Origin: Prostheceraeus crozeri | Taxonomy: Eukaryota; Platyhelminthes; Polycladida; Euryleptidae | DNA: 64,000 bases | Assembly: GCA_907163375.1 (NCBI GenBank) | Contig: CAJQUW010015608.1 | Span: 99,603 to 163,602, forward strand | Reading direction: 5' to 3' | Part shown: positions 1 to 64,000 of the stretch, piece after piece | Position numbering within the stretch: the stretch's first letter is position 1 | Layout of the letters: every line of letters starts with the position of its first letter | Made by a program: the position numbers and the translations under genes | The notes under the pieces: model-generated | The model's database searches: none | What the model saw: the letters and a program-made list of their open reading frames with translations, nothing else | What the model was told of the DNA's origin: nothing

Positions 1-1249
1 ATATCTGTTCATATTTCTGTCCAGATGCTATATTATAGAAGTCCATGATTGGCTAGACATAGAACATAGAAATTGATAATACCATAGAAAGTCCTAGACT
101 GGAAATTCCATGAAAATTATGGCACACTCCGGGGAACTTAGTTGGGGCAAAAAGCAAATTTTGCGAGCTGGCTTTCTTGTTTTTGGATTGGCATTTTTAA
201 TTATCAAGTCAATTTGTGATCTGGATTGTTGCGCCTAGTCCAAAGATCATGTACACAAAAGCAATAGTGAATTTACAAAATACTGCAGCGACAGGATGAC
301 AAAGAAGGAAATCCTGTAAAACGTTCTGTACGTTCATCATTTTGAAATATCGCTCCTATAATCAATCAAGAATATAATCAGACACATACGCAACTTGTAC
401 CAGTATTGAAAAATTAGAAAATAGTTGTCAGTGACTGCTACAAATAGACACACTATATTAATCCATGGAATAGTAGGCTAATTCACATGAAACAATGCTG
501 CAAACTCACTTAAAGTTCCTTTCATGAAAATCCTGCAATTCGCTGTCAACAACTTCCACAACCAACTTGGCAAATAGTTTGACTATGATACAATGTTTTA
601 GATCGAATCTTATCTACAAACCATAGATTTTTCCATGTACCATCATTGCATATAGGCAAGATATCAAACTTTCATTCTAGTGTACTATTATTTACTTCTA
701 TGATATAGACATATTCAACAATATGAATTGACGCCGTCATTTTTTTTTCATTGACGCGTGCAATACTGTCTGTTAGTAGGAACACTTCATGCACGGACGT
801 AAGTGTATATTATGCTGGCTTTCTGCATCGATAGTGTTTTTAGGTATTTTAGTTAACTTACTGTAGTAGGCCTTACAGGTACCCGCAAAAGGGCACATTA
901 TGTTTTCTGATAAAGAAGCAGGTTTGATATTCGAAATACAAGTTCATTGCATGTTTAGTAGTCTGACAGCATGGATGGTAGACGTGGTATTTGTAGGGCC
1001 TTTCGATTTGATTATCTAATACCATATACATAAATCATTAGCTGGAGCAGTCAATCAATTCCGTTTCCTTTGCAATGTGATTTCTCAATGAAATTTGCTT
1101 GATAAGGAAAAATGATCTTTCTATTCTCTTTTCAACGTTTGAGATAATTGTGATGCGCGGGTGTTCGTGCCTGAGATCATGTGTAGCCAGCCAGACAGAG
1201 TTGCAGCGTGACACGAGTTTTCATTCCCATGCAACAGTAAACCTCTATG
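1..1249. other. AT-rich stretch without a recognised gene
   Basis: No long reading frame, RNA gene or clear repeat is seen on either strand. The sequence has the look of ordinary invertebrate intergenic or intronic DNA. Confidence 0.5.
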
Positions 1250-1263
1250 CACTGTAAATCGCT
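1250..1263 (+). repeat. left 14-bp terminal inverted repeat
   Basis: Sequence cactgtaaatcgct, exact reverse complement of 4945-4958. It is followed by short repeats of the catacgaa type. Confidence 0.55.
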
Positions 1264-1942
1264 CAATACCAATCACATACGAAGGATGCATACTAAAATA
1301 TATTTTTGTTGTATGTCTGTATTCTCTTGGTATATATCTGTATGCTTTTCGTTTAAATGTGGTTATGCTTTACATACTAAAGACATACCGGCACAATGTT
1401 ATAGGAAAGCATCTAAGATTTCTAATATATGTTGATTTAAGGCCTTTTGTCAATAAAGATCACATTACTGTTACCACTGTTCTGTAAGTAGTGAGATAAT
1501 GACATTCAAGAGTCATATTTTCAATAATGAATTCGATTTTAATATACGTAAGTCAAAGGCATTTCATGAATAACACTGTTCAACATAAAAATTGTTTTCT
1601 GGCTAAAAGACATTGTTTCTCGGTAAATCAAGTGCGCTGATCACGAATTTGAACTTAGTTTTTGTCATTGACCTCTAGTTTTCTTTCTATACATGTACAT
1701 GTTTTTTATGTCCACAAGTCGGTTCATACCTTAAGTCTCAGATATTCTAACTTGCGCCTGAACGTTCATCTCGGCATTGCGTGCACTAGCACCACTGATG
1801 ACGTAATTGTCACGTGCCATTGAGACGCACGCGCACACAGGCTTGCTAGACGGTGGAACACAGCTCACCCGAGCAAACCCTTACATTGAAATCTAACGAC
1901 ACAAGTCGATCCATTTTAGAGTTTTATGATTTTCGTCGCAAC

Positions 1943-3613
1943 ATGTCGCGCTCCTGCAAACGGTCACCGAACAGTTTCTGTTACATATGTGGAGAATATA
2001 TTTTGAGAGGTCGAGAACAAGCAATTACTCCTACGATAGAGGAAGCATACGAGAAATACTTTCAGTGCAAATTGGGTGATCAAGACAAGCCCTGGTCTCC
2101 ACACAAGTGCTGTTCCAACTGCGCAGTTACATTGCGAGGGTGGCTGCATGGCACTCGTAAAGCAATGCCGTTTGCCATTCCGATGGTTTGGAGAGAACCC
2201 AAAGATCATACGACCGACTGCTACTTCTGCTTGACTAATGTCAGTGGAATCAATTCCAGAAATAAGAAGAATTTCAGCTATCCTAACTTGAATTCAGCTT
2301 TACGACCCATTGCTCACAACGAAGATCTACCTGTTCCGACTCCGCCTAAGAAATTCGATGCAGCAGAGCAGTCAGGAACGAGTGGCAGTGAGCCAGATGG
2401 TGCAGCGGTGGATGCGGAATACGAACCTCCAACTCATTCGACCGCACCACATCTCATAACGCAGGATGAGCTTAATGACCTGACTCGTGACCTCAGTCTC
2501 TCTAAGAACCAGGCAGAACTGTTGGGTTCTCGTCTGAAACAGTGGAACTTACTTGCCTCAGGCACAATCATATCTTCATTTAGAAGTCGTCAGAGCAACT
2601 TATCATCTTTCTTCGACATGCAAGACACACTTTGTTACTGCCATGACATTGATTCTTTGTTCCAAGTGCTTGGCGTAGCTCATAAGTCAGAAGAATGGCG
2701 ATTGTTCATTGACAGCTCCAAGCTGAGTTTGAAGGCAGTTCTGCTCCATGTAGGGAACAAGCTCCCTTCTGTTCCTGTCGGACATGCAGTGCACATGAAA
2801 GAGTCCTACCACAATCTTGAGACACTGTTACAAAAGATCGAATATTCAAAGCATCAGTGGGTCATTTGTGGTGATCTGAAGGTCATCGGGCTACTACTTG
2901 GCATGCAAAGCGGATACACGAAGTACTGCTGCTTTCTGTGTGAGTGGGATAGTCGGGCAAGAGAACTTCACTATGTCAAACGAGACTGGCCACGACGAGA
3001 CCAGCTACGGCCTGGTCATAAGAATGTTCGCTACCAACCACTTGTAAATCCAAGAAAGATACTGCTCCCGCCCCTGCACATCAAACTCGGGCTCATGAAA
3101 AATTTTGTGAAGGCGATGGACCCAACCAGTGACGGTTTTCAGTATTTACAGAGAAAATTTTCACGCATCAGTGAGGCAAAGTTAAAGGAGGGTATCTTTG
3201 TTGGTCCACAGATTCGTCAGTTGATGTTGGACAGCAATTTCGACGAATCGTTGAATGTGAATGAATTGGAAGCATGGAAAGCCTTCAAGTCAGTTGTAAA
3301 CCATTTCTTGGGCAACACTAAGGCAGCCAATTACGAACAGCTGGTTGATGATCTTCTTCGTTCTTACAAACAGTTAGGCTGCAACATGTCTCTCAAGATA
3401 CACTTCCTTCATTCGCACCTGGATTTTTTTCCTGCCAACCTTGGGGATTTTAGCGACGAACACGGAGAGAGATTCCACCAAGAAATCAGCTACATGGAAA
3501 AACGCTACCAAAGCAAGTTGAGTCCGCACATGTTGGCAGACTACTGTTGGACTTTGCAGAGAGAATCACCAGAGACCGCGTACAACAGAAAAAGTTTAAG
3601 AAAGAACTTTTAG
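1943..3613 (+). CDS. multicopy invertebrate Cys-rich protein of unknown function, probably transposon-encoded
   Basis: The first in-frame ATG is at 1943 and gives 556 aa; the frame is open a little further upstream only from a GTG. The N-terminal 110 residues carry paired cysteines in CxxC or CCxxC spacing (FCYICGEY, HKCCSNCA, CYFCL), suggesting zinc-binding knuckles. A Pro/Ser-rich linker follows, and the C-terminal half holds the blocks CCFLCEWDSRARE, PPLHIKLGLMKNFVKA, EGIFVGPQIRQL and DEHGERFHQE. From memory these blocks belong to a large uncharacterised family with many copies in arthropod and other invertebrate genomes; no function is established. The frame is intact, and an AATAAA lies about 100 bp downstream. 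The flanking inverted repeats at 1250 and 4945 make it the likely cargo or transposase of a DNA element. Confidence 0.75.
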   Translation: MSRSCKRSPNSFCYICGEYILRGREQAITPTIEEAYEKYFQCKLGDQDKPWSPHKCCSNCAVTLRGWLHGTRKAMPFAIPMVWREPKDHTTDCYFCLTNVSGINSRNKKNFSYPNLNSALRPIAHNEDLPVPTPPKKFDAAEQSGTSGSEPDGAAVDAEYEPPTHSTAPHLITQDELNDLTRDLSLSKNQAELLGSRLKQWNLLASGTIISSFRSRQSNLSSFFDMQDTLCYCHDIDSLFQVLGVAHKSEEWRLFIDSSKLSLKAVLLHVGNKLPSVPVGHAVHMKESYHNLETLLQKIEYSKHQWVICGDLKVIGLLLGMQSGYTKYCCFLCEWDSRARELHYVKRDWPRRDQLRPGHKNVRYQPLVNPRKILLPPLHIKLGLMKNFVKAMDPTSDGFQYLQRKFSRISEAKLKEGIFVGPQIRQLMLDSNFDESLNVNELEAWKAFKSVVNHFLGNTKAANYEQLVDDLLRSYKQLGCNMSLKIHFLHSHLDFFPANLGDFSDEHGERFHQEISYMEKRYQSKLSPHMLADYCWTLQRESPETAYNRKSLRKNF

Positions 3614-3709
3614 CTGCATCATGGTAAAGGTTTGCAATGACTTTTTTGCTCTCCTTTGTTTTGTGTGAAGCAGTAAGTAAATCTGCTGATGTCATATATT
3701 GTAAAGGCA

Positions 3710-3715
3710 AATAAA
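3710..3715 (+). terminator. polyadenylation signal AATAAA
   Basis: AATAAA lies 97 bp after the stop codon of the 556-aa gene. Confidence 0.45.
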
Positions 3716-3905
3716 TGCAGAATGCATGATATTTTTGTTTTTGATTTTAATACAGTGAATAGCAAGGCGGTAAACTAGTGATCGAAAACGGGCAATATCA
3801 CTAAAATTACTATAAGAAAGGATTCAAGGAAAAGTGGACTTGATCTTATTCTAATAAAGATCAGGGCCCTTGTGCAGTACCCCCACATTTTCAATGCTGC
3901 CCATG

Positions 3906-4037
3906 TATTAGGGTTAGTGCTATGGTCTGGGTAAGGATTTAGGGTTAGGATTTTGGATTGTATGTATTTAGTTTTAGGGTTAGTTTTAGGTTAGGTTGGG
4001 GCCTAAGTTTTACCCTGACCCAAACCCCAACCCTGAC
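3906..4037 (+). repeat. degenerate TTAGGG-like tract
   Basis: Several ttagggtta and ttaggttagg units are interspersed with other sequence, ending in the complementary aaccccaaccctgac. It resembles a short, decayed interstitial telomere-like or simple repeat. No functional claim. Confidence 0.3.
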
Positions 4038-4944
4038 ATCAACACTGGCATCATGGAAAATGTCGGGGCGGGGGACTGCACAAGAGCCAAAATCAGTGTT
4101 TTTTTTTCAAAATCATAATCCTAAATATTGACCGTAGAAAAAAAGTAGAGGTCCTAGGAAAAAACGGTCAACGGATTTGTGATCAGCGGCACAGAATTAG
4201 TAGGAAACGACTAATTTCATTTAGGAAACAGACAAAAAGTCAAAAAATGTTGAACAGTGTAATCAATAAGTATTCAACCATCAACAATTATGCATTATGT
4301 AATTTATACTAAGCATATTATCAATCCGAAATAAAAACACTTTATAATTCATGAACGCAAAAATAGTTATGCTTGAGATATATAAGTCAACAAGATTTCT
4401 TGAAAGATATCGTTTAAATGAAATGATGTTTATCAACTTAGTTCATAAAGTAGAGTTAACTAACTCTCCTTCTAATGTTGCTAGTCAAGCAGCATCGACG
4501 ACATATTCCTGGAGCATAAAATTTACAATAAATCTGTTGTATTTAAATATCACTCTATCAAACAAAAAATATTCACGACGGGTATTACCGAAAAAATTAT
4601 TTGACAGTAGTATGTTATATATATATATGTATATATATATATATGTATATTTTGCTATGTGACTTGGAGCTGCACATACCAAACACATACAGAGGCATAC
4701 GAATAAGGATGAATTTGCATCGGTTCTCAAATATAAAACATACCAACAATTCGTATTTCAGTGTAAAACAGCCAATCACAGATAGAATAGTTCGTATCGC
4801 TACATACCAATCACATACGGAAGTAAGTGAGAGTTCGTATGAAAAACATACCAGATCTCTGTAAACATACGAGAATCTCGTATCAGATTCTAGTTTCAAA
4901 TTGTATGTGATTTTGGTGTATGTTTGTATGTAATTTTCGTATCC

Positions 4945-4958
4945 AGCGATTTACAGTG
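4945..4958 (-). repeat. right 14-bp terminal inverted repeat
   Basis: Exact reverse complement of 1250-1263. Confidence 0.55.
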
Positions 4959-4968
4959 ATTATGCTTA

Positions 4969-5097
4969 ATTCACAATATTATAGGAATATTGTCATAGTT
5001 TAGAGGACAATAATGCAGATTAGCCGAGGACGCGTCCGAGGATATCTGCATTATTAGTCGAATAAAACTATGACAATATTTCTATTATAACTCATCC
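4969..5097. repeat. 130-bp imperfect palindrome centred on gacgcgtc
   Basis: The left arm (aatattgtcatagttt, then aataatgcagat) is mirrored on the right by atctgcattatt, then aaactatgacaatatt. The centre is gacgcgtc at 5029-5036. It can fold into a long hairpin and probably represents a fold-back MITE. Confidence 0.6.
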
Positions 5098-5850
5098 AAG
5101 GTAATAACCCGGACTATGTTAAAAATGACATAGAACATTAGATTTCAAATTCCTGGCAATGGAAATTTCATGACACATTGATCAAAACTTTCATAAGTTT
5201 CATCAACTGCATTTCAAAAAATAGTGGCTGAGTAAGAAAGGAGAATTTGTTCATAATGTGAATTTCATTAATGGATGGCAACTAACTCCATTTCTAGTGA
5301 AAATTACAGGATGCATTTGTGAACATTTTCTTCCGGAATGCTAATTTTCATGGATGAATTAGAGAAAATAGATTTTCAAACATGGACATTACAACTTGTA
5401 ATTCAAGTAATTGATTCAACAACCATTGATGCGATTTAAAATTCCAATCAAATTTCATGTCACGATGATCGTAAGATACTGATATCATGCATGAAATTTA
5501 TCAGAGGACGAAGCATGTGCATAAAAATCTCGCTCATTCTAAAAGTAAATGGTATCCTGTGTCTTTGACACAAATCTTCCGACGAATCTCCTGTAATCTC
5601 AGCCAGTGTAATTCTACATGTGAAGTCATATGATCTCTGGATCAAAATAAATGTTTTCATGTTTTTTACGACATCTACACACTTGAATGTATTGAATCCA
5701 TGCTTTACATCAACACCAATAGACGATGAGTGGATCCAAATGTCGAACCAATGGTAATGTAAAAACACAAATGGTCTGATTCTTTCGTCATGGGGAAATT
5801 TGCTTTACGATTCGTCTGAGCAATTACATTATACATGTAGCCTACAATGG
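5098..5850. other. AT-rich stretch without a recognised gene
   Basis: A short open frame on the minus strand (about 100 codons near 5.5-5.8 kb) has no recognisable motif. Nothing else is supported. Confidence 0.4.
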
Positions 5851-5960
5851 CAATGTTATATTTATATGCCTATTTAGAGGTCAGAAATGATCCAACTGGA
5901 GGTCGCGTAAGTACAGTTGGATCATTGATGACCGAGAAATAGGCATATATAATTACATTG
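5851..5960. repeat. 110-bp imperfect palindrome
   Basis: The arms atgcctattt and aatgatccaactg recur as their reverse complements (cagttggatcatt, aaataggcat) around a central ggaggtcgcgtaagta. Its layout resembles the palindrome at 4969-5097, with different arm sequence. Confidence 0.55.
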
Positions 5961-6034
5961 TTCAGGTTATCTATGGTACTATACAGAACTATGCCCAATG
6001 TGATGTATCATGGACGCCTAGATATATGAAGCAC
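5951..6034 (+). repeat. left arm of a fold-back element split by the Penelope insertion
   Basis: Blocks at 5951-5981 (attgttcaggttatctatgg) and 6001-6034 (catggacgcctagatatatg) match, inverted and in mirrored order, the right flank of the retroelement at 13836-13868 and 13718-13752. The retroelement therefore sits in the loop of an older inverted-repeat element. Confidence 0.6.
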
Positions 6035-6073
6035 CATATTTCATTTCATTTCATTTTATTCTGCGTCAATTAA

Positions 6074-6088
6074 GACAATATATCTAGC
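6074..6088 (+). repeat. left 15-bp target-site duplication of the Penelope-like element
   Basis: gacaatatatctagc is identical to 13697-13711 and immediately abuts retroelement sequence on both sides. The last bases could in part be junction microhomology. Confidence 0.8.
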
Positions 6089-6374
6089 AAGTTGAAATTA
6101 TCCCTTAGCAGCATTTTCTCATAAATCCAAAAGAAAAACACACCAGTGTAATATAGCCAAAGCTGCTGTATTAATAAAATTCTCAAATTTTCGCGGACAA
6201 CCGCCTTGTTCAAGAGTGCACGAGGAATGAACTATGTAAGCGAGCGCGCTGACGACCGCTTATCAGCAGAGGGTCACGTGATCGACATCGGCGCAGACAG
6301 CGAGACGGCAGTACATGGGTGCAAGCGCACTCATGAACAGCAAAGGGTAAATGACAGGATAAGAAAAAGGAAGT

Positions 6375-7616
6375 TTAAAATACAATGTCCTTCAGCTCCT
6401 CACGTTCCTGACGGGAATTGATGCTGGGCTGCCTCTTTTTTATTTCTATAGCCTCAAGTATTCTCAGCGATGTCAATTGATGCTCACGGCTAAGTATTTC
6501 TGTTTGAAAACTGCTTTTACAAGTAAGTTTATGTTTGAAAACTGAGCTGCTGCTCGAATTTATGTGTTCACGCACCCTGATGTGGAGAGGCCGAATAGTG
6601 CTGCCAATATACAACTTACCACAGCTGCTACACTTCATCTGGTACACACAATTGGTGACATGACACAACTTGCTGTCCTTTACAGGACAGTTCTTCAGCT
6701 TGCATTCATCAGCTTCCTCCTTCTTCCTGAGGACGTCTCTTAGTGTTCTTGTCTTATGATACATCTTGACTGGGAGGTCATTTTGCTGCAGCACCCTGTT
6801 GATGTTCCTGTTCAGCTGGTCGGAAACGTACGGCATCTTCAGGAAAATAGGGTCTTCAATGCGCTTTATGGTTTTTCTCTTTCTCTTGAAGTTCGGCTTC
6901 ACAGGAACGATTTGTTGAGCCACATTACAAGGATAGCCGTTGCTCTTCAGAATATTTTTGAAGTCATTAAGATTGGAGGCGAGGTCTCTACTATCTGTAC
7001 ATCTTTCTCTAATGCGATCCACCTCGTTTCGGATGATATTCCTTTTCGTTTGTGAAGGTAGGGCCGAGTCACAATGCACAAACAAGGGTTTCTTTGCTCT
7101 TTTCTTGTAGAAGTTGAAAGTAGCCTTGCCCTCGTCTGTTATTGAGAATTCAAAGTCCAGAAGCTTCAGGGTTCTGCCGTTGTTGTTAGGATGCTCGATT
7201 TCAAATTTAATGTTCGGATGTTGTTGATTCATAAACTCCAATATTTTCATAGCCGCAGCTTCGTCTGTGGTGATAATACAAATATCATCAATATAGCGCT
7301 TATATAATGCTATAGGCATACTTCTCACGGGAAGACATTCCAATCTATGCATGAATAATATTGCCACGATTCCTGCCACACCGTTACCCATCGGCAATCC
7401 ACTGATCTGACGAAAGATTTTACCTTCAAATTTGAAATAAGTGCTGGTGAGCACTATATGTAGGAGATGGCTGACATGATCCGACCTCAATTGTACTCGT
7501 ATATCCTTGTTTTCCTCAATGTGTTGTTTGACTGACTCTATGGCATTTTCCACAGGTATTGATGTATAGAGTGCCGACACGTCTAGGCTGAAAGGATATG
7601 AGTTCTCTTGTAGCGT
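6375..7616 (-). pseudogene. inverted, 5'-truncated Penelope ORF (C-terminal half of RT plus GIY-YIG)
   Basis: In the minus direction this carries the last ~410 residues of the Penelope ORF, from a TLQENSYPF block through YIDDICIITT to the GIY-YIG region, ending at the same stop as the full copies. It is fused at about 7616 to unrelated filler bases, so it has no native start. It differs from the tandem copies at one residue I noticed (K for Q in NDLPVKMYH). Confidence 0.85.
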
Positions 7617-7626
7617 TCTCTCTTCT

Positions 7627-8010
7627 GTTTTCAAACAGAAATACTTAGCCGTGAGCATCAATTGACATCGCTGAGAATACTTGAGGCTATAGAAATAAAA
7701 AAGAGGCAGCCCAGCATCAATTCCCGTCAGGAACGTGAGGAGCTGAAGGACATTGTATTTTAAACTTCCTTTTTCTTATCCTGTCATTTACCCTTTGCTG
7801 TTCATGAGTGCGCTTGCACCCATGTACTGCCGTCTCGCTGTCTGCGCCGATGTCGATCACGTGACCCTCTGCTGATAAGCGGTCGTCAGCGCGCTCGCTT
7901 ACATAGTTCATTCCTCGTGCACTCTTGAACAAGGCGGTTGTCCGCGAAAATTTGAGAATTTTATTAATACAGCAGCTTTGGCTATATTACACTGGTGTGT
8001 TTTTCTTTTG
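7627..8010 (+). repeat. Penelope pseudo-LTR, copy 1
   Basis: 384 bp shared in direct orientation with 10470-10853 and 13313-13696. It includes the last part of the ORF and its stop, then a GC-richer segment with gcggttgtccgcgaaa, which can form a small hairpin. Confidence 0.8.
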
Positions 8011-8023
8011 GATTTATGAGAAA

Positions 8024-10606
8024 ATGCTGCTAAGGGATAATTTCAACTTGCTGAAATCTTTGCATCCGAGCCAGGCGGATTTCCCTTTCATGAGGCAATG
8101 TTTCAATGTGAGTGAGCGCATGGCAAAGGCGAAAGTACAACTCCAATTTGTTAAGACTTGTTTGGTGAAGAACATTTTTCCTAAGACTATTCATAACCTG
8201 CACCTACCTAGATTTTACCAGCTTCCGCCCTTCAGCAACAAAGCCACGTTGATCAAACGAACAATTATGACCCTTATGAAGCGCTACTTGCAATCGAGGT
8301 ATTATTCAAATCTTCAAGCAGCCATGGAAAACAATTCCAGGATTCGAGGAGGTCAAGAAGCCACACACGCAGAGGCTTTGATCAACTCCTGCAAAGTTGC
8401 ATATCATCATGCTAGGCGCTCCCATCAACGTCACTTACAGCGGAAAGTGGCAGCTATGACTCGCGAGCGACGCGAGCACATTATTGATGATGAGGCTGCT
8501 GGGGATGACCACATCGAATCCAGAGTAACCGATCTGACTGGCACTCTGGAACCAGAAGAGGTCAACCTGCTAGCCAAGGGTCCCAAATTTGCTATCAAGG
8601 AAGATTTGTCGGACAAAGTACTACAAGACGTGCACGTTCAACTCTGCCGAATGGGTTACCAAATGAGATGGCGAGAATACAGGAAGAATAAAGCTACACG
8701 GGCCACAGACGACTCCCAAGCAAATCTGCAACAAGAACAGTCAATCTCTAAATTTCCTGAAACACAATATGTTTGTGTGCCTCCTCCAGCTGACATTGAC
8801 ACTGAAACAAAGATTCGTAGATGTCAAGTGGAGATTGCCAAGCTGATTGACTCTGCAAAGAATTCACAAAGAAGATTCCAAAACCTCACGAAGCAAGAAT
8901 TCACAGTAATCAGGAAGTTGCAGAACAAGCCCATAGTCCTTCAACCCAGTGACAAAGGAGGGGAATTCTGTGCTGTGGAAGAAGATGTCTATGTACGAGC
9001 GGGGTTTGAGCATCTAGCAGACTCTACCATTTATGAACCCGTGGATAAGATAAGCATGTCCACTATCGAATCGAAGTTAAATGGTGCCTGGAAGGAAGTA
9101 TCTTCTGCTTGTAATCTCCCTAGAAGAATAACTTCCACCTACATGAGTCACAACTCCAAGTTCCCACGTTTTTATCATCTGATAAAGACTCACAAAGAAG
9201 GCACCACCATGAAGATCAGGCCGATCGTATCCAACTGCCAAGGACCTACAAAGAAATTAGCTTTCCTCCTCAAAACTGTTCTGAGTCCCCTGTTGGATTC
9301 TGTACCCTCCCACCTCAGGAATAGCACTCAACTAATGGACGAAATATCCAAGTTGCACAACTCTACGCTACAAGAGAACTCATATCCTTTCAGCCTAGAC
9401 GTGTCGGCACTCTATACATCAATACCTGTGGAAAATGCCATAGAGTCAGTCAAACAACACATTGAGGAAAACAAGGATATACGAGTACAATTGAGGTCGG
9501 ATCATGTCAGCCATCTCCTACATATAGTGCTCACCAGCACTTATTTCAAATTTGAAGGTAAAATCTTTCGTCAGATCAGTGGATTGCCGATGGGTAACGG
9601 TGTGGCAGGAATCGTGGCAATATTATTCATGCATAGATTGGAATGTCTTCCCGTGAGAAGTATGCCTATAGCATTATATAAGCGCTATATTGATGATATT
9701 TGTATTATCACCACAGACGAAGCTGCGGCTATGAAAATATTGGAGTTTATGAATCAACAACATCCGAACATTAAATTTGAAATCGAGCATCCTAACAACA
9801 ACGGCAGAACCCTGAAGCTTCTGGACTTTGAATTCTCAATAACAGACGAGGGCAAGGCTACTTTCAACTTCTACAAGAAAAGAGCAAAGAAACCCTTGTT
9901 TGTGCATTGTGACTCGGCCCTACCTTCACAAACGAAAAGGAATATCATCCGAAACGAGGTGGATCGCATTAGAGAAAGATGTACAGATAGTAGAGACCTC
10001 GCCTCCAATCTTAATGACTTCAAAAATATTCTGAAGAGCAACGGCTATCCTTGTAATGTGGCTCAGCAAATCGTTCCTGTGAAGCCGAACTTCAAGAGAA
10101 AGAGAAAAACCATAAAGCGCATTGAAGACCCTATTTTCCTGAAGATGCCGTACGTTTCCGACCAGCTGAACAGGAACATCAACAGGGTGCTGCAGCAAAA
10201 TGACCTCCCAGTCCAGATGTATCATAAGACAAGAACACTAAGAGACGTCCTCAGGAAGAAGGAGGAAGCTGATGAATGCAAGCTGAAGAACTGTCCTGTA
10301 AAGGACAGCAAGTTGTGTCATGTCACCAATTGTGTGTACCAGATGAAGTGTAGCAGCTGTGGTAAGTTGTATATTGGCAGCACTATTCGGCCTCTCCACA
10401 TCAGGGTGCGTGAACACATAAATTCGAGCAGCAGCTCAGTTTTCAAACATAAACTTACTTGTAAAAGCAGTTTTCAAACAGAAATACTTAGCCGTGAGCA
10501 TCAATTGACATCGCTGAGAATACTTGAGGCTATAGAAATAAAAAAGAGGCAGCCCAGCATCAATTCCCGTCAGGAACGTGAGGAGCTGAAGGACATTGTA
10601 TTTTAA
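8024..10606 (+). CDS. Penelope-like reverse transcriptase with GIY-YIG endonuclease, copy 1
   Basis: The first in-frame ATG is at 8024 (860 aa); the frame is open further upstream from non-ATG codons in the pseudo-LTR. RT motifs are easy to read: KPIVLQPSDKGGEF near the start of the RT core, SLDVSALYTSIP (motif A), SGLPMGNGVAGIVA (motif B), and YIDDICIITT near residue 555 (motif C, catalytic DD). The C-terminal part has a Cys cluster (ECKLKNCPV, CHVTNC, CSSCGKLYIGST) and the GIY-YIG-type nuclease block near residue 780. RT copies the element RNA and the GIY-YIG domain nicks the target. The frame is intact and may be functional. Confidence 0.92.
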   Translation: MLLRDNFNLLKSLHPSQADFPFMRQCFNVSERMAKAKVQLQFVKTCLVKNIFPKTIHNLHLPRFYQLPPFSNKATLIKRTIMTLMKRYLQSRYYSNLQAAMENNSRIRGGQEATHAEALINSCKVAYHHARRSHQRHLQRKVAAMTRERREHIIDDEAAGDDHIESRVTDLTGTLEPEEVNLLAKGPKFAIKEDLSDKVLQDVHVQLCRMGYQMRWREYRKNKATRATDDSQANLQQEQSISKFPETQYVCVPPPADIDTETKIRRCQVEIAKLIDSAKNSQRRFQNLTKQEFTVIRKLQNKPIVLQPSDKGGEFCAVEEDVYVRAGFEHLADSTIYEPVDKISMSTIESKLNGAWKEVSSACNLPRRITSTYMSHNSKFPRFYHLIKTHKEGTTMKIRPIVSNCQGPTKKLAFLLKTVLSPLLDSVPSHLRNSTQLMDEISKLHNSTLQENSYPFSLDVSALYTSIPVENAIESVKQHIEENKDIRVQLRSDHVSHLLHIVLTSTYFKFEGKIFRQISGLPMGNGVAGIVAILFMHRLECLPVRSMPIALYKRYIDDICIITTDEAAAMKILEFMNQQHPNIKFEIEHPNNNGRTLKLLDFEFSITDEGKATFNFYKKRAKKPLFVHCDSALPSQTKRNIIRNEVDRIRERCTDSRDLASNLNDFKNILKSNGYPCNVAQQIVPVKPNFKRKRKTIKRIEDPIFLKMPYVSDQLNRNINRVLQQNDLPVQMYHKTRTLRDVLRKKEEADECKLKNCPVKDSKLCHVTNCVYQMKCSSCGKLYIGSTIRPLHIRVREHINSSSSSVFKHKLTCKSSFQTEILSREHQLTSLRILEAIEIKKRQPSINSRQEREELKDIVF

Positions 10607-10853
10607 ACTTCCTTTTTCTTATCCTGTCATTTACCCTTTGCTGTTCATGAGTGCGCTTGCACCCATGTACTGCCGTCTCGCTGTCTGCGCCGATGTCGAT
10701 CACGTGACCCTCTGCTGATAAGCGGTCGTCAGCGCGCTCGCTTACATAGTTCATTCCTCGTGCACTCTTGAACAAGGCGGTTGTCCGCGAAAATTTGAGA
10801 ATTTTATTAATACAGCAGCTTTGGCTATATTACACTGGTGTGTTTTTCTTTTG
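10470..10853 (+). repeat. Penelope pseudo-LTR, copy 2 (between the tandem units)
   Basis: Direct copy of 7627-8010 and 13313-13696. It joins the 3' end of unit 1 to the 5' end of unit 2. Confidence 0.8.
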
Positions 10854-10866
10854 GATTTATGAGAAA

Positions 10867-13449
10867 ATGCTGCTAAGGGATAATTTCAACTTGCTGAAAT
10901 CTTTGCATCCGAGCCAGGCGGATTTCCCTTTCATGAGGCAATGTTTCAATGTGAGTGAGCGCATGGCAAAGGCGAAAGTACAACTCCAATTTGTTAAGAC
11001 TTGTTTGGTGAAGAACATTTTTCCTAAGACTATTCATAACCTGCACCTACCTAGATTTTACCAGCTTCCGCCCTTCAGCAACAAAGCCACGTTGATCAAA
11101 CGAACAATTATGACCCTTATGAAGCGCTACTTGCAATCGAGGTATTATTCAAATCTTCAAGCAGCCATGGAAAACAATTCCAGGATTCGAGGAGGTCAAG
11201 AAGCCACACACGCAGAGGCTTTGATCAACTCCTGCAAAGTTGCATATCATCATGCTAGGCGCTCCCATCAACGTCACTTACAGCGGAAAGTGGCAGCTAT
11301 GACTCGCGAGCGACGCGAGCACATTATTGATGATGAGGCTGCTGGGGATGACCACATCGAATCCAGAGTAACCGATCTGACTGGCACTCTGGAACCAGAA
11401 GAGGTCAACCTGCTAGCCAAGGGTCCCAAATTTGCTATCAAGGAAGATTTGTCGGACAAAGTACTACAAGACGTGCACGTTCAACTCTGCCGAATGGGTT
11501 ACCAAATGAGATGGCGAGAATACAGGAAGAATAAAGCTACACGGGCCACAGACGACTCCCAAGCAAATCTGCAACAAGAACAGTCAATCTCTAAATTTCC
11601 TGAAACACAATATGTTTGTGTGCCTCCTCCAGCTGACATTGACACTGAAACAAAGATTCGTAGATGTCAAGTGGAGATTGCCAAGCTGATTGACTCTGCA
11701 AAGAATTCACAAAGAAGATTCCAAAACCTCACGAAGCAAGAATTCACAGTAATCAGGAAGTTGCAGAACAAGCCCATAGTCCTTCAACCCAGTGACAAAG
11801 GAGGGGAATTCTGTGCTGTGGAAGAAGATGTCTATGTACGAGCGGGGTTTGAGCATCTAGCAGACTCTACCATTTATGAACCCGTGGATAAGATAAGCAT
11901 GTCCACTATCGAATCGAAGTTAAATGGTGCCTGGAAGGAAGTATCTTCTGCTTGTAATCTCCCTAGAAGAATAACTTCCACCTACATGAGTCACAACTCC
12001 AAGTTCCCACGTTTTTATCATCTGATAAAGACTCACAAAGAAGGCACCACCATGAAGATCAGGCCGATCGTATCCAACTGCCAAGGACCTACAAAGAAAT
12101 TAGCTTTCCTCCTCAAAACTGTTCTGAGTCCCCTGTTGGATTCTGTACCCTCCCACCTCAGGAATAGCACTCAACTAATGGACGAAATATCCAAGTTGCA
12201 CAACTCTACGCTACAAGAGAACTCATATCCTTTCAGCCTAGACGTGTCGGCACTCTATACATCAATACCTGTGGAAAATGCCATAGAGTCAGTCAAACAA
12301 CACATTGAGGAAAACAAGGATATACGAGTACAATTGAGGTCGGATCATGTCAGCCATCTCCTACATATAGTGCTCACCAGCACTTATTTCAAATTTGAAG
12401 GTAAAATCTTTCGTCAGATCAGTGGATTGCCGATGGGTAACGGTGTGGCAGGAATCGTGGCAATATTATTCATGCATAGATTGGAATGTCTTCCCGTGAG
12501 AAGTATGCCTATAGCATTATATAAGCGCTATATTGATGATATTTGTATTATCACCACAGACGAAGCTGCGGCTATGAAAATATTGGAGTTTATGAATCAA
12601 CAACATCCGAACATTAAATTTGAAATCGAGCATCCTAACAACAACGGCAGAACCCTGAAGCTTCTGGACTTTGAATTCTCAATAACAGACGAGGGCAAGG
12701 CTACTTTCAACTTCTACAAGAAAAGAGCAAAGAAACCCTTGTTTGTGCATTGTGACTCGCCCCTACCTTCACAAACGAAAAGGAATATCATCCGAAACGA
12801 GGTGGATCGCATTAGAGAAAGATGTACAGATAGTAGAGACCTCGCCTCCAATCTTAATGACTTCAAAAATATTCTGAAGAGCAACGGCTATCCTTGTAAT
12901 GTGGCTCAGCAAATCGTTCCTGTGAAGCCGAACTTCAAGAGAAAGAGAAAAACCATAAAGCGCATTGAAGACCCTATTTTCCTGAAGATGCCGTACGTTT
13001 CCGACCAGCTGAACAGGAACATCAACAGGGTGCTGCAGCAAAATGACCTCCCAGTCCAGATGTATCATAAGACAAGAACACTAAGAGACGTCCTCAGGAA
13101 GAAGGAGGAAGCTGATGAATGCAAGCTGAAGAACTGTCCTGTAAAGGACAGCAAGTTGTGTCATGTCACCAATTGTGTGTACCAGATGAAGTGTAGCAGC
13201 TGTGGTAAGTTGTATATTGGCAGCACTATTCGGCCTCTCCACATCAGGGTGCGTGAACACATAAATTCGAGCAGCAGCTCAGTTTTCAAACATAAACTTA
13301 CTTGTAAAAGCAGTTTTCAAACAGAAATACTTAGCCGTGAGCATCAATTGACATCGCTGAGAATACTTGAGGCTATAGAAATAAAAAAGAGGCAGCCCAG
13401 CATCAATTCCCGTCAGGAACGTGAGGAGCTGAAGGACATTGTATTTTAA
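10867..13449 (+). CDS. Penelope-like reverse transcriptase with GIY-YIG endonuclease, copy 2
   Basis: Same 860-aa protein as the ORF at 8024-10606, with one residue difference noted (CDSPLPS instead of CDSALPS). All RT and GIY-YIG motifs are present and the frame is open. In known Penelope elements the upstream unit's pseudo-LTR supplies the promoter for the downstream unit, so this copy is the better placed of the two for expression. Confidence 0.92.
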   Translation: MLLRDNFNLLKSLHPSQADFPFMRQCFNVSERMAKAKVQLQFVKTCLVKNIFPKTIHNLHLPRFYQLPPFSNKATLIKRTIMTLMKRYLQSRYYSNLQAAMENNSRIRGGQEATHAEALINSCKVAYHHARRSHQRHLQRKVAAMTRERREHIIDDEAAGDDHIESRVTDLTGTLEPEEVNLLAKGPKFAIKEDLSDKVLQDVHVQLCRMGYQMRWREYRKNKATRATDDSQANLQQEQSISKFPETQYVCVPPPADIDTETKIRRCQVEIAKLIDSAKNSQRRFQNLTKQEFTVIRKLQNKPIVLQPSDKGGEFCAVEEDVYVRAGFEHLADSTIYEPVDKISMSTIESKLNGAWKEVSSACNLPRRITSTYMSHNSKFPRFYHLIKTHKEGTTMKIRPIVSNCQGPTKKLAFLLKTVLSPLLDSVPSHLRNSTQLMDEISKLHNSTLQENSYPFSLDVSALYTSIPVENAIESVKQHIEENKDIRVQLRSDHVSHLLHIVLTSTYFKFEGKIFRQISGLPMGNGVAGIVAILFMHRLECLPVRSMPIALYKRYIDDICIITTDEAAAMKILEFMNQQHPNIKFEIEHPNNNGRTLKLLDFEFSITDEGKATFNFYKKRAKKPLFVHCDSPLPSQTKRNIIRNEVDRIRERCTDSRDLASNLNDFKNILKSNGYPCNVAQQIVPVKPNFKRKRKTIKRIEDPIFLKMPYVSDQLNRNINRVLQQNDLPVQMYHKTRTLRDVLRKKEEADECKLKNCPVKDSKLCHVTNCVYQMKCSSCGKLYIGSTIRPLHIRVREHINSSSSSVFKHKLTCKSSFQTEILSREHQLTSLRILEAIEIKKRQPSINSRQEREELKDIVF

Positions 13450-13696
13450 ACTTCCTTTTTCTTATCCTGTCATTTACCCTTTGCTGTTCATGAGTGCGCT
13501 TGCACCCATGTACTGCCGTCTCGCTGTCTGCGCCGATGTCGATCACGTGACCCTCTGCTGATAAGCGGTCGTCAGCGCGCTCGCTTACATAGTTCATTCC
13601 TCGTGCACTCTTGAACAAGGCGGTTGTCCGCGAAAATTTGAGAATTTTATTAATACAGCAGCTTTGGCTATATTACACTGGTGTGTTTTTCTTTTG
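13313..13696 (+). repeat. Penelope pseudo-LTR, copy 3 (3' end)
   Basis: Ends at 13696, directly against the right target-site duplication. Confidence 0.8.
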
Positions 13697-13711
13697 GACA
13701 ATATATCTAGC
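13697..13711 (+). repeat. right 15-bp target-site duplication of the Penelope-like element
   Basis: gacaatatatctagc, identical to 6074-6088. Confidence 0.8.
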
Positions 13712-13717
13712 TTATGT

Positions 13718-13868
13718 GTGCTTCATATATCCAGGCGTCCATGGATGTATCAGAGTTATCGGTAAAATTTTATAGAGGTTCAATTGATAAATCTATGAAC
13801 GCTTTTTTCATCATTGTTGACCGCTTATTAGCAAATAGTACCATAGATAGTCTGAACAATGCTTAATT
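13718..13868 (-). repeat. right arm of the fold-back element interrupted by the Penelope insertion
   Basis: 13718-13752 and 13836-13868 are inverted relatives of 6001-6034 and 5951-5981. The 80 bp between the two blocks do not match the left side. Confidence 0.55.
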
Positions 13869-14581
13869 CAATGTGATCAATGAATCACTGAAACATTTGT
13901 GGTAGCGGACATATATTGGGCTTTTTCTTCCATAGGAATTGCATGGAATTTCCGGACAATATTGCAACTAAGAGCAATGTGTAGAAATTGTCCGGCAAAA
14001 TGTAGAAATCTTATGCTAAGATGAATTATAATGCTATTGTATGTAACTTTTGAGAAGTCTATGAATATTGCTACAGATTGTTTCATAAAAAATGGATCAC
14101 CCTTAAACATCGCCTTAACTTCAACTTTGTCTAACTCCGCCAAACTTGAACGAATTTCTCTGAAATTTGGAAGATATGTCAGTTGTGCTTACTAATATCA
14201 TTGTTGGAAATTTCAAGCATGAATATTGAGTTGTTTTCTTGTTATAGATAAAAAAGTAGTAGATAATTTGATCTTCATTTAGCAATGTTATACAAAATCA
14301 TACCTCACTCTTATAAAATTACATTTGTTTCCTTTTTATGTAATATGTTGTTCTACAAGCCAAAAGCTATCAAGCAAAACAAAAATAAAGAAAATCGGTC
14401 AATCAGAGCCAGTATAGCACCATTATTCATCAACAATAATGTAACTGCTACATGTGATTAACTGGACTTCATGTTCCATAGCTTCCTGACTTCGTTGCGG
14501 TGGTGTTGGCAGCACTCCTGATTGCTTTCAGCTAGAAATCTATCTCTTACCGGTTGAAAACAATACAAAGCACAAATGAAC
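13869..14581. other. no gene recognised
   Basis: AT-rich. It may include the 5' untranslated part of the Tc1-like element that follows, but I could not find its terminal inverted repeats. Confidence 0.4.
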
Positions 14582-15527
14582 AATAACGAGATCCCATTCA
14601 CAAAAGGCAAAGTGTCAGCCTTGCTAGAACTAGGGTTTTCTTTGCGAGCTACAAGCAAGCGACTAAATGTCCCTTACACAAAATAATGTGCATCGATGGC
14701 ATAATGATGATTTTCGACTCTGTCGTAAAGAGGGCTCTGGCCGTCCACGCAAAACATCCAAACGTAGAGACCGCCTAATTTTGAGATTTGTTAAAGTTGA
14801 TCCAAGTCTCTCGTTAACTGAGATGGCTGCACTAGACTCGTCTATTTCTAAGTCCACTATTCGTAGAAGACTTATTGAGTCGAATTTCAAGAGCTGTAAG
14901 AGGCCCTCTCAGATCGAATTATCAGATCAGCATACAAAAAGACGTCTCAGATGGGCAATGAGTCATTGTCACTGGCGAAGTCAATGGGATCGGGTTGTCT
15001 GGTCTGATGAGGCATCAGTCCGTCTGAAGGATAGTGATGGTCGATTGAGATTATGGATAAAATCTGATCAGGAAATTCCGAGACATTTACATCGTCCCCG
15101 GGTACAAGGTGGTGCGACTCTACTGATTTGGGCTGGCATTTGGACCAATGGCCGCTCTGAACTTCACATACAGTAAGGAACCATGAATTCTGAACGCTAT
15201 GTGAATGTTTTACGAATGAACATTGGCCAAATGACAGATCAACTTGGTGATCCATCGACTTGGTTATTTATGGATGATAATGCTACGTGTCACAAGAGTA
15301 GTAGAGTCAACTTATGCAAGTCTCAATTAGGGCTTAGGACATTATCTTGGCCAGCTCGTTCTCCTGATCTGAATCCCATAGAAAATGTATGGAGTATTCT
15401 AAAACGTAACGTTTGTCGTTCACTGCTACCTACAGATGGGGTATCACAACTGTTAAAAAGAGAGTGGAGAAAGTTAGATCAGTCAAAAATCAACGATATC
15501 ATCGAATCAATGCCTAGACGAATCTAA
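14582..15527 (+). pseudogene. Tc1/mariner transposase, broken by a frameshift and a stop
   Basis: The N-terminal helix-turn-helix region is read at about 14582-14684 (NEIPFTKGKVSALLELGFSL), after which the frame ends. The rest continues in another frame from about 14667 with GSGRPRKT, WSDEASV (first Asp of the DDE triad) and GATLLIWAGI. A stop codon at 15174-15176 interrupts that frame. It resumes in frame with FMDDNATCH (second Asp) and SPDLNPIENVW (third position, Glu), ending at 15527. Tc1 transposases are normally about 340 aa, which fits the combined length. It cannot make an active protein as it stands. Confidence 0.85.
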
Positions 15528-15640
15528 CATAGAATTCATCCATCCTGTCAGGTCAATTAATTTTTGTTACTGGTAGAGATATGCAATCCTGTACAACCTG
15601 TTCATATCTACATTCCTTCATACCACATCATTGTAAATCA

Positions 15641-15977
15641 TCATGTCATCTCATTGTAAATATCATTTTTAAATTCCTCAAAGTTTAAACTTTTACTAAC
15701 CCTAATCTTTTGTTCCTGAAGATGATTGCTGGATGGTGACCGAAAGATTTGTGTACATAAGATGACAACGTTTGATAAATTTGTCGATAATAGCTCTATC
15801 TCTGCTGAGGATAGCTCCGACATAGATTTGGCAACCATAATTTATTGTCGGTAAGATCAGAGCGCCATAGATAACAATTAAATCGTCCCTTGTAAGAAAA
15901 CTTTTCAAAACTCTAAGTAAATGAAGAAGTTTACTTCCCTTTTTCAACCGATGCTCAATATGAGTGAACCAATTCAT
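15641..15977 (-). pseudogene. LINE reverse-transcriptase C-terminal remnant
   Basis: Minus-strand translation contains FTHIEHRLKKGSKLLHLLR, then an IYGALILPTINYGCQIY block and IIDKFIKRCH. This is the thumb and post-RT region shared by CR1/Rex/RTE-like non-LTR elements. The frame shifts near 15.75-15.83 kb, where a second frame carries the LINE-like tail (RSPSSNHLQEQKIRVSKS). It is 5'-truncated and dead. Confidence 0.65.
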
Positions 15978-18900
15978 AAGAAAAGTAATAATAATAATTA
16001 ACTTCTTTAAAAACCTGACTCTTTCCGCCTCAACTATTATTAATGAGCTTTGTTTCGCTAATTACAGCAACCATAGGTGAAGCACAATGATAGGATTACT
16101 GTCTTCGTATCTGCTTTATCCAAAGAAATTCTTCTGCTAAATGATTGGAGCGGAATGCATTACAACAGCTTTTGAATTTCTTGATTCTCCTCATCAAGTG
16201 GCTTGTCTTTTATATTATTTACCGGTGATTTGTGGTCTGAGGAAATTTTGTTTCAGAGAATGGTGAGTTTTTGGCAATACGGCAAAATTAAGCACTAAAG
16301 AACGCTTCAAACTATCTGCTTTGATATGAATATCGGTATGCTATTGTAGAGAAATCTAGCTTTATGAATAAAACTGAAACATATCACATTGGGATTCATC
16401 AAAATCTGTCTAATTTGTCATAATACGAAATCCAATTTCCTAAGTTGACTGCAAACAAATGAAAATGACTCCAACATATGAGCAAGTGATTGTATAGGTA
16501 TTTTGGCATAAAAAACAATTGCAACAATGCTTCATGAGTATCGTAGTCACACTTTGTAGACATTTTCCATATTTCAGTAGCTACAAATGCATTTATGAGT
16601 AAATGAAGATAAGATAAATCCCTGTGTGAACGAATCTTTCGAAGCTACATAATATCATACGTTCAGCAATGATTGCAGCATAATTGCTTGAGAAGTTCGC
16701 GAATATTTGAATCACATTATGCAGTTCACCATACGACATTTATGGAAAAAAATACTTTTTTAGTTTGAGATTTCATGAATTAGAAAATAGTATCTTTTGA
16801 AATGTTAGACTTAGTATACAATGTTTTTTCATATGAAGGTGATGTACAAACACACTACTTGCTGTTAATTAGTTGCTATAATATTCACTATTTCGTCGCC
16901 TGGCGGAAAATCCGCTCAAATTAGCAAATAAACATCTATCAATTCGTTGTAGCAACTGACTCGCCACCTACCGCTTTTGGATTTTTGACGCATTTCCAAT
17001 AGAGTGTCCGACTTAGCGACAATTTGGTCACGAAATTGAGTAAAAAATATATTTTGCCAGAAAATCGCTGACTCACCAGATAATCTCTTTATATTAGCGA
17101 GCGACGTTTCCATAGGGATGTAGACAATTTAGACACTTGTGTACAGGCCTACTCACATTGATTGGAAGTCATGTGATCGATTCATTTCATTTCAATTAAA
17201 TTAACCGAAACCACCAAAGAGCATCAAAATGATTGAAGAAGCGTATTGGTGTTGGAGTTGCGCGAAGCCATGCTCACAGCGTCCGTTGGGTTGGCATTTC
17301 TTGAGTTACTTAGTCTTCAGTCTTCACACTCATACTTTTGACGTTCATCAATGACTTAAATCAATTTTTGGTTGCTGACTTGTCTGTTATATTGACCTCT
17401 ATTGGCTGGACTCTGTCCTTCTTTCAAATGCCTGAGGTACATTTCAGTCAATAGTGACTCTATTTTTTTTTGATAGATGCTAATCTTTCTCTATTATAAA
17501 TGTAATTTTGGAGGCTGTGCATCTTAAATCTACAGGACCGCGGTCGGGTTTGAGCGTCCAGGATTAAGCGGTCGAAACGCGATCGTCCTGACCAATTCCT
17601 GTTGATGACCTCATTAGAAATAGTCAAATAATTTGTATGCATATTTTTTGTGATTTTATTTCACGTTTTAGCTTAAGGAACTAATATTAATTCTCCTACA
17701 CACCTGGTAGATTTTAGATAGCGTAATCCCGCTGTGTTAGCTAGATCTGGTATTTTGATTGGATAGGTTAATTTAAAGTGACGTTTGATTTCTGATTTGA
17801 ACATATAATTGCTTTTGTTATTAATGTACGATAGTGGTGCTTATTTCTGGAAAACATTAGTGATTTTATACTTTTATGAATTTTGTGTGCATATTCTATA
17901 ATTGCTACAATACTTTACTATTATTCTACATTCTATATCTACTGTCATCATTGAAAAGATAATGTTTATATTGTAACGGATATATTGTATATGTTGCACT
18001 ATATGTGATAAATACTGTAATAAATTCAATTTATTATTGAAGTGAAATTAGTGATGAATGCATGCTTATTTCTCAATTGAAAAAGCAGTTGATATTATCA
18101 TTGTTATTTACATAGATTATTGTGCTTGTGATAAGTGATTGTGTTATGTATATTTTTGAAGTTCATTCTTCAGAAGAAGAGTCATTGAATTTGGGAAAGC
18201 TATTTCAACTCATGTTTAGTATTTGAATACTGTGAAATTCGTGGTATTGCACATTATAAAGGCGTTAATGTGAAATGCATGAATGTGATTAAACAAATAA
18301 ATGTTATGAACGTTCGAAATGTTTCACTGAATTTAAGCGTGTCAATGTTGATTTTCATGTACTTTCACCATCTTCTTGGCTACAATTACTTTGTGAATGC
18401 ATGGCGTTGAATATGCTGGGCGAATGGTAGTGGTCTGTGGTCACGTGACATCTTAATGATTGGATGTCATAATTTGTATCATGGCAAAAGTCATATTTTC
18501 ACTTGGACTTCTGATTGTTCGTGAAAATAACTATGGATATTTTTATTGTCGAATTATATTGAGTTGTTTACATTTCACAAAATAACACAAGCTTTTCCAA
18601 CTTTTCTATTGATAATACCTACAATTACTGACATCAAGTATTCAATCATTTTGTTGTTCTAAATTTCTCTAATTGTACGACGACAGCTGTTGTACCTCTT
18701 GCCACTCACCCTGTCTCTGAAGCAACATTTGTGTCTGTCCATACTGCATGAAAATGTCTATTCTGGTTTCTCACTGACCTCACTGATTCGTCTCTGACTT
18801 GTGTCGGCTGCATGTTCTAGATTCACACTTTCGTTTGTATATTAGCGCACTTTTCGCCGCACAAACTGAAGTCTTGCTACCTCACACTGATTCATCACTC

Positions 18901-19699
18901 TTCGCATCTGCTTAACAATCACAATACTTCGCTGAATTTGCGGTTCCAACTTTTGTATTCATCCTTCTGTTTGCTTAAAGTAGAGAATGAGTATCTTATA
19001 TCGTCTTGAAGAAAGCCGTATTCCACTAATCTTTGAATCGAAATCTGACTCCTATTCTGCGGATGTATTACTTGACCAGTTACCCATATTCCCGTGCGAT
19101 TCGCATTTTCAGGAATATCTTGCGCTTAAAGTATTCGTCGTACTTCCAGTAACCTTTGCTGCTCTGCAACGCATTGATATTGCTGTTGAGCAGGGACCGC
19201 CAATAATTAATTGCAATTTAAATAGACAAAGAAATAAATTAATAGAAATTGGAATCAAAAATTCGAACGGTTTCTTTCACAGCAATAAGCAACCTATTCA
19301 CAGTCTTTGACATTTTCTGGGCATGGAAGTAGGCTATATCGCTAGCATGACACTAGAGGCCTATCATTTTTACCATTTGATTGATCCGACTTAAGACAAG
19401 TAATTTTATCATTACTTCGTTTGATGATATCTAATGACCTAACTATCGTCGCCTAGACCCGCAGCCATGAAAAAGTTGGATTTCTATGATTTAATCTGTG
19501 AAACAAGATATAGCCGCTATATAGCATCGATTAATTGACGAAGTACGACAGCGCGTGATTGCCCGAAAATTCCACTCGATCGCACGTGAATTTGCGCAAT
19601 TGGTCAGAACTATTCTTCCTTCATCAGGTTTGCAACATTCTTCCAAACGGTTGGAAGCAGCGCTTTCTCTTCTCTTAGTAATTGTAGTTTCCTTTGCAG
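15978..19699. other. AT-rich intergenic or intronic stretch
   Basis: No supported gene. Short open frames at 16.9-17.1 and 18.99-19.31 kb lack recognisable motifs. Upstream exon(s) and the intron of the gene ending at 20482 should lie here or further left. Confidence 0.45.
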
Positions 19700-20482
19700 G
19701 TCGTCATCGGAATATTTATCTTATCGTTCGCAGTAAATTTGCGCGCTTCGATAATAAGCCAACAGTTTCGACGAGAAATAAAATCTTATTGCCTGGAGAG
19801 TGGTCAATTTGTCTTATCAGCAAACGTATCATCGACTACACAATGTGCATTGGTGTGTGGATCGCAAGCCAAATGTTGCGGCTTTTCAATCCGACAAAGG
19901 GGTCTTTGTCTTTATCTTGATGGCCTTCATCCGCATGCTAAAATGAGTTTCTTCACGGATGGATCCTGTTCCTTCTATAGAAAGTTGAACTGTACATCAA
20001 ATTGTCCAGAAACGTTCACAACAACTATTTCATCGGCCCCAAGAAGACTCATTTACATAACAACAGAGTTTTTGAGGTTGAATGAAGCCAATGATTTCTG
20101 CTCTTCAAGAGGCGGTAAAATCATCGAATATTACCCTCCGCAGGTTTTAAAAGAATTCGCGACAAAAATGACGTCGCTGTATCCAACCTACTTCACAAAC
20201 CCTAAGATCTGTTTCAATAATTTGAGTAAGGCAAGACTTTATTGTCGGGCCACTGCAAGTCTTATTAGATTGGCCAATGGAAGTTATATTTGGCCAAACC
20301 AAGGAGAGCTTTTCAATGAAGCTTCTTATACTAAGACCGAGCGCACGTACTTTACAAATAATAACCAACAATATGCTTATTCTGTGATCAGTTTCTTTAC
20401 AGATCCAGTTAGATATGCTAGTACTTTGCTAATTACTAAAGATTCGCAGAATGTTTTAGGAATATGTGAATGTTGGTTGTGA
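19700..20482 (+). CDS. terminal exon of a probable secreted PAN/apple plus C-type-lectin-like protein
   Basis: A 3' splice site (cctttgcag) ends at 19699 and the frame has no convincing ATG before it, so this is read as a terminal exon of about 260 codons. It begins with a hydrophobic run (VVIGIFILSFAVNLRA) that looks like most of a signal peptide. A Cys pattern typical of PAN/apple modules follows (CALVCGSQAKCCGF, GLCLYL), then a region like the start of a C-type lectin domain (RRLIYITTEFLRLNEAN, FCSSRGGKI) ending with LGICECWL. Such proteins act outside the cell in adhesion or carbohydrate binding. The domain calls are by eye; the first exon was not located. This is the best host-gene candidate in the window. 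Confidence 0.6.
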   Translation, partial: VVIGIFILSFAVNLRASIISQQFRREIKSYCLESGQFVLSANVSSTTQCALVCGSQAKCCGFSIRQRGLCLYLDGLHPHAKMSFFTDGSCSFYRKLNCTSNCPETFTTTISSAPRRLIYITTEFLRLNEANDFCSSRGGKIIEYYPPQVLKEFATKMTSLYPTYFTNPKICFNNLSKARLYCRATASLIRLANGSYIWPNQGELFNEASYTKTERTYFTNNNQQYAYSVISFFTDPVRYASTLLITKDSQNVLGICECWL

Positions 20483-21846
20483 ACCGTAACAAACACATTT
20501 TCCGAATGTCTAAGCACCAAGCGCAAATCATCACGATGAATGTCTTATACTTTGCTTTGATAAAGACCTTCGTACAACGTGCAGACACTTTGTTAGTTTC
20601 AATGAAAATCACACTCATTTGGCGTCTCTCATAAGAGAGAAATGGATTTTGTGCCTCAAGTTGCGAAAAATCATGTAATCTCAGTTGTTACGTTCTTAAA
20701 TTATAACTCAGTATTGAGAGATCTTCATCTGTACGAGCTCATATACGAGCATGTATGCCGCTCGATGTATCCAAGGAACCTCTACACAATTCGTTTTTCT
20801 AGCACATGAATTTGTTGATGTCACAAAGTTGAATATTAATTATGTCACACTTTTGATCCAACAGAATAATTGTATCTTTATTTGTATGCAATTTTCTTGT
20901 TTATTCCTCCAAAAAGCCAAAATAGGAAGACATGAAAAAAATTTCTATTTTATTTAGATTTTTCACTATTTTCAGTTTACAATTTCAGTTAGTAATTATA
21001 TTATTTATTCTCTACTTCTTAAACCGATTGAAAACCTTCCATTATTGTCAGACTTCTCTGCACATTGCATACATGAAAGCTTTACTTTCTAAAAAACGGT
21101 TCGTGGAGACAAAGATGTGATGATTTAATTGATATTACACCTGCATTTGATACTTTCGGTTTTGTTATCGCATTTTGCAAGGGATTGATAAGTCATCGTT
21201 GTGATGATTTTATACTTCAAGAGATGCAGACACACCGAAGCTGGGGAGACTATGGGAATGAATCAGTAATTAGGTCGTAATTAATTGATTGCCGTTATAA
21301 AAGATTACAACTATTGATGCGACAGAATTATTGCGATTGATTTATTTAATTGACTACTTAAGCGGTCCTCAGATCAGACAACCCATTTGGGGTGAACATC
21401 TTGATAAGCAGTTATCACAACACGCCTATAGCAACGGTTTCCGCATCTTGATAGCAATAGATCGACTTTGAATAAAGCTCTCTCATTATTTGTATGATGA
21501 ATTATTCTTCAAATTTAACTTACAATACTGGAGTTGAAACAATAGCGATGCAGTTATTGATGTCTGTGCGCCACGGCGTTGCAGGATATTGAAAGCTAAT
21601 GTAATGAGTATAATTGTCTCAAAAACACTGCACACATTATAATGGATCAAAAGCGTTCAATTCAACCTGCCCAAAAAACAGCTTATTTCTTCTAGTTTAT
21701 GACTTTTGACATTTAAATTTGTTTCTTTTGCCTCCTATTGTGCATTTCGTTCAGAGAAGAATCACAAATGTGTTTTCAAAACAGTTATCTTCACCAATGC
21801 TGCAATCTCAGGGAGCGGAAAACGACAAGCGATGGAGCATCCGACG

Positions 21847-21939
<93 letters not shown>

Positions 21940-22936
21940 CAGTAGTGAGCAAGTGGCAAGAAAAGCTATTTAGCAATTACGTTACTTTCCAATTGTAATT
22001 ATGTTGGCTAGTCAATTGCTACTCGCAGGCATTAATTCATCGCGGCGTTGAGACTGTGCAACTGATGTAGCATTGTCAAATAAATTCAGTGGAGCTTTGT
22101 TTTGATTGTCTTTCATTTCGGTTGAGAAACTTCGAATATGGCAAATAATATTCATAAAATAAAATTTCTAAAATTCAAAAAAAAAACATTTTGTAGATGT
22201 AATATGCATACTATGTATAAGAGATGACATTTATATTAACATAATAATAGCCTACTGCTTTTTAGGATATTCTATTTCTGACCCATCAGAAAATACAACA
22301 TTTTTTAATATGACAGTGAATAGAAGATTGGCTGAAACTTACACATGCTCGTAAGATGCCATCAATTCCAGCAGCATGCTTTGAAGAAGTTTACACGATA
22401 AACATAGCACATATTGTGAAAATCAGGAATGATTGAGCATTTAGATTATTTGCCACAAGATGAATGATGAGCACACTTGCGAAATTTTCCTATACTTCAG
22501 AATATTTCAGTTGACAATTCACAAAATAAGCTACGAGTAAAAGAATGCACCTGCGAAGGAGCACGCGCAGGCTCTCGAACGTGAGATAGGACTAATGTAT
22601 CGCTAGGATAAGGCAGCATTGCCTTGTGACGCAATCTTTCATTCACACACCAAATTAAAAAAAATCAAAATTTCAAATAAATATTTTTTTTAAAAAAAGT
22701 TTATCTTCAAGTAACTGGACAAACTTACCTGTATGCTGAAAAATGAGCAAAATAGAAAAATGCATTTCCGGAGCAGCTGTTGATTGAAACAGAAGAAGTC
22801 ACCATAGAGGAGTCAGCATAACAATTTGAAGAAATGGAAGGAGATGATTTAAGTATGAGTCATCATAGTCATGCATATGCATGGTGCATGTCAATGGCTG
22901 TTCAAAAAAATGCTCTCGACGGAGAATTTCTTCTTT
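20483..22936. other. intergenic stretch with a GA microsatellite
   Basis: No gene is supported apart from the simple repeat at 21848-21937. The short frames around the microsatellite are artefacts of the repeat. Confidence 0.5.
21848..21937 (+). repeat. (GA)n microsatellite
   Basis: About 45 perfect AG dinucleotides. Confidence 0.98.
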
Positions 22937-22942
22937 TTAGTT
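22937..22942 (+). repeat. left target-site duplication of Polinton element 1
   Basis: ttagtt here and gtagtt at 46662-46667 agree at 5 of 6 bases. Polintons make 6-bp duplications. Confidence 0.55.
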
Positions 22943-23805
22943 AGTAGTAAGTAAAACTCCACTTCTGGACCGCGAAAGATGGCCGCCGTCGCTGACGTCC
23001 CCCCCTCTGGAACGGCAGAGTGTCGTGGTCGGCCGCCGTGGTGCTTTGAGTCTGACGTCCCCCCCTCTGGAACGGCAGAGTGTCGTGGTGTACCGGCCAA
23101 GTGAGTCCGCAAGGTTCGCTGACGTCCCCCCCTCTGGCCGGCCGTCGTATAGCGCGCGGTGATGTGCTGTCGAGGTTGGCGTGGTGTGCCGGCCAGGTTG
23201 GGAGGGTGGACTGTTGTAGCTCACCTGAAAAAATCGTAAGTGTCAGAGTGGCTTTGTATGGGTAAAATTTTGAAAATTTTCCAAAGTGTGTCATTTCGAC
23301 CTGGGACCTTCACCAAAACATTTTTCATCAAATTTCACGGACCTCCCCCCCCTCCCCCCACCAGCAACCTTCTAACTTTGGTTTTAGTGGACGGATGTTG
23401 TCTTACAGCTACTCGTTTGAAAGAGGAGAAAAAACTGCTCGACGCCATTTTTGCCGCGAGTCAATCGGACCAGCCGTTCAAAAGTTACAGCTGTTACAAG
23501 ATTTTAGGTCGGAGCTCACCTGAAAAAATCCTAAGTGTCAGAGTGACTTTGTATGGGTAAAATTTTGAAAATTTTCCAAAGTGTGGAATTTCGACCTGGG
23601 ACCTTCACCAAAACATTTTTCATCAAATTTCACTGACCTTCCCCCCCCCTCGGGAGAGCTCGCTTCGATCTTGGCTTCTAGTGGACGGATTTTGTCGTGC
23701 AATAGCTCGTTTGAAAGCTAAGAGTGAGACAAATTCAGTGAAAGAAACGGCTTGTTCATATCTGTCTTCGTTTAGATGTGAGACGCCATTTAAGATTTTG
23801 GGAGA
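22943..23805 (+). repeat. left terminal inverted repeat of element 1
   Basis: The outer part (22943-23230) has three repeats of gctgacgtccccccctctgg or a close variant. It is followed by two copies of a ~297-bp unit (accttcaccaaaacattttt as marker, near 23310 and 23605). It matches the right end in inverted orientation down to about 45190. Confidence 0.85.
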
Positions 23806-23953
23806 TTGACGAAAAACGACAGAGTTAGAATTTCCCAAGAAACAGCTCCAGCGGGCGAATGAAGGCTCGGATTGGTAAACGGAGGCCAGATTTGGAATCA
23901 GCTTGATGTTAATGTCCAATGAGGATCATCATTCAATGAGAATCAAGCATTTC

Positions 23954-23963
23954 TATATAAATA
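23954..23963 (+). promoter_or_regulatory. TATA box of the left inward gene
   Basis: tatataaata lies just inside the left inverted repeat and about 100 bp before the ATG at 24062, with an initiator-like tcattc about 30 bp downstream. Confidence 0.55.
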
Positions 23964-24061
23964 GCGAGCCTTCCACAGTGAGAATCATTCCATCGTTGAA
24001 TCACACGAGTGACGGACGCACATTTCCTCTCTCTAGTTCCCTATTCTATGATCCAACTAAA

Positions 24062-24821
24062 ATGGTAAGTCGCTACTTTCCTCCCTCTCCTCCCTTGAAC
24101 GTAAACTTAATACAATCTTTTCCATTTTCAGGCATCTACTCCATCTGCTGCACTAGTAGGACAAAATGGCGGTCAAACGTTACAAGGTTCGCTACGATCA
24201 GATCATCTACAACTGAGGCCAGTGGAAGAAACAACAAAGGTACATAATCCTACACCGCCACAGCTTAAATTTAAACAAGTCCTGCGTTATGACGATCATG
24301 GCGTAGTACTCCAAACGGGAATGCTCCCTTCCACGGATGTCAAGATAATGCACAATCAGTATGGGGACTACATACTGATCCCCGTGAGTCCGTACATTCG
24401 CCACCAACTTGATATTATTGAGGAGTACGTGACATTAAATATGGACATTCCTACTCCTCTTGCTCAAGATGACAAGGGTACTCCCTATAGAAAGATTTGG
24501 GATGGTAATCAAATTTGCCTACCGGTATCACATTGGTGCACTTACTATAAGAAGGAGGGAGATCATTCAACACCCATCACATGCGACGAGCTCGGAGAAG
24601 GTACTTGGGATATCCTTTTCAAAGTGAATGGGCTATATTATGGTCGGCATAAGGATAATAAAATAGCCTCTCTCTCCATGCATATGGAATCCATCCTATA
24701 TATTCCAAAACCACCCAACGTGGACGACATAATTGATCAAATCCTAAACAGCAGTGGTACGAAGCGCAAGTCGGAGAAGAATGCTGCATCAAAACGCAAA
24801 TCAGAAAAGGAGAATTACTAG
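24062..24821 (+). CDS. conserved unknown protein with a start-codon intron (230 aa after splicing)
   Basis: ATG at 24062-24064 is followed at once by a consensus donor (ATG|gtaagt). The acceptor ttccattttcag ends at 24131, so the 67-bp intron is 24065-24131. Exon 2 then reads GCA TCT ACT in frame to the stop at 24821. The product has a low-complexity N-terminus, a central region of mixed strand character (DYILIPVSPYIRHQLDIIE, ICLPVSHWCTYY, GTWDILFKVNGLYYGRH) and a basic C-terminal tail (KRKSEK repeats). The core pattern could be an OB-like DNA-binding fold, but I cannot confirm this. Its TATA-led position beside the end of the element suggests early expression. Confidence 0.7.
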
Positions 24822-24855
24822 TCCTTTCCTAACTCTACCCTATGACAATTCGCTT

Positions 24856-24981
24856 ATGTGCTTTGAGTGTCGTAGACGTGGTCTTATTAGATACATTTTA
24901 CTTCTTCGTTGCCATCATATCATTTGTGTATTTTGTCGTGAAAAGCATCGATGTAATTCTTCATTTTGTAATATGTTATAG
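24856..24981 (+). CDS. 41-aa RING-like zinc microprotein
   Basis: The first ATG in this frame is at 24856. The peptide has C2 and C5, then C19-x-H21-x2-C24-x2-C27, then C33 and C38, a compact RING-like arrangement. It lies 34 bp after the stop of the preceding gene. It may be a fragment of a larger RING protein; the second RING gene of the element is at 26064. Moderate confidence that it is a gene, low confidence about function. Confidence 0.4.
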   Translation: MCFECRRRGLIRYILLLRCHHIICVFCREKHRCNSSFCNML

Positions 24982-24994
24982 AACGTTTCCCTAG

Positions 24995-25564
24995 ATGTGT
25001 AAATTTCCGTTTTTGGCTTCTATCACCATTTTTATGGATTGTGAGGGTGAACCTGTACAGGAGCTCAGTGCTATTGCTATGAACAATTGGACATATCAGA
25101 TTGTCAGTGTCTATCATCAACATGCCAACTGCAATCCCAATGTTGATCAATGGGCGAGAAAACACATTCATGGACTTAATCTGAAATATTTGCAAGACTA
25201 TGGCTTTTCTTGTGAGAGTGCTCTTCTTATTGACTTTAAACGATGGTTAGCTGCTTTCAATGTTATACGAATCTTTTGTAATAATCCTGGTAAGGAGAGG
25301 AGAGTATTTCCCAATCTAATCATTGATGATATTTTGCTTCCACCTTGGGATAGTAGAGTGAATCAACATTATCATGAAGTCACGAAACGTTTTAAGGATT
25401 TGTCTGTTCCTATTTTGTCTGTTCGTTGTAGTAGCTACGTTCATAACCAATGCTTCTTTCCTCCTTACCTCAGCACTGCCAAAGTCCTGTATGGTTATAA
25501 TTGCTCGCTGTATGATAGTTACCAGCTGTATCTATTTTATCTCTTTCAAACCATTGATTTATAA
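24995..25564 (+). CDS. DnaQ-like (DEDD) exonuclease candidate, 189 aa
   Basis: The N-terminal block FMDCEGEPVQELSAIAM has the hydrophobic-D-x-E pattern of exonuclease motif I. The middle WARKHIHGLNLKYLQDYG resembles the segment before motif II of DnaQ-fold enzymes. The C-terminal YGYNCSLYDSYQLYLFY could supply the last acidic motif (D in LYDSY). The length fits a single-domain 3'-5' exonuclease. PolB of the same element has its own exonuclease domain, so this would be an extra nuclease for processing or defence. The frame is complete. Fold assignment is by eye. Confidence 0.5.
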   Translation: MCKFPFLASITIFMDCEGEPVQELSAIAMNNWTYQIVSVYHQHANCNPNVDQWARKHIHGLNLKYLQDYGFSCESALLIDFKRWLAAFNVIRIFCNNPGKERRVFPNLIIDDILLPPWDSRVNQHYHEVTKRFKDLSVPILSVRCSSYVHNQCFFPPYLSTAKVLYGYNCSLYDSYQLYLFYLFQTIDL

Positions 25565-25651
25565 TGCATGTTTGTTACACTTATTCAATAAATGTTACTA
25601 TGAGAAGAGTTGTTGTTTTCATGCAATGGATGGGTTAGATAAAGGGCGATC

Positions 25652-26061
25652 ATGCCTTTCTCAAACGACTGCGGAACATTACATTTTCATAGGCAAAGTT
25701 TAAAAGGAGCTTTTCAAGATTATGTGATAAATTTTCATAAAGATGAGACCGACATCGAAGCAGTGGTCGATGATGCTAGCACTCTATTTCTAGAGTTAAT
25801 GAATACATTCTCTGATAGCATTGTCATGGCGCGATTAGTTGCAAAATTAAGTTTAGTCATTTTGGAAAGGAAGAGGTGGAAATTCGCTCTTTCCATTTTG
25901 CTTCTTATTCAATGGAAGTGGTAGATCACCCCGAAGAATGTTTTAAAAAACATATGATAAAAATTGCTGAACGTCTTAACGCATTTAACCATCATGGTAG
26001 CAGTCTAGTGATTGAAGCGATTTCAGATATTCACATTCAACTTTCCATAAAGAAAAATTGA
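25652..26061 (+). pseudogene. stand-alone relative of the PolB N-terminal domain, one frameshift
   Basis: From ATG 25652 the frame runs through FQDYVINFHKDETDIEAVV and AKLSLVILERK, then must change frame at about 25866-25876. The second frame continues with EIRSFHFASYSMEV, IAERLNAFNHHGSSLVIEA and stops at 26061. The last block matches the pattern in the N-terminal region of this element's own PolB gene (VDKFNQRDSALIFDGV) and, from memory, of other Polinton polymerases. One base in an aggaagaggtgg stretch accounts for the break. Function unknown. Confidence 0.5.
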
Positions 26062-26063
26062 AA

Positions 26064-26387
26064 ATGCAGTGGTACTTGATTGTAGCACAACTGGTTTTCG
26101 AGCTATGTCTGCTCACTCTCGAAGTATATTCCTTCTGTACATGCGTCTATTATTTAGAAAAGGCTAGCAAATTCATATCTTCAAAAAGACTTGCTATAGA
26201 CATCAGTAACGGTGAAACTATGTGTTGTGATGTATGTAAGCGAAAGGATGGAAATGAAAAGCGCATCTTCAAGAGATGTAAGCACGCTTTTTGTCTACGC
26301 TGTTTCATACGTAATTGCATTCAACTTTGCAAATGTAACCACTCTGATATTGCTCATTTCGAGTGTCACTTATGTCGTAATAGTTAG
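26064..26387 (+). CDS. membrane-anchored RING-finger protein, 107 aa
   Basis: ATG at 26064. Residues 1-30 are hydrophobic (one probable membrane segment). The C-terminus has a C3HC4 RING: C55-x2-C58, C72-x-H74-x2-C77-x2-C80, C101-x2-C104. RING proteins of this kind are usually E3 ubiquitin ligases, and large DNA viruses use membrane-bound ones against host surface or antiviral proteins. That role is inference. The frame is intact; it lies in the left accessory block. Confidence 0.65.
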   Translation: MQWYLIVAQLVFELCLLTLEVYSFCTCVYYLEKASKFISSKRLAIDISNGETMCCDVCKRKDGNEKRIFKRCKHAFCLRCFIRNCIQLCKCNHSDIAHFECHLCRNS

Positions 26388-26391
26388 TACC

Positions 26392-26400
26392 TATGCAAAT
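26392..26400 (+). promoter_or_regulatory. late-type motif TATGCAAAT before the basic protein gene
   Basis: Octamer-like motif 38 bp before ATG 26439. A variant, TTAGCAAAG, follows at 26417-26425. Confidence 0.45.
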
Positions 26401-26438
26401 GTGGTAAAGATAGGTTTTAGCAAAGACTAACACGGAAA

Positions 26439-26804
26439 ATGGCGAAACGTAAAATGGCGAAACGTAAAAGTCAAAAGTCTTCAAAGTTTTCTTCAGCCAT
26501 TCAAGCTCTCCGACGAATGAAAGCAAATCAGCGATACAATGCTATACGACATGCTAACGATAAATTCAGTCGTGAAATTATTTCTCATGTCAGAAAGTTG
26601 AGGACGAAGAAATTAGCGCCAAAACAACGAAAGTTACTTAAGCGATATGCTACAAAATTGCGTTTCATCACCAATCCTAAAGTCACCCTTCAAAGAAAGA
26701 GGAAAACTCTAACACAAAAGGACGGTTTCCTTTCAGCAATACTTCCAATGATAGCTCCTGCCGTGGGCAACCTATTGGGTAATATCTTTGGCTCTAAGCG
26801 TTAA
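26439..26804 (+). CDS. small basic Polinton protein with QKDGFL motif, 121 aa
   Basis: The N-terminal two-thirds are very rich in Lys/Arg. The segment VTLQRKRKTLTQKDGFLSAI leads into a hydrophobic tail (ILPMIAPAVGNLLGNIFG). A remnant of the same gene in element 2 (58344-58530, minus) keeps the pattern TKRKLY, QRGGFLPLLAPI. I recall this basic region followed by Q-K/R-G/D-G-F-L as common in Polinton-type elements, always near the ATPase gene. A nucleic-acid-binding or membrane-active virion role is plausible but not shown. Confidence 0.7.
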   Translation: MAKRKMAKRKSQKSSKFSSAIQALRRMKANQRYNAIRHANDKFSREIISHVRKLRTKKLAPKQRKLLKRYATKLRFITNPKVTLQRKRKTLTQKDGFLSAILPMIAPAVGNLLGNIFGSKR

Positions 26805-26805
26805 T

Positions 26806-26814
26806 TATGCAAAT
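26806..26814 (+). promoter_or_regulatory. late-type motif TATGCAAAT before the ATPase gene
   Basis: Located 21 bp before ATG 26836, directly after the stop of the preceding gene. Confidence 0.45.
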
Positions 26815-26835
26815 GTTGAATCTCAAAGTAATAAA

Positions 26836-27453
26836 ATGGATTTCAGACTTCAATGTGATATATTTCTGACTGTATCAGGTCCATCTCATGCAGGTAAAAC
26901 TGTTTTCACGCTGAATTTATTGGATAAAAGAAGGGAGTTGTTTAAGGAACCTATCAATCGAGTGATTTGGTGTTATGGTATTTATCAACCGTCGCTGTTT
27001 CATGAATTGCGAAGTCGCAACTTTATTCGACATGAAGGAATTATTGCAGTGGATAAACTTCAGTCTAATGATGTTGTTGTATTGGATGATTTATTAAAAG
27101 AAAGTAAGAATTCAAAAGATGTTACAGATATGTTCACTCGTGCAGCACATCATAAAAGGTGTTTTATCATCTATATCACACAAAATTTGTTTCCTGATGG
27201 AAAAGAAGCTCGTACACGAAACCTGAATACACACTATTATGCCATTTTCAAGAATCCGCGAGATAAAAGTCAATTTGAAATTTTAGCGCGACAAGTTGCA
27301 CCCAGAGGATCAAAAGCCTTAATTGAAATTTTTCAAGCAGCTACTGAAAAACCATACGGTTACTTATTCATTGACTTTACGCAAGAGTGTCCGGAAGAAT
27401 TTAGATTTCGAAGTGATATTTTGAAAACTCCCATGATTATCTACAAACTATGA
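26836..27453 (+). CDS. FtsK/HerA-type genome-packaging ATPase, 205 aa
   Basis: ATG 26836 is chosen because the upstream in-frame start is only TTG and overlaps the previous gene; the element 2 homologue starts at the same MDFRLRC. Walker A is GPSHAGKT at residues 15-22, Walker B VVVLDD at 80-85, and the sensor-like ITQN at 114-117. The enzyme would pump DNA into the capsid. Its length is typical of Polinton ATPases. It overlaps the next gene by ATGA. The frame is intact. Confidence 0.9.
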   Translation: MDFRLQCDIFLTVSGPSHAGKTVFTLNLLDKRRELFKEPINRVIWCYGIYQPSLFHELRSRNFIRHEGIIAVDKLQSNDVVVLDDLLKESKNSKDVTDMFTRAAHHKRCFIIYITQNLFPDGKEARTRNLNTHYYAIFKNPRDKSQFEILARQVAPRGSKALIEIFQAATEKPYGYLFIDFTQECPEEFRFRSDILKTPMIIYKL

Positions 27454-28142
27454 GTTCTTATTCTCGCATGATTGTTATTCCTCAAGATGAATATGTACAA
27501 TTGACTGCCATGCAGCAAGTAAAGCAACCTCTTGCAAATCAAATGTATAGGAAAGAAATAGATTATCAGCAAAATCTTCACATCAAAGATCCACATCGTG
27601 CTGTATTATTACAATCGGAAACTGTTGAGCAATTGAAAAACTTGAAGAATAAGATGCGTGACTCTGTATCGACTGCTACACCTTTAGCATCTCGCGCACA
27701 TGCCATATCTCTTTTCAACAGTATTGAACCCCATCTCAATGTAAATGATAGAGGAGAAATCATTACAGATGAAAATAAAGTGATTGATGCCTCACGTTAT
27801 GAAGACTTGATTCAGTATGCGACACGTAGAAAGCGCCGTCAGAGCTATGTTCCACCTGGTTGGTCATACTTTCTTAAACTATTGAAAAAGCATAATGTAC
27901 CAAAATTTGCTTTGAATAATGAGACATTGAAAGAACTTGATTCAACAGTGGCTACTGCTCCAATGCTTCAGACGATGAAAATGCCAACAAATTGGTTTAA
28001 GACGTCACCTGCTACATCCCCTCCCACACTCACTAAGCAAACAAGAGGAAGAACTCGACGTAGATCTACATCACCACTAAAACTAGTAAAAGGAAAACGT
28101 AAAACAGCTCCTCCCAGGAAATACATGTTCTCAGACTATTAA
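27450..28142 (+). CDS. conserved Polinton protein of unknown function, 230 aa
   Basis: Begins in the ATGA overlap with the ATPase gene. It has an N-terminal block MIVIPQDEYVQLTAMQ shared with element 2, a central LNVNDRGEI and YEDLIQYATRRKR region, then VPPGWSYFLKLLKKHNVPK, and a basic Ser/Thr/Pro-rich tail. The element 2 homologue (57031-57677, minus) keeps the same order. I recall similar proteins next to ATPase and integrase in other metazoan Polintons. A structural or packaging role is likely from position only. Confidence 0.75.
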   Translation: MSSYSRMIVIPQDEYVQLTAMQQVKQPLANQMYRKEIDYQQNLHIKDPHRAVLLQSETVEQLKNLKNKMRDSVSTATPLASRAHAISLFNSIEPHLNVNDRGEIITDENKVIDASRYEDLIQYATRRKRRQSYVPPGWSYFLKLLKKHNVPKFALNNETLKELDSTVATAPMLQTMKMPTNWFKTSPATSPPTLTKQTRGRTRRRSTSPLKLVKGKRKTAPPRKYMFSDY

Positions 28143-28143
28143 T

Positions 28144-28359
28144 ATGAAGCAGATGTGTTGCTTGCCATGTAATGAGCCGCCAGAGGTGAATGTCGTTGTC
28201 ACTTGCACTTGCTGCGCCAGCTCTCACAATGAAACCCCTAAGCAATGTGAACACGATCGCAAAACCGCTAAAGCTAAATGCTGCAGTTGTTGTAAATGTA
28301 GAAAGGCAAGAAAACAAAAAGATGAGAAGGAGAAAAAAGAGTCAGTCGTCATCGACTGA
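28144..28359 (+). CDS. Cys-rich microprotein, 71 aa
   Basis: Starts 2 bp after the previous stop with MKQMCCLPC; the element 2 counterpart (56837-57031, minus) starts MKKLCCIPC at the same place between the same neighbours. It contains CTCC, CCSCCKC and a charged C-terminus (KDEKEKKESVV). Conservation of start and position argues it is a real gene. The 3' end overlaps the integrase start in another frame. Metal binding or palmitoylation of the cysteines is possible; function unknown. Confidence 0.6.
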   Translation: MKQMCCLPCNEPPEVNVVVTCTCCASSHNETPKQCEHDRKTAKAKCCSCCKCRKARKQKDEKEKKESVVID

Positions 28360-29409
28360 ACGTTTGAAATCAATCTATTATGATGTAAAACATCCGGCAG
28401 GATTTGCATCTATCAAGAAATTATCAAAAGCGAGTGGTCTTCTACAATCACAAGTGAAACGATGGTTAAAGGGTCAGGCTACATATACACTCCACAAACA
28501 AGCGAAAAAGAAGTACCGCACCCGCCGTTATATTGTTCATGACATCGATGAACAGTGGCAAGCAGATTTGTGTGATGTTGCCTCCATTTCAAAACATAAC
28601 TCGGGCAATAATTTTATTTTAACCGTCATTGATATTTTCTCGCGTTATGCGTGGGCTCAACCTTTAAAAACTAAAGAAGGGAAAGGAGTAGCAAAAGCAT
28701 TCCAAACAATTTTTCGAGAAGGTCGCATTCCAAAAAGAATTCAGAGCGATCAAGGAAAAGAGTTTGAAAATCAGCATGTGAGAAGATTATTTGAGAGGCA
28801 TAACATTGAGTTGTTTAGTGTAAAGAGTGCTTATAAAGCTGCACTCGTTGAACGTTTTAATCGCACATTAAAAAATCGCTTGTGGCGACATTTTACTGCC
28901 AACTTGACGCAAAATTGGACAAAGGTTCTACAAGATACACTCCATGCCTACAATCACTCTATCCATCGTTCTATTGGACTCAGACCAGTAGATGTAAATG
29001 CTGACAATGTAGATAAAGTGCGCGAATCATTCCAACGTAAACGCACTCATGTGAAAAGTGATGTGAAAATTGGTGATAAAGTTCGTATCTCAAAAGTGAA
29101 AATGTTTTTGCTAAAGGGTACCTTCCGAATTGGACAGAGGAGGTATTTACAGTATCAAGGATTGATCAAAAAGACTCTCCGACCACCTACAAGTTGAAAG
29201 ATTACGATAATGAAGAAATTGAGGGTAGCTTTTATCGCGATGAGATTGAGGTAGTCACTGAAAGTGAAACATATTTGGTAGAGAAAATCATTCGATGTAA
29301 AATACGGCAAGGTGAAGAATGGTGTCTTGTTAAATGGACTGGTTATCCTTCAAGTATGAACTCTTGGATGCGTCGTGCCGACATCTTTCATCTAAGTGAT
29401 CGACAGTGA
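28322..29409 (+). pseudogene. Polinton integrase (rve) with C-terminal chromodomain, one frameshift
   Basis: The most plausible start is ATG 28322, just before the block shared with element 2 (LKSIYY.. KHPAGFASIKKLSKASG). The rve core has the DDE-type triad: QADLCDV, IQSDQGKEF and VERFNRTLK. In the C-terminal part the frame is lost at about 29097-29103, where a run of A after GTG appears one base short. The next frame then carries the rest, ending in a chromodomain (YLVEKIIRCKI, EWCLVKWTGYPSSMNSW) with stop at 29409. Integrase inserts the element DNA; the chromodomain may guide it to marked chromatin. It matches the family I know as transposon-derived F54H12.3. Confidence 0.88.
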
Positions 29410-29411
29410 TT

Positions 29412-29420
29412 CATGCAAAG
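29412..29420 (+). promoter_or_regulatory. late-type motif CATGCAAAG before the core-like protein and capsid genes
   Basis: Located 30 bp before ATG 29451, directly after the integrase stop. Confidence 0.4.
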
Positions 29421-29450
29421 TTGTAACTAACAATGTTTAGGGTTTGAGCT

Positions 29451-29906
29451 ATGAATCCAACTGCCTCATTTTATTCACGACCCTCCTATGTAAGTGGTGG
29501 AGGACAAATTTACATCGGCGCTCGCCGCCAACGTGGAGGTAGCATACTTGGTGCACTGAAATCTGTTGTAGCACCATTCATATCCAATGTCGGTAGATCT
29601 TTAAAGCGAAATGTTTTAAGTAATGCCGTTGGCTTTGCTGGTGATGTTGCTAGTGATCTTTCCAGAGGTAGAAGTTTTAAGAGCAGTCTGTTGAATCGTG
29701 GGAAGGAACGCGGTTTAAAAACATTGAAGCAGACCTTTGCTGGTGTTACTCAAGGAAAGAAATCACCTAAACGAATGAAAAAAGGAAGGAGGAAACATCG
29801 CGGAGCTGGTAAGGTGCGATCTTCAGTCAAAAGGCATTCACGCAAACATCGCAGAGGCTATAATCATTCATCAGGCGCTAAACGACGACGCTGCCATAAC
29901 TTCTAA
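29451..29906 (+). CDS. pVI/pX-like virion protein candidate, 151 aa
   Basis: Begins MNPTASFYSRPSYVSGG, with a GGSILGALKSVVAPFISNVG segment that can form an amphipathic helix and a very basic C-terminal half ending RRRCHNF. The element 2 homologue (55331-55714, minus) keeps the start (TAAFYSAPS) and the GGSLLGAVKG block. Placement directly before the capsid gene and the glycine/amphipathic-then-basic layout resemble adenovirus-type core or membrane-lytic proteins (pX, pVI). That equivalence is inference from layout. Confidence 0.65.
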   Translation: MNPTASFYSRPSYVSGGGQIYIGARRQRGGSILGALKSVVAPFISNVGRSLKRNVLSNAVGFAGDVASDLSRGRSFKSSLLNRGKERGLKTLKQTFAGVTQGKKSPKRMKKGRRKHRGAGKVRSSVKRHSRKHRRGYNHSSGAKRRRCHNF

Positions 29907-29908
29907 TC

Positions 29909-31187
29909 ATGGAGTGTAAAGCTTCCGGTTTTTGTTTGTTTGATCAACAAGCCATACAGACAGATATTCTTAGTTCAAGTATTGTAGATTATCATCCTCG
30001 AACAGCTGAGAATGCTGGCCCCATTGAATTTGTTATTCCTGGTGGTAGTGATGACTACATAGATTTGAGTTATGCGATGCTTGATTTAAGGTTTAGAATT
30101 CAGCAAGCAGATGGAACTGCTATTGACGATACACATAAAGTTGGACTGAACAATTTACCATTGACTACATTACTTCGTGATGTTTCTCTAACGATTGGAG
30201 AGCAGCAGGTGGAAGGTGGTCAAAGCGATTGTCCCTATAAATCATATTTCAACCATGTATCACAGTTTCATCCAGCAGCACAAAAAAGTCATATGGAAGC
30301 CATGGGATGGTACAGAGATGAAGCAGGAAAATTTGATGTTGAAACAAACAGTGGCTTTGTAAAGCGATCTGCTATGATTAAAGATAGTAGAGTATGTCAA
30401 CTATATGGTCCGCTGAATTTAGACTTCTTTAGACAGTCAAAGTTTTTAGTCTGTAATACCAGCATGCGACTCAAGCTGACATTGAATAAGCCTGAATTTG
30501 CGCTGAATGCATTTGCTAAAGTTGACAATTTTAGAATTCATGTGGAAGATATTGCACTTTACATTCGTCGAGTGGTACTGAATCCAAGTGTCATTAGAGG
30601 ACATGCTGAAGGTCTTAACCGCCAAAATGCCATTTACCCCGTTCAGCATACAAAGCTTCTCACCTTTACAATTCCTAAAAATCAAAAGAGTTTCATGAAA
30701 GATGGCCTCTTTCCATCGGAAGCACCGAAGCTCCTCATGGTGGCAATGGTTGAAAATGATGCATTTAATGATAATATAAAGAAGAATCCTTTCAATTTTA
30801 AACACAATCAGTTAAGTGAAATTGCTTTACGTGTAAATGGTGTGAGTCATCCTGGTCCACCCTACAAACCAGATTTTTGCTGCGGGTCAATTTATGCGCA
30901 GTTATGTTGATTTTATGGATGTCTTTGGCTTTTACAATACGGATGACACCAACGGACTCACTATGAAAGAGTTTAAGAGTGGATATACTATTTATGCATT
31001 TGATTTGACTGCTGACAGCGATATTAGTGCCCCCTATCGTCAAGCGAACGTGCCTCATAATATTCGTTTGGATTTGACGTTCAAAAGAACACTACCTGAG
31101 ACGATCAATGTATTAATTTATGCAGTCTTCGATTCAAATATTGAAATTACAAAGTATCGTGACGTGATTCTTCAGTATAATCGTTAA
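29909..31187 (+). pseudogene. major capsid protein (double jelly-roll type), one frameshift
   Basis: ATG 29909. The N-terminal region has the family blocks AGPIEFVIPGGSDDYIDLSY, LRFRIQQADGTAIDD, GLNNLPLTTLLRDVSLTIG and CPYKSYF, which I know from proteins catalogued as transposon-derived F54H12.2. The frame is lost in a run of five T at 30874-30878. The continuing frame (DVFGFYNTDDTNG, RLDLTFKRTLPE, VLIYAVFDSN) ends at 31187, giving a total near 425 codons. Either the T run has gained a base or the consensus is wrong there. It would form the capsid shell. The stop overlaps the protease ATG by one base. Confidence 0.88.
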
Positions 31188-31648
31188 TGAGTTGGTTGAC
31201 TGCTGACGATATTAAGACTAAAGTGCAGCGTAATGCAGACGAAGCGACGTTGAAAGCTTTCGATAATGTCTATTCACTCGATACCTTACCACCTGCAGTA
31301 AATCACTATCCCATGTTTATTGTGCTAAACACTCATTCGCAGAATTTAGGCGGTGAGCATTGGAAAGCGATCTTTATTGGAGAAGACCGACGTGGTGAAC
31401 TATTTGACTCTCTTGCTCAACCTCCAAATATACCAACACAGCAGTGGTTGAGAAAACATACGCGTCAATATCAGCGAAATGAACGCATGCTGCAACATCC
31501 ACTTTCATCAACGTGTGGTGCTTTTGTACTGTACTTCATCTTAAAACGTTTACATGTATCTCGATTAGTATCTGTTATTCAAAACTTTTCATGTAATCCA
31601 TCCTCTAATGAAAAAATGATTTGTAAGTTCTATCATGATTTGAAATAA
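31187..31648 (+). CDS. adenain-like cysteine protease (virion maturation), 153 aa
   Basis: The catalytic set is clear: His58 in GEHWKAIF, Asp74 in GELFDSLAQ, Gln103 and Cys110 in QHPLSSTCGAF. The length is slightly short of adenovirus protease but normal for Polintons. It starts one base inside the capsid stop codon. It would cleave precursor capsid or core proteins. The homologue in element 2 (54415-54876) keeps all four residues. An AATAAA follows at the stop. Confidence 0.9.
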   Translation: MSWLTADDIKTKVQRNADEATLKAFDNVYSLDTLPPAVNHYPMFIVLNTHSQNLGGEHWKAIFIGEDRRGELFDSLAQPPNIPTQQWLRKHTRQYQRNERMLQHPLSSTCGAFVLYFILKRLHVSRLVSVIQNFSCNPSSNEKMICKFYHDLK

Positions 31649-31674
31649 AAACATCATGTTGGAAAAATTGTTTT

Positions 31675-32220
31675 TTATTTTACAATCCGCTGGGTGCGTA
31701 CATACTCGATGAGATAGTCTAGGATCACATTTGCTTGTACATGAGATTTTAGTCCAGTAATGATCACTTTACTATTATGAAAGATTGCCACATGCACAGG
31801 TAACCAACAACTAATGAGAGCTGCAAGAAAAAGTTCGGGTTCATAACACAAATTGTAACTGCTGGTACGAATCTTCAAAAATGATACACTGTCACTCAAT
31901 TGAGTAGAGATCACCATATTTTCCACAGTCAGATTCGACATCACACGCCTCTCCCTCTTCCATATCCGACGTAGTAGTCTTTGTAGCTCTAAGCGCATTG
32001 ACTGCGCCGATGAATGAGAAAAGGCGCCGAGAATCTGTACAGTCCCATTTGGGAAGAGTTGAAGATTCCGTGAATTGTTCATCTTCACCACTAACATTTG
32101 AGGTCGGCCCGGGTAATACTTGCTGTTGGGAAGGTGTTGGTGTAATGTTGTGAGATCGATTTTGGTGTAGAATCTGAAGCGACGGAGAATGTTGACGATG
32201 GTGTAGCGATGGCGCTTCAT
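31675..32220 (-). CDS. TATA-binding-protein-like protein, 181 aa, two TBP repeats
   Basis: The whole protein aligns by eye with the ~180-aa TBP core. Repeat 1 has KIDLTTLHQHLPNSKYYPGR and LFPNGTVQILG (residues 55-65). Repeat 2 has ENMV (100-103), YEPELF (126-131, identical to the TBP consensus) and IFHNSKVIITG (146-156). Of the four DNA-intercalating phenylalanines of TBP, three are kept (F56, F131, F147); the first is replaced near P40. The gene is convergent with the protease gene and overlaps the next gene by 4 bp. It would bind promoter DNA as an element-encoded general factor. TBP homologues are known in giant viruses; I do not recall one in Polintons. The frame is intact. Confidence 0.8.
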   Translation of the reverse strand: MKRHRYTIVNILRRFRFYTKIDLTTLHQHLPNSKYYPGRPQMLVVKMNNSRNLQLFPNGTVQILGAFSHSSAQSMRLELQRLLRRIWKRERRVMSNLTVENMVISTQLSDSVSFLKIRTSSYNLCYEPELFLAALISCWLPVHVAIFHNSKVIITGLKSHVQANVILDYLIEYVRTQRIVK

Positions 32221-32531
32221 GATGAAAGAATTGAGTAAATTGAGCGATGTACCTTCCTTTTATACTTCTCCCAACTACCTTGATGAAATGTGAAGTTAGT
32301 ATGAAGTTGGGAATGATAGAGTTGAATTCGCCGTTTGTTGATGCGATTTCCAATACGTGAATGTCTTTTCATATAGAAGTATTTCAAATCCTTCATGATA
32401 TGATGTAGAGATTGAAAATGACGATAAGATAAAGCAAACTCCCTTCTCACATTTCCAGTTGAATCTTTGAAATAGACGTTTCGATCATGATCCGTTTCAA
32501 TACGTTGTAGGGAATCTAATTTCCAACTCAT
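32217..32531 (-). CDS. small PC4-like paralogue A, 104 aa
   Basis: The pattern is a short beta-rich N-terminus (LDSLQRIETDHDRNVYFKD), then REFALSYRHFQSLHHIMKDL, and a C-terminal WEKYKRKVHRSI. The N-terminal two thirds resemble the PC4/Sub1 single-stranded-DNA-binding domain (strands, then a basic-LS..Q-like turn and a helix). It overlaps the TBP-like gene by 4 bp, so both are probably on one transcript. Paralogue B lies just upstream and a third relative is in element 2 (53946-54296). Family membership between these three is clear; the PC4 link is tentative. Confidence 0.5.
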   Translation of the reverse strand: MSWKLDSLQRIETDHDRNVYFKDSTGNVRREFALSYRHFQSLHHIMKDLKYFYMKRHSRIGNRINKRRIQLYHSQLHTNFTFHQGSWEKYKRKVHRSIYSILSS

Positions 32532-32553
32532 GGTGCGTGGTAGTCATGTCTGA

Positions 32554-32910
32554 TTAAGATTTGCATAGTAGGGCGATGAACTCACGACGAATAAATGTCA
32601 TGATGGAGCGATGTATGTATCTTCTATACTTCTCCCAATTGTATTTGCGAAATGAGAAACAGTTTGCGGAATGAGTATGGCAGATTTGAATTTCATTGTT
32701 GCGACGTTGAAGCCAAACTTGATCACCCAAGGAGATGAATCTTAATGTTTCAAAATATTCCAAATCCCTCATGATATCATTGAGGTTGACAAATTGTCGC
32801 CATGTTAATGTAATACCTCTTGATGAATGACCATGAGAATTTTTGAAATGTACGTTTCCATCACGATCAACTCTGATATATTGTAGAGAGTCCAAAATCT
32901 AAGTCTTCAT
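32554..32910 (-). pseudogene. small PC4-like paralogue B, nonsense codon at position 4
   Basis: Starts at ATG 32910 but codon 4 is TAG (32899-32901); the frame then stays open to 32554. Shared blocks with paralogue A are ILDSLQYIRVDRDGNVHFKN, ITLTWRQFVNLNDIMRDLEY and WEKYRRYIHRSI. Paralogue A has Trp close to this position, so a TGG to TAG change would explain the stop. A later non-ATG start is the alternative. Confidence 0.5.
32559..32567 (-). promoter_or_regulatory. late-type motif TATGCAAAT before the PC4-like A / TBP-like pair
   Basis: Minus-strand TATGCAAAT 27 bp before ATG 32531; it lies inside the end of the upstream paralogue. Confidence 0.45.
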
Positions 32911-32915
32911 GATGT

Positions 32916-32924
32916 TATGCAAAG
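32916..32924 (+). promoter_or_regulatory. late-type motif TATGCAAAG before the first WEV-type gene
   Basis: Located 21 bp before ATG 32946, in the short gap between divergent genes. Confidence 0.45.
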
Positions 32925-32945
32925 TCGCAGATCAGCAATATAAAA

Positions 32946-34343
32946 ATGTCGTTTTATCATATTTTGCTTAGCAATGCGGCCGCAAATAGATTTGCTAGTA
33001 ATCGAGCCGCACTCTTTTCTACTCCCATTGATCATATACAACAGCTAAATGGAAATTGGGAAGTGGGTGTCACTCAACTTGTTTATAGCAACTGTGTCTA
33101 TACTTTTGATCATGAGGTGATGACTATTAATATGAGACGCACAGCTGCTTACCAATGTGAAAAGGGCTGTCGAGTATACATTCCGCAGTGGCCAAAGAAA
33201 GATCTCTTATCATGTAAAAAGTTTATATATGATTTCTTGAATAAAGCGTGTAAACATATTGCCAAATTTACTCCGCACAATGATGATCATAATTATGTAC
33301 ATCATGTAGTTGAGAAAGATTGGATTGTTGGTTTAAGTCCAAGTTTAAGAAATGATTTAGGTTACCTCGCTAGCGCCTTAACAAGCTATGATAATTTTAA
33401 TGTTAATTACCACATAAGTGGTCATAAACAGTTAATATATCGAGAGGAAGCTTATTATGTAGATCTTATTCCAAGAAATGAGAAGACGTTGGTGAAGAAG
33501 ATTGTGATTAAGGTAAGAAAGACAAACATGACTCCTGAAACATTATTGAAGAAATTTAATTATCTCCTTCGAGTTGATGGTAAACAAGTGGCAACATTGA
33601 CTTATATCAAATCATCTAATCATATTGCAATAAGTAAATTAAATTATGATGATCTAGTATTAGTTTGTTCAAAAGATTTTCATCAGTTCTTACGACATCA
33701 TTCTGCAGCAGTTCATGGAAAATTTGATATGCAGCATTTACCATGTGAAAGGTCAAATCAATTTGATACAGAATGGACCGTATCTTTATACAGAAAGTGT
33801 GTAGAGCCTTTCGGTGGTATCTTACATGAAACAAGAGTGTTGATGCCTCGCATTATTACTTCGATTAAATTGGTTGTAGATTATATAAATGAAGTGATTA
33901 ATGAGCAACATATTTTATTTTCTGAAAAAGAAGGTGTTTTGTCTCTCACTATAAGTGGAAAAGGTATTGAACTAATTATGGATAAAACTCTAATGGACAT
34001 TTTGGGTTTTGATCAAAATATCTTTAAAAGTGGTACTGTAACCAAAGCTAGCGCAGACATGTCGCTATCGCGTCGTGTTAACTATTTTCAGATATATTCA
34101 AATATTGGTGAAGATGTACGTGTGGGAGATAATGAAGCTCCATTGCTAGCAATGATAGCATACCAGCGAAAAAGCTGCAGTATTTTATCTGAGCATACTT
34201 TCAAGAAAGTGCATTATACAAAGCTGAAATCAAACTACATCCCACAAATTGATATTGCAATTTATAACGATGCTGGTGCGTTGATTCCTTTTCATAAAGA
34301 TGCTGTGACAAGTATCACACTCCATTTCCGAATGAAGAGTTAA
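32946..34343 (+). CDS. WEV-type conserved Polinton protein A, 465 aa (probable virion component)
   Basis: The N-terminus MSFYHILLSNAAANRF leads to LNGNWEVGVTQLVYSN, the block that names the group. The C-terminus has GIELIMDKTLMDILGFDQNI, VGDNEAPLLAMIAYQRKS, IDIAIYNDAGALIPFHK and ends ITLHFRMKS. From memory the same order (PSN start, L-x-G-x-WEV, ...LLR-VP..., I-R-D-x-x-G-x-P-V-x-F, TLHF end) occurs in unannotated proteins of many animal Polintons. A vertex, fibre or minor capsid role is likely from context only. Intact; a paralogue follows directly. Confidence 0.75.
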   Translation: MSFYHILLSNAAANRFASNRAALFSTPIDHIQQLNGNWEVGVTQLVYSNCVYTFDHEVMTINMRRTAAYQCEKGCRVYIPQWPKKDLLSCKKFIYDFLNKACKHIAKFTPHNDDHNYVHHVVEKDWIVGLSPSLRNDLGYLASALTSYDNFNVNYHISGHKQLIYREEAYYVDLIPRNEKTLVKKIVIKVRKTNMTPETLLKKFNYLLRVDGKQVATLTYIKSSNHIAISKLNYDDLVLVCSKDFHQFLRHHSAAVHGKFDMQHLPCERSNQFDTEWTVSLYRKCVEPFGGILHETRVLMPRIITSIKLVVDYINEVINEQHILFSEKEGVLSLTISGKGIELIMDKTLMDILGFDQNIFKSGTVTKASADMSLSRRVNYFQIYSNIGEDVRVGDNEAPLLAMIAYQRKSCSILSEHTFKKVHYTKLKSNYIPQIDIAIYNDAGALIPFHKDAVTSITLHFRMKS

Positions 34344-34350
34344 TGCAAAC
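34342..34350 (+). promoter_or_regulatory. late-type motif AATGCAAAC before the second WEV-type gene
   Basis: Overlaps the stop of the preceding gene; 32 bp before ATG 34383. Confidence 0.35.
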
Positions 34351-34382
34351 GTATGCTAATATATTTTTCCAATGTGAATAAT

Positions 34383-35903
34383 ATGGAAAGTGAAAATAAG
34401 GACTCGTTTCTAATCTACTTGCCCAGTAATGCTTCTATGAATAAATTTCCCAAAAATAAACCATCAGACTATAGAGTAGAATTAAATCGCCCACTACATT
34501 TAGAAGGTGAATGGGAGGTTGGCGTTTCTAGTATTTGCTATGATAGCAATATTCAGAATGTGAATGATTTGGAAGAAATGATATTGACTCCTCGCACCCA
34601 TGATGGAATAACGATGAATAATGCATTCCAGTTCCCATACAATTTAACATCAGATGGAAAGTGGAACTATGAATGGATTCAGATAAAATCAGATTCTTAT
34701 GAACCATTTGGGAATGAGAAAATTATTAAGGCATTCAATAGTGGTAATACTTCCATCATGAAGAATAAGGATCAGAAAGTTTATGAGTTTACTATCTATC
34801 ATTGGAGTGGGAGACAGTTCCTTCGCTTTCATTCTTTTACTAAAGGTCTTACACTGAGGTTGGATAATGAATTCTATCCACAACTTGGTTTTGGTCATGG
34901 ACTACATCTAACGTCAATTGCTACTGCAAATGTTAAAAAAGTTTATTCAAATCGAATCAACAAATTTCATTATAGATTTAAAATATTTGATGAAGATGTT
35001 GTAGAATGCGAAGAACGCATCATTTTGAAAAAGCGTGGTGTTCAACCTTTATCACTTATTGAGTTAGTAAAACGATGGGATGAGACTGTGGGTAAGAAGT
35101 ATGGAGAGAAAATTATGGCGGACAAAAATAAGTTGGTTATTCAGAAATATAATGACAAACTTACAGTTTATTTCTCTCCAACCTTGCGTTAGTTTGTAAG
35201 ACATTATACACCTATTATTGGAAGCGGTGTGGTGTATGCTTCTCATGAATATCACACTAAAGCTGATTCAGTTAATGATGAATGGTGGGTGGACATCTAT
35301 GGTGATCGCATCAAGAAAATTTACCAGTCTTATGAAGAATCTAAAGTTGCTATCAATATAAGGCCGCGTCTATATCATACAGTTGAAAGCCTCATTCATG
35401 TAGTAAATCCTTATATACAACAGAAGTTGAAGCATGTGATGAAAAGTAAATATGATGTAAAGACACACCACATTTCGTTTTCAATTGAAAATCAACGCGT
35501 TGTTCTGAAACTGGGCGATGACATTCAATGTCAATTGAGTAAAAATTTGAAAAAACTCTTTGGTTTTCCAATGCTACAAACTGTGTTTACTGCTAAGCAT
35601 ACGATTGGTATAGAAACACCAATGACACTTGATAAACATGAACAGCACCTTTACATTCAAAATGATTTGATTCTACCTATTTCTGTTGGTGAGAAAAAAG
35701 AATACATTTTACGCGATTTCATTCATGATAAAGACGCTTCATATGGAATAGTCGAGAAGATGTTTGAATCTATTTTCTATCATCCCGTCGTCAAGCAAAC
35801 TATATCCTCTATCGCTATCAAAATTACCAATGGTTTACAAGAGTGCATCCATGTGAAAGATACTAAATCCCTCGTAACTTTAGTGTTTCGGAAAACAAAG
35901 TGA
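34383..35903 (+). pseudogene. WEV-type conserved Polinton protein B, interrupted by one TAG
   Basis: ATG 34383 (an earlier in-frame ATG at 34353 is possible). Shared block: LYLPSN-like start (FLIYLPSNASMNKFPKNKPS) and LEGEWEVGVSSICYDS. A TAG at 35190-35192 stops the frame at about codon 270; the same frame then continues open to 35903 (VVLKLGDDIQCQLSKNLKKL, LFGFP, ending LVTLVFRKTK). It looks like a single nonsense change in a ~506-codon gene. Paralogue of the gene at 32946. An AATAAA follows about 20 bp after the stop. Confidence 0.7.
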
Positions 35904-36081
35904 AGTCATTGTGATATGTTTATTGAAATAAAAATATGTATATGAAAAAGTCTTTTCACAGATATGGGGGAATGAGCTAACTGTAGGCATATATTCACAA
36001 GGAAGAAACGATCTCATGCGATACATAAAACAACCATGTATATCTACAAAAAGCAACATCAAAATACTGAGTTAAAGTTGA
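35904..36081. other. short convergent intergenic gap
   Basis: Contains AATAAA for the plus-strand gene and the 3' end region of the minus-strand PolB gene; nothing else is seen. Confidence 0.4.
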
Positions 36082-39000
36082 TTATGTCAATACATTTCCT
36101 GAATGTGGTAGCGTGAGTTTTATTCTTTTGGGTGGAGGTATGTTTGTGTCAGGATGTCCATGTGGAAGAGATGTGTTATGTCCTATCCAACACCTCTTAT
36201 CTTCCCATGCTGAAAGTGCTCGTTTCTTGAACGTGTACGTTTTCACAGTATGAACTTGAGATTTTAAGATTGTCATATTGACAAACGTTATAGTTTTATT
36301 TTTATAGGCCTTCTTATAGGACCGATGTTTCATTTTGTGAACAATGGATTTTGATATACCTTTAGCACGCTTAATACTATCTGCACATTCTTTTAATTTC
36401 ATGGAATACATTTTAGGACGGAGGAGAATCATTTCATCTATTTCCTTTCCTGCTGTTTCATCCTTAAAACAACCAAGTTTGGCTTTATTCTGTATGGAAT
36501 AGAGTGGATGAGTGGGATTGTAGTTAGATTTGTCGAAATATTTTTCTAATGACTTGCCTACTTCATTAAAATTTAAATCTTTTTGAGTGGTAATTCCTAA
36601 AAAGAAACTATCTGTATCACCATCCAGCAAGCGAACCTCTTTTACGAGAGGGCATGGTTTTAATATTTTGTAGAAGAGTTGATACATTTCAAGCTTGGAA
36701 TAATCTAAAACGGCTTGCCCAATATAGATGGGTTTGCACAACTCAACTTCTGATTTTATCATTTTAACACCTACAAGATCCTCATCGATGATGTCTCTAT
36801 CAATGAAAAGAGGTGATGAGGTCAATTTGTGATATTTGTGTTCATCAACGACTAGTTTGTAGTTCATACGTTTTCTAACATCCTCCATGGTCTTTCCGAA
36901 AAGACTGTTATTCTTATATTTATAAAAATCCTTTTCAAAATTATTTTGGGCGAGTGCACGTTTTTGACTGTTACTATCTACGTAGGGTTTGAGGAAGGCT
37001 TTCTGTCTAAATTTGATGATGCGGTGAACTGACTTTAGAAGCATGCCCATTTCTAAATAGAATTTTAGTATGCAGAAGTGTACGAGATAATTTTTCTTAT
37101 CATATTGGGTGAGTAAAAGTTTGCGGCATGGTTTGTACCTTGGCTGTCCACACTCTGTTAAGTTATTATGAAATTGTGACATGAATGGTGAAAACATATC
37201 TTCAGTCACTTCACCAGATTCAGGTGCGAGTGGGAAATCAGCAGTTTTATTTTTAATGCTATTTGGATAAATCAAATCCACTTCAAAATAATATCCCCAA
37301 TCACCTTCATCTGGAATCTTCAGTATGTTTGAAGGGTTGGAGTAATACTCAAGCTCATCTTCATTTAACCAACTAAACTCGGAATGAGGTAGTGGTTTAG
37401 ACAGTTAACTGCCATATAAATTATTTTGGTCATAGTACCTTAGGTGGATATGATCATCACCTACTGTTTCAGATTTTATATGATGTTTATTTACAAATGT
37501 GAGACCACCGCGTATTCCGCGCTCAAATATATTATACATCTCCGGGTCTTGTAAGAGATGAATGGTCTCACCAGTTATTTTAAAGGCTGATTTAAAGGAC
37601 ATGGCTGGTAGACTGACGAGTGGACAGGATCTAATTTGTCTTCTTCTAATGCCACTCGTCGAAATTCCTGAAAGACATCAGCCAGCAAAATGACATCTAA
37701 TACTAAGTAAGCGATCATATAATCGCCAAACGTTTTACAATCAAATTTTAACCATGCCTCTTGAGCATGTTCATAATCTTCTACAGGACAATCTTCACCA
37801 GTCAAATCGTTTTGGAATTTGTCAATGGAAGGAAGGGTTGTTTCATTTAGTTTAGACATTGAGCTAAAATACGCATAAGGAAAGACTCCTTTGCGAGTGA
37901 TTATTGCATCCGTTAAGTTTAGATAGTGTTTCTTCAAACTTTGACTATGGGGAAGAAACTTGAGATTACGAACGAGAGAAGCTAGTGACGCTGACATGAA
38001 TTGGAATGAATCTAAAAATTTTATTTCGAAGAAGACTGTCTTATTTTCTTTAGTTTTATCTACTGGTACTTTTGCTGTCATTGCCATGAATTTTTCTCTC
38101 GTTTGCGCTATTACATTAAACTGCCACGATTTCATCTGGCTCAGCCCTCCTTTTATGAGCATATGACTGTCATAGCCTTAAAGTTATGAAAAAGGACGGG
38201 TAGTACACGACGTCTCAACCTAAGTGAAAAGTTACATTTGGAGCAGAGTGCGTTTCTAAATTTACCAGTGATGTGATCATGATCACGCACTTTCTTAATT
38301 TTATCGTCATCAAACGTTTTATGACATTTAGGACAGGATGTGCAACTTTCAAATTTTTGTTTGTCTTCATCTGACATATGTAGTGACTTACGCTGCAATT
38401 GGGAATCATATGATTGTTGAAATTTAACAGCTTTATCGAGAAATTCTAGAAATTTTGAAATGCAATCTTCACCTTGACAAGTATGCATTTTGTTTTGTCT
38501 ATTCCTAAAGTGGTCATGCCATACTTCATAGCAGGATATGGCTGCTGGCTTGTGGATGATATCATCAATGTAGCATTCTATGTCTGCGTAAATGACACGC
38601 AGGGGACTTAATTCGTCACCATTATCCCTATGTGAAAATATTTTATCTTTGGGCATGCGTTCCATTTGTAATTTACCTCGCTTGCACCATTCATAGTGAG
38701 TTTCAAATTTATCTTTACTCCAAAAGGAGCGGATGCAGCGGTCGCATACAAAATGTTCACCTCTTTTAGAGTGCCCCAAGTGAGTGTACAAGCGAGAGAT
38801 TTTGGGAATACCACAGTAGTGCCATTCCTCGCTATCATCTTGTTTTACTAATAAGAGGTTGACTACACGTTCATAACAAGTTGAACGTGAATTATAGCGG
38901 GCACCCTTCAACCCCTTCTCCCACACGTGAACGACAATTTTAATCTTATTATGTTTTTCGAACGTTTCTACATCTTTGATTTTCATATTGTTACTATCAC

Positions 39001-40057
39001 AACCTTCAAAGTCTAGTTCATCCTCCCACTGTCTATAGCTATAGGTGCGATCTCGGTGCGCGTTGATATCATTATAGTGAAGGATGGATAGGACTGCATA
39101 TTTGAAACACTGTGATTTACAATCGACATTGATGACAGCTTTCTTATTATACAACGTTTTTGGTAGTTTAAATGTACCTCGAGCTGCATGACTTTCTAAT
39201 AGTGTGAAATTTTGGATATGGCTGAGTCCACACCATCAAAAATGAGAGCGCTGTCGCGTTGATTGAATTTATCTACATTTGATTTTAAACATTGAATGTG
39301 AAAATTTAGCCAAGACTCGCAGTCTACAACTTCGGTTGCGGAAGAGGAAGGAACATGAAACTGTATTCTCTCCGTCACTTGACCCGTTTGAAAATCTATC
39401 TTAATATATTTTAGTTGAAGGTAGATGAGCGCCTTCATTCTAAAATTGTCTAAATTGTTGAAGAGCGCTTCGATAATGTTAGAATTTTGAAGGAGCCACT
39501 CAGGAAAATCTACTATTTGAGTATTGGACTCCATGCAGTAGTCGCGTACTAAATTATTATGTGAAACATTAATGAGGGAGATAGTAGAGGTACCGTTGGT
39601 GTAGTGATCATTTGCATGCGTGTGATGAAGTCTGTGCGAAGATCGCTGAAAGTGACTATCAAAAGAAAGAAGGAACAAATCGCATGGAAAGGGAGATGTC
39701 ATCGTCAGAATCAACTTCACCTCCGGAGATTGACACCGCTTTGCGTTGACACACACGTTGTTTGATGTGTCGAAAGAGACTGTGCTTCTTTGTAAACATA
39801 TGTCCGCAGTCGGCACATTCCCACTCGTTGCCTTGTCGCGAGAGTCCTGAGCTGGAACTCACATCACCTGAAAGATAAATCATTCTATCATCTCTGTTCA
39901 AGTCTCAGTGTATTGTTACAACCTACTTTGACTCAACAACTCTAAATTTTCCTCGAGAAGGGATGGCGTTGTTGATGAAGTTGATGCCTGAAATTGAGGA
40001 AGATGCTATTAGCCACACGTTTGAGGGAGATGAGTGAAGAAATTTTCAACTTACCAT
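36082..40057 (-). pseudogene. protein-primed-type family B DNA polymerase, broken at several points
   Basis: Minus strand. A leader exon with ATG at 40057 is followed at once by a 67-bp intron (39988-40054), then a short exon (GCA TCA ACT..., 39916-39987) whose link to the next frame is unclear. The body then has a C2H2-like finger (CADCGHMFTKKHSLFRH, ~39.8 kb), the Polinton N-terminal domain (to 39196), exonuclease motif VIYADIECY and a Cys/His cluster (CPKCHKTF, VRDHDHITG; to 38153), a frame change near 38160, another near 37.59 kb, RYYDQNNLYG (motif A region), an in-frame TAA at 37405, KNNSLFGKTMEDVRKR (motif B) and LDGDTDSFFLG (motif C). It would replicate the element. At least four breaks make this copy inactive unless the sequence is wrong. 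Confidence 0.85.
39988..40054 (-). other. 67-bp intron directly after the ATG of the PolB transcript
   Basis: Minus strand reads ATG|gtaagttg ... ctcaatttcag|GCATCAACT. Its length and position are the same as the intron at 24065-24131 in the leftmost gene, and both second exons start GCATC. Confidence 0.65.
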
Positions 40058-40299
40058 TTCAACGAAATCTAGTTTAAGGTTGATACTTCAACAAGATAGA
40101 GACTTCACGAGAGAGCAGTTCACTAGAATTCGTCAGAGAACACTTCACTTATATGTCACAAAGACAGAGTGAAATGACACGAATGTCACTTTACATATAT
40201 ACTTTCGTATTCATCATTCATTGGCTGTTCATTCTGATTGGTTGCTTGTTGATACTTAAGAATTAGAAAAACATTTCAAAGTTATTATTCACAGTCAAC

Positions 40300-40695
40300 A
40301 TGACAAGCCCTCCGACAACAACAAACACAAAATTCTCTTCTCCATCCTCAACACCAAACGCTCCAACGAAGGTAGAGAAGGTGTCATTACCAGCGGACAA
40401 CGAAGAGAGTGTATGTGAGAAGGAGTGTCCTTACTTAACAGGCGTGAGGTGGAAGTATCTCCAGTACGATACTGACGATGTGATGGAGATCACCAGCACC
40501 AAGTTCCTCCACCAATTATGGGAGTGGTACACCCCTAACTCCAAGCCACGAACTATGGCGGAGTGGGAGTAAATTGACAAAGTGAGGCTGGCAGTGGAAG
40601 AACGATTAAAGCAAGTGAACTGTTTTTGTTATCTATGTGAAGCCAGACTCTGGGACGATATTGACGATGAAGACCTTTTGAAATACATGCCATAA
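40300..40695 (+). pseudogene. small acidic Cys-containing protein, one in-frame TAA
   Basis: ATG 40300; the start is Thr/Pro/Ser-rich, then CEKECPYLTGVRWKYLQYD and WEWYTPNSKP. A TAA at 40570-40572 interrupts, after which the same frame reads VEERLKQVNCFCYLCEARLW, DDIDDEDLL and stops at 40695, followed by AATAAA. The two Cys groups (CxxxC, CFCYLC) could bind zinc. It is divergent from PolB, with TATA-like and CCAAT-like sequence between them. Not recognised beyond this. Confidence 0.45.
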
Positions 40696-40745
40696 TAAAT
40701 TTTTATTTCGTATTATCTTTGCTTTCATACTGACTTACTTGAACG

Positions 40746-41363
40746 GGGCTTCAGTGGATGATTTAACCATGTATGCTTTTTCATTTGTAAATAGTAGCAC
40801 GCTTAGTCTAACTTGTAAATCTTAAAACATTTCATATGGACGATGATGATAGATGAAATAGTGTCAAATAAAATTAAGATGGCTTACACTTCTGATACAG
40901 GGATAGCAATCGACTGCGATCCATGTGTAAAGAGCTTGTTAGACTACGGATGGGCTTAAGTGGATGATTTAACCATGTATACTTTTTCATTTGGAAATAG
41001 TAGCACGCTTAGTCTAACTTGTAAATCTTAAAACATTTCATATGGACGATGATGATAGATGAAATAGTGTAAAATAAAATTAAGATAGCTTACACTTCTG
41101 ATACAGGGATAGCAATCGACTGCGATCCATGTGTAAAGAGCTTGTTAGACTACGGATGGGCTTAAGTGGATGATTTAACCATGTATACTTTTTCATTTGG
41201 AAATAGTAGCACGCTTAGTCTAACTTGTAAATCTTAAAACATTTCATATGGACGATGATGGTAGATGAAATACTGTCAAATAAAATTAAGATAGCTTACA
41301 GTTCTGATACAGGGATAGCAATCGACTGCGATCCATTTGTAAAGAGCTTGTTAGACTACGGAA
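40746..41363 (+). repeat. three tandem 206-bp repeats
   Basis: Units start at 40746, 40952 and 41158 (gggcttmagtggatgattt) and differ at only a few bases. Each holds the end-like atagcaatcgactgcgatcc. The third unit runs into a block (41340-41450) that is also present, inverted, in element 2 at about 49370-49490. Confidence 0.9.
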
Positions 41364-41699
41364 GAGAGAAGTGTGTTATGTTGCGTGTGGCGCGTGAGTG
41401 TCCTCCCATTTCATTCCATTCATCAATTCGTCTCATTGATAGAGACAGGTAGAACTCATGGTTCTCATAACGTATGCAATGGAAAGTTTTAGGCAACCTT
41501 CGACAGTTGGCTAAATGTCGCCCTGACGCGAATGCATACTACGTTGAGACAGAGGCAATCACTTGCAAACATGACGCAGAGAGGTTAAACAAGATTGACC
41601 ATTGCCGAATGTCCCTTGCGGTATACATAGCTACGGGTTTCACCGCCGCCCTTTACAGGAACGCCCGTCGAAAGGAAGTATTACACCGAACTTCATTTG

Positions 41700-41845
41700 C
41701 AACGTTCAAGTTGACTGATAGCAGATTCAACTTAATGATAGTATTCGCCAGTCCGAAGACTGCCCAGGGCAAACCGCGTGGAGGTTCTATCATGTCTTGC
41801 CCCATGGTGGCCCTTAAGAGAGCCGATGGTTCGTTCTCGGGGTGT
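41700..41845 (+). repeat. dispersed 145-bp repeat, copy 1
   Basis: Shares agactgcccagggcaaaccg and flanking sequence with 42228-42374 and 42706-42846. Short open frames across it follow the repeat rather than a gene. Confidence 0.8.
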
Positions 41846-41858
41846 GAATTTAAGTTGA

Positions 41859-42114
41859 CTATTGGCTGGAATATTCAATGGGTATGACGGTTAGGTTGTC
41901 ATAGACCCTATACCGCCTAGCTCGTGCTGGTGCATCTGGCACCTTTCGGATGCGAGTGGTATTTGGAGTCCACACCCCATCCGTCCAAACGATCTTCTCG
42001 ATCCTTCCCCTTCTTATCATCCTCTTCATCCCACTCGTCGAGGATGACGAACTCAGGAATGGCGTTGTCTTCATCGATGAAGACGGGAATGCTGTTGGCA
42101 GATGTCGCTTCCAT
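41859..42114 (-). pseudogene. DEWDE-type small early protein, one frameshift
   Basis: ATG at 42114 gives an acidic N-terminus (FVILDEWDEEDDKKG). At about 41985-42000, in a gataagaaggggaagg run, the frame must shift to continue with IEKIVWTDGVWTPNTTRIRK and VPDAPARARRYRVY, stop at 41859. The intact relative in element 2 (50101-50411) has DEWDE and IEKVVWTNGEFTPKTTRVRK in one frame, which shows where the break is. A TATA box lies about 40 bp upstream. Confidence 0.7.
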
Positions 42115-42152
42115 CGTGACTTGAAATTGAATGAGAAGCGCTACAATCTTCT

Positions 42153-42163
42153 GGCTTATATAG
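42153..42163 (-). promoter_or_regulatory. TATA box of the DEWDE-type gene
   Basis: Minus strand ctatataagcc, about 40-48 bp before ATG 42114. Confidence 0.55.
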
Positions 42164-42227
42164 GGTTTTCAACAATGAATTGCTCAACAGCGAATCAGAA
42201 TGCTTCAGGGATAGCAATCGACTGCAT

Positions 42228-42374
42228 AACGTACAAGTTGACTAATAGCAGATTCAACTTAATGATAGTATTCGCCAGTCCGAAGACTGCCCAGGGCAAA
42301 CCGCGAGGAGGTTCTATCAAATCTTGCCCCATGGTGGCCCTTAAGAGAGCCGGTGGTTCGTTCTCGAGGGTAAC
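42228..42374 (+). repeat. dispersed 145-bp repeat, copy 2
   Basis: Same family as 41700-41845 and 42706-42846; preceded by the gggatagcaatcgactgc piece that also ends the 206-bp tandem units. Confidence 0.8.
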
Positions 42375-42380
42375 GTCAAC

Positions 42381-42647
42381 TTACACCCTACCAATTCTGC
42401 TGAGAGAGTTTTTGACTCTCTCTTTGGTAGCACTGTCGACTTCCACACTAACTGGTATATGGCTAAAAAGTGGAATGTAGCGCCATTCCGTTGGATTGAC
42501 AACAGTTGCTGTCATCGGATTGCCAATCCGAGCAAGATTATTGTGGACTCTGTCTTGCTCCTCTAGCCTGACAAACTCCTCAAATAAATTTCGCGGCCTT
42601 AACTGCGGTCCGCGAGGAGAGCTGACTTGACTGTTCGGCGTCTGCAT
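42381..42647 (-). CDS. small early-type protein of unknown function, 88 aa
   Basis: ATG 42647, with TATATAAACC exactly 40 bp upstream. The product starts MQTPNSQVSSPRGPQLRPRN and has a helical middle (LFEEFVRLEEQDRVHNNLAR). Its leader (ctctcattnnatttcatttcan) closely matches that of the element 2 DEWDE-type gene, so the two share a promoter type although the proteins differ. Confidence 0.55.
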   Translation of the reverse strand: MQTPNSQVSSPRGPQLRPRNLFEEFVRLEEQDRVHNNLARIGNPMTATVVNPTEWRYIPLFSHIPVSVEVDSATKERVKNSLSRIGRV

Positions 42648-42677
42648 GATTGAAATGAAATGGAATGAGAGGCAGTG

Positions 42678-42687
42678 GTTTATATAT
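42678..42687 (-). promoter_or_regulatory. early-type promoter TATATAAACC
   Basis: Minus strand; the spacing to ATG 42647 is 40 bp, identical to that at 50061/50101. Confidence 0.65.
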
Positions 42688-42705
42688 CCCTGTAACGCGA
42701 CGCAA

Positions 42706-42846
42706 CGTTCAAGTTGACTGATAGCAGATTCAACTTAAGGATAGTATTCGCCAGTCAGAAGACTGCCCAGGGCAAACCGCGTGGAGGTTCTATCATGTCT
42801 TGCCCCTAGGTGGCCCTTAAGAGAGCCGATGGTTCGTTCTCGGGAG
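42706..42846 (+). repeat. dispersed 145-bp repeat, copy 3
   Basis: Same family as 41700 and 42228; lies directly upstream of the early-type promoter at 42678 on the minus strand. Confidence 0.8.
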
Positions 42847-42879
42847 TGTCGTGATGGGGTGGTGAAGGCGGGCAAAGAT

Positions 42880-42939
42880 CTGCAATGAAAATGATATGTA
42901 TTAGAATAGGATATACTATCTTATTTACTTTTCACTTAC
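42880..42939 (-). other. predicted 60-bp intron near the 3' end of the coiled-coil gene
   Basis: Minus strand CTTG|gtaagt at 42939 and tttcattgcag ending at 42880. It starts a few bases after the stop codon at 42944, so it would be a 3' UTR intron unless the upstream frame is shifted. Confidence 0.4.
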
Positions 42940-42943
42940 CAAG

Positions 42944-43585
42944 TTAGCCATCCTTTGGCAGTTTCGCGCGCTTCCGAATCGAGAATTTGTGTAAATGATC
43001 GCGCATTCTCAGGCTGGCATGGAGACATTTTTTGGTTGGATGGCCGTTATAACAAATGATGGACTCGTCGATACTTTGATTTACGAGTACTTCGCCGTCC
43101 AAATGATTATCCCGAATAGGGATGTGAAATTCAAACAAACGATCCTCATTCACACGATTCCACTCATCCCTCATGCGCTCCAACTTCTCATAAGCCTGCC
43201 TCTCATCACCCCGCCGAGCCACAGTCCTCTCCAACTCAACATTCCTCGCTCTCAACACACTCATCTCCTTCATCATCTCCTCAAACTTCGCTTCTGCATC
43301 CCTCATTCTTCTCTCTGCAGCACTCGCACTCTTCTCACACTCATCATTCTTCTCTTCCAACTCACGCGTCTTATTCTTCAAATCAGTCACACTACGCCTC
43401 ATTCGAATATTCTCATCCGCTACCTCCTTCGACTTCAGTTCCTTCTTTTTCAACTCATCCAACTCCTTCACAACTTCATCCTTCACCTTCTTCAAACTCT
43501 CATACTTATTCACCAAAAAATCATGCGCCATCTGCTGCGAAACATGTTTCTTCTCTTCATCCTTCAACCACCTCGCCGACTGCAT
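42944..43585 (-). CDS. coiled-coil protein, about 213 aa
   Basis: The first ATG in this frame is 43585; a GTG at 43606 overlaps the previous stop. Residues 10-130 form a long heptad-rich coiled coil (LKKVKDEVVKELDELKKKEL and following). The C-terminal 60 residues have Cys/His pairs (CYNGH, CLHASLRMRDHLH) and a basic end. Because the frame is open right across the stop of the gene at 43603-44121, the two could be one protein split by an indel. Unknown function. Confidence 0.5.
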   Translation of the reverse strand: MQSARWLKDEEKKHVSQQMAHDFLVNKYESLKKVKDEVVKELDELKKKELKSKEVADENIRMRRSVTDLKNKTRELEEKNDECEKSASAAERRMRDAEAKFEEMMKEMSVLRARNVELERTVARRGDERQAYEKLERMRDEWNRVNEDRLFEFHIPIRDNHLDGEVLVNQSIDESIICYNGHPTKKCLHASLRMRDHLHKFSIRKRAKLPKDG

Positions 43586-43602
43586 ACGAATCCCACCACT
43601 CT

Positions 43603-44121
43603 TCACTTTTGGGGAAGATGAGCTCTTCGGGGGTCGGTGATGACAATGTTTGACACCTCCGACGACGAAGAGCTCAACTTCCTCACACGCTTCCTCACAC
43701 GCTCCCTATCTAAATCCACATCATCCTCATCATCACTCTCAAGCACTCTCTTTCGCTCAATCTCAGCCTCCAACGACGCAACTACTCTCGCCAACTCATC
43801 ATTCTCAACAACATTCTCAACAACATTCTCAAACTTACCCTCTCGCTCTATCGCCAACATTCGCTCCCTCTCTTTAACAATCAACTGCGTGAATCGCACG
43901 TCATTGACCAAACCTCCACTACAGTCAGCATGCACTCTGTAGAAACGCGCCTCATCCTCATCACCCTTCAACACTCTACACTTCACACACGCAACCCTAT
44001 TCAGGATAATCATGTGGTCGGTGCCCGCCTTCTTTACATACGCCTTGGCGTCCGCACTGCGATTAATTCGCCCACATGTGCACATCTTAATATGGAATTT
44101 GCGGTTCCTGTCATTAGCCAT
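43603..44121 (-). CDS. CxCGRI-type zinc/coiled-coil early protein, 172 aa
   Basis: ATG 44121. The N-terminus has CTCGRINRSADAKAYVKKAG, then CVKC and HADC, a probable zinc site, followed by a charged helix and an acidic plus basic stretch (ESDDEDDVDLDRERVRKRVR) ending in a Ser-rich tail. A decayed relative sits at the right end of element 2 (60087, CSCGRIARGSD). An upstream TATATAAACC at 44743-44752 and a possible 563-bp 5' UTR intron suggest a spliced early transcript. Function not recognised. Confidence 0.6.
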   Translation of the reverse strand: MANDRNRKFHIKMCTCGRINRSADAKAYVKKAGTDHMIILNRVACVKCRVLKGDEDEARFYRVHADCSGGLVNDVRFTQLIVKERERMLAIEREGKFENVVENVVENDELARVVASLEAEIERKRVLESDDEDDVDLDRERVRKRVRKLSSSSSEVSNIVITDPRRAHLPQK

Positions 44122-44249
44122 GCCTGAGATTTCTTGTTAACTGTAAGATAATGAAATTTGTATAAGTTTGGAATCATGTAGTACAGTCATATTCCTAAAG
44201 CATTACACTTAGTCAGGAATGATAGATTTGAGTATAGTGAGTGGCACTC

Positions 44250-44403
44250 GATCCCGTCGACAGCCCGAAGGCCTTGTACTGATCACTAGGGAAGTGAGAG
44301 ATCTTCCCCGATACCCGCTCTTTACAGCTGAAGACATCATTGTCACTGCCCCGAAGTGGTAACAGGAACGCCGAGTCAAAGGTAGTGATCAGTAGCTGGG
44401 ATC
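44250..44403. ncRNA. candidate structured RNA (nested inverted repeats in a GC-richer island)
   Basis: gatccc (44250-44255) pairs with gggatc (44398-44403), and inside it tactgatcacta (44277-44288) pairs perfectly with tagtgatcagta (44383-44394). The 154-bp segment is more GC-rich than its surroundings. I compared it mentally with snRNAs, 5S and 7SL and found no match. It could be an intron-borne RNA, a DNA hairpin or a binding site. Confidence 0.3.
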
Positions 44404-44665
44404 TAACCCCTCAAAGCTGCCTTAGACTTAGTTAAATTTCAAATCTGATAGCAGATTTGAACTCAACATACTTGAAAACCTTAGTCTACATGTTAAAACT
44501 TTGAAAAAACTGAAAATTAAGAATTTTTAAAAAATTCCGCATTTTAATACTCATACTACTTTTAAAAAATTTTATCAGTAGTAAAGACACTATCAAACTC
44601 TATCATACAAACTTTGAAGTAAGAAGATAGCTTGCCTACTTCAAAAGATAGAGTCCTTTGAAACA

Positions 44666-44677
44666 CCCGATATCGGG
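44666..44677. repeat. perfect palindrome cccgatatcggg
   Basis: Lies between the predicted early promoter (44743) and the structured segment; possible protein-binding site. Confidence 0.35.
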
Positions 44678-44742
44678 AGCTCAGAGCGACGACCGTCGCT
44701 TACCTCGTCTTTCGATGAAGTGATCAGACTTACGTTGTTGGG

Positions 44743-44752
44743 GGTTTATATA
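44743..44752 (-). promoter_or_regulatory. early-type promoter TATATAAACC at the right end
   Basis: Minus strand, followed by cccc and a predicted splice donor; points inward toward the CxCGRI-type gene. Confidence 0.55.
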
Positions 44753-44989
44753 TGCTCGGAAGAAAACTTAAAATGGCTGTATCTCCGAAAGTATTCATCG
44801 TAGCGACATGCGATTTGTTGCAAACGATTCATCTTATCATTCTCTATCATATGACACCTGAATCATTCTCATATGACCACGGGAAGCTGGTCCGTCAGCA
44901 CATGTCCATGTTACATGCCACAAGTGAAAAAAATTCCTAAGTGTGAGAGCTCCAGTGTGGTGAAAATTTTGAAAAATTTAAAACTTCCG

Positions 44990-45115
44990 AATTTCGACCT
45001 GTGACCTTTACCAAAACATTTTTCATCAAATTTCACTGACCCCCCCTCTCCCCCCCCTCGTTCAGAGAAATTTGATGAAAAATGTTTTGGTGACGGTCCT
45101 AGGTCGAAATTCCAC
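44990..45115. repeat. hairpin of two inverted TIR-unit fragments
   Basis: accaaaacatttttcatcaa at about 45010 is followed at about 45070 by its reverse complement, with C-rich sequence between. This marks the inner border of the repeated right end. Confidence 0.6.
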
Positions 45116-45189
45116 ACTTTGGAAAATTTTCAAAATTTTACCCATACAAAGCCACTCTGACACTTAGGATTTTTTCAGGTGAGCTCCGA

Positions 45190-46661
45190 CCTGAAATCTT
45201 AAATGGCGTCTCACATCTAAACGAAGACAGATATGAACAAGCCGATTCTTTCAGTGAGTTTGTCTCACTCTTAGCTTTCAAACGAGCTATGGCACGACTA
45301 AATCCATCCACTGGAAGCCAAGATCGAAGCGAGCTCTCCCGAGGGGGTGGGGTCAGTGAAATTTGATGAAAAATGTTTTGGTGAAGGTCCCAGGTCGAAA
45401 TGCGACACTTTGGAAAATTTTCAAAATTTTACCCATACAAAGCCACTCTGACACTTAGGATTTTTTTCAGGTGAGCGAGCTCCGACCTAAAATCTTGTAA
45501 CAGCTCTAACTTTTGAACGAAGACAGATATGAACAAGCCGTTTCTTTCACTGAATTTGTCTCACTCTTAGCTTTCAAACGAGCTATTGCACGACAAAATC
45601 CGTCCACTAGAAGCCAAAATCGAAGCTAGCTCTCCCGAGGGGGGGGGAGGTCAGTGAAATTTGATGAAAAATGTTTTGGTGAAGGTCCCAGGTCGAAATT
45701 CCACACTTTGGAAAATTTTCAAATTTTACCCATACAAAGCCACTCTGACACTTAGGATTTTTTCAGGTGAGCTCCGACCTAAAATCTTGTAACAGCTCTA
45801 ACTTTTGAACGAAGACAGATATGAACAAGCCGTTTCTTTCACTGAATTTGTCTCACTCTTAGCTTTCAAACGAGCTATGGCACGACAAAATCCGTCCACT
45901 AGAACCCAAAATCGAAGCTAGCTCTCCCGAGGGGGGGGGGTTGGGAGGTCAGTGAAATTTGATGAAAAATGTTTTGGTGAAGGTCCCAGGTCGAAATGCG
46001 ACACTTTGGAAAATTTTCAAAATTTTACCCATACAAAGCCACTCTGACACTTAGGATTTTTTCAGGTGAGCTCCGACCTAAAATCTTGTGACAGCTCTAA
46101 CTTTTGAACGGCTGGTCCGATTGACTCGCGGCAAAAATGGCGTCAAGCAGTTTTTTCTCCTCTTTCAAACGAGTAGCTGTAAGACAAAATCCGTCCACTA
46201 GAACCAAAGTTAGAAGATTGCTGTCGGGGGGGGGGAGGTCCGTGAAATTTGATGAAAAATGTTTTGGTGAAGGTCCCAGGTCGAAATGACACACTTTGGA
46301 AAATTTTCAAAATTTTACCCATACAAAGCCACTCTGACACTTAGGATTTTTTCAGGTGAGCTACAACAGTCCACCCTCCCAACCTGGCCGGCACACCATG
46401 CCAACCTGGCCGGCACACCACGCCAACCTCGACAGCACATCACCGCGCGCTATACGACGGCCGGCCAGAGGGGAGGGACGTCAGCGAACCTTGCGGACTC
46501 ACTTGGCCGGTACACCACGACACTCTGCCGTTCCAGAGGGGGGGGACGTCAGAATCAAAGCACCACGGCGGCCGAGCACGACACTCTGCCGTTCCAGTGG
46601 GGGGGACGTCAGCGACGGCGGCCATCTTTCGCGGTCCAGAAGTGGAGTTTTACTTACTACT
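45190..46661 (-). repeat. right terminal inverted repeat of element 1, expanded
   Basis: Inverted match to 22943-23805 but with extra internal units. The marker gatgaaaaatgttttggtga recurs at about 45074, 45365, 45663, 45961 and 46251 (spacing 290-298 bp), against two units on the left. Each unit carries a G-run of 6-10 bases next to tcagtgaaatttgatg. Confidence 0.85.
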
Positions 46662-46667
46662 GTAGTT
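46662..46667 (+). repeat. right target-site duplication of Polinton element 1
   Basis: gtagtt; compare ttagtt at 22937-22942. Confidence 0.55.
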
Positions 46668-48129
46668 TATGTCTTTTTGCATCATACGACCCAATTATTT
46701 AGTTCAATTAGTGATGACCAGAGACCCTAGGATTCTGTGAAGCGCAGGTAATCGCAGAAAATGCAGAAAACGATGGAAATCGCAGAAAAACACGGATTTT
46801 CTACAATTTGAATAAAAAGTACGTAGACCTCTTTAGTAATGCTGCTTTCGATTAAATGATGGCATATATATCAACTACAGATCTTTATCTCCATTATATT
46901 ATCACGTGCCCATGATCAGCATTTTGCTGAGAGTGAGAAAAATGCAGTGGAAGGCTGAGTTTGGTCCTATTTTCTTGGGTTTAGAGATGAAAATAGCAGG
47001 AAAACGTCAGAGTTTAATAAGTCAGGTGTTGGATGTTTTGGGATGAGAAAAGTCGGAATTCGTCATGAAGGAGGTCCCGGATGGGAAAACGGAGTGCAAA
47101 TTCAGACGTTTTGACCAATGTTTGGTCTAGGAACTTCTTTCCAGTTCGATCGGTGAGAAAAAGTTCTGACCCCCCCCCTCGCCAGCGATCTTCCAACTTT
47201 GGTGTAAGAGATCGTAGAAAGTCGTGCAATAGCTCGTTTGAAAGCTAAGAATGAGAAAAATTTAGTGGAAGACACAGCTTGTTCCTATCTGCCTTCGTAT
47301 AGATGTGAGACGTCATTGAAAATTTTGGACATTGGCGAAAAAACGTCAGAGTTAGAATTTTACGAAAATCGCTCTAGCGGGTGAATCCGGCCTCGGACGG
47401 GAAAACAGAGACCAGATTTGGAATCAGCGTGCCATTCTACATCTAGAGGGTGAGTTTCAAGTCAATCGGAGAGAAAAAGTTGAAAAGTTGGGTCTGCGCA
47501 TGAGATTTTTTTCCTGAAAATATTAAATTGTGGCCACTTTTGGTGATGAATAGCGGAGGATTGGAAGTGAATGATGAGCTCGGGTTTCATTTAGGGGCAA
47601 GACGGCACTTTGTTCTCTAGGATCCACTCTTTTCAGATTGCGTGGAAGGTTTTTGTTGCCAATTGTAGAGCCTGTTGAAAATCGATGTTCAAGTATAGTT
47701 TTGTGCATTTTCCAAGATTTTGGAAATTTATTGAATAAAACGACAGAGTTTTTTTCATCTCGGCTTCTGGTAATCGTAGAGGGTTGAGGGATGTCTTAAA
47801 TGAAAGGGTAGACTGAGAGCGAGAAAACTATGGGCATGTCAAAATTTGGAGTCAATCAGAAGCACTAGAAGCGGAGATAGACGGGTTTTAAAAGTTTTTG
47901 GATGATGAAATATTAGTCATCCAGCTGATTGCCACAAACTACATAAGGGTGGAACCTGATCAGTAGACTGTATTCATTTAGAGGAGAGTGATTGTCAAGG
48001 GTAGGTCCGTCTCTCTGAGCTTCCGATGAATAGTTTCGGACATTCCAATTCCGACTTAGAAAATGAGAGCGCGAGATTGGCTGAACTCAGCTAAGGCTGT
48101 CAGAGTTATGAGGTTCGCCAGGAGATGGC
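46668..48129. other. gene-free stretch with a diverged Polinton terminal-repeat fragment
   Basis: 47160-47440 resembles 23640-23900 of the left TIR of element 1 (tgcaatagctcgtttgaaag, then agatgtgagacg and gaccagatttggaatcagc) with many differences. It may be the outer part of the left end of element 2 or a relic of a third element. No gene is supported. Confidence 0.5.
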
Positions 48130-50060
48130 CTTCGTCTTCCAGGCCATAAGAAGACTCCAAAACTTTAAAGGCTTGTAACTTTGCTTCTACAAGTCCAGTT
48201 TTTGACTTAATTGAAAAAAGGTTCGGTCGCTACTTGACCTGCCCTAAGTGACAGATTAATTTTATAAAATTTCTATAAGTAGTGCTAAAAAGTTGAAAAA
48301 TTTAAAATTCACTAGTTTTGGAGGTCCTTCTGGGCGTTTTCGACCCTGCTGAAGTTTAAATGAAGGCACGTATAACGTTCCCGTTGTACGAAGCCAGTCT
48401 TCTCATGTTATAAGCGGCTTTTCACTGAAAGTGAGCCGAAAAATGACACCGAGAGCTTTTGCTGTACATATTCCAATGACAGGGTGTTCCTTCGGGACGG
48501 CGGACGATTGCCCGGTATGTGATAAGTGTGGGTGTGGGGGATGAGGCTATGGCCAATGGATTGTGTCGTATTTTAGACGACACCGCTGGGGAGGCAACTC
48601 CATGTATCATGTTCGTGGCATTTGACACAGTTCTCAAACGTAGCACTTTTTTTGTTTTTTTTTGAACGCCAATCGGTTGAGTATTAGCTATCTTGTCATG
48701 GGTGGCCCTCTAAACATCTCCATTGCAAAACGCTGTTGAAATCACGGCTTGCTATCAAGCTGATCAACAGTCTCTCTCCATACCTCTTACCAACTCTTAC
48801 CGGTTTTTCATGTCTGGCTTATCAAGTCATGGATGGTGCAAGATAAATTTTAGCATTGATAAGTAGTCATCAATGTCACAGGGACCCCTATAAAAATAGT
48901 ATGTCCCATAGTATCCAATAGCCATGTTCAAAAATTAGGCTCACGGAGATTTTCGGTCGGGTAGCCATACTTCTGTGGTTTCTTTGAGCCCGTGGGATGT
49001 TTTTCTTTTCGAGGACAGCGGTGGTGTGTTGAGAGGGTTCCGTATCGATGTAATTGAGTACTGCACGCCCACGGATATCGTGGGCATATGGTAATCCTTG
49101 TGAAACACTGCTCTGCGTCATGTTTCCAAGTGGTTGCCTTTCGTCTCAACGTTATAACTGTGACCGCCAGGCGACATTTAGCTATTTTCTCTCCACAAGG
49201 TGGGGGTACCTCATAAATTTTTTATCTCCATTGCACTTGTCTCCCGATAGTTGGCCAACCATGCGGGTTGTAGGTAGGTGGTGTGACGGCGTGGTGTGGA
49301 GAGGGTGTGAGGGGGAGGAGAATGAACCATAAGTTCTTTTAAGAACTGTCTCTATCACGGAGACGAAATGATGAAGGGATGAAACGGGAGGACATTCATG
49401 CGCCACACGCAACTCATCACAGACTTCTCTCTTCGCTAGTGAACAAGCTCTTGTGAACGTAATCAGAAAGTGTATCATGGTTTGCAAAAGCAAAGTTTAG
49501 TCAAATAGTTTTAGCGCGACACACGTCTGTGAAAGTAAAGTTTGATCATTGGCGGGGGGTTAGTTTTATGACTGTGCTGGGTTGGGGGGTGGGGTGGTCC
49601 TTGTAGCGAACTCATCACAGCACTAGAAAGTTTTATCGATGAGGTTGTATTTGTGATTGCCTTGGAGCTGGGATAAGATCCCCTCTGAGTAATGCCTGTA
49701 ACGGATTCAAGAGCTTAACACCTAAACGGTTGCTGGCCTGCTATCAGGTCTTTGTGAAATCTCGTCTAGCCTCAGTAACTCAGGGTTGGCAACGTCCATC
49801 GTTTGTCATTGTAACTTGGTAAAAATGAGACGGTTATGCAGGCATTGACGTCAAACCTTTTCGCGTCATAGGGTAACCCGTGTTTGTGTTGGGAGTTGGT
49901 AACTTTTGTTGTTGCGTTAACGAACGCACGGTAACTGCCGATGCCCATTTTGTTCTTTTTTTTTTTTTATAAATATGGTTATGTTTTTAAAACCGCTGAT
50001 GTCATGTCAAATGCATGGCCAAATAAGGAAGGTCTGAATCATGGCTTTGTGCTCGCTGGG
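48130..50060 (+). repeat. left inverted repeat of element 2
   Basis: 48130-48780 matches 60830-61430 inverted (marker aaggttcggtcgct and its complement), and about 49640-50060 matches 60340-60740 inverted (marker aaaccttttcgcgtcatagg). About 750 bp between these blocks have no partner on the right. Confidence 0.75.
49370..49490 (-). repeat. block shared with the accessory region of element 1
   Basis: Reverse complement matches 41340-41450 (gttgcgtgtggcgc, cgtctc, gatagagac). In both elements a short frame reads LRVA-x-ECPP, but no complete gene can be drawn. Confidence 0.5.
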
Positions 50061-50070
50061 TATATAAACC
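50061..50070 (+). promoter_or_regulatory. early-type promoter TATATAAACC inside the left repeat end
   Basis: 40 bp before ATG 50101. The right inverted repeat carries the degenerate counterpart (taataaaacc, minus strand near 60335). Confidence 0.6.
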
Positions 50071-50100
50071 GCCGACTCTCATTTAATTTCATTTCAGTCA

Positions 50101-50411
50101 TGGAGCAAACGACCAACACTCTAGTCAGCTCTCCTGACAAGCTCGAACAGTCTAGTATGGCAAATTCTTCTGAAGCCTTGAATATTTTCTACAAAATTTT
50201 CGAAGTTGTTGACGAGTGGGATGAAGACAAGTGTGAACAAGAGGAGGAGTCCAGCAAGAAAGTCATCATTGAAAAAGTTGTGTGGACTAATGGTGAATTC
50301 ACGCCAAAAACGACGCGTGTTAGAAAAGTGCCCGACGCACCAAAACGGCCAAGGTGTTATAAAGTATATAGTGACTTAGAGGTTATTCCGCTTGACTTTT
50401 TCTCGCTGTAA
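50101..50411 (+). CDS. DEWDE-type small early protein, 103 aa, intact
   Basis: ATG 50101 follows a TATA box at ideal distance. The N-terminal third is Ser/Thr-rich, then EVVDEWDEDKCEQEEE (acidic), then IEKVVWTNGEFTPKTTRVRK and VPDAPKRPRCYKVY. The relative in element 1 (41859-42114) keeps DEWDE, IEKIVWT, TTRIRKVPDAP and the Y-x-V-Y end. The pattern acidic plus WT-x-G-x-(W/F)TP-x-TTR is not one I recognise. It points inward from the left end; AATAAA follows the stop. Confidence 0.7.
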
Positions 50412-50791
50412 AGTATATATGATTCTATTATAAATAAACCTACATAATACATGTCTTTGTTTTGCAATGTACTTGTATTTATCTTGAAATGGAAATAATG
50501 GAGGAATTTAGATATGGGGTTAGTTAACACATTGATTATCGGTCTACTTTTCCATCAAAAGGGATCACACCATTAGAGAAGATAGGAAAAATGATTTTGT
50601 ATACGTGTGGTATAAGACTGACAAGCAGAATTCATGGCTCATTCTCAGATAAACCGAGCGTTGCTTCAATTGATTCACCTAAAATCATGTTTCATATGTT
50701 GAATGATTTCTAGTAACTGTATTAAGTGTCTAGATGATAGGATATCTTATGCTAGCAATAGCTCCCAATCGACACTATGCTTACTCGATGA

Positions 50792-51187
50792 TCATTTCGA
50801 AGTCATGTAGTTTATATGAAGAAAAAACAACACTGTCATGATACACATTAATTGAAACGAAATAAAAGCAATACGTTTTGTAATAAGACGATAAAGTAAG
50901 TCTACCAAGTCAAACTCTTCTTGATTGCGGGGCTGACTAGAAGGAGAGGAGAGGTCCTGGTTATAGGAGGTGAGGGATTTGCCATCTCGGAGAGTCTCAA
51001 CACAGCTCTCCATCATGACTTCTTTTTGAGACACACTCAGGAAGACCGCCCTGATTGTATCACTACTGCCCTCTTCATCGTCGGAAATGATGATGATTTC
51101 CTCATCCAACTGCAGCGGCTCGACCTCACCATCGTAAATGGTTTTCACTTGCCTCTTGCGTGCTGGCATTGGGCATGAGTTAGGCAT
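50792..51187 (-). CDS. small protein with a SUMO-interaction-like motif and hydrophobic C-terminus
   Basis: A TATA box (51248-51257, minus) makes ATG 51187 (MPNSCPMPARKRQ) more likely than the earlier ATG 51223. The middle contains LDEEIIIISDDEEGSSD, a hydrophobic core beside acidic and Ser residues, the classic form of a SUMO-interacting motif. The C-terminal 30 residues (RIAFISFQLMCIMTVLFFLH) look like a membrane segment. No relative was seen in element 1. Nuclear-body or membrane roles are speculation. Confidence 0.45.
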   Translation of the reverse strand: MPNSCPMPARKRQVKTIYDGEVEPLQLDEEIIIISDDEEGSSDTIRAVFLSVSQKEVMMESCVETLRDGKSLTSYNQDLSSPSSQPRNQEEFDLVDLLYRLITKRIAFISFQLMCIMTVLFFLHINYMTSK

Positions 51188-51369
51188 AGGCGCTCGGTGG
51201 TGTATCCATTTTAATGATATCATGAGGAAATGGTCATTGCACCGCACTTATATAGATTCTCTCTCTCCTGCTTCGCGCTCCCTCATTGCAACGACAGCCA
51301 TTTATCAATCACACTGCATCATTCTCATATATAAAGAAGAATGTCTTACATTTTACTATCATAGTCACG

Positions 51370-51552
51370 TCCGACACAGAGGAAACATTCACACCTCTTG
51401 CTAGCTCAACTCCTACGAAGAAGGAAGTTGAGAGAAAGTTTCAACAAAAAGAGGAAGAGGAAGAGAGACAAATGATTGAAGGCTGCAAGCAGCTCACTCT
51501 ACAAACGGTTGAGAGTGAGCCTTTCATAAACGAGGCTGACTTTCAGGAGTGA
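51370..51552 (+). CDS. possible acidic C-terminal exon
   Basis: An open frame with coding-like content (FQQKEEEEERQMIEGCKQLT) but no in-frame ATG near its start. A TATA-like catatataaag lies at about 51330. It may be a second exon or a remnant. Confidence 0.25.
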   Translation, partial: SDTEETFTPLASSTPTKKEVERKFQQKEEEEERQMIEGCKQLTLQTVESEPFINEADFQE

Positions 51553-51618
51553 AAAGACCTTTGATGAGACAGAGAATGCCCCAAACGGTCTTTATGAGAT
51601 CACGGCCTTAACGGCCAC

Positions 51619-53294
51619 CTAATCAAGAAAGAAAAGACATTGACTGCGCCACACGCAACATGAGTGATTTGATGTTATCTGACGAAAATGAAGTGTTAAG
51701 ACAGTACGACCACCAATGAATTGAATAGGATTACCACTATCATCATAGATACCAAATTTGCAATGGGATAATCGTGGTACATTGACTGGAATGTATACCT
51801 TGTTCAGGAACTCCCTGTGCATGGTCACACCAAAATCGCCATTGTTAATAGGAATATATCTTAAAAGAGGTACCATTTGACCACCAACTTGTGTTGAATG
51901 GATAAAGTTAGTGTAAATGTAAAAGTGATTGATATTCATATCGAGAAAGGATGTTGAGCTACAGTACTTCTCGTCGTAGAATATGTCACGTTTGAATCCT
52001 AAAATCTTTGTCACCTCTTTTGAAATGTGAATGACCGTTTTACCATGTACACTGATACAGATTGTATTTTCTTTAGGATCGTAGTCAAAATGATATGAGT
52101 GTAGATTTGATACACCCTTGTTCAGGTATGTGCAAACATCATAGCCATCGCTATAATACTTTGGAGGTATCGGTAACTTTTCATTTGGCTTCCATGTAAG
52201 ACTGGGACGTAAAAAAGGGTCTGTACGTTTGAAATAAAGGACCATTCGTCAATCGGATTGCTGTTCAGATGTTATTTTCACATTCCCCCATTCATGGTAT
52301 GACCATAAGACGTCTGTTTTTAAGGAGAGCAAATCGCGAAATTTAGAATTGATGTGAACAAATCCAATGTGTGAACGCTCATAATCATTTTCGGAAATCA
52401 ATCCTTGTTTTATTGTGTACTCGAGTGATGGACGCAGATATTCCATTTATTTCATTTACCTGCTTGATCAAGTCAACAGTACCAGATTTAAAAAAGCACA
52501 AAGCGCTCATGCATGCGATCAAGGGGAAGAATGGTAATATTAATTTTTTTCCTGTGCCAATCTGGATATTTCTTAATCTGCTTTGATACTTTCATGGACA
52601 CTTGAGCTCTCAAAGGGTAGGCACCGCCTCCTTTTACTTCTGCGAATTTTGCGATAGGTAGAAAGAAACGTGATTTAGGATTCAATATCTTTTGCAGAGG
52701 TCAACTCACATAAAATCCATGGGAAATAGTAGTCGGTCTCATGTAGAGGGTAACTTTATGTAGATTTGGATCCATCTGCCAGAACCATAGATCCCTTGCC
52801 AAATCATTCATAACATTTAATAGGCGTTGAATTTTCATATAATAGTATGATTGCTCTAAACGATGACGGAATGATGGGTTTGTAGGTTGTTTACATTTCA
52901 GGGGTGAAGCATTTTTAGTAATGGGTATGTCTGTATCTGCAGTGATAATTAAAGTAGGGCCATTTACAATCTCATCAACAGCTCGCTTTCCCCGACGGGT
53001 GTTTGCTGTAGGAATAGAATTCCACTCTGCTGCATGTTCATTCAAGTTGTAGATATGTACTTTATCATTTCGCTCTAGTTTTGGAAAGTACAAGTCTTGA
53101 TTCGTTGCAGTGCCTAATGTAATCTCTTTATTTGCAATGGTTATTATATTATTTACATAGCTCAAATCTTGCAGGGCCACTTCCCAATCACCATTTAAGT
53201 CAATCGGCTGTGTAAAATCAGTCTCAAACTCGGCAGCTGTATTTTCATATCGCTCAGGTTGAGCATTACTGGGAAACACTGCTGTAAACTCCAT
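51619..53294 (-). pseudogene. WEV-type conserved Polinton protein of element 2, several breaks
   Basis: ATG 53294: MEFTAVFPSNAQPERYENTA and LNGDWEVALQDLSYVNN match the start of the element 1 WEV genes. A TGA at 52701-52703 and a further break near 52.47 kb interrupt the middle; another in-frame TGA is at 52249-52251. The last frame (51619-52245) carries TVIHISKEVTKILGFKRDI, VGGQMVPLLRYIPIN and FGIYDDSGNPIQF, ending TLHFRQ. The order of blocks is the same as at 32946-34343. Confidence 0.75.
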
Positions 53295-53318
53295 GTTAAA
53301 GTATCAATATAAAGCGTC

Positions 53319-53327
53319 GTTTGCTTA
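53319..53327 (-). promoter_or_regulatory. late-type motif TAAGCAAAC before the WEV-type gene of element 2
   Basis: Minus strand, 25 bp before ATG 53294. Confidence 0.45.
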
Positions 53328-53898
53328 GGCGTTATGTCGCATGACATAACGAACTGCTGCTTTCAATCTGTTCATAGTAGACACTTTCTGTCGTCCTAGG
53401 AATTTGGTTAAGAGTGATTGCCCTTTCACATGATGCACTCCCCAAAGTATGCTTGTACCGCCTTCTTTCATATTGCGATAGTTGATACAACCAAATATGA
53501 TTTGATATATTGGTCTTCTACGTTTAAAATCTGCAAGGGTATGAAATATTTCGCGTTTTATTGATGAGATCACACGGCAGCTATTTTTTAATTCCATCGC
53601 AAAGTGACGTACAGGATTGATCAAATCGATGCCACACAGGCGATACAGGCGATCGCTTAAAGCCATAATCTGTTAACACACTTTCCCACGCATAACCCAT
53701 TCGCTGACGTAAAATCTGAAGTTTGTAAGCATGATTTTTCCAAGGATCGGCTATGCCGGAAAGAAATACATCTTCAATAGGTCTTTTTGCATGAATAGGT
53801 GATTTGATGAGACGAACTGCATCATCTAATCCTCGTCCCGCTAATGTCACTACTGCAAATGATAATATGATGATCAATCTTAACATGACTTCGTCCAT
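53325..53898 (-). pseudogene. protein of unknown function with N-terminal signal/membrane segment, frameshifted
   Basis: ATG 53898 (or 53886, MLRLIIILSFAVVTLAGRG). The hydrophobic start could be a signal peptide. The frame is replaced near 53.66 kb by a second one (ALSDRLYRLCGIDLIN ... KAAVRYVMRH) ending at 53325. No clear counterpart was seen in element 1. Confidence 0.45.
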
Positions 53899-53910
53899 TT
53901 CTTATGAATG

Positions 53911-53919
53911 CTTTGCTTA
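53911..53919 (-). promoter_or_regulatory. late-type motif TAAGCAAAG, minus side of a divergent pair
   Basis: Minus strand, 12 bp before ATG 53898 (24 bp before the alternative ATG 53886). Confidence 0.45.
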
Positions 53920-53930
53920 AACGAGAAGAC

Positions 53931-53939
53931 TAAGCAAAC
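53931..53939 (+). promoter_or_regulatory. late-type motif TAAGCAAAC, plus side of a divergent pair
   Basis: Plus strand, 6 bp before ATG 53946 and back-to-back with the minus copy at 53911. Confidence 0.45.
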
Positions 53940-53945
53940 GTTTTG

Positions 53946-54296
53946 ATGTGTCTAAAACTAGCCATCATTGCCAAGCTCTCTTCTCAGTGTCACGTTACAT
54001 GGAAGGCTAGACGCATTACCTTTTACGATACTCATCGACACGTTAAAATAAGTTCATCCCCTTTTCATATGGATAACCTGTACGATGCTTTACATATCAT
54101 GCATCATCCAATGTACTATATCCCTCTAGGTGGACGTCTCTTCATTATTCGACGAGATTTCATTGCTCTTCATGATCAATATGGTGTTATACATTTTGCA
54201 ACCTCAAGTTGGAAAAAGCATAGAGAACGTATACATCCTCGCATCATGACTTACCTTATACAAACCAACACTCATAAACATGAATGTGACAAGTGA
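53946..54296 (+). CDS. small PC4-like protein of element 2, 116 aa
   Basis: Related to the two paralogues of element 1: ITFYDTHRHVKISSSPFHMD, then LYDALHIMHHPMYYI, then WKKHRERIHPRIMTYL. As in element 1 it is convergent with the protease gene. The frame is intact, one of few intact genes in element 2. The PC4 relationship is tentative. Confidence 0.5.
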   Translation: MCLKLAIIAKLSSQCHVTWKARRITFYDTHRHVKISSSPFHMDNLYDALHIMHHPMYYIPLGGRLFIIRRDFIALHDQYGVIHFATSSWKKHRERIHPRIMTYLIQTNTHKHECDK

Positions 54297-54414
54297 ACAA
54301 TGTCTTCTTATCTCTACCTATTCATGTTTGATGACTAAATACAACATATTCAATCACATCATCTACTTTTCCATTGAAGTATAATAAAGAAAACAAAATT
54401 TTAATCGTACATAT

Positions 54415-54876
54415 TTAATGAAGGCTTTTATAAAAGTTACGAATGCGCTTTTCATTGACAAGGGTATCATGTGAAAAATGTTTACAAATGTCATGTAAAG
54501 AGTCATAATGTAGTCGTTGCATTACAAAGTAGAGGGCATAGGCTCCACATGTTGAAGACAAGGGATGTTGATAGGCCAAAGCATTGCAAATCCATTTTCG
54601 TGAATGACGGTTCATGAAACGTGTGACATAATCACAGTCTGGTAAGGCCAATGAATCAAAGATTTCACCGCAATAGTTTTTATATATAAACAAAACTTTC
54701 CAGTGTTTGCCGGGTAAGTGTGCTGTATCAGTATTCATGATAATGAATGAGGGTGGTTTTGGTAAAACTGTGGGCATATTATTAATGGAAAACACACCTC
54801 GAAGTGCTTCAACAGTGCGCTCATCACGATGTTCTTGAACGACTCTCTCTAGCTCTGTATCAGATAACCAACTCAT
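54415..54876 (-). CDS. adenain-like cysteine protease of element 2, 153 aa, intact
   Basis: ATG 54876. His in GKHWKVLF, Asp in GEIFDSLALP, and Gln/Cys in QHPLSSTCGAYALYF are all kept, and the length equals that of the element 1 copy. It overlaps the capsid stop codon by one base, as in element 1. Its survival beside a gutted capsid gene is notable. Confidence 0.88.
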   Translation of the reverse strand: MSWLSDTELERVVQEHRDERTVEALRGVFSINNMPTVLPKPPSFIIMNTDTAHLPGKHWKVLFIYKNYCGEIFDSLALPDCDYVTRFMNRHSRKWICNALAYQHPLSSTCGAYALYFVMQRLHYDSLHDICKHFSHDTLVNEKRIRNFYKSLH

Positions 54877-55328
54877 TAACTTGTATAAGAAGCGGAAACG
54901 TCACGTAGTCTGTTAATTCGAATGGTGGAATCGAACACAGCATAGATGAGTTGTGCTTGTGGCTGGAACTGCATGACTGTTGAAAAATAACCGAGATAGG
55001 GATAGCTGTGTTGACCACCTTTAACCCGAGTTTCACCAATGGTCAATGATACATCCTTGAAGAGCGTTGCTATTGCCAAGTTATTCACGGCTACTTTGTC
55101 CTTGTCGTCAAGGTTTGTACCGTCCTTATTTACTATCTTAAACTTAACATGTAGATTGATGTCATTTACAACGATGTACTCAGCATCATTTCTTGGTATT
55201 AAAAACTCAATGACACTACCAGAATCGATACTAGTCTGTGGATAACGAATGGATACATAATTTCTAATGATATCCGTCTGTATAGGTGTTCTATCAAATA
55301 AGCAAAGGGATGTGGTTTTACATTCCAT
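54876..55328 (-). pseudogene. major capsid protein with a large internal in-frame deletion, 150 codons left
   Basis: ATG 55328. Residues 1-125 match the N-terminus of the element 1 capsid protein (SLCLFDRTPIQTDII, VNNLAIATLFKDVSLTIG, YPYLGYF). Directly after FQPQAQ the protein jumps to the extreme C-terminus (LIYAVFDSTIRI ... SASYTS). About 275-280 residues are missing relative to element 1, yet the reading frame is preserved across the joint at about 54950-54960. Confidence 0.85.
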
Positions 55329-55330
55329 AT

Positions 55331-55714
55331 TTAAAACAGTCCACGTCGTCCGCGTCTGCTAGGAGGTATACGAGATGCTCTTCGCTTACGTTTGCCTGAA
55401 GTAGAGAGTGGATTGATATGACTGATGACAGACCTGATACCAGCCTTACCGACATTCTTCAAACGCTGTATTCCATGACGCTTTAGCGATTCACGAATCG
55501 GCAGTCTTCCTGAAAGCGCATCACTTGCTACATCTGCCACTAATCCTACAGCTTCCTTTAAAGCTGATTTTCCCACATTTGCGATAGTGGGGAGCATCAT
55601 ACCTTTGACAGCACCCAATAAACTACCCCCGTTTTGACGTCTCGATCCACTATAAACGGGAAAGCCAGCTCCAGCACAGGAGGGGGCAGAATAAAACGCA
55701 GCAGTTTGATCCAT
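55331..55714 (-). CDS. pVI/pX-like virion protein candidate of element 2, 127 aa
   Basis: ATG 55714. Starts MDQTAAFYSAPSCAGAG, then GGSLLGAVKGMMLPTIANVG and a basic end (KRKRRASRIPPSRRGRRG). Same position and layout as 29451-29906, with a shorter basic tail. A late-type motif lies 36 bp upstream. Intact. Confidence 0.6.
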   Translation of the reverse strand: MDQTAAFYSAPSCAGAGFPVYSGSRRQNGGSLLGAVKGMMLPTIANVGKSALKEAVGLVADVASDALSGRLPIRESLKRHGIQRLKNVGKAGIRSVISHINPLSTSGKRKRRASRIPPSRRGRRGLF

Positions 55715-55749
55715 AGGTATTTATTTATTTACATTTACACAATTCATTA

Positions 55750-55758
55750 CTTTGCTTA
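55750..55758 (-). promoter_or_regulatory. late-type motif TAAGCAAAG before the core-like and capsid genes of element 2
   Basis: Minus strand; its TAA is also the stop codon of the integrase chromodomain frame. It is in the same place as CATGCAAAG (29412) in element 1. Confidence 0.5.
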
Positions 55759-56830
55759 GGAACGTTGACTAACACGATAAAAGTCAGAATGATGAATCCA
55801 ACTATTCATTGAATTTGGATAGCCAGCCCATATCACCAGGCTCCACTTTTCCCATTGTAGCATTTTGTGACGAAGTATCTTTTAAACCATGTAGTCATCA
55901 TCTTCTTTGGTGATGGGTGTTATCTCATGACGATAAAAACTCCCTTCAATCTCCTCACCATGATAATCACGAAGCTTGTAGGTAGTGGGCTTGAATTTCT
56001 TGTTAACCTCAGAGACAGTAAATATTTCTTCCGTCCAATTGGGAAGATATCCTTTCGCAAACACGCTTTTCATCCTGGAAATGCGAACTTTGTCACCAAC
56101 CTGAATGTCACGTTTACCTTGTGATGGTTGCTTGCGTTTAGCATTGATTTCACGGATTGCATCCACCATGTCTGGAGTTATGTCAGCAGGTTTGTGACCA
56201 ATCATACGATGAACAGAATAATTGTAAGCGTGTACAGTATCTTGTAATACATCTGTCCTTTTTTGTGTTACTTTTGCAGTGAAATAGCGCCATAGGCGAG
56301 TTTTCAGTGTACGATTGAAGCGTTTGACCACTGCAGCCTTGTATGCATTTTTCACACTAAACAACTCAATGTTGTGTTCGCGAAATAAAGCACGCATATG
56401 TCTGTTTTCAAGCTCTTTCCCCTTGATCAGTCTGAATACGTGCGGGAATGCGTCCTTCACTGAAATTTTTTTGGAAAGCCTTGGCCACTTCTTCACCACG
56501 TTTTGTCTTGAGTGGTTGAACCCAAGCATAACGAGAAAATAAGTCAATGACAGTTAGGAGAAAGCGATAGCCTTTATTCTTTTTAGCTAATAAAGAAACA
56601 TCAGCCAAATCTGCTTGCCATTGTTCATTAATATTATGAATGATATAAGAACGGGTAGGATAACGTTTTCGAGCTTGTGTGTGCAATGTATATGAAGCTG
56701 CAGGTTGAGCTTTTAACCATATCTTCACTTGTTTCTGTGAATAACCACTTGCTTGTGACAACTTTTTCACTGAAGCATAACCCGCATAATGCTTTGGTTT
56801 ATAGTAAATTGATTTCAGATGTTCATCCAT
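55756..56830 (-). pseudogene. integrase of element 2: frameshift in the core and a stop before the chromodomain
   Basis: ATG 56830 with SIYYKPKHYAGYASVKKLSQ. The core has QADLADVSLL, then the frame breaks near 56.42 kb at the QTDQG block. The following frame (from there to 55882) carries NIELFSVKNAYKAAVV, KRFNRTLK and IEGSFYRHEI, then ends at a TAA after DDDYMV. The same frame continues beyond that TAA as a recognisable chromodomain (WAGYPNSMNSW) to 55756. The equivalent codon in element 1 is Glu. Confidence 0.8.
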
Positions 56831-56836
56831 CGTCTA

Positions 56837-57031
56837 TTAAGAGGGATTGTTTATTTGCCTGAAAGTATCAGTCATTTTCTCCGCTAGGGTTTGCGTTTGT
56901 GTTTGAGTCCTGCTTTTGCTACTTTTTTGAGCCGTCTTGTATGAATCACTTTTACAACATGTACTTAAGCAGTTCAATGACACATAAATGTTTGGCAACT
57001 CTAAACATGGGATGCAACATAGCTTCTTCAT
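56837..57031 (-). CDS. Cys-rich microprotein of element 2, 64 aa
   Basis: MKKLCCIPCLELPNIYVSLN with CLSTCC, then a polar tail. Counterpart of 28144-28359, with the same MK-x-x-CC-x-PC start and same neighbours. Here it ends before the integrase ATG rather than overlapping it. Confidence 0.5.
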   Translation of the reverse strand: MKKLCCIPCLELPNIYVSLNCLSTCCKSDSYKTAQKSSKSRTQTQTQTLAEKMTDTFRQINNPS

Positions 57032-57677
57032 TAAAAGTCTGTGATAAAATCAGATGATGGATAACGTGTTGAAGGTTTTGGTATACGCTCGGCAACTTCT
57101 CGGGTGTTTTCAAAGTTTTCCTTGATTCTCTTTTTATGTCTCTCTACACTCTGCAACTTTCTCTTCCTAAGTGTAGAATCATTTTCCATTTCCTGTAAGG
57201 TATCACGACCAAGAATTGCTTTTGGAACATTGAATTTCTTCATACTTTTTAAAAAGAACTCCCATCCTGTAGGTGTAAAGTGACGACGACGATCACGAAC
57301 AGCATGATTAATTAAATCTTCCACTCTTGAGTCCCTTATGACTGCACCATCATCACCTACCACTTCACCTCGTTGTGTGATTTTCAAGTTGGGTTCGAGA
57401 CTTCGATTATAAGCTCGGTGCGCGATTGCGCTAGGGTTTGGGTGAACCAAGCGATGGATCATTGCGATTTTTTTTCTTTTCAATTGTTACATTTCTTCTA
57501 AGGTAGAACTCTGCTTTATCAAACGATCATATGGATTTTTACTTTGTACAGCTTCTTGTTCATATTCTGATTAAGTTGTGATATTTGATTTGCCCAATGA
57601 TGATGAACACTCTGCATTGTAGTCAGATGTATATAGTCTTCTTGTGGAATAGCAATCATGCGTTGAAAACCGCTCAT
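57031..57677 (-). pseudogene. conserved Polinton unknown of element 2, frameshifted
   Basis: ATG 57677 begins MIAIPQEDYIHLTTMQ (after four residues), matching the start of 27450-28142. The frame then breaks near 57.5 kb and resumes as the 57031-57483 frame with LKITQRGEVVGDDGAV, FTPTGWEFFLKSMKKFNVPK and a basic tail. Same order as the element 1 gene. Confidence 0.65.
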
Positions 57678-57693
57678 AACAATTTATATATGA

Positions 57694-58305
57694 TCATGGG
57701 TTTCTCAAAGAAATGACTGCGTAAGCGATAATCCTCAGGACACTCCTGGGTAAAGTCCAAAAATAAATAATTATAGGGTTTTTCTGTAGCAGCCTCAAAT
57801 CTTCAATCAATGCTTTTGACTTGCGAGGAAGAACTTGTCGAGATAGGAATTCAACTTGACTTTTATCACGAGGATTTTTAAAGATGATGTAGTTATGTGT
57901 GTTTATGTGTGTTATAGACTTCGAGTCCGTGCTTCCCTTCCACTTGGAAAAAGATTTTGCATAATAAAAATGATAAAGCATATTTTATGATGAGCAGCCT
58001 TGGTAAACATAGCAGTTACTTCTTGTGAGTTCTTACTCTCATTAAGTAAATCATCAAGAATGATAATATCATAGAGTTGAATATCAGCAGTGCTGATAAT
58101 CCCCGGTTGAACCAAGTAACCTTTACCAACCTATTCACGATGTAACTTATGTTGATAGATTCCATAGCACCAAACAACGCGATTCAGTATGCAGTCAAAA
58201 ATCTCATTATGTCGCTCCAAAAATTGCAGTGTTAAATGTGTCTTCCCACTATGAGAGGGTCCTACCATACACATACTGCGATTACAGCGTAAACGGAAAT
58301 CCATG
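57694..58305 (-). pseudogene. packaging ATPase of element 2, stop and frameshift
   Basis: ATG 58305 (MDFRLRC). Walker A GPSHSGKT and WCYGIYQ are present, then a stop near 58.13 kb. The frame resumes with IIILDDLLNESKNS (Walker B) and QNLFPSGREARTRSL, shifts near 57.94 kb and continues YIIFKNPRDKSQVEFLSRQV. All blocks align with 26836-27453. Confidence 0.8.
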
Positions 58306-58343
58306 TTGATTTTGATGAAAAGTCATACCATTTAACTTAGTAT

Positions 58344-58530
58344 CTATCCATTAATGGCTTCATTCGCGAGAGCACCAGCTAATCCTCCCAAAGCAGGACC
58401 GGCAGCTGCCATTGATGTGATGATAGGTGCTAAAAGTGGTAAGAAGCCACCGCGCTGTGTGATTTTTTTATATTAATATAGTTTGCGCTTTGTAGGAATT
58501 GATGTTTTAGGATTGCTGAGGATGAGAGGG
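58344..58530 (-). pseudogene. remnant of the small basic Polinton protein
   Basis: Minus-strand reading gives NPKTSIPTKRKLY, a stop, then QRGGFLPLLAPI and a Gly/Ala-rich tail ending at 58344. This is the C-terminal half of the gene at 26439-26804. Its upstream part could not be traced clearly. Confidence 0.55.
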
Positions 58531-58925
58531 AAGGTGCGTAGAACTTTACCATGTCTGGCTCAATTTACATTGGCCTTTCTGCTATTTAATGTATATAACG
58601 CACTTTTCGTATTTCCGCACACATTTTACGAATGAAGGCATTGTTTGCCAGTTCATTGCCTCACACCGATGAGATGGTTTTAATTTCAATAAGCGACGAA
58701 GAGTGAGACAGAAAAGAAGAGATTTGTGTTTTTTTGTTTGCATTTGATTGACACTTTTGTCGTGCGAACGGTGAGATGAACGACGTCTAGCCATTTTAAC
58801 AGCCCCCCCCTCCTGTGGATGTTAGAGTGTTCTTTGCTTAAACACGACAGCAGCGTCGAAACATTATGATATTGTCGTAAACGCAATGAAATAGAAAAAG
58901 ACATTGCTAGTGAGTACAGCACTAC

Positions 58926-58976
58926 TATAAAAAAAAAAAAAAAAAAAAAAAAAAATAAAAAAAAAAAAAAAAAAAA

Positions 58977-59039
<63 letters not shown>

Positions 59040-59169
59040 AAAAAAAAAAAAAAAAAAAATAAAGAAAAAAATTAAAAAAAAAAAATATTAATAAAAATGA
59101 AAAAAAAAAAAAAAAAAAAAAAATAAAAAAATAAAAAAAAAAAAAAAAAATAAAATATAAAAAAAAAAG

Positions 59170-59200
<31 letters not shown>

Positions 59201-59220
59201 AATATATAAAAAAAAAAAAA
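58926..59220 (+). repeat. A-rich low-complexity block (A with occasional T, about 295 bp)
   Basis: Almost pure A with spaced single T. Its length could be partly an assembly artefact. It separates the inner genes of element 2 from the right-end remnant. Confidence 0.9.
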
Positions 59221-59399
59221 GCATCTTCATGCACTGAGAACAACCACAGTACCAGTAGGATAGTCAGAAGCAGATACATGTGTGGGTAGCTGTTATGTAT
59301 CATTCAGTGAGGTACTATAGTTCAATGGAAACAGTTCAGTTGTGTCGTTTGCTGATATGTTATGAGCCAGACATGAACAATCTGTTTTGTTATTTTGTA

Positions 59400-60087
59400 C
59401 GACGATGCTTGTAAGTTTAATTTTATTTTTATCTTATTTTGCCTCCAGCTTTCATTCTCCTTGAAAACTTTTCTATTCACACTCTCCATACATCATACGA
59501 TCCTTCAACCTCACAAACGCTCCGTATCATGCGCCTCTTTCCTAGGCGATGATGTCGCTACAGGCTCAACAACTTCCTCCCTGTCCTTCTTTTCCTGTGC
59601 GTCCACTCTTCCTTCAAATAGCCGACGCGGCCGCTAGCGGGTTATCCCAAACAAAATCTTCCATCACCGCATCCAATCAACCTCATCAGTCTTCCTAATT
59701 TCCGCTCTCAACTCCACTTCCTCAGTCACATCCTCATCACTCTTCTCAGTCATCCCCTTCGCAATCGAAGCTACATCTTATAATTCTCCTCCATTGCCAA
59801 CAGTATTCCCTCAAACCACGACGTTACCTTTTTTTTTTTTTTTAAACCCCTTCTCTCCGATGTTCCCAGTCTCACACTGCAAATGCGCCTTGATAAAATC
59901 TGCCTCATCCCCATCGCACATACCCGACAAGACACACCCCCCCCCCCCACAACCTCAACATCACTTTCCTCTCATGGCCCATTGTCCCCTCTTTAGCTTT
60001 TCGATGTTTCTTAAGATCGCTGCCTCGTGCGATACGGCCACAGCTGCATTTTCCAACCAGGATTCTAGCATTACACTGCTTAGTCAT
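59400..60087 (-). pseudogene. decayed CxCGRI-type protein at the right end of element 2
   Basis: ATG 60087: a CSCGRIARGSDLKKHRKAK block matches CTCGRINRSADAKAYVKKAG of 43603-44121. The frame then shifts at a C-run (59938-59948); the shifted frame has DGDEADFIKAHLQCETG, matching GDEDEARFYRVHADCSGG. Further upstream of the 3' end a charged, interrupted frame continues to about 59.4 kb. It lies just inside the right repeat and points inward. Confidence 0.5.
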
Positions 60088-60329
60088 GATAATTCTGTAA
60101 AGATAGAGTAAAATTTGATAGCAAGTGTTTATAGGATACTACTTGCTGATATGCATTTAAATACTAAGTCACCAAACATTTGATAGCAAACGTTGGAATA
60201 AAATCATCAACCAAATTTAAAGAGTATGATTCCTAGCTTTATCCTAAAACCCTAACTTTGATAGCAAACCTTGTCAGAGCACTCACCGTTCGTCTTGCAA
60301 CTTGAAACAGGAGTGAAGACTCGAGAAAA

Positions 60330-61430
60330 GTCGCGGTTTTATTACCCAGCGAGCACAAAGCCATGATTCAGACCTTCCTTATTTGACCATGCATTTGACA
60401 TGACAACAGCGGTTTTACCATATATGGGCATCGGCAGTTACCGTGCTTTCAGTTACCAACTCCCAACACAAACACGGGTTACCCTATGACGCGAAAAGGT
60501 TTGACGTCAATGCCTGCAGTAACCTTCTCATTTTTACCAAGTTACAATGACAAACGATGGACGTTGCCAACCCTGAGTTACTGAGGCTAGACGAGATTTC
60601 ACAAAGGGGTGTTAAGCTCTTGAATCCGTTACAGGCATTACTTAGAGGGGATCTTGTCCCAGCTCCAAGGCCTCGACCCACAAATCCAACCTCGGCGGAC
60701 AGACCAAGCGTCATGTCAGCTTTCAGATCCCTCTAGTGCTGTCCTATCAGTTTTGGTATCCGGGCCCCGATTTTGACATAAAAACCGGTGGAGTTATTTA
60801 CAAGAGGAAACATCCCAAGTCGTTGCTTTGATCAGCTTGATAGCAAGCCGTAGAGAGGGATAGCAAGCCGTGATTCAACAGCGTTTTGCAATGGAGATGT
60901 TTAGAGGCCACCCATGACAAGATAGCTAATACTCAACCGATTGGCGTTCAAAGTGCTACGTTGAGAACTGTGTCAAATGCCCAACATGAGACATGAGTTG
61001 CCCCAGCGGTTTCGGTCTAAAATACGACACAATCAATTGCCACACTTATCACTACGGCATCGTCCGCCGTCCCGAAGGAACACCCTGTCAGTGGAATATT
61101 ACAGCAAAACTCTCCGTGTCTTGCTCGCTTTCAGTGAAAAGCCGCTTATAACATGAGAAGACTGGCTCGTACACAGTTATACGTGCCTTCATTAACTTCA
61201 GCAGGGTCGAAAACCCCAGAAGACCTCCAAAACTAGTGAATTTAAATTTTTCAACTTTTTAGCACTACTTATGAAATTTTATAAATAGTTTATCACTTAG
61301 GGCAGGTCAATAGCGACCGAACCTTTTTTCAATTAAGTCAAACGGACTTGTAGAAGCAAAGTTACAAGCCTTTAAAGTTTTGGAGTCAGTAATAGGAAGA
61401 AGACCGTTCCAGGCCAAGACAAATTCAGAA
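60330..61430 (-). repeat. right inverted repeat of element 2
   Basis: Inverted match to the left repeat (48130-50060), without about 750 bp present there. Its inner end carries a TATA-like box degenerate to taataaaacc (minus strand). Confidence 0.75.
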
Positions 61431-61529
61431 AAATTGGTATTTATTTTTCTTATTGGTTGTTACGATATGTGTGATTTTGTGGGGTGGGCTGGTTTTTGTT
61501 TGGTTTGGTGTGTTTATTAAAAACGACAT

Positions 61530-62087
61530 AAATTCATGAATTTTAACCCGTTGCTGGTTGTTGGTGATGTACCGTTTGGCTTATAATTGTGTGGAAATTG
61601 TTTTTGGTCACAGGGGGGTGTTTTTAAGACCTAAATTCATAAATTTAGTCCATTTAAAAAGTACCATTTTTTTTTTTTTTGTTTTGTTGATTTTTTTTAT
61701 TTTTTGTTTTTATTTAATTTTGGTTATTTTTATATTTTACTATTTTTTTTTTTTTTTTTTTGAAAAATCGGTATTTTTAAAAACCACTAAATTCATGAAT
61801 TTTGGTAATTTTTTCAGGTTATGAAGACCTAAATTCATAAATTTAGGCGTTTTTTTTAAAAAAACCCAATTTTTTCAAAGTTTGTTTTTTTTCCAAAATC
61901 TCAAATTTGAGATTAAGATTTTTTTTACTCCCAAAATCATGACCGGTCCAGGACACCAAAAATCATAAAAGTTAAGAATCTCAAATTTGTGATTACGACA
62001 TTTACACCCCCCCTTAAAATCATGACCGTTCCAAGCCACAACATCAAAAAAAATGGTATTTTTAAAAACGTCTAAATTCATGAATTT
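61530..62087. repeat. five scattered copies of the palindrome AAATTCAT(G/A)AATTT
   Basis: Copies at 61530-61543, 61633-61646, 61789-61802, 61831-61844 and 62074-62087, several with the extended form gacctaaattcataaattta. Two related caaatttgagatt-type palindromes and a duplicated aaaatcatgaccg segment lie between them. Confidence 0.65.
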
Positions 62088-62289
62088 TATCCATTTTCAG
62101 GTTTTAAAATAAGAGATAACTAAAATTATGTGACTAAAAATATTTCTTTAAGAATGTAACACAATCTCTTACAATGCCTGCTATTGTTACTGCTTTGCAC
62201 TCTGATGAACCTCCCAATTGTAGGGAACAGCTGATAGCCGCATACATGACATAAATGCAGCTGCTTCTGGCATTCCTGAACCATTTAAT

Positions 62290-62560
62290 TACAGAACAAG
62301 CAGCTGTTACCCGTATTAAAGATTAAAATAAAAAAGAAGAAACAAAATTAGATAAAAAAAAAATAATATTTTAAAATAAAAAAATTAAAAAAAATAAAAA
62401 GTATAAAAAAAAAAAATATAAAAAAAACAAAAAAAAAACAAAAATAAAAAAAAAAAATAAAAAAAAAATAAAAAAAAAATAAATAAAAAAAAATAAAAAA
62501 AAAAATAAAATAAAAGAAAAAAAAAAATAATAAAAATGAAGAAAAAAAAACGACGTGGAA
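62290..62560 (+). repeat. A-rich low-complexity block
   Basis: A with interspersed T and occasional G/C. Confidence 0.85.
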
Positions 62561-62892
62561 TATATTGCAGCATGTAAGAAGTAAGACTTCAGTTTACAAT
62601 TTCATTAATCATAACTAGTGTCTGCTTTTCTTTCTTCATTGCAAAATGCCAAAACGTACTGCCGCGGAAGCCTTTTTTTTTTTTGTTTCCTTTTTTTTCG
62701 TTTTACATGCCGATTTTACTAACTTTATTAAAGAAGAGCACAAGAAAACTGCGAAAAAATACTTTGAAGAGTGGAAGTTAGAAATTCAATCTGAGAGGGG
62801 AGAAAGATGAACAAAGTTGTGGACTCTGAAAATAAAACACGAGTGGAGGATATTACAGTCAACAGTTTAAATTAAATTTATTAAAAAAAAAA

Positions 62893-63142
62893 AATAGAGC
62901 AGTATCTGACCACTACTGCAATTCCTCAGTTCAATGTTACAAAAGAACATTTCATTACCATCGAGGATAGTGCTACTATGATTTCAAAACTGATTGCAAG
63001 TGATAAAGTACACCATGGGTCGTTTCTGAGAAGTGCTGCTTATCAAGGTTATGGGTTTAAAAGAATTCCGCAATTGAGTGACAATAAAAAAACTATAAAA
63101 CGATTTGTGGCAAACTTGGAACTATTTAGAATTTCCTATAAC
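62893..63142 (+). CDS. possible internal exon of an unrecognised gene
   Basis: The frame is open from a possible acceptor (aaaaatag, near 62892) to a consensus donor (TATAAC|gtaagt at 63143). The translation has ordinary composition (FITIEDSATMISKLIASDKV, FKRIPQLSDNKKTIKRFVAN) unlike the A/T tracts around it. No family recognised. It could belong to another transposable element. Confidence 0.3.
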
Positions 63143-64000
63143 GTAAGTTATTGTTATTTCTTGATGAACTTATCAGATCTAATTCTACCACACGTATTAT
63201 TTTTAAATTCATCAATGCCCATTAGTTTTGTTAGAAAACATTTTAAAGAAATCAAAATTTATATAGAAATAAATATAAAAAAAAAAAAAAAAAAAATAAA
63301 AAAAAAAAAAATAAAAAAGAAAACTAAAAAATTGGATCAACCGACAACTTTATAAGAAAATTAATAATGAGGTTTGGTTCCCAAGATGATTTTGTACACG
63401 ATGAACATTAACTGTGTTGTTTCACTTTTTAAGATATGTGCAATGTACTTACATATTTGAAGGGTTGTTTGGGGTGTGGTGTGGGGGTGCATACATATTT
63501 ATGAAGACTTCTTTATAAGTAGTAACGCATTTTGGATTATTTTGAAATGTAATTAAATTTTCTTTTGTTCTCCAGTCTAATGGTAGTAGACTGGAATTGT
63601 ATAGATGTATTTCGTATGTAACATAATCTTTGGTATGTAAGCATGATTCATGGAACTTAGTAGTAACGCATTTTAGAATATTTTGAATGTAATTAAATTT
63701 TCTTTTGTTCTCCAGTCTAATGGTAGCAGACTGGAATTGTACAATTGTGTGATAAGATTGATGTGATTGTTGTATTATTATATTTGATGCAAAATTAAAT
63801 TTTTTACGCTGCCGTTGTTTTTATTTTTCTGTACAAAAAGTAGACATTATTGCAGTTATTGGTTTTTATTTCATTTAAAAGTGGTGGATGATTGTAACGG
63901 TATAGTTTTTTGGTTTTGAATGATGAAAATCCGACAGTTATACTGAGTAATATAGGTGATATATGACCTCAGGTTAAATAACATGACTAAGTTCTTAAAA
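63143..64000. other. AT-rich end of window
   Basis: Apart from the direct repeat and an A-tract at 63.28-63.32 kb, nothing is recognised. Confidence 0.4.
63519..63742 (+). repeat. direct repeat, two ~82-bp units about 141 bp apart
   Basis: tagtaacgcatttt ... ttctccagtctaatggtag at 63519-63601 and again at 63660-63742 with few differences. Confidence 0.75.

Follow-up and report, generated by a model that had tools for sequence, protein, structure and literature searches.

The Prostheceraeus crozeri genome contains Polinton elements that carry their own TBP. In the DNA stretch analyzed here (the window; 64,000 nt), a two-repeat TBP-like gene (31675..32220, minus strand) lies between the inverted repeats of a transposon of about 24 kb, and TBP is an element gene, carried by two Polinton families of this one genome. 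We consider it probable that the gene is a TBP paralogue of Polinton/Maverick elements that acts as the element's promoter-recognition factor. This role, which we infer from sequence comparison, is favored by the protein's fold and family, its residue pattern, its dN/dS, its synteny and a TATAAAAG box upstream of the TBP ATG; counting against it are the decaying copy in the window, the weak constraint on the partner ORF and protease, and the TAAGCAAA boxes in a second Polinton that lacks TBP. The evidence suggests that the element's altered TBP steers the host transcription machinery to element genes.

Virus-encoded TBPs were known before from large DNA viruses, and the original prediction was right that some giant viruses have TBP homologues: the accessible parts of three papers report TBPs encoded by giant viruses and mirusviruses (PMC7221094, PMC10132985, PMC11410667). 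Here a transposon has one, copied many times and present in two families of a single genome, and its TBP belongs to a set of over 200 proteins recorded in public genomic and metagenomic data. The accessible parts of the Polinton, Maverick, adintovirus and virophage literature searched, which lies mostly outside subscription papers, report no TBP-bearing Polinton (PMC10675990, PMC12220804, PMC10132985, PMC11464507, PMC12085832, PMC7786948, PMC4602308), and priority is not certain. One of these sources describes, in its accessible part, sporadic TBP genes in elements of putative mirusvirus origin in an algal genome (PMC10675990).

The gene and the elements that carry it

The ORF runs on the minus strand, which the original prediction did not specify, from an ATG at 32220 to a stop ending at 31675 and encodes 181 aa. 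As originally predicted, it is a two-repeat TBP-like gene: two segments match Pfam family PF00352 (TBP; E 2.4e-19 and 69.4 bits versus a curated cut-off of 22.9), and a profile from 116 family members gave E 1.8e-25 in a single alignment spanning positions 2–178 of 181. Lack of a significant TBP profile match or of the saddle fold had been named as grounds for giving up the assignment; the match is strong, and the predicted structure is the TBP saddle. In the PDB, phmmer matched the archaeal TBP 2z8u (E 6.5e-11), and yeast TBP is 22% identical to the window's protein. We rejected chance resemblance to TBP. The repeat motifs quoted in the original prediction are present in the product, and its count of three retained intercalating Phe out of four is correct (F56, F131 and F147), with Pro40 at the repeat-1 stirrup position. 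The intercalating and contact roles, and the human residue numbers used below, are those that we take these residues to have after alignment to yeast TBP.

The element is bounded by inverted repeats running inwards from 22943 and 46661. The outer parts of its left arm (22943..23649, plus strand; inverted repeats I1, I2, I9, I20 and I23) and right arm (45936..46661, minus strand; from inverted-repeat pairing) are followed outwards by the flanks TTAGTT and GTAGTT, which are equal in five of six bases, the Polinton target duplication being 6 bp; the arms are 95–99% identical. Within the right repeat, at 45062–46421, segments of the left one recur several times. The element encodes a retroviral-type integrase, as a Polinton/Maverick should (28190..29197, plus strand; PF00665 rve, E 2.6e-11), and a putative protein-primed DNA polymerase B (pPolB) that is broken here into several frames (36082..39816, minus strand; PF03175, E 4.3e-4, below cut-off, in one piece). 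The pPolB piece at 38156–39154 has a recombination endonuclease VII match near its end (PF02945, 6.8e-7). A packaging-type ATPase is a weak match (26836..27453, plus strand; PF04665 Pox_A32, E 0.014, below cut-off, scanned from a TTG at 26788), as is a cysteine protease of the Ulp1/adenovirus type (31187..31648, plus strand; PF02902, E 0.004, and PF00770, E 0.027, below cut-offs), whose string HPLSSTCGA is common to both Polintons of the window.

The ORF at 29909..31187 (plus strand), split over two frames, is one that we take from its position to be a major capsid protein candidate; it has no Pfam capsid match. The basic ORF upstream of it (29451..29906, plus strand) is presumably pVI-like, judging by position, and a small basic ORF (26439..26804, plus strand; PF05829 Adeno_PX only at E 0.09) is presumably pX-like. 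A 465-aa ORF without a Pfam family match (32946..34343, plus strand) is divergent to partner ORF b. We call the element a Polinton/Maverick, within the limits set by weak ATPase, protease and pPolB matches and by a capsid named from its position. The window copy is decaying, its capsid candidate and polymerase being split over frames.

Two partner ORFs lie upstream of TBP: ORF a (32217..32531, minus strand; 104 aa) and its paralogue ORF b (32554..32895, minus strand; listed from a TTG in this copy), which are 41% identical. The original prediction described the neighbor as PC4-like, a label that we rejected as evidence: ORF a has no Pfam PC4 match and no PC4 chain among its PDB profile matches, its low-confidence structural model has a pLDDT of 58, and Foldseek gave no match at E 0.001. 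A protein search with the partner ORF returned one relative. The predicted 4-bp overlap between ORF a and TBP exists in the window, but just one of the 47 other copies sampled has it; the upstream frame continues 329 bases into the TBP gene in 31 of them. In the translations inspected, this extended partner ORF (window 31892–32353), read in another frame than TBP, is 216 aa long and its end is acidic.

Across the 2.05 Gb genome, 150 scored places match the whole 181 aa at 96–100% identity, and no stop interrupts any of them. Because they are the top 150 among 11,823 first-look candidates, their number is a lower bound and their lack of stops a product of rank. In a search with the relative P0086, 150 of 10,972 candidates were scored, 136 of them without a stop; this list may overlap the first. 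We read 18 loci from this search (10 returned with it and eight chosen). Sixteen are of the window's group. In 15 of these, TBP is 78–84% identical to the window's; the other, L074, has 97% DNA identity and a TBP matching in two pieces only. In all 16, TBP lies between the protease and capsid candidate, at one end, and a partner-ORF relative, at the other; beyond the latter, ORF 32946 follows in 15.

In loci L075 and L076, TBP is 42–43% identical to the window's. A partner-ORF relative again lies upstream (E 9.7e-12 and 4.7e-15, respectively), its best match being the partner ORF of the window's second Polinton, and pPolB stretches on the opposite strand are 60–75% identical to a piece of the window's pPolB (36085–37281). 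This arrangement differs from that of the 16 group loci, and TBP therefore occurs in two Polinton families with two gene orders. Since relatives of partner ORF a are found upstream of TBP in both, the partner ORF goes with TBP. The original reading that a Polinton-type element carries the gene is thus supported by the flanking inverted repeats and by recurrence in 16 further loci plus a second family, found by the search for the gene in other Polintons that it had proposed. Its placement of TBP among virion genes holds for the window's family, which has virion-type genes around it; the second family instead has TBP near pPolB.

Residue pattern and phylogeny of the protein family

A single-sequence search found 18 relatives and a profile search 207 related proteins, 120 of them listed; a Polinton context was seen only for loci of the window's own genome, not for these 207. 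There were no related loci in IMG/VR (searched with P0001, A1, A2 and alignments of the capsid candidate piece, protease or integrase), in GTDB genomes searched with A2, or in phage records, and no TBP in PHROGs. Alignment A2 holds 116 members, five of 121 proteins having been left out, all short (P0005, P0068, P0106, P0117 and P0121).

Throughout A2, three intercalating Phe are retained (F56 in 116/116, F131 in 115/116, F147 in 116/116), as are the central Asn residues (Asn10 in 101/101 rows with a letter there, Asn101 in 115/115) and the C-terminal stirrup positions that presumably contact TFIIB (Glu127 in 114/116, Glu129 in 116/116, Leu or Ile130 in 115/116). The fourth Phe, in the repeat-1 stirrup, is Pro40 in 115 of 116 members, and we therefore regard the protein as a divergent TBP, not a canonical one. 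Arg39, Met42, Gln62 and Gly65 are invariant in all 116, a near-invariant GRP preceding Met42, and the position equivalent to human Glu191, which we take to be a TFIIA contact, is Lys or Arg34 in 95 of 116. The Polinton TBP thus resembles cellular TBP (yeast, archaeal) in its two repeats, saddle fold and both central Asn, and has the eukaryotic YEPEL-type TFIIB stirrup and three of the four intercalating Phe; it differs in the repeat-1 stirrup Pro, in Met42 and Gln62, and in the TFIIA-contact Glu, mostly Lys or Arg here. A fixed Phe-to-Pro change beside a kept TFIIB contact offers a natural experiment in DNA read-out and partner choice by TBP.

Animal TRF/TLF are TBP paralogues with altered DNA contact and a kept TFIIB contact, encoded by host chromosomal genes. 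The Polinton TBP presumably shares this pattern, carried on an element rather than a chromosomal gene.

The repeat-2 stirrup reads E-x-E-(L/I)-F in Polinton members, YEPELF in yeast and YEPEQF in 10 readable large-virus rows, nine of which keep the repeat-1 Phe (near-duplicates counted). We built a tree from 24 of the 116 members, eight viral loci out of the 11 fetched (left out were the near-duplicates L015 and L016, and L017, which was read in a wrong frame) and four cellular TBPs. A 100/100 branch, with a long stem, separates the 24 members from the eight viral and four cellular rows. By this tree, Polinton TBPs form a clade deeply separated from all TBPs compared, and they are not members of the giant-virus/mirusvirus clade. 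The phylogeny that the original prediction proposed thus separates the family from giant-virus and cellular rows, host TBP and TRF being absent from the rows. An origin within the large-virus TBPs compared was rejected on the same 100/100 branch.

Giant viruses and mirusviruses likewise are virus-type elements with their own TBP, but they are large viruses and their TBPs form a separate clade. According to the accessible part of PMC7221094, viral TBPs keep their DNA contacts and diverge at host-TFIIB contacts, and almost all TBP-bearing viruses, poxviruses excepted, have a TFIIB-like protein. The Polinton family appears to be the reverse: its TFIIB contacts are kept, no TFIIB is found in the element ORFs scanned, and half of the DNA-binding face is remodelled. 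African swine fever virus B263R is also a virus-encoded TBP-like protein (PMC5825884, accessible part), but of another virus group, and its abalone asfa-like virus homologue was a remote fold match only (13% identity).

We propose that the 5′ half of a TATA-like box would be held by repeat 2 (its two Phe, Asn, Thr and Glu-x-Glu-Leu stirrup), to which host TFIIB would also bind. The altered repeat 1 (Phe to Pro, Arg39, Met42, Gln62, and the Glu191 equivalent to Lys or Arg) would read the 3′ half differently and may loosen TFIIA or other host contacts. In this way element genes would attract host RNA polymerase II. A scan of 27 ORFs or ORF pieces of the element gave no TFIIB match, so host TFIIB would be needed. 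The same residues can also be read as those of a decoy that ties up TFIIB, or occupies host TATA boxes with no proper pre-initiation complex forming there, and so lowers host transcription. Such a shut-off would be consistent with a TFIIB stirrup kept while the presumed TFIIA contact and one intercalating Phe have changed, but the three other Phe and both central Asn would argue for productive DNA binding, and we think this reading unlikely.

Candidate promoter boxes

A TATAAAAG box (32257..32264, minus strand) lies at −44 of the TBP ATG. In 42 of 47 other copies TATAAAAGG is found at −43, and in the second family L075 and L076 have TATAAAAG upstream of the TBP ATG as well (−43, counted by eye). 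Among the starts examined, the TBP gene alone has a TATA box at promoter distance; ORF 32946 has TATAAAA only at −7. The TATAAAAG site also forms the codons for Tyr-Lys-Arg of the partner ORF, and protein constraint may therefore explain the conservation of the box.

These observations bear on a second alternative, in which the TATAAAAG promoter of its own gene is the protein's main target and element expression is held low, as would suit a long-lived integrated element. The sole TATA box at promoter distance, its retention in most copies and its presence in the second family favor such autoregulation, but the partner-protein codons may force the box to be there, and we find the idea quite unlikely. 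For a promoter-recognition factor, the same box could allow the TBP gene to be switched on first by host TBP.

A different box, ATGCAAA, precedes other genes. It is part of TATGCAAA at 26392..26399 (plus strand; at −46 of ORF 26439), 26806..26813 (plus strand; −29 of the ATPase ATG), 32560..32567 (minus strand; −35 of partner ORF a) and 32916..32923 (plus strand; −29 of ORF 32946), and stands at 29413..29419 (plus strand; −38 of ORF 29451). It thus occurs at −46 to −29 in five of 15 starts; one further start has it at −10, or at about −40 should translation begin at the next ATG (34383). The box before ORF 32946 is kept in 14 of 16 loci (absent in L068 and L073) and that before ORF 29451 in six of six readable loci; the loci include two near copies of the window's element (L009 and L074), and several of the rest are mutually close. 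When the window and four loci were aligned, the box was invariant in all five sequences, and of all invariant runs upstream of ORF 29451 its seven columns were the longest. No ATGCAAA-type box precedes the partner ORF or TBP in L075 and L076.

ATGCAAA is not enriched element-wide (eight copies versus a Markov mean of 7.4), and its position alone is unusual. The best 7-mer count was equalled in one of 2000 random sets and the best 6-mer count in 118 of 2000. In this test the random positions could also fall within genes, the ATPase start was shifted to its first ATG once the motif was known, and the entries included PolB 39699, though it has no start codon, and partner ORF b and ORF 43606, with TTG or GTG starts. 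A related count came from TAAGCAAA, present twice in the TBP-bearing element and once in its left flank. The TBP-less second Polinton has six copies (window 53327, 53919, 53931, 55299, 55758 and 58840) versus a Markov mean of 0.87 and no more than five in any of 300 simulations. Two of the six copies stand at −44 and −33 of the genes matching ORF 29451 and ORF 32946. Because the boxes also occur in a Polinton without TBP, the box is a Polinton feature.

We hypothesize that the element's TBP could read the ATGCAAA-type box. A possible, though somewhat unlikely, extension is that its DNA specificity has changed and that an early/late switch exists: host TBP would act on TATAAAAG, and the element TBP would then select the TATGCAAA boxes 29–46 bases before several start codons, read with host TFIIB and polymerase II. 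If true, one changed general transcription factor would have created a small orthogonal promoter system. Virophage promoters are shared with the giant-virus helper, which supplies the transcription factors. Virophages are likewise small DNA elements with uniform promoter boxes, but the Polinton may bring its own factor.

Constraint on the gene and its neighbors

Between the window's TBP and those of 15 loci, dS was 0.30–0.47 and dN/dS 0.22–0.35, values that are not independent, since many of the loci, all of them top matches to P0086, are close to each other; two of the 15 (L070 and L072) contain a stop. The near copy L009 gave a dN/dS of 0.36 at a dS of 0.03, and six other pairs gave 0.21, 0.22, 0.23, 0.25, 0.40 (dS 0.08) and 1.0 (dS 0.04, close copies). 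By these alignments, TBP dN/dS is well below 1 between lineages, a pattern that fits constraint during element activity and drift after insertion.

Among close copies, nonsynonymous and synonymous changes in TBP were 14:41 (47 copies; ratio 0.10), or 13:40 in 46 copies; we rejected this low ratio as evidence of selection because the copies were ranked by TBP similarity. The window's TBP differs from the majority of the 47 sampled copies in six nonsynonymous and three synonymous codons. Partner ORF a gave 40:13 in the sampled copies (ratio 0.74; 37 of 47 ungapped, two stops) and the protease 51:29 (ratio 0.49; 44 of 47 ungapped, four stops), and constraint on both appears weak.

A TBP near pPolB in the second family would suit an architectural role, with the protein bending DNA in replication, packaging or integration instead of transcription; such a role has no obvious use for a conserved TFIIB stirrup, and we regard it as very unlikely. 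Chance capture of a host TBP gene that is now a relic is hardly credible, because the decay of the window copy and its 6:3 codon changes are outweighed by the low dN/dS across lineages, the 207 related proteins, the two gene orders and the long stem apart from cellular TBPs in a tree whose rows do not include the host's own TBP. For the promoter-recognition factor that we favor, the testable question is whether a single altered factor of a mobile element re-programs the most conserved step of host transcription.

The rest of the window holds other mobile DNA. The second Polinton is degraded and lies on the minus strand at 47172–60000 (about 47–60 kb). Its gene set comprises an ATPase, an integrase, an internally shortened capsid candidate, a protease and a partner-ORF relative; no TBP was found in it, and the stretches matched to the first Polinton are 25–72% identical. 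A fragment at 14667–15176 resembles what we take to be a Tc1/mariner transposase. Finally, window 6375–13449 contains repeated reverse-transcriptase ORFs with a GIY-YIG-like end, presumably Penelope-like, two of which are 893 aa long and nearly identical.
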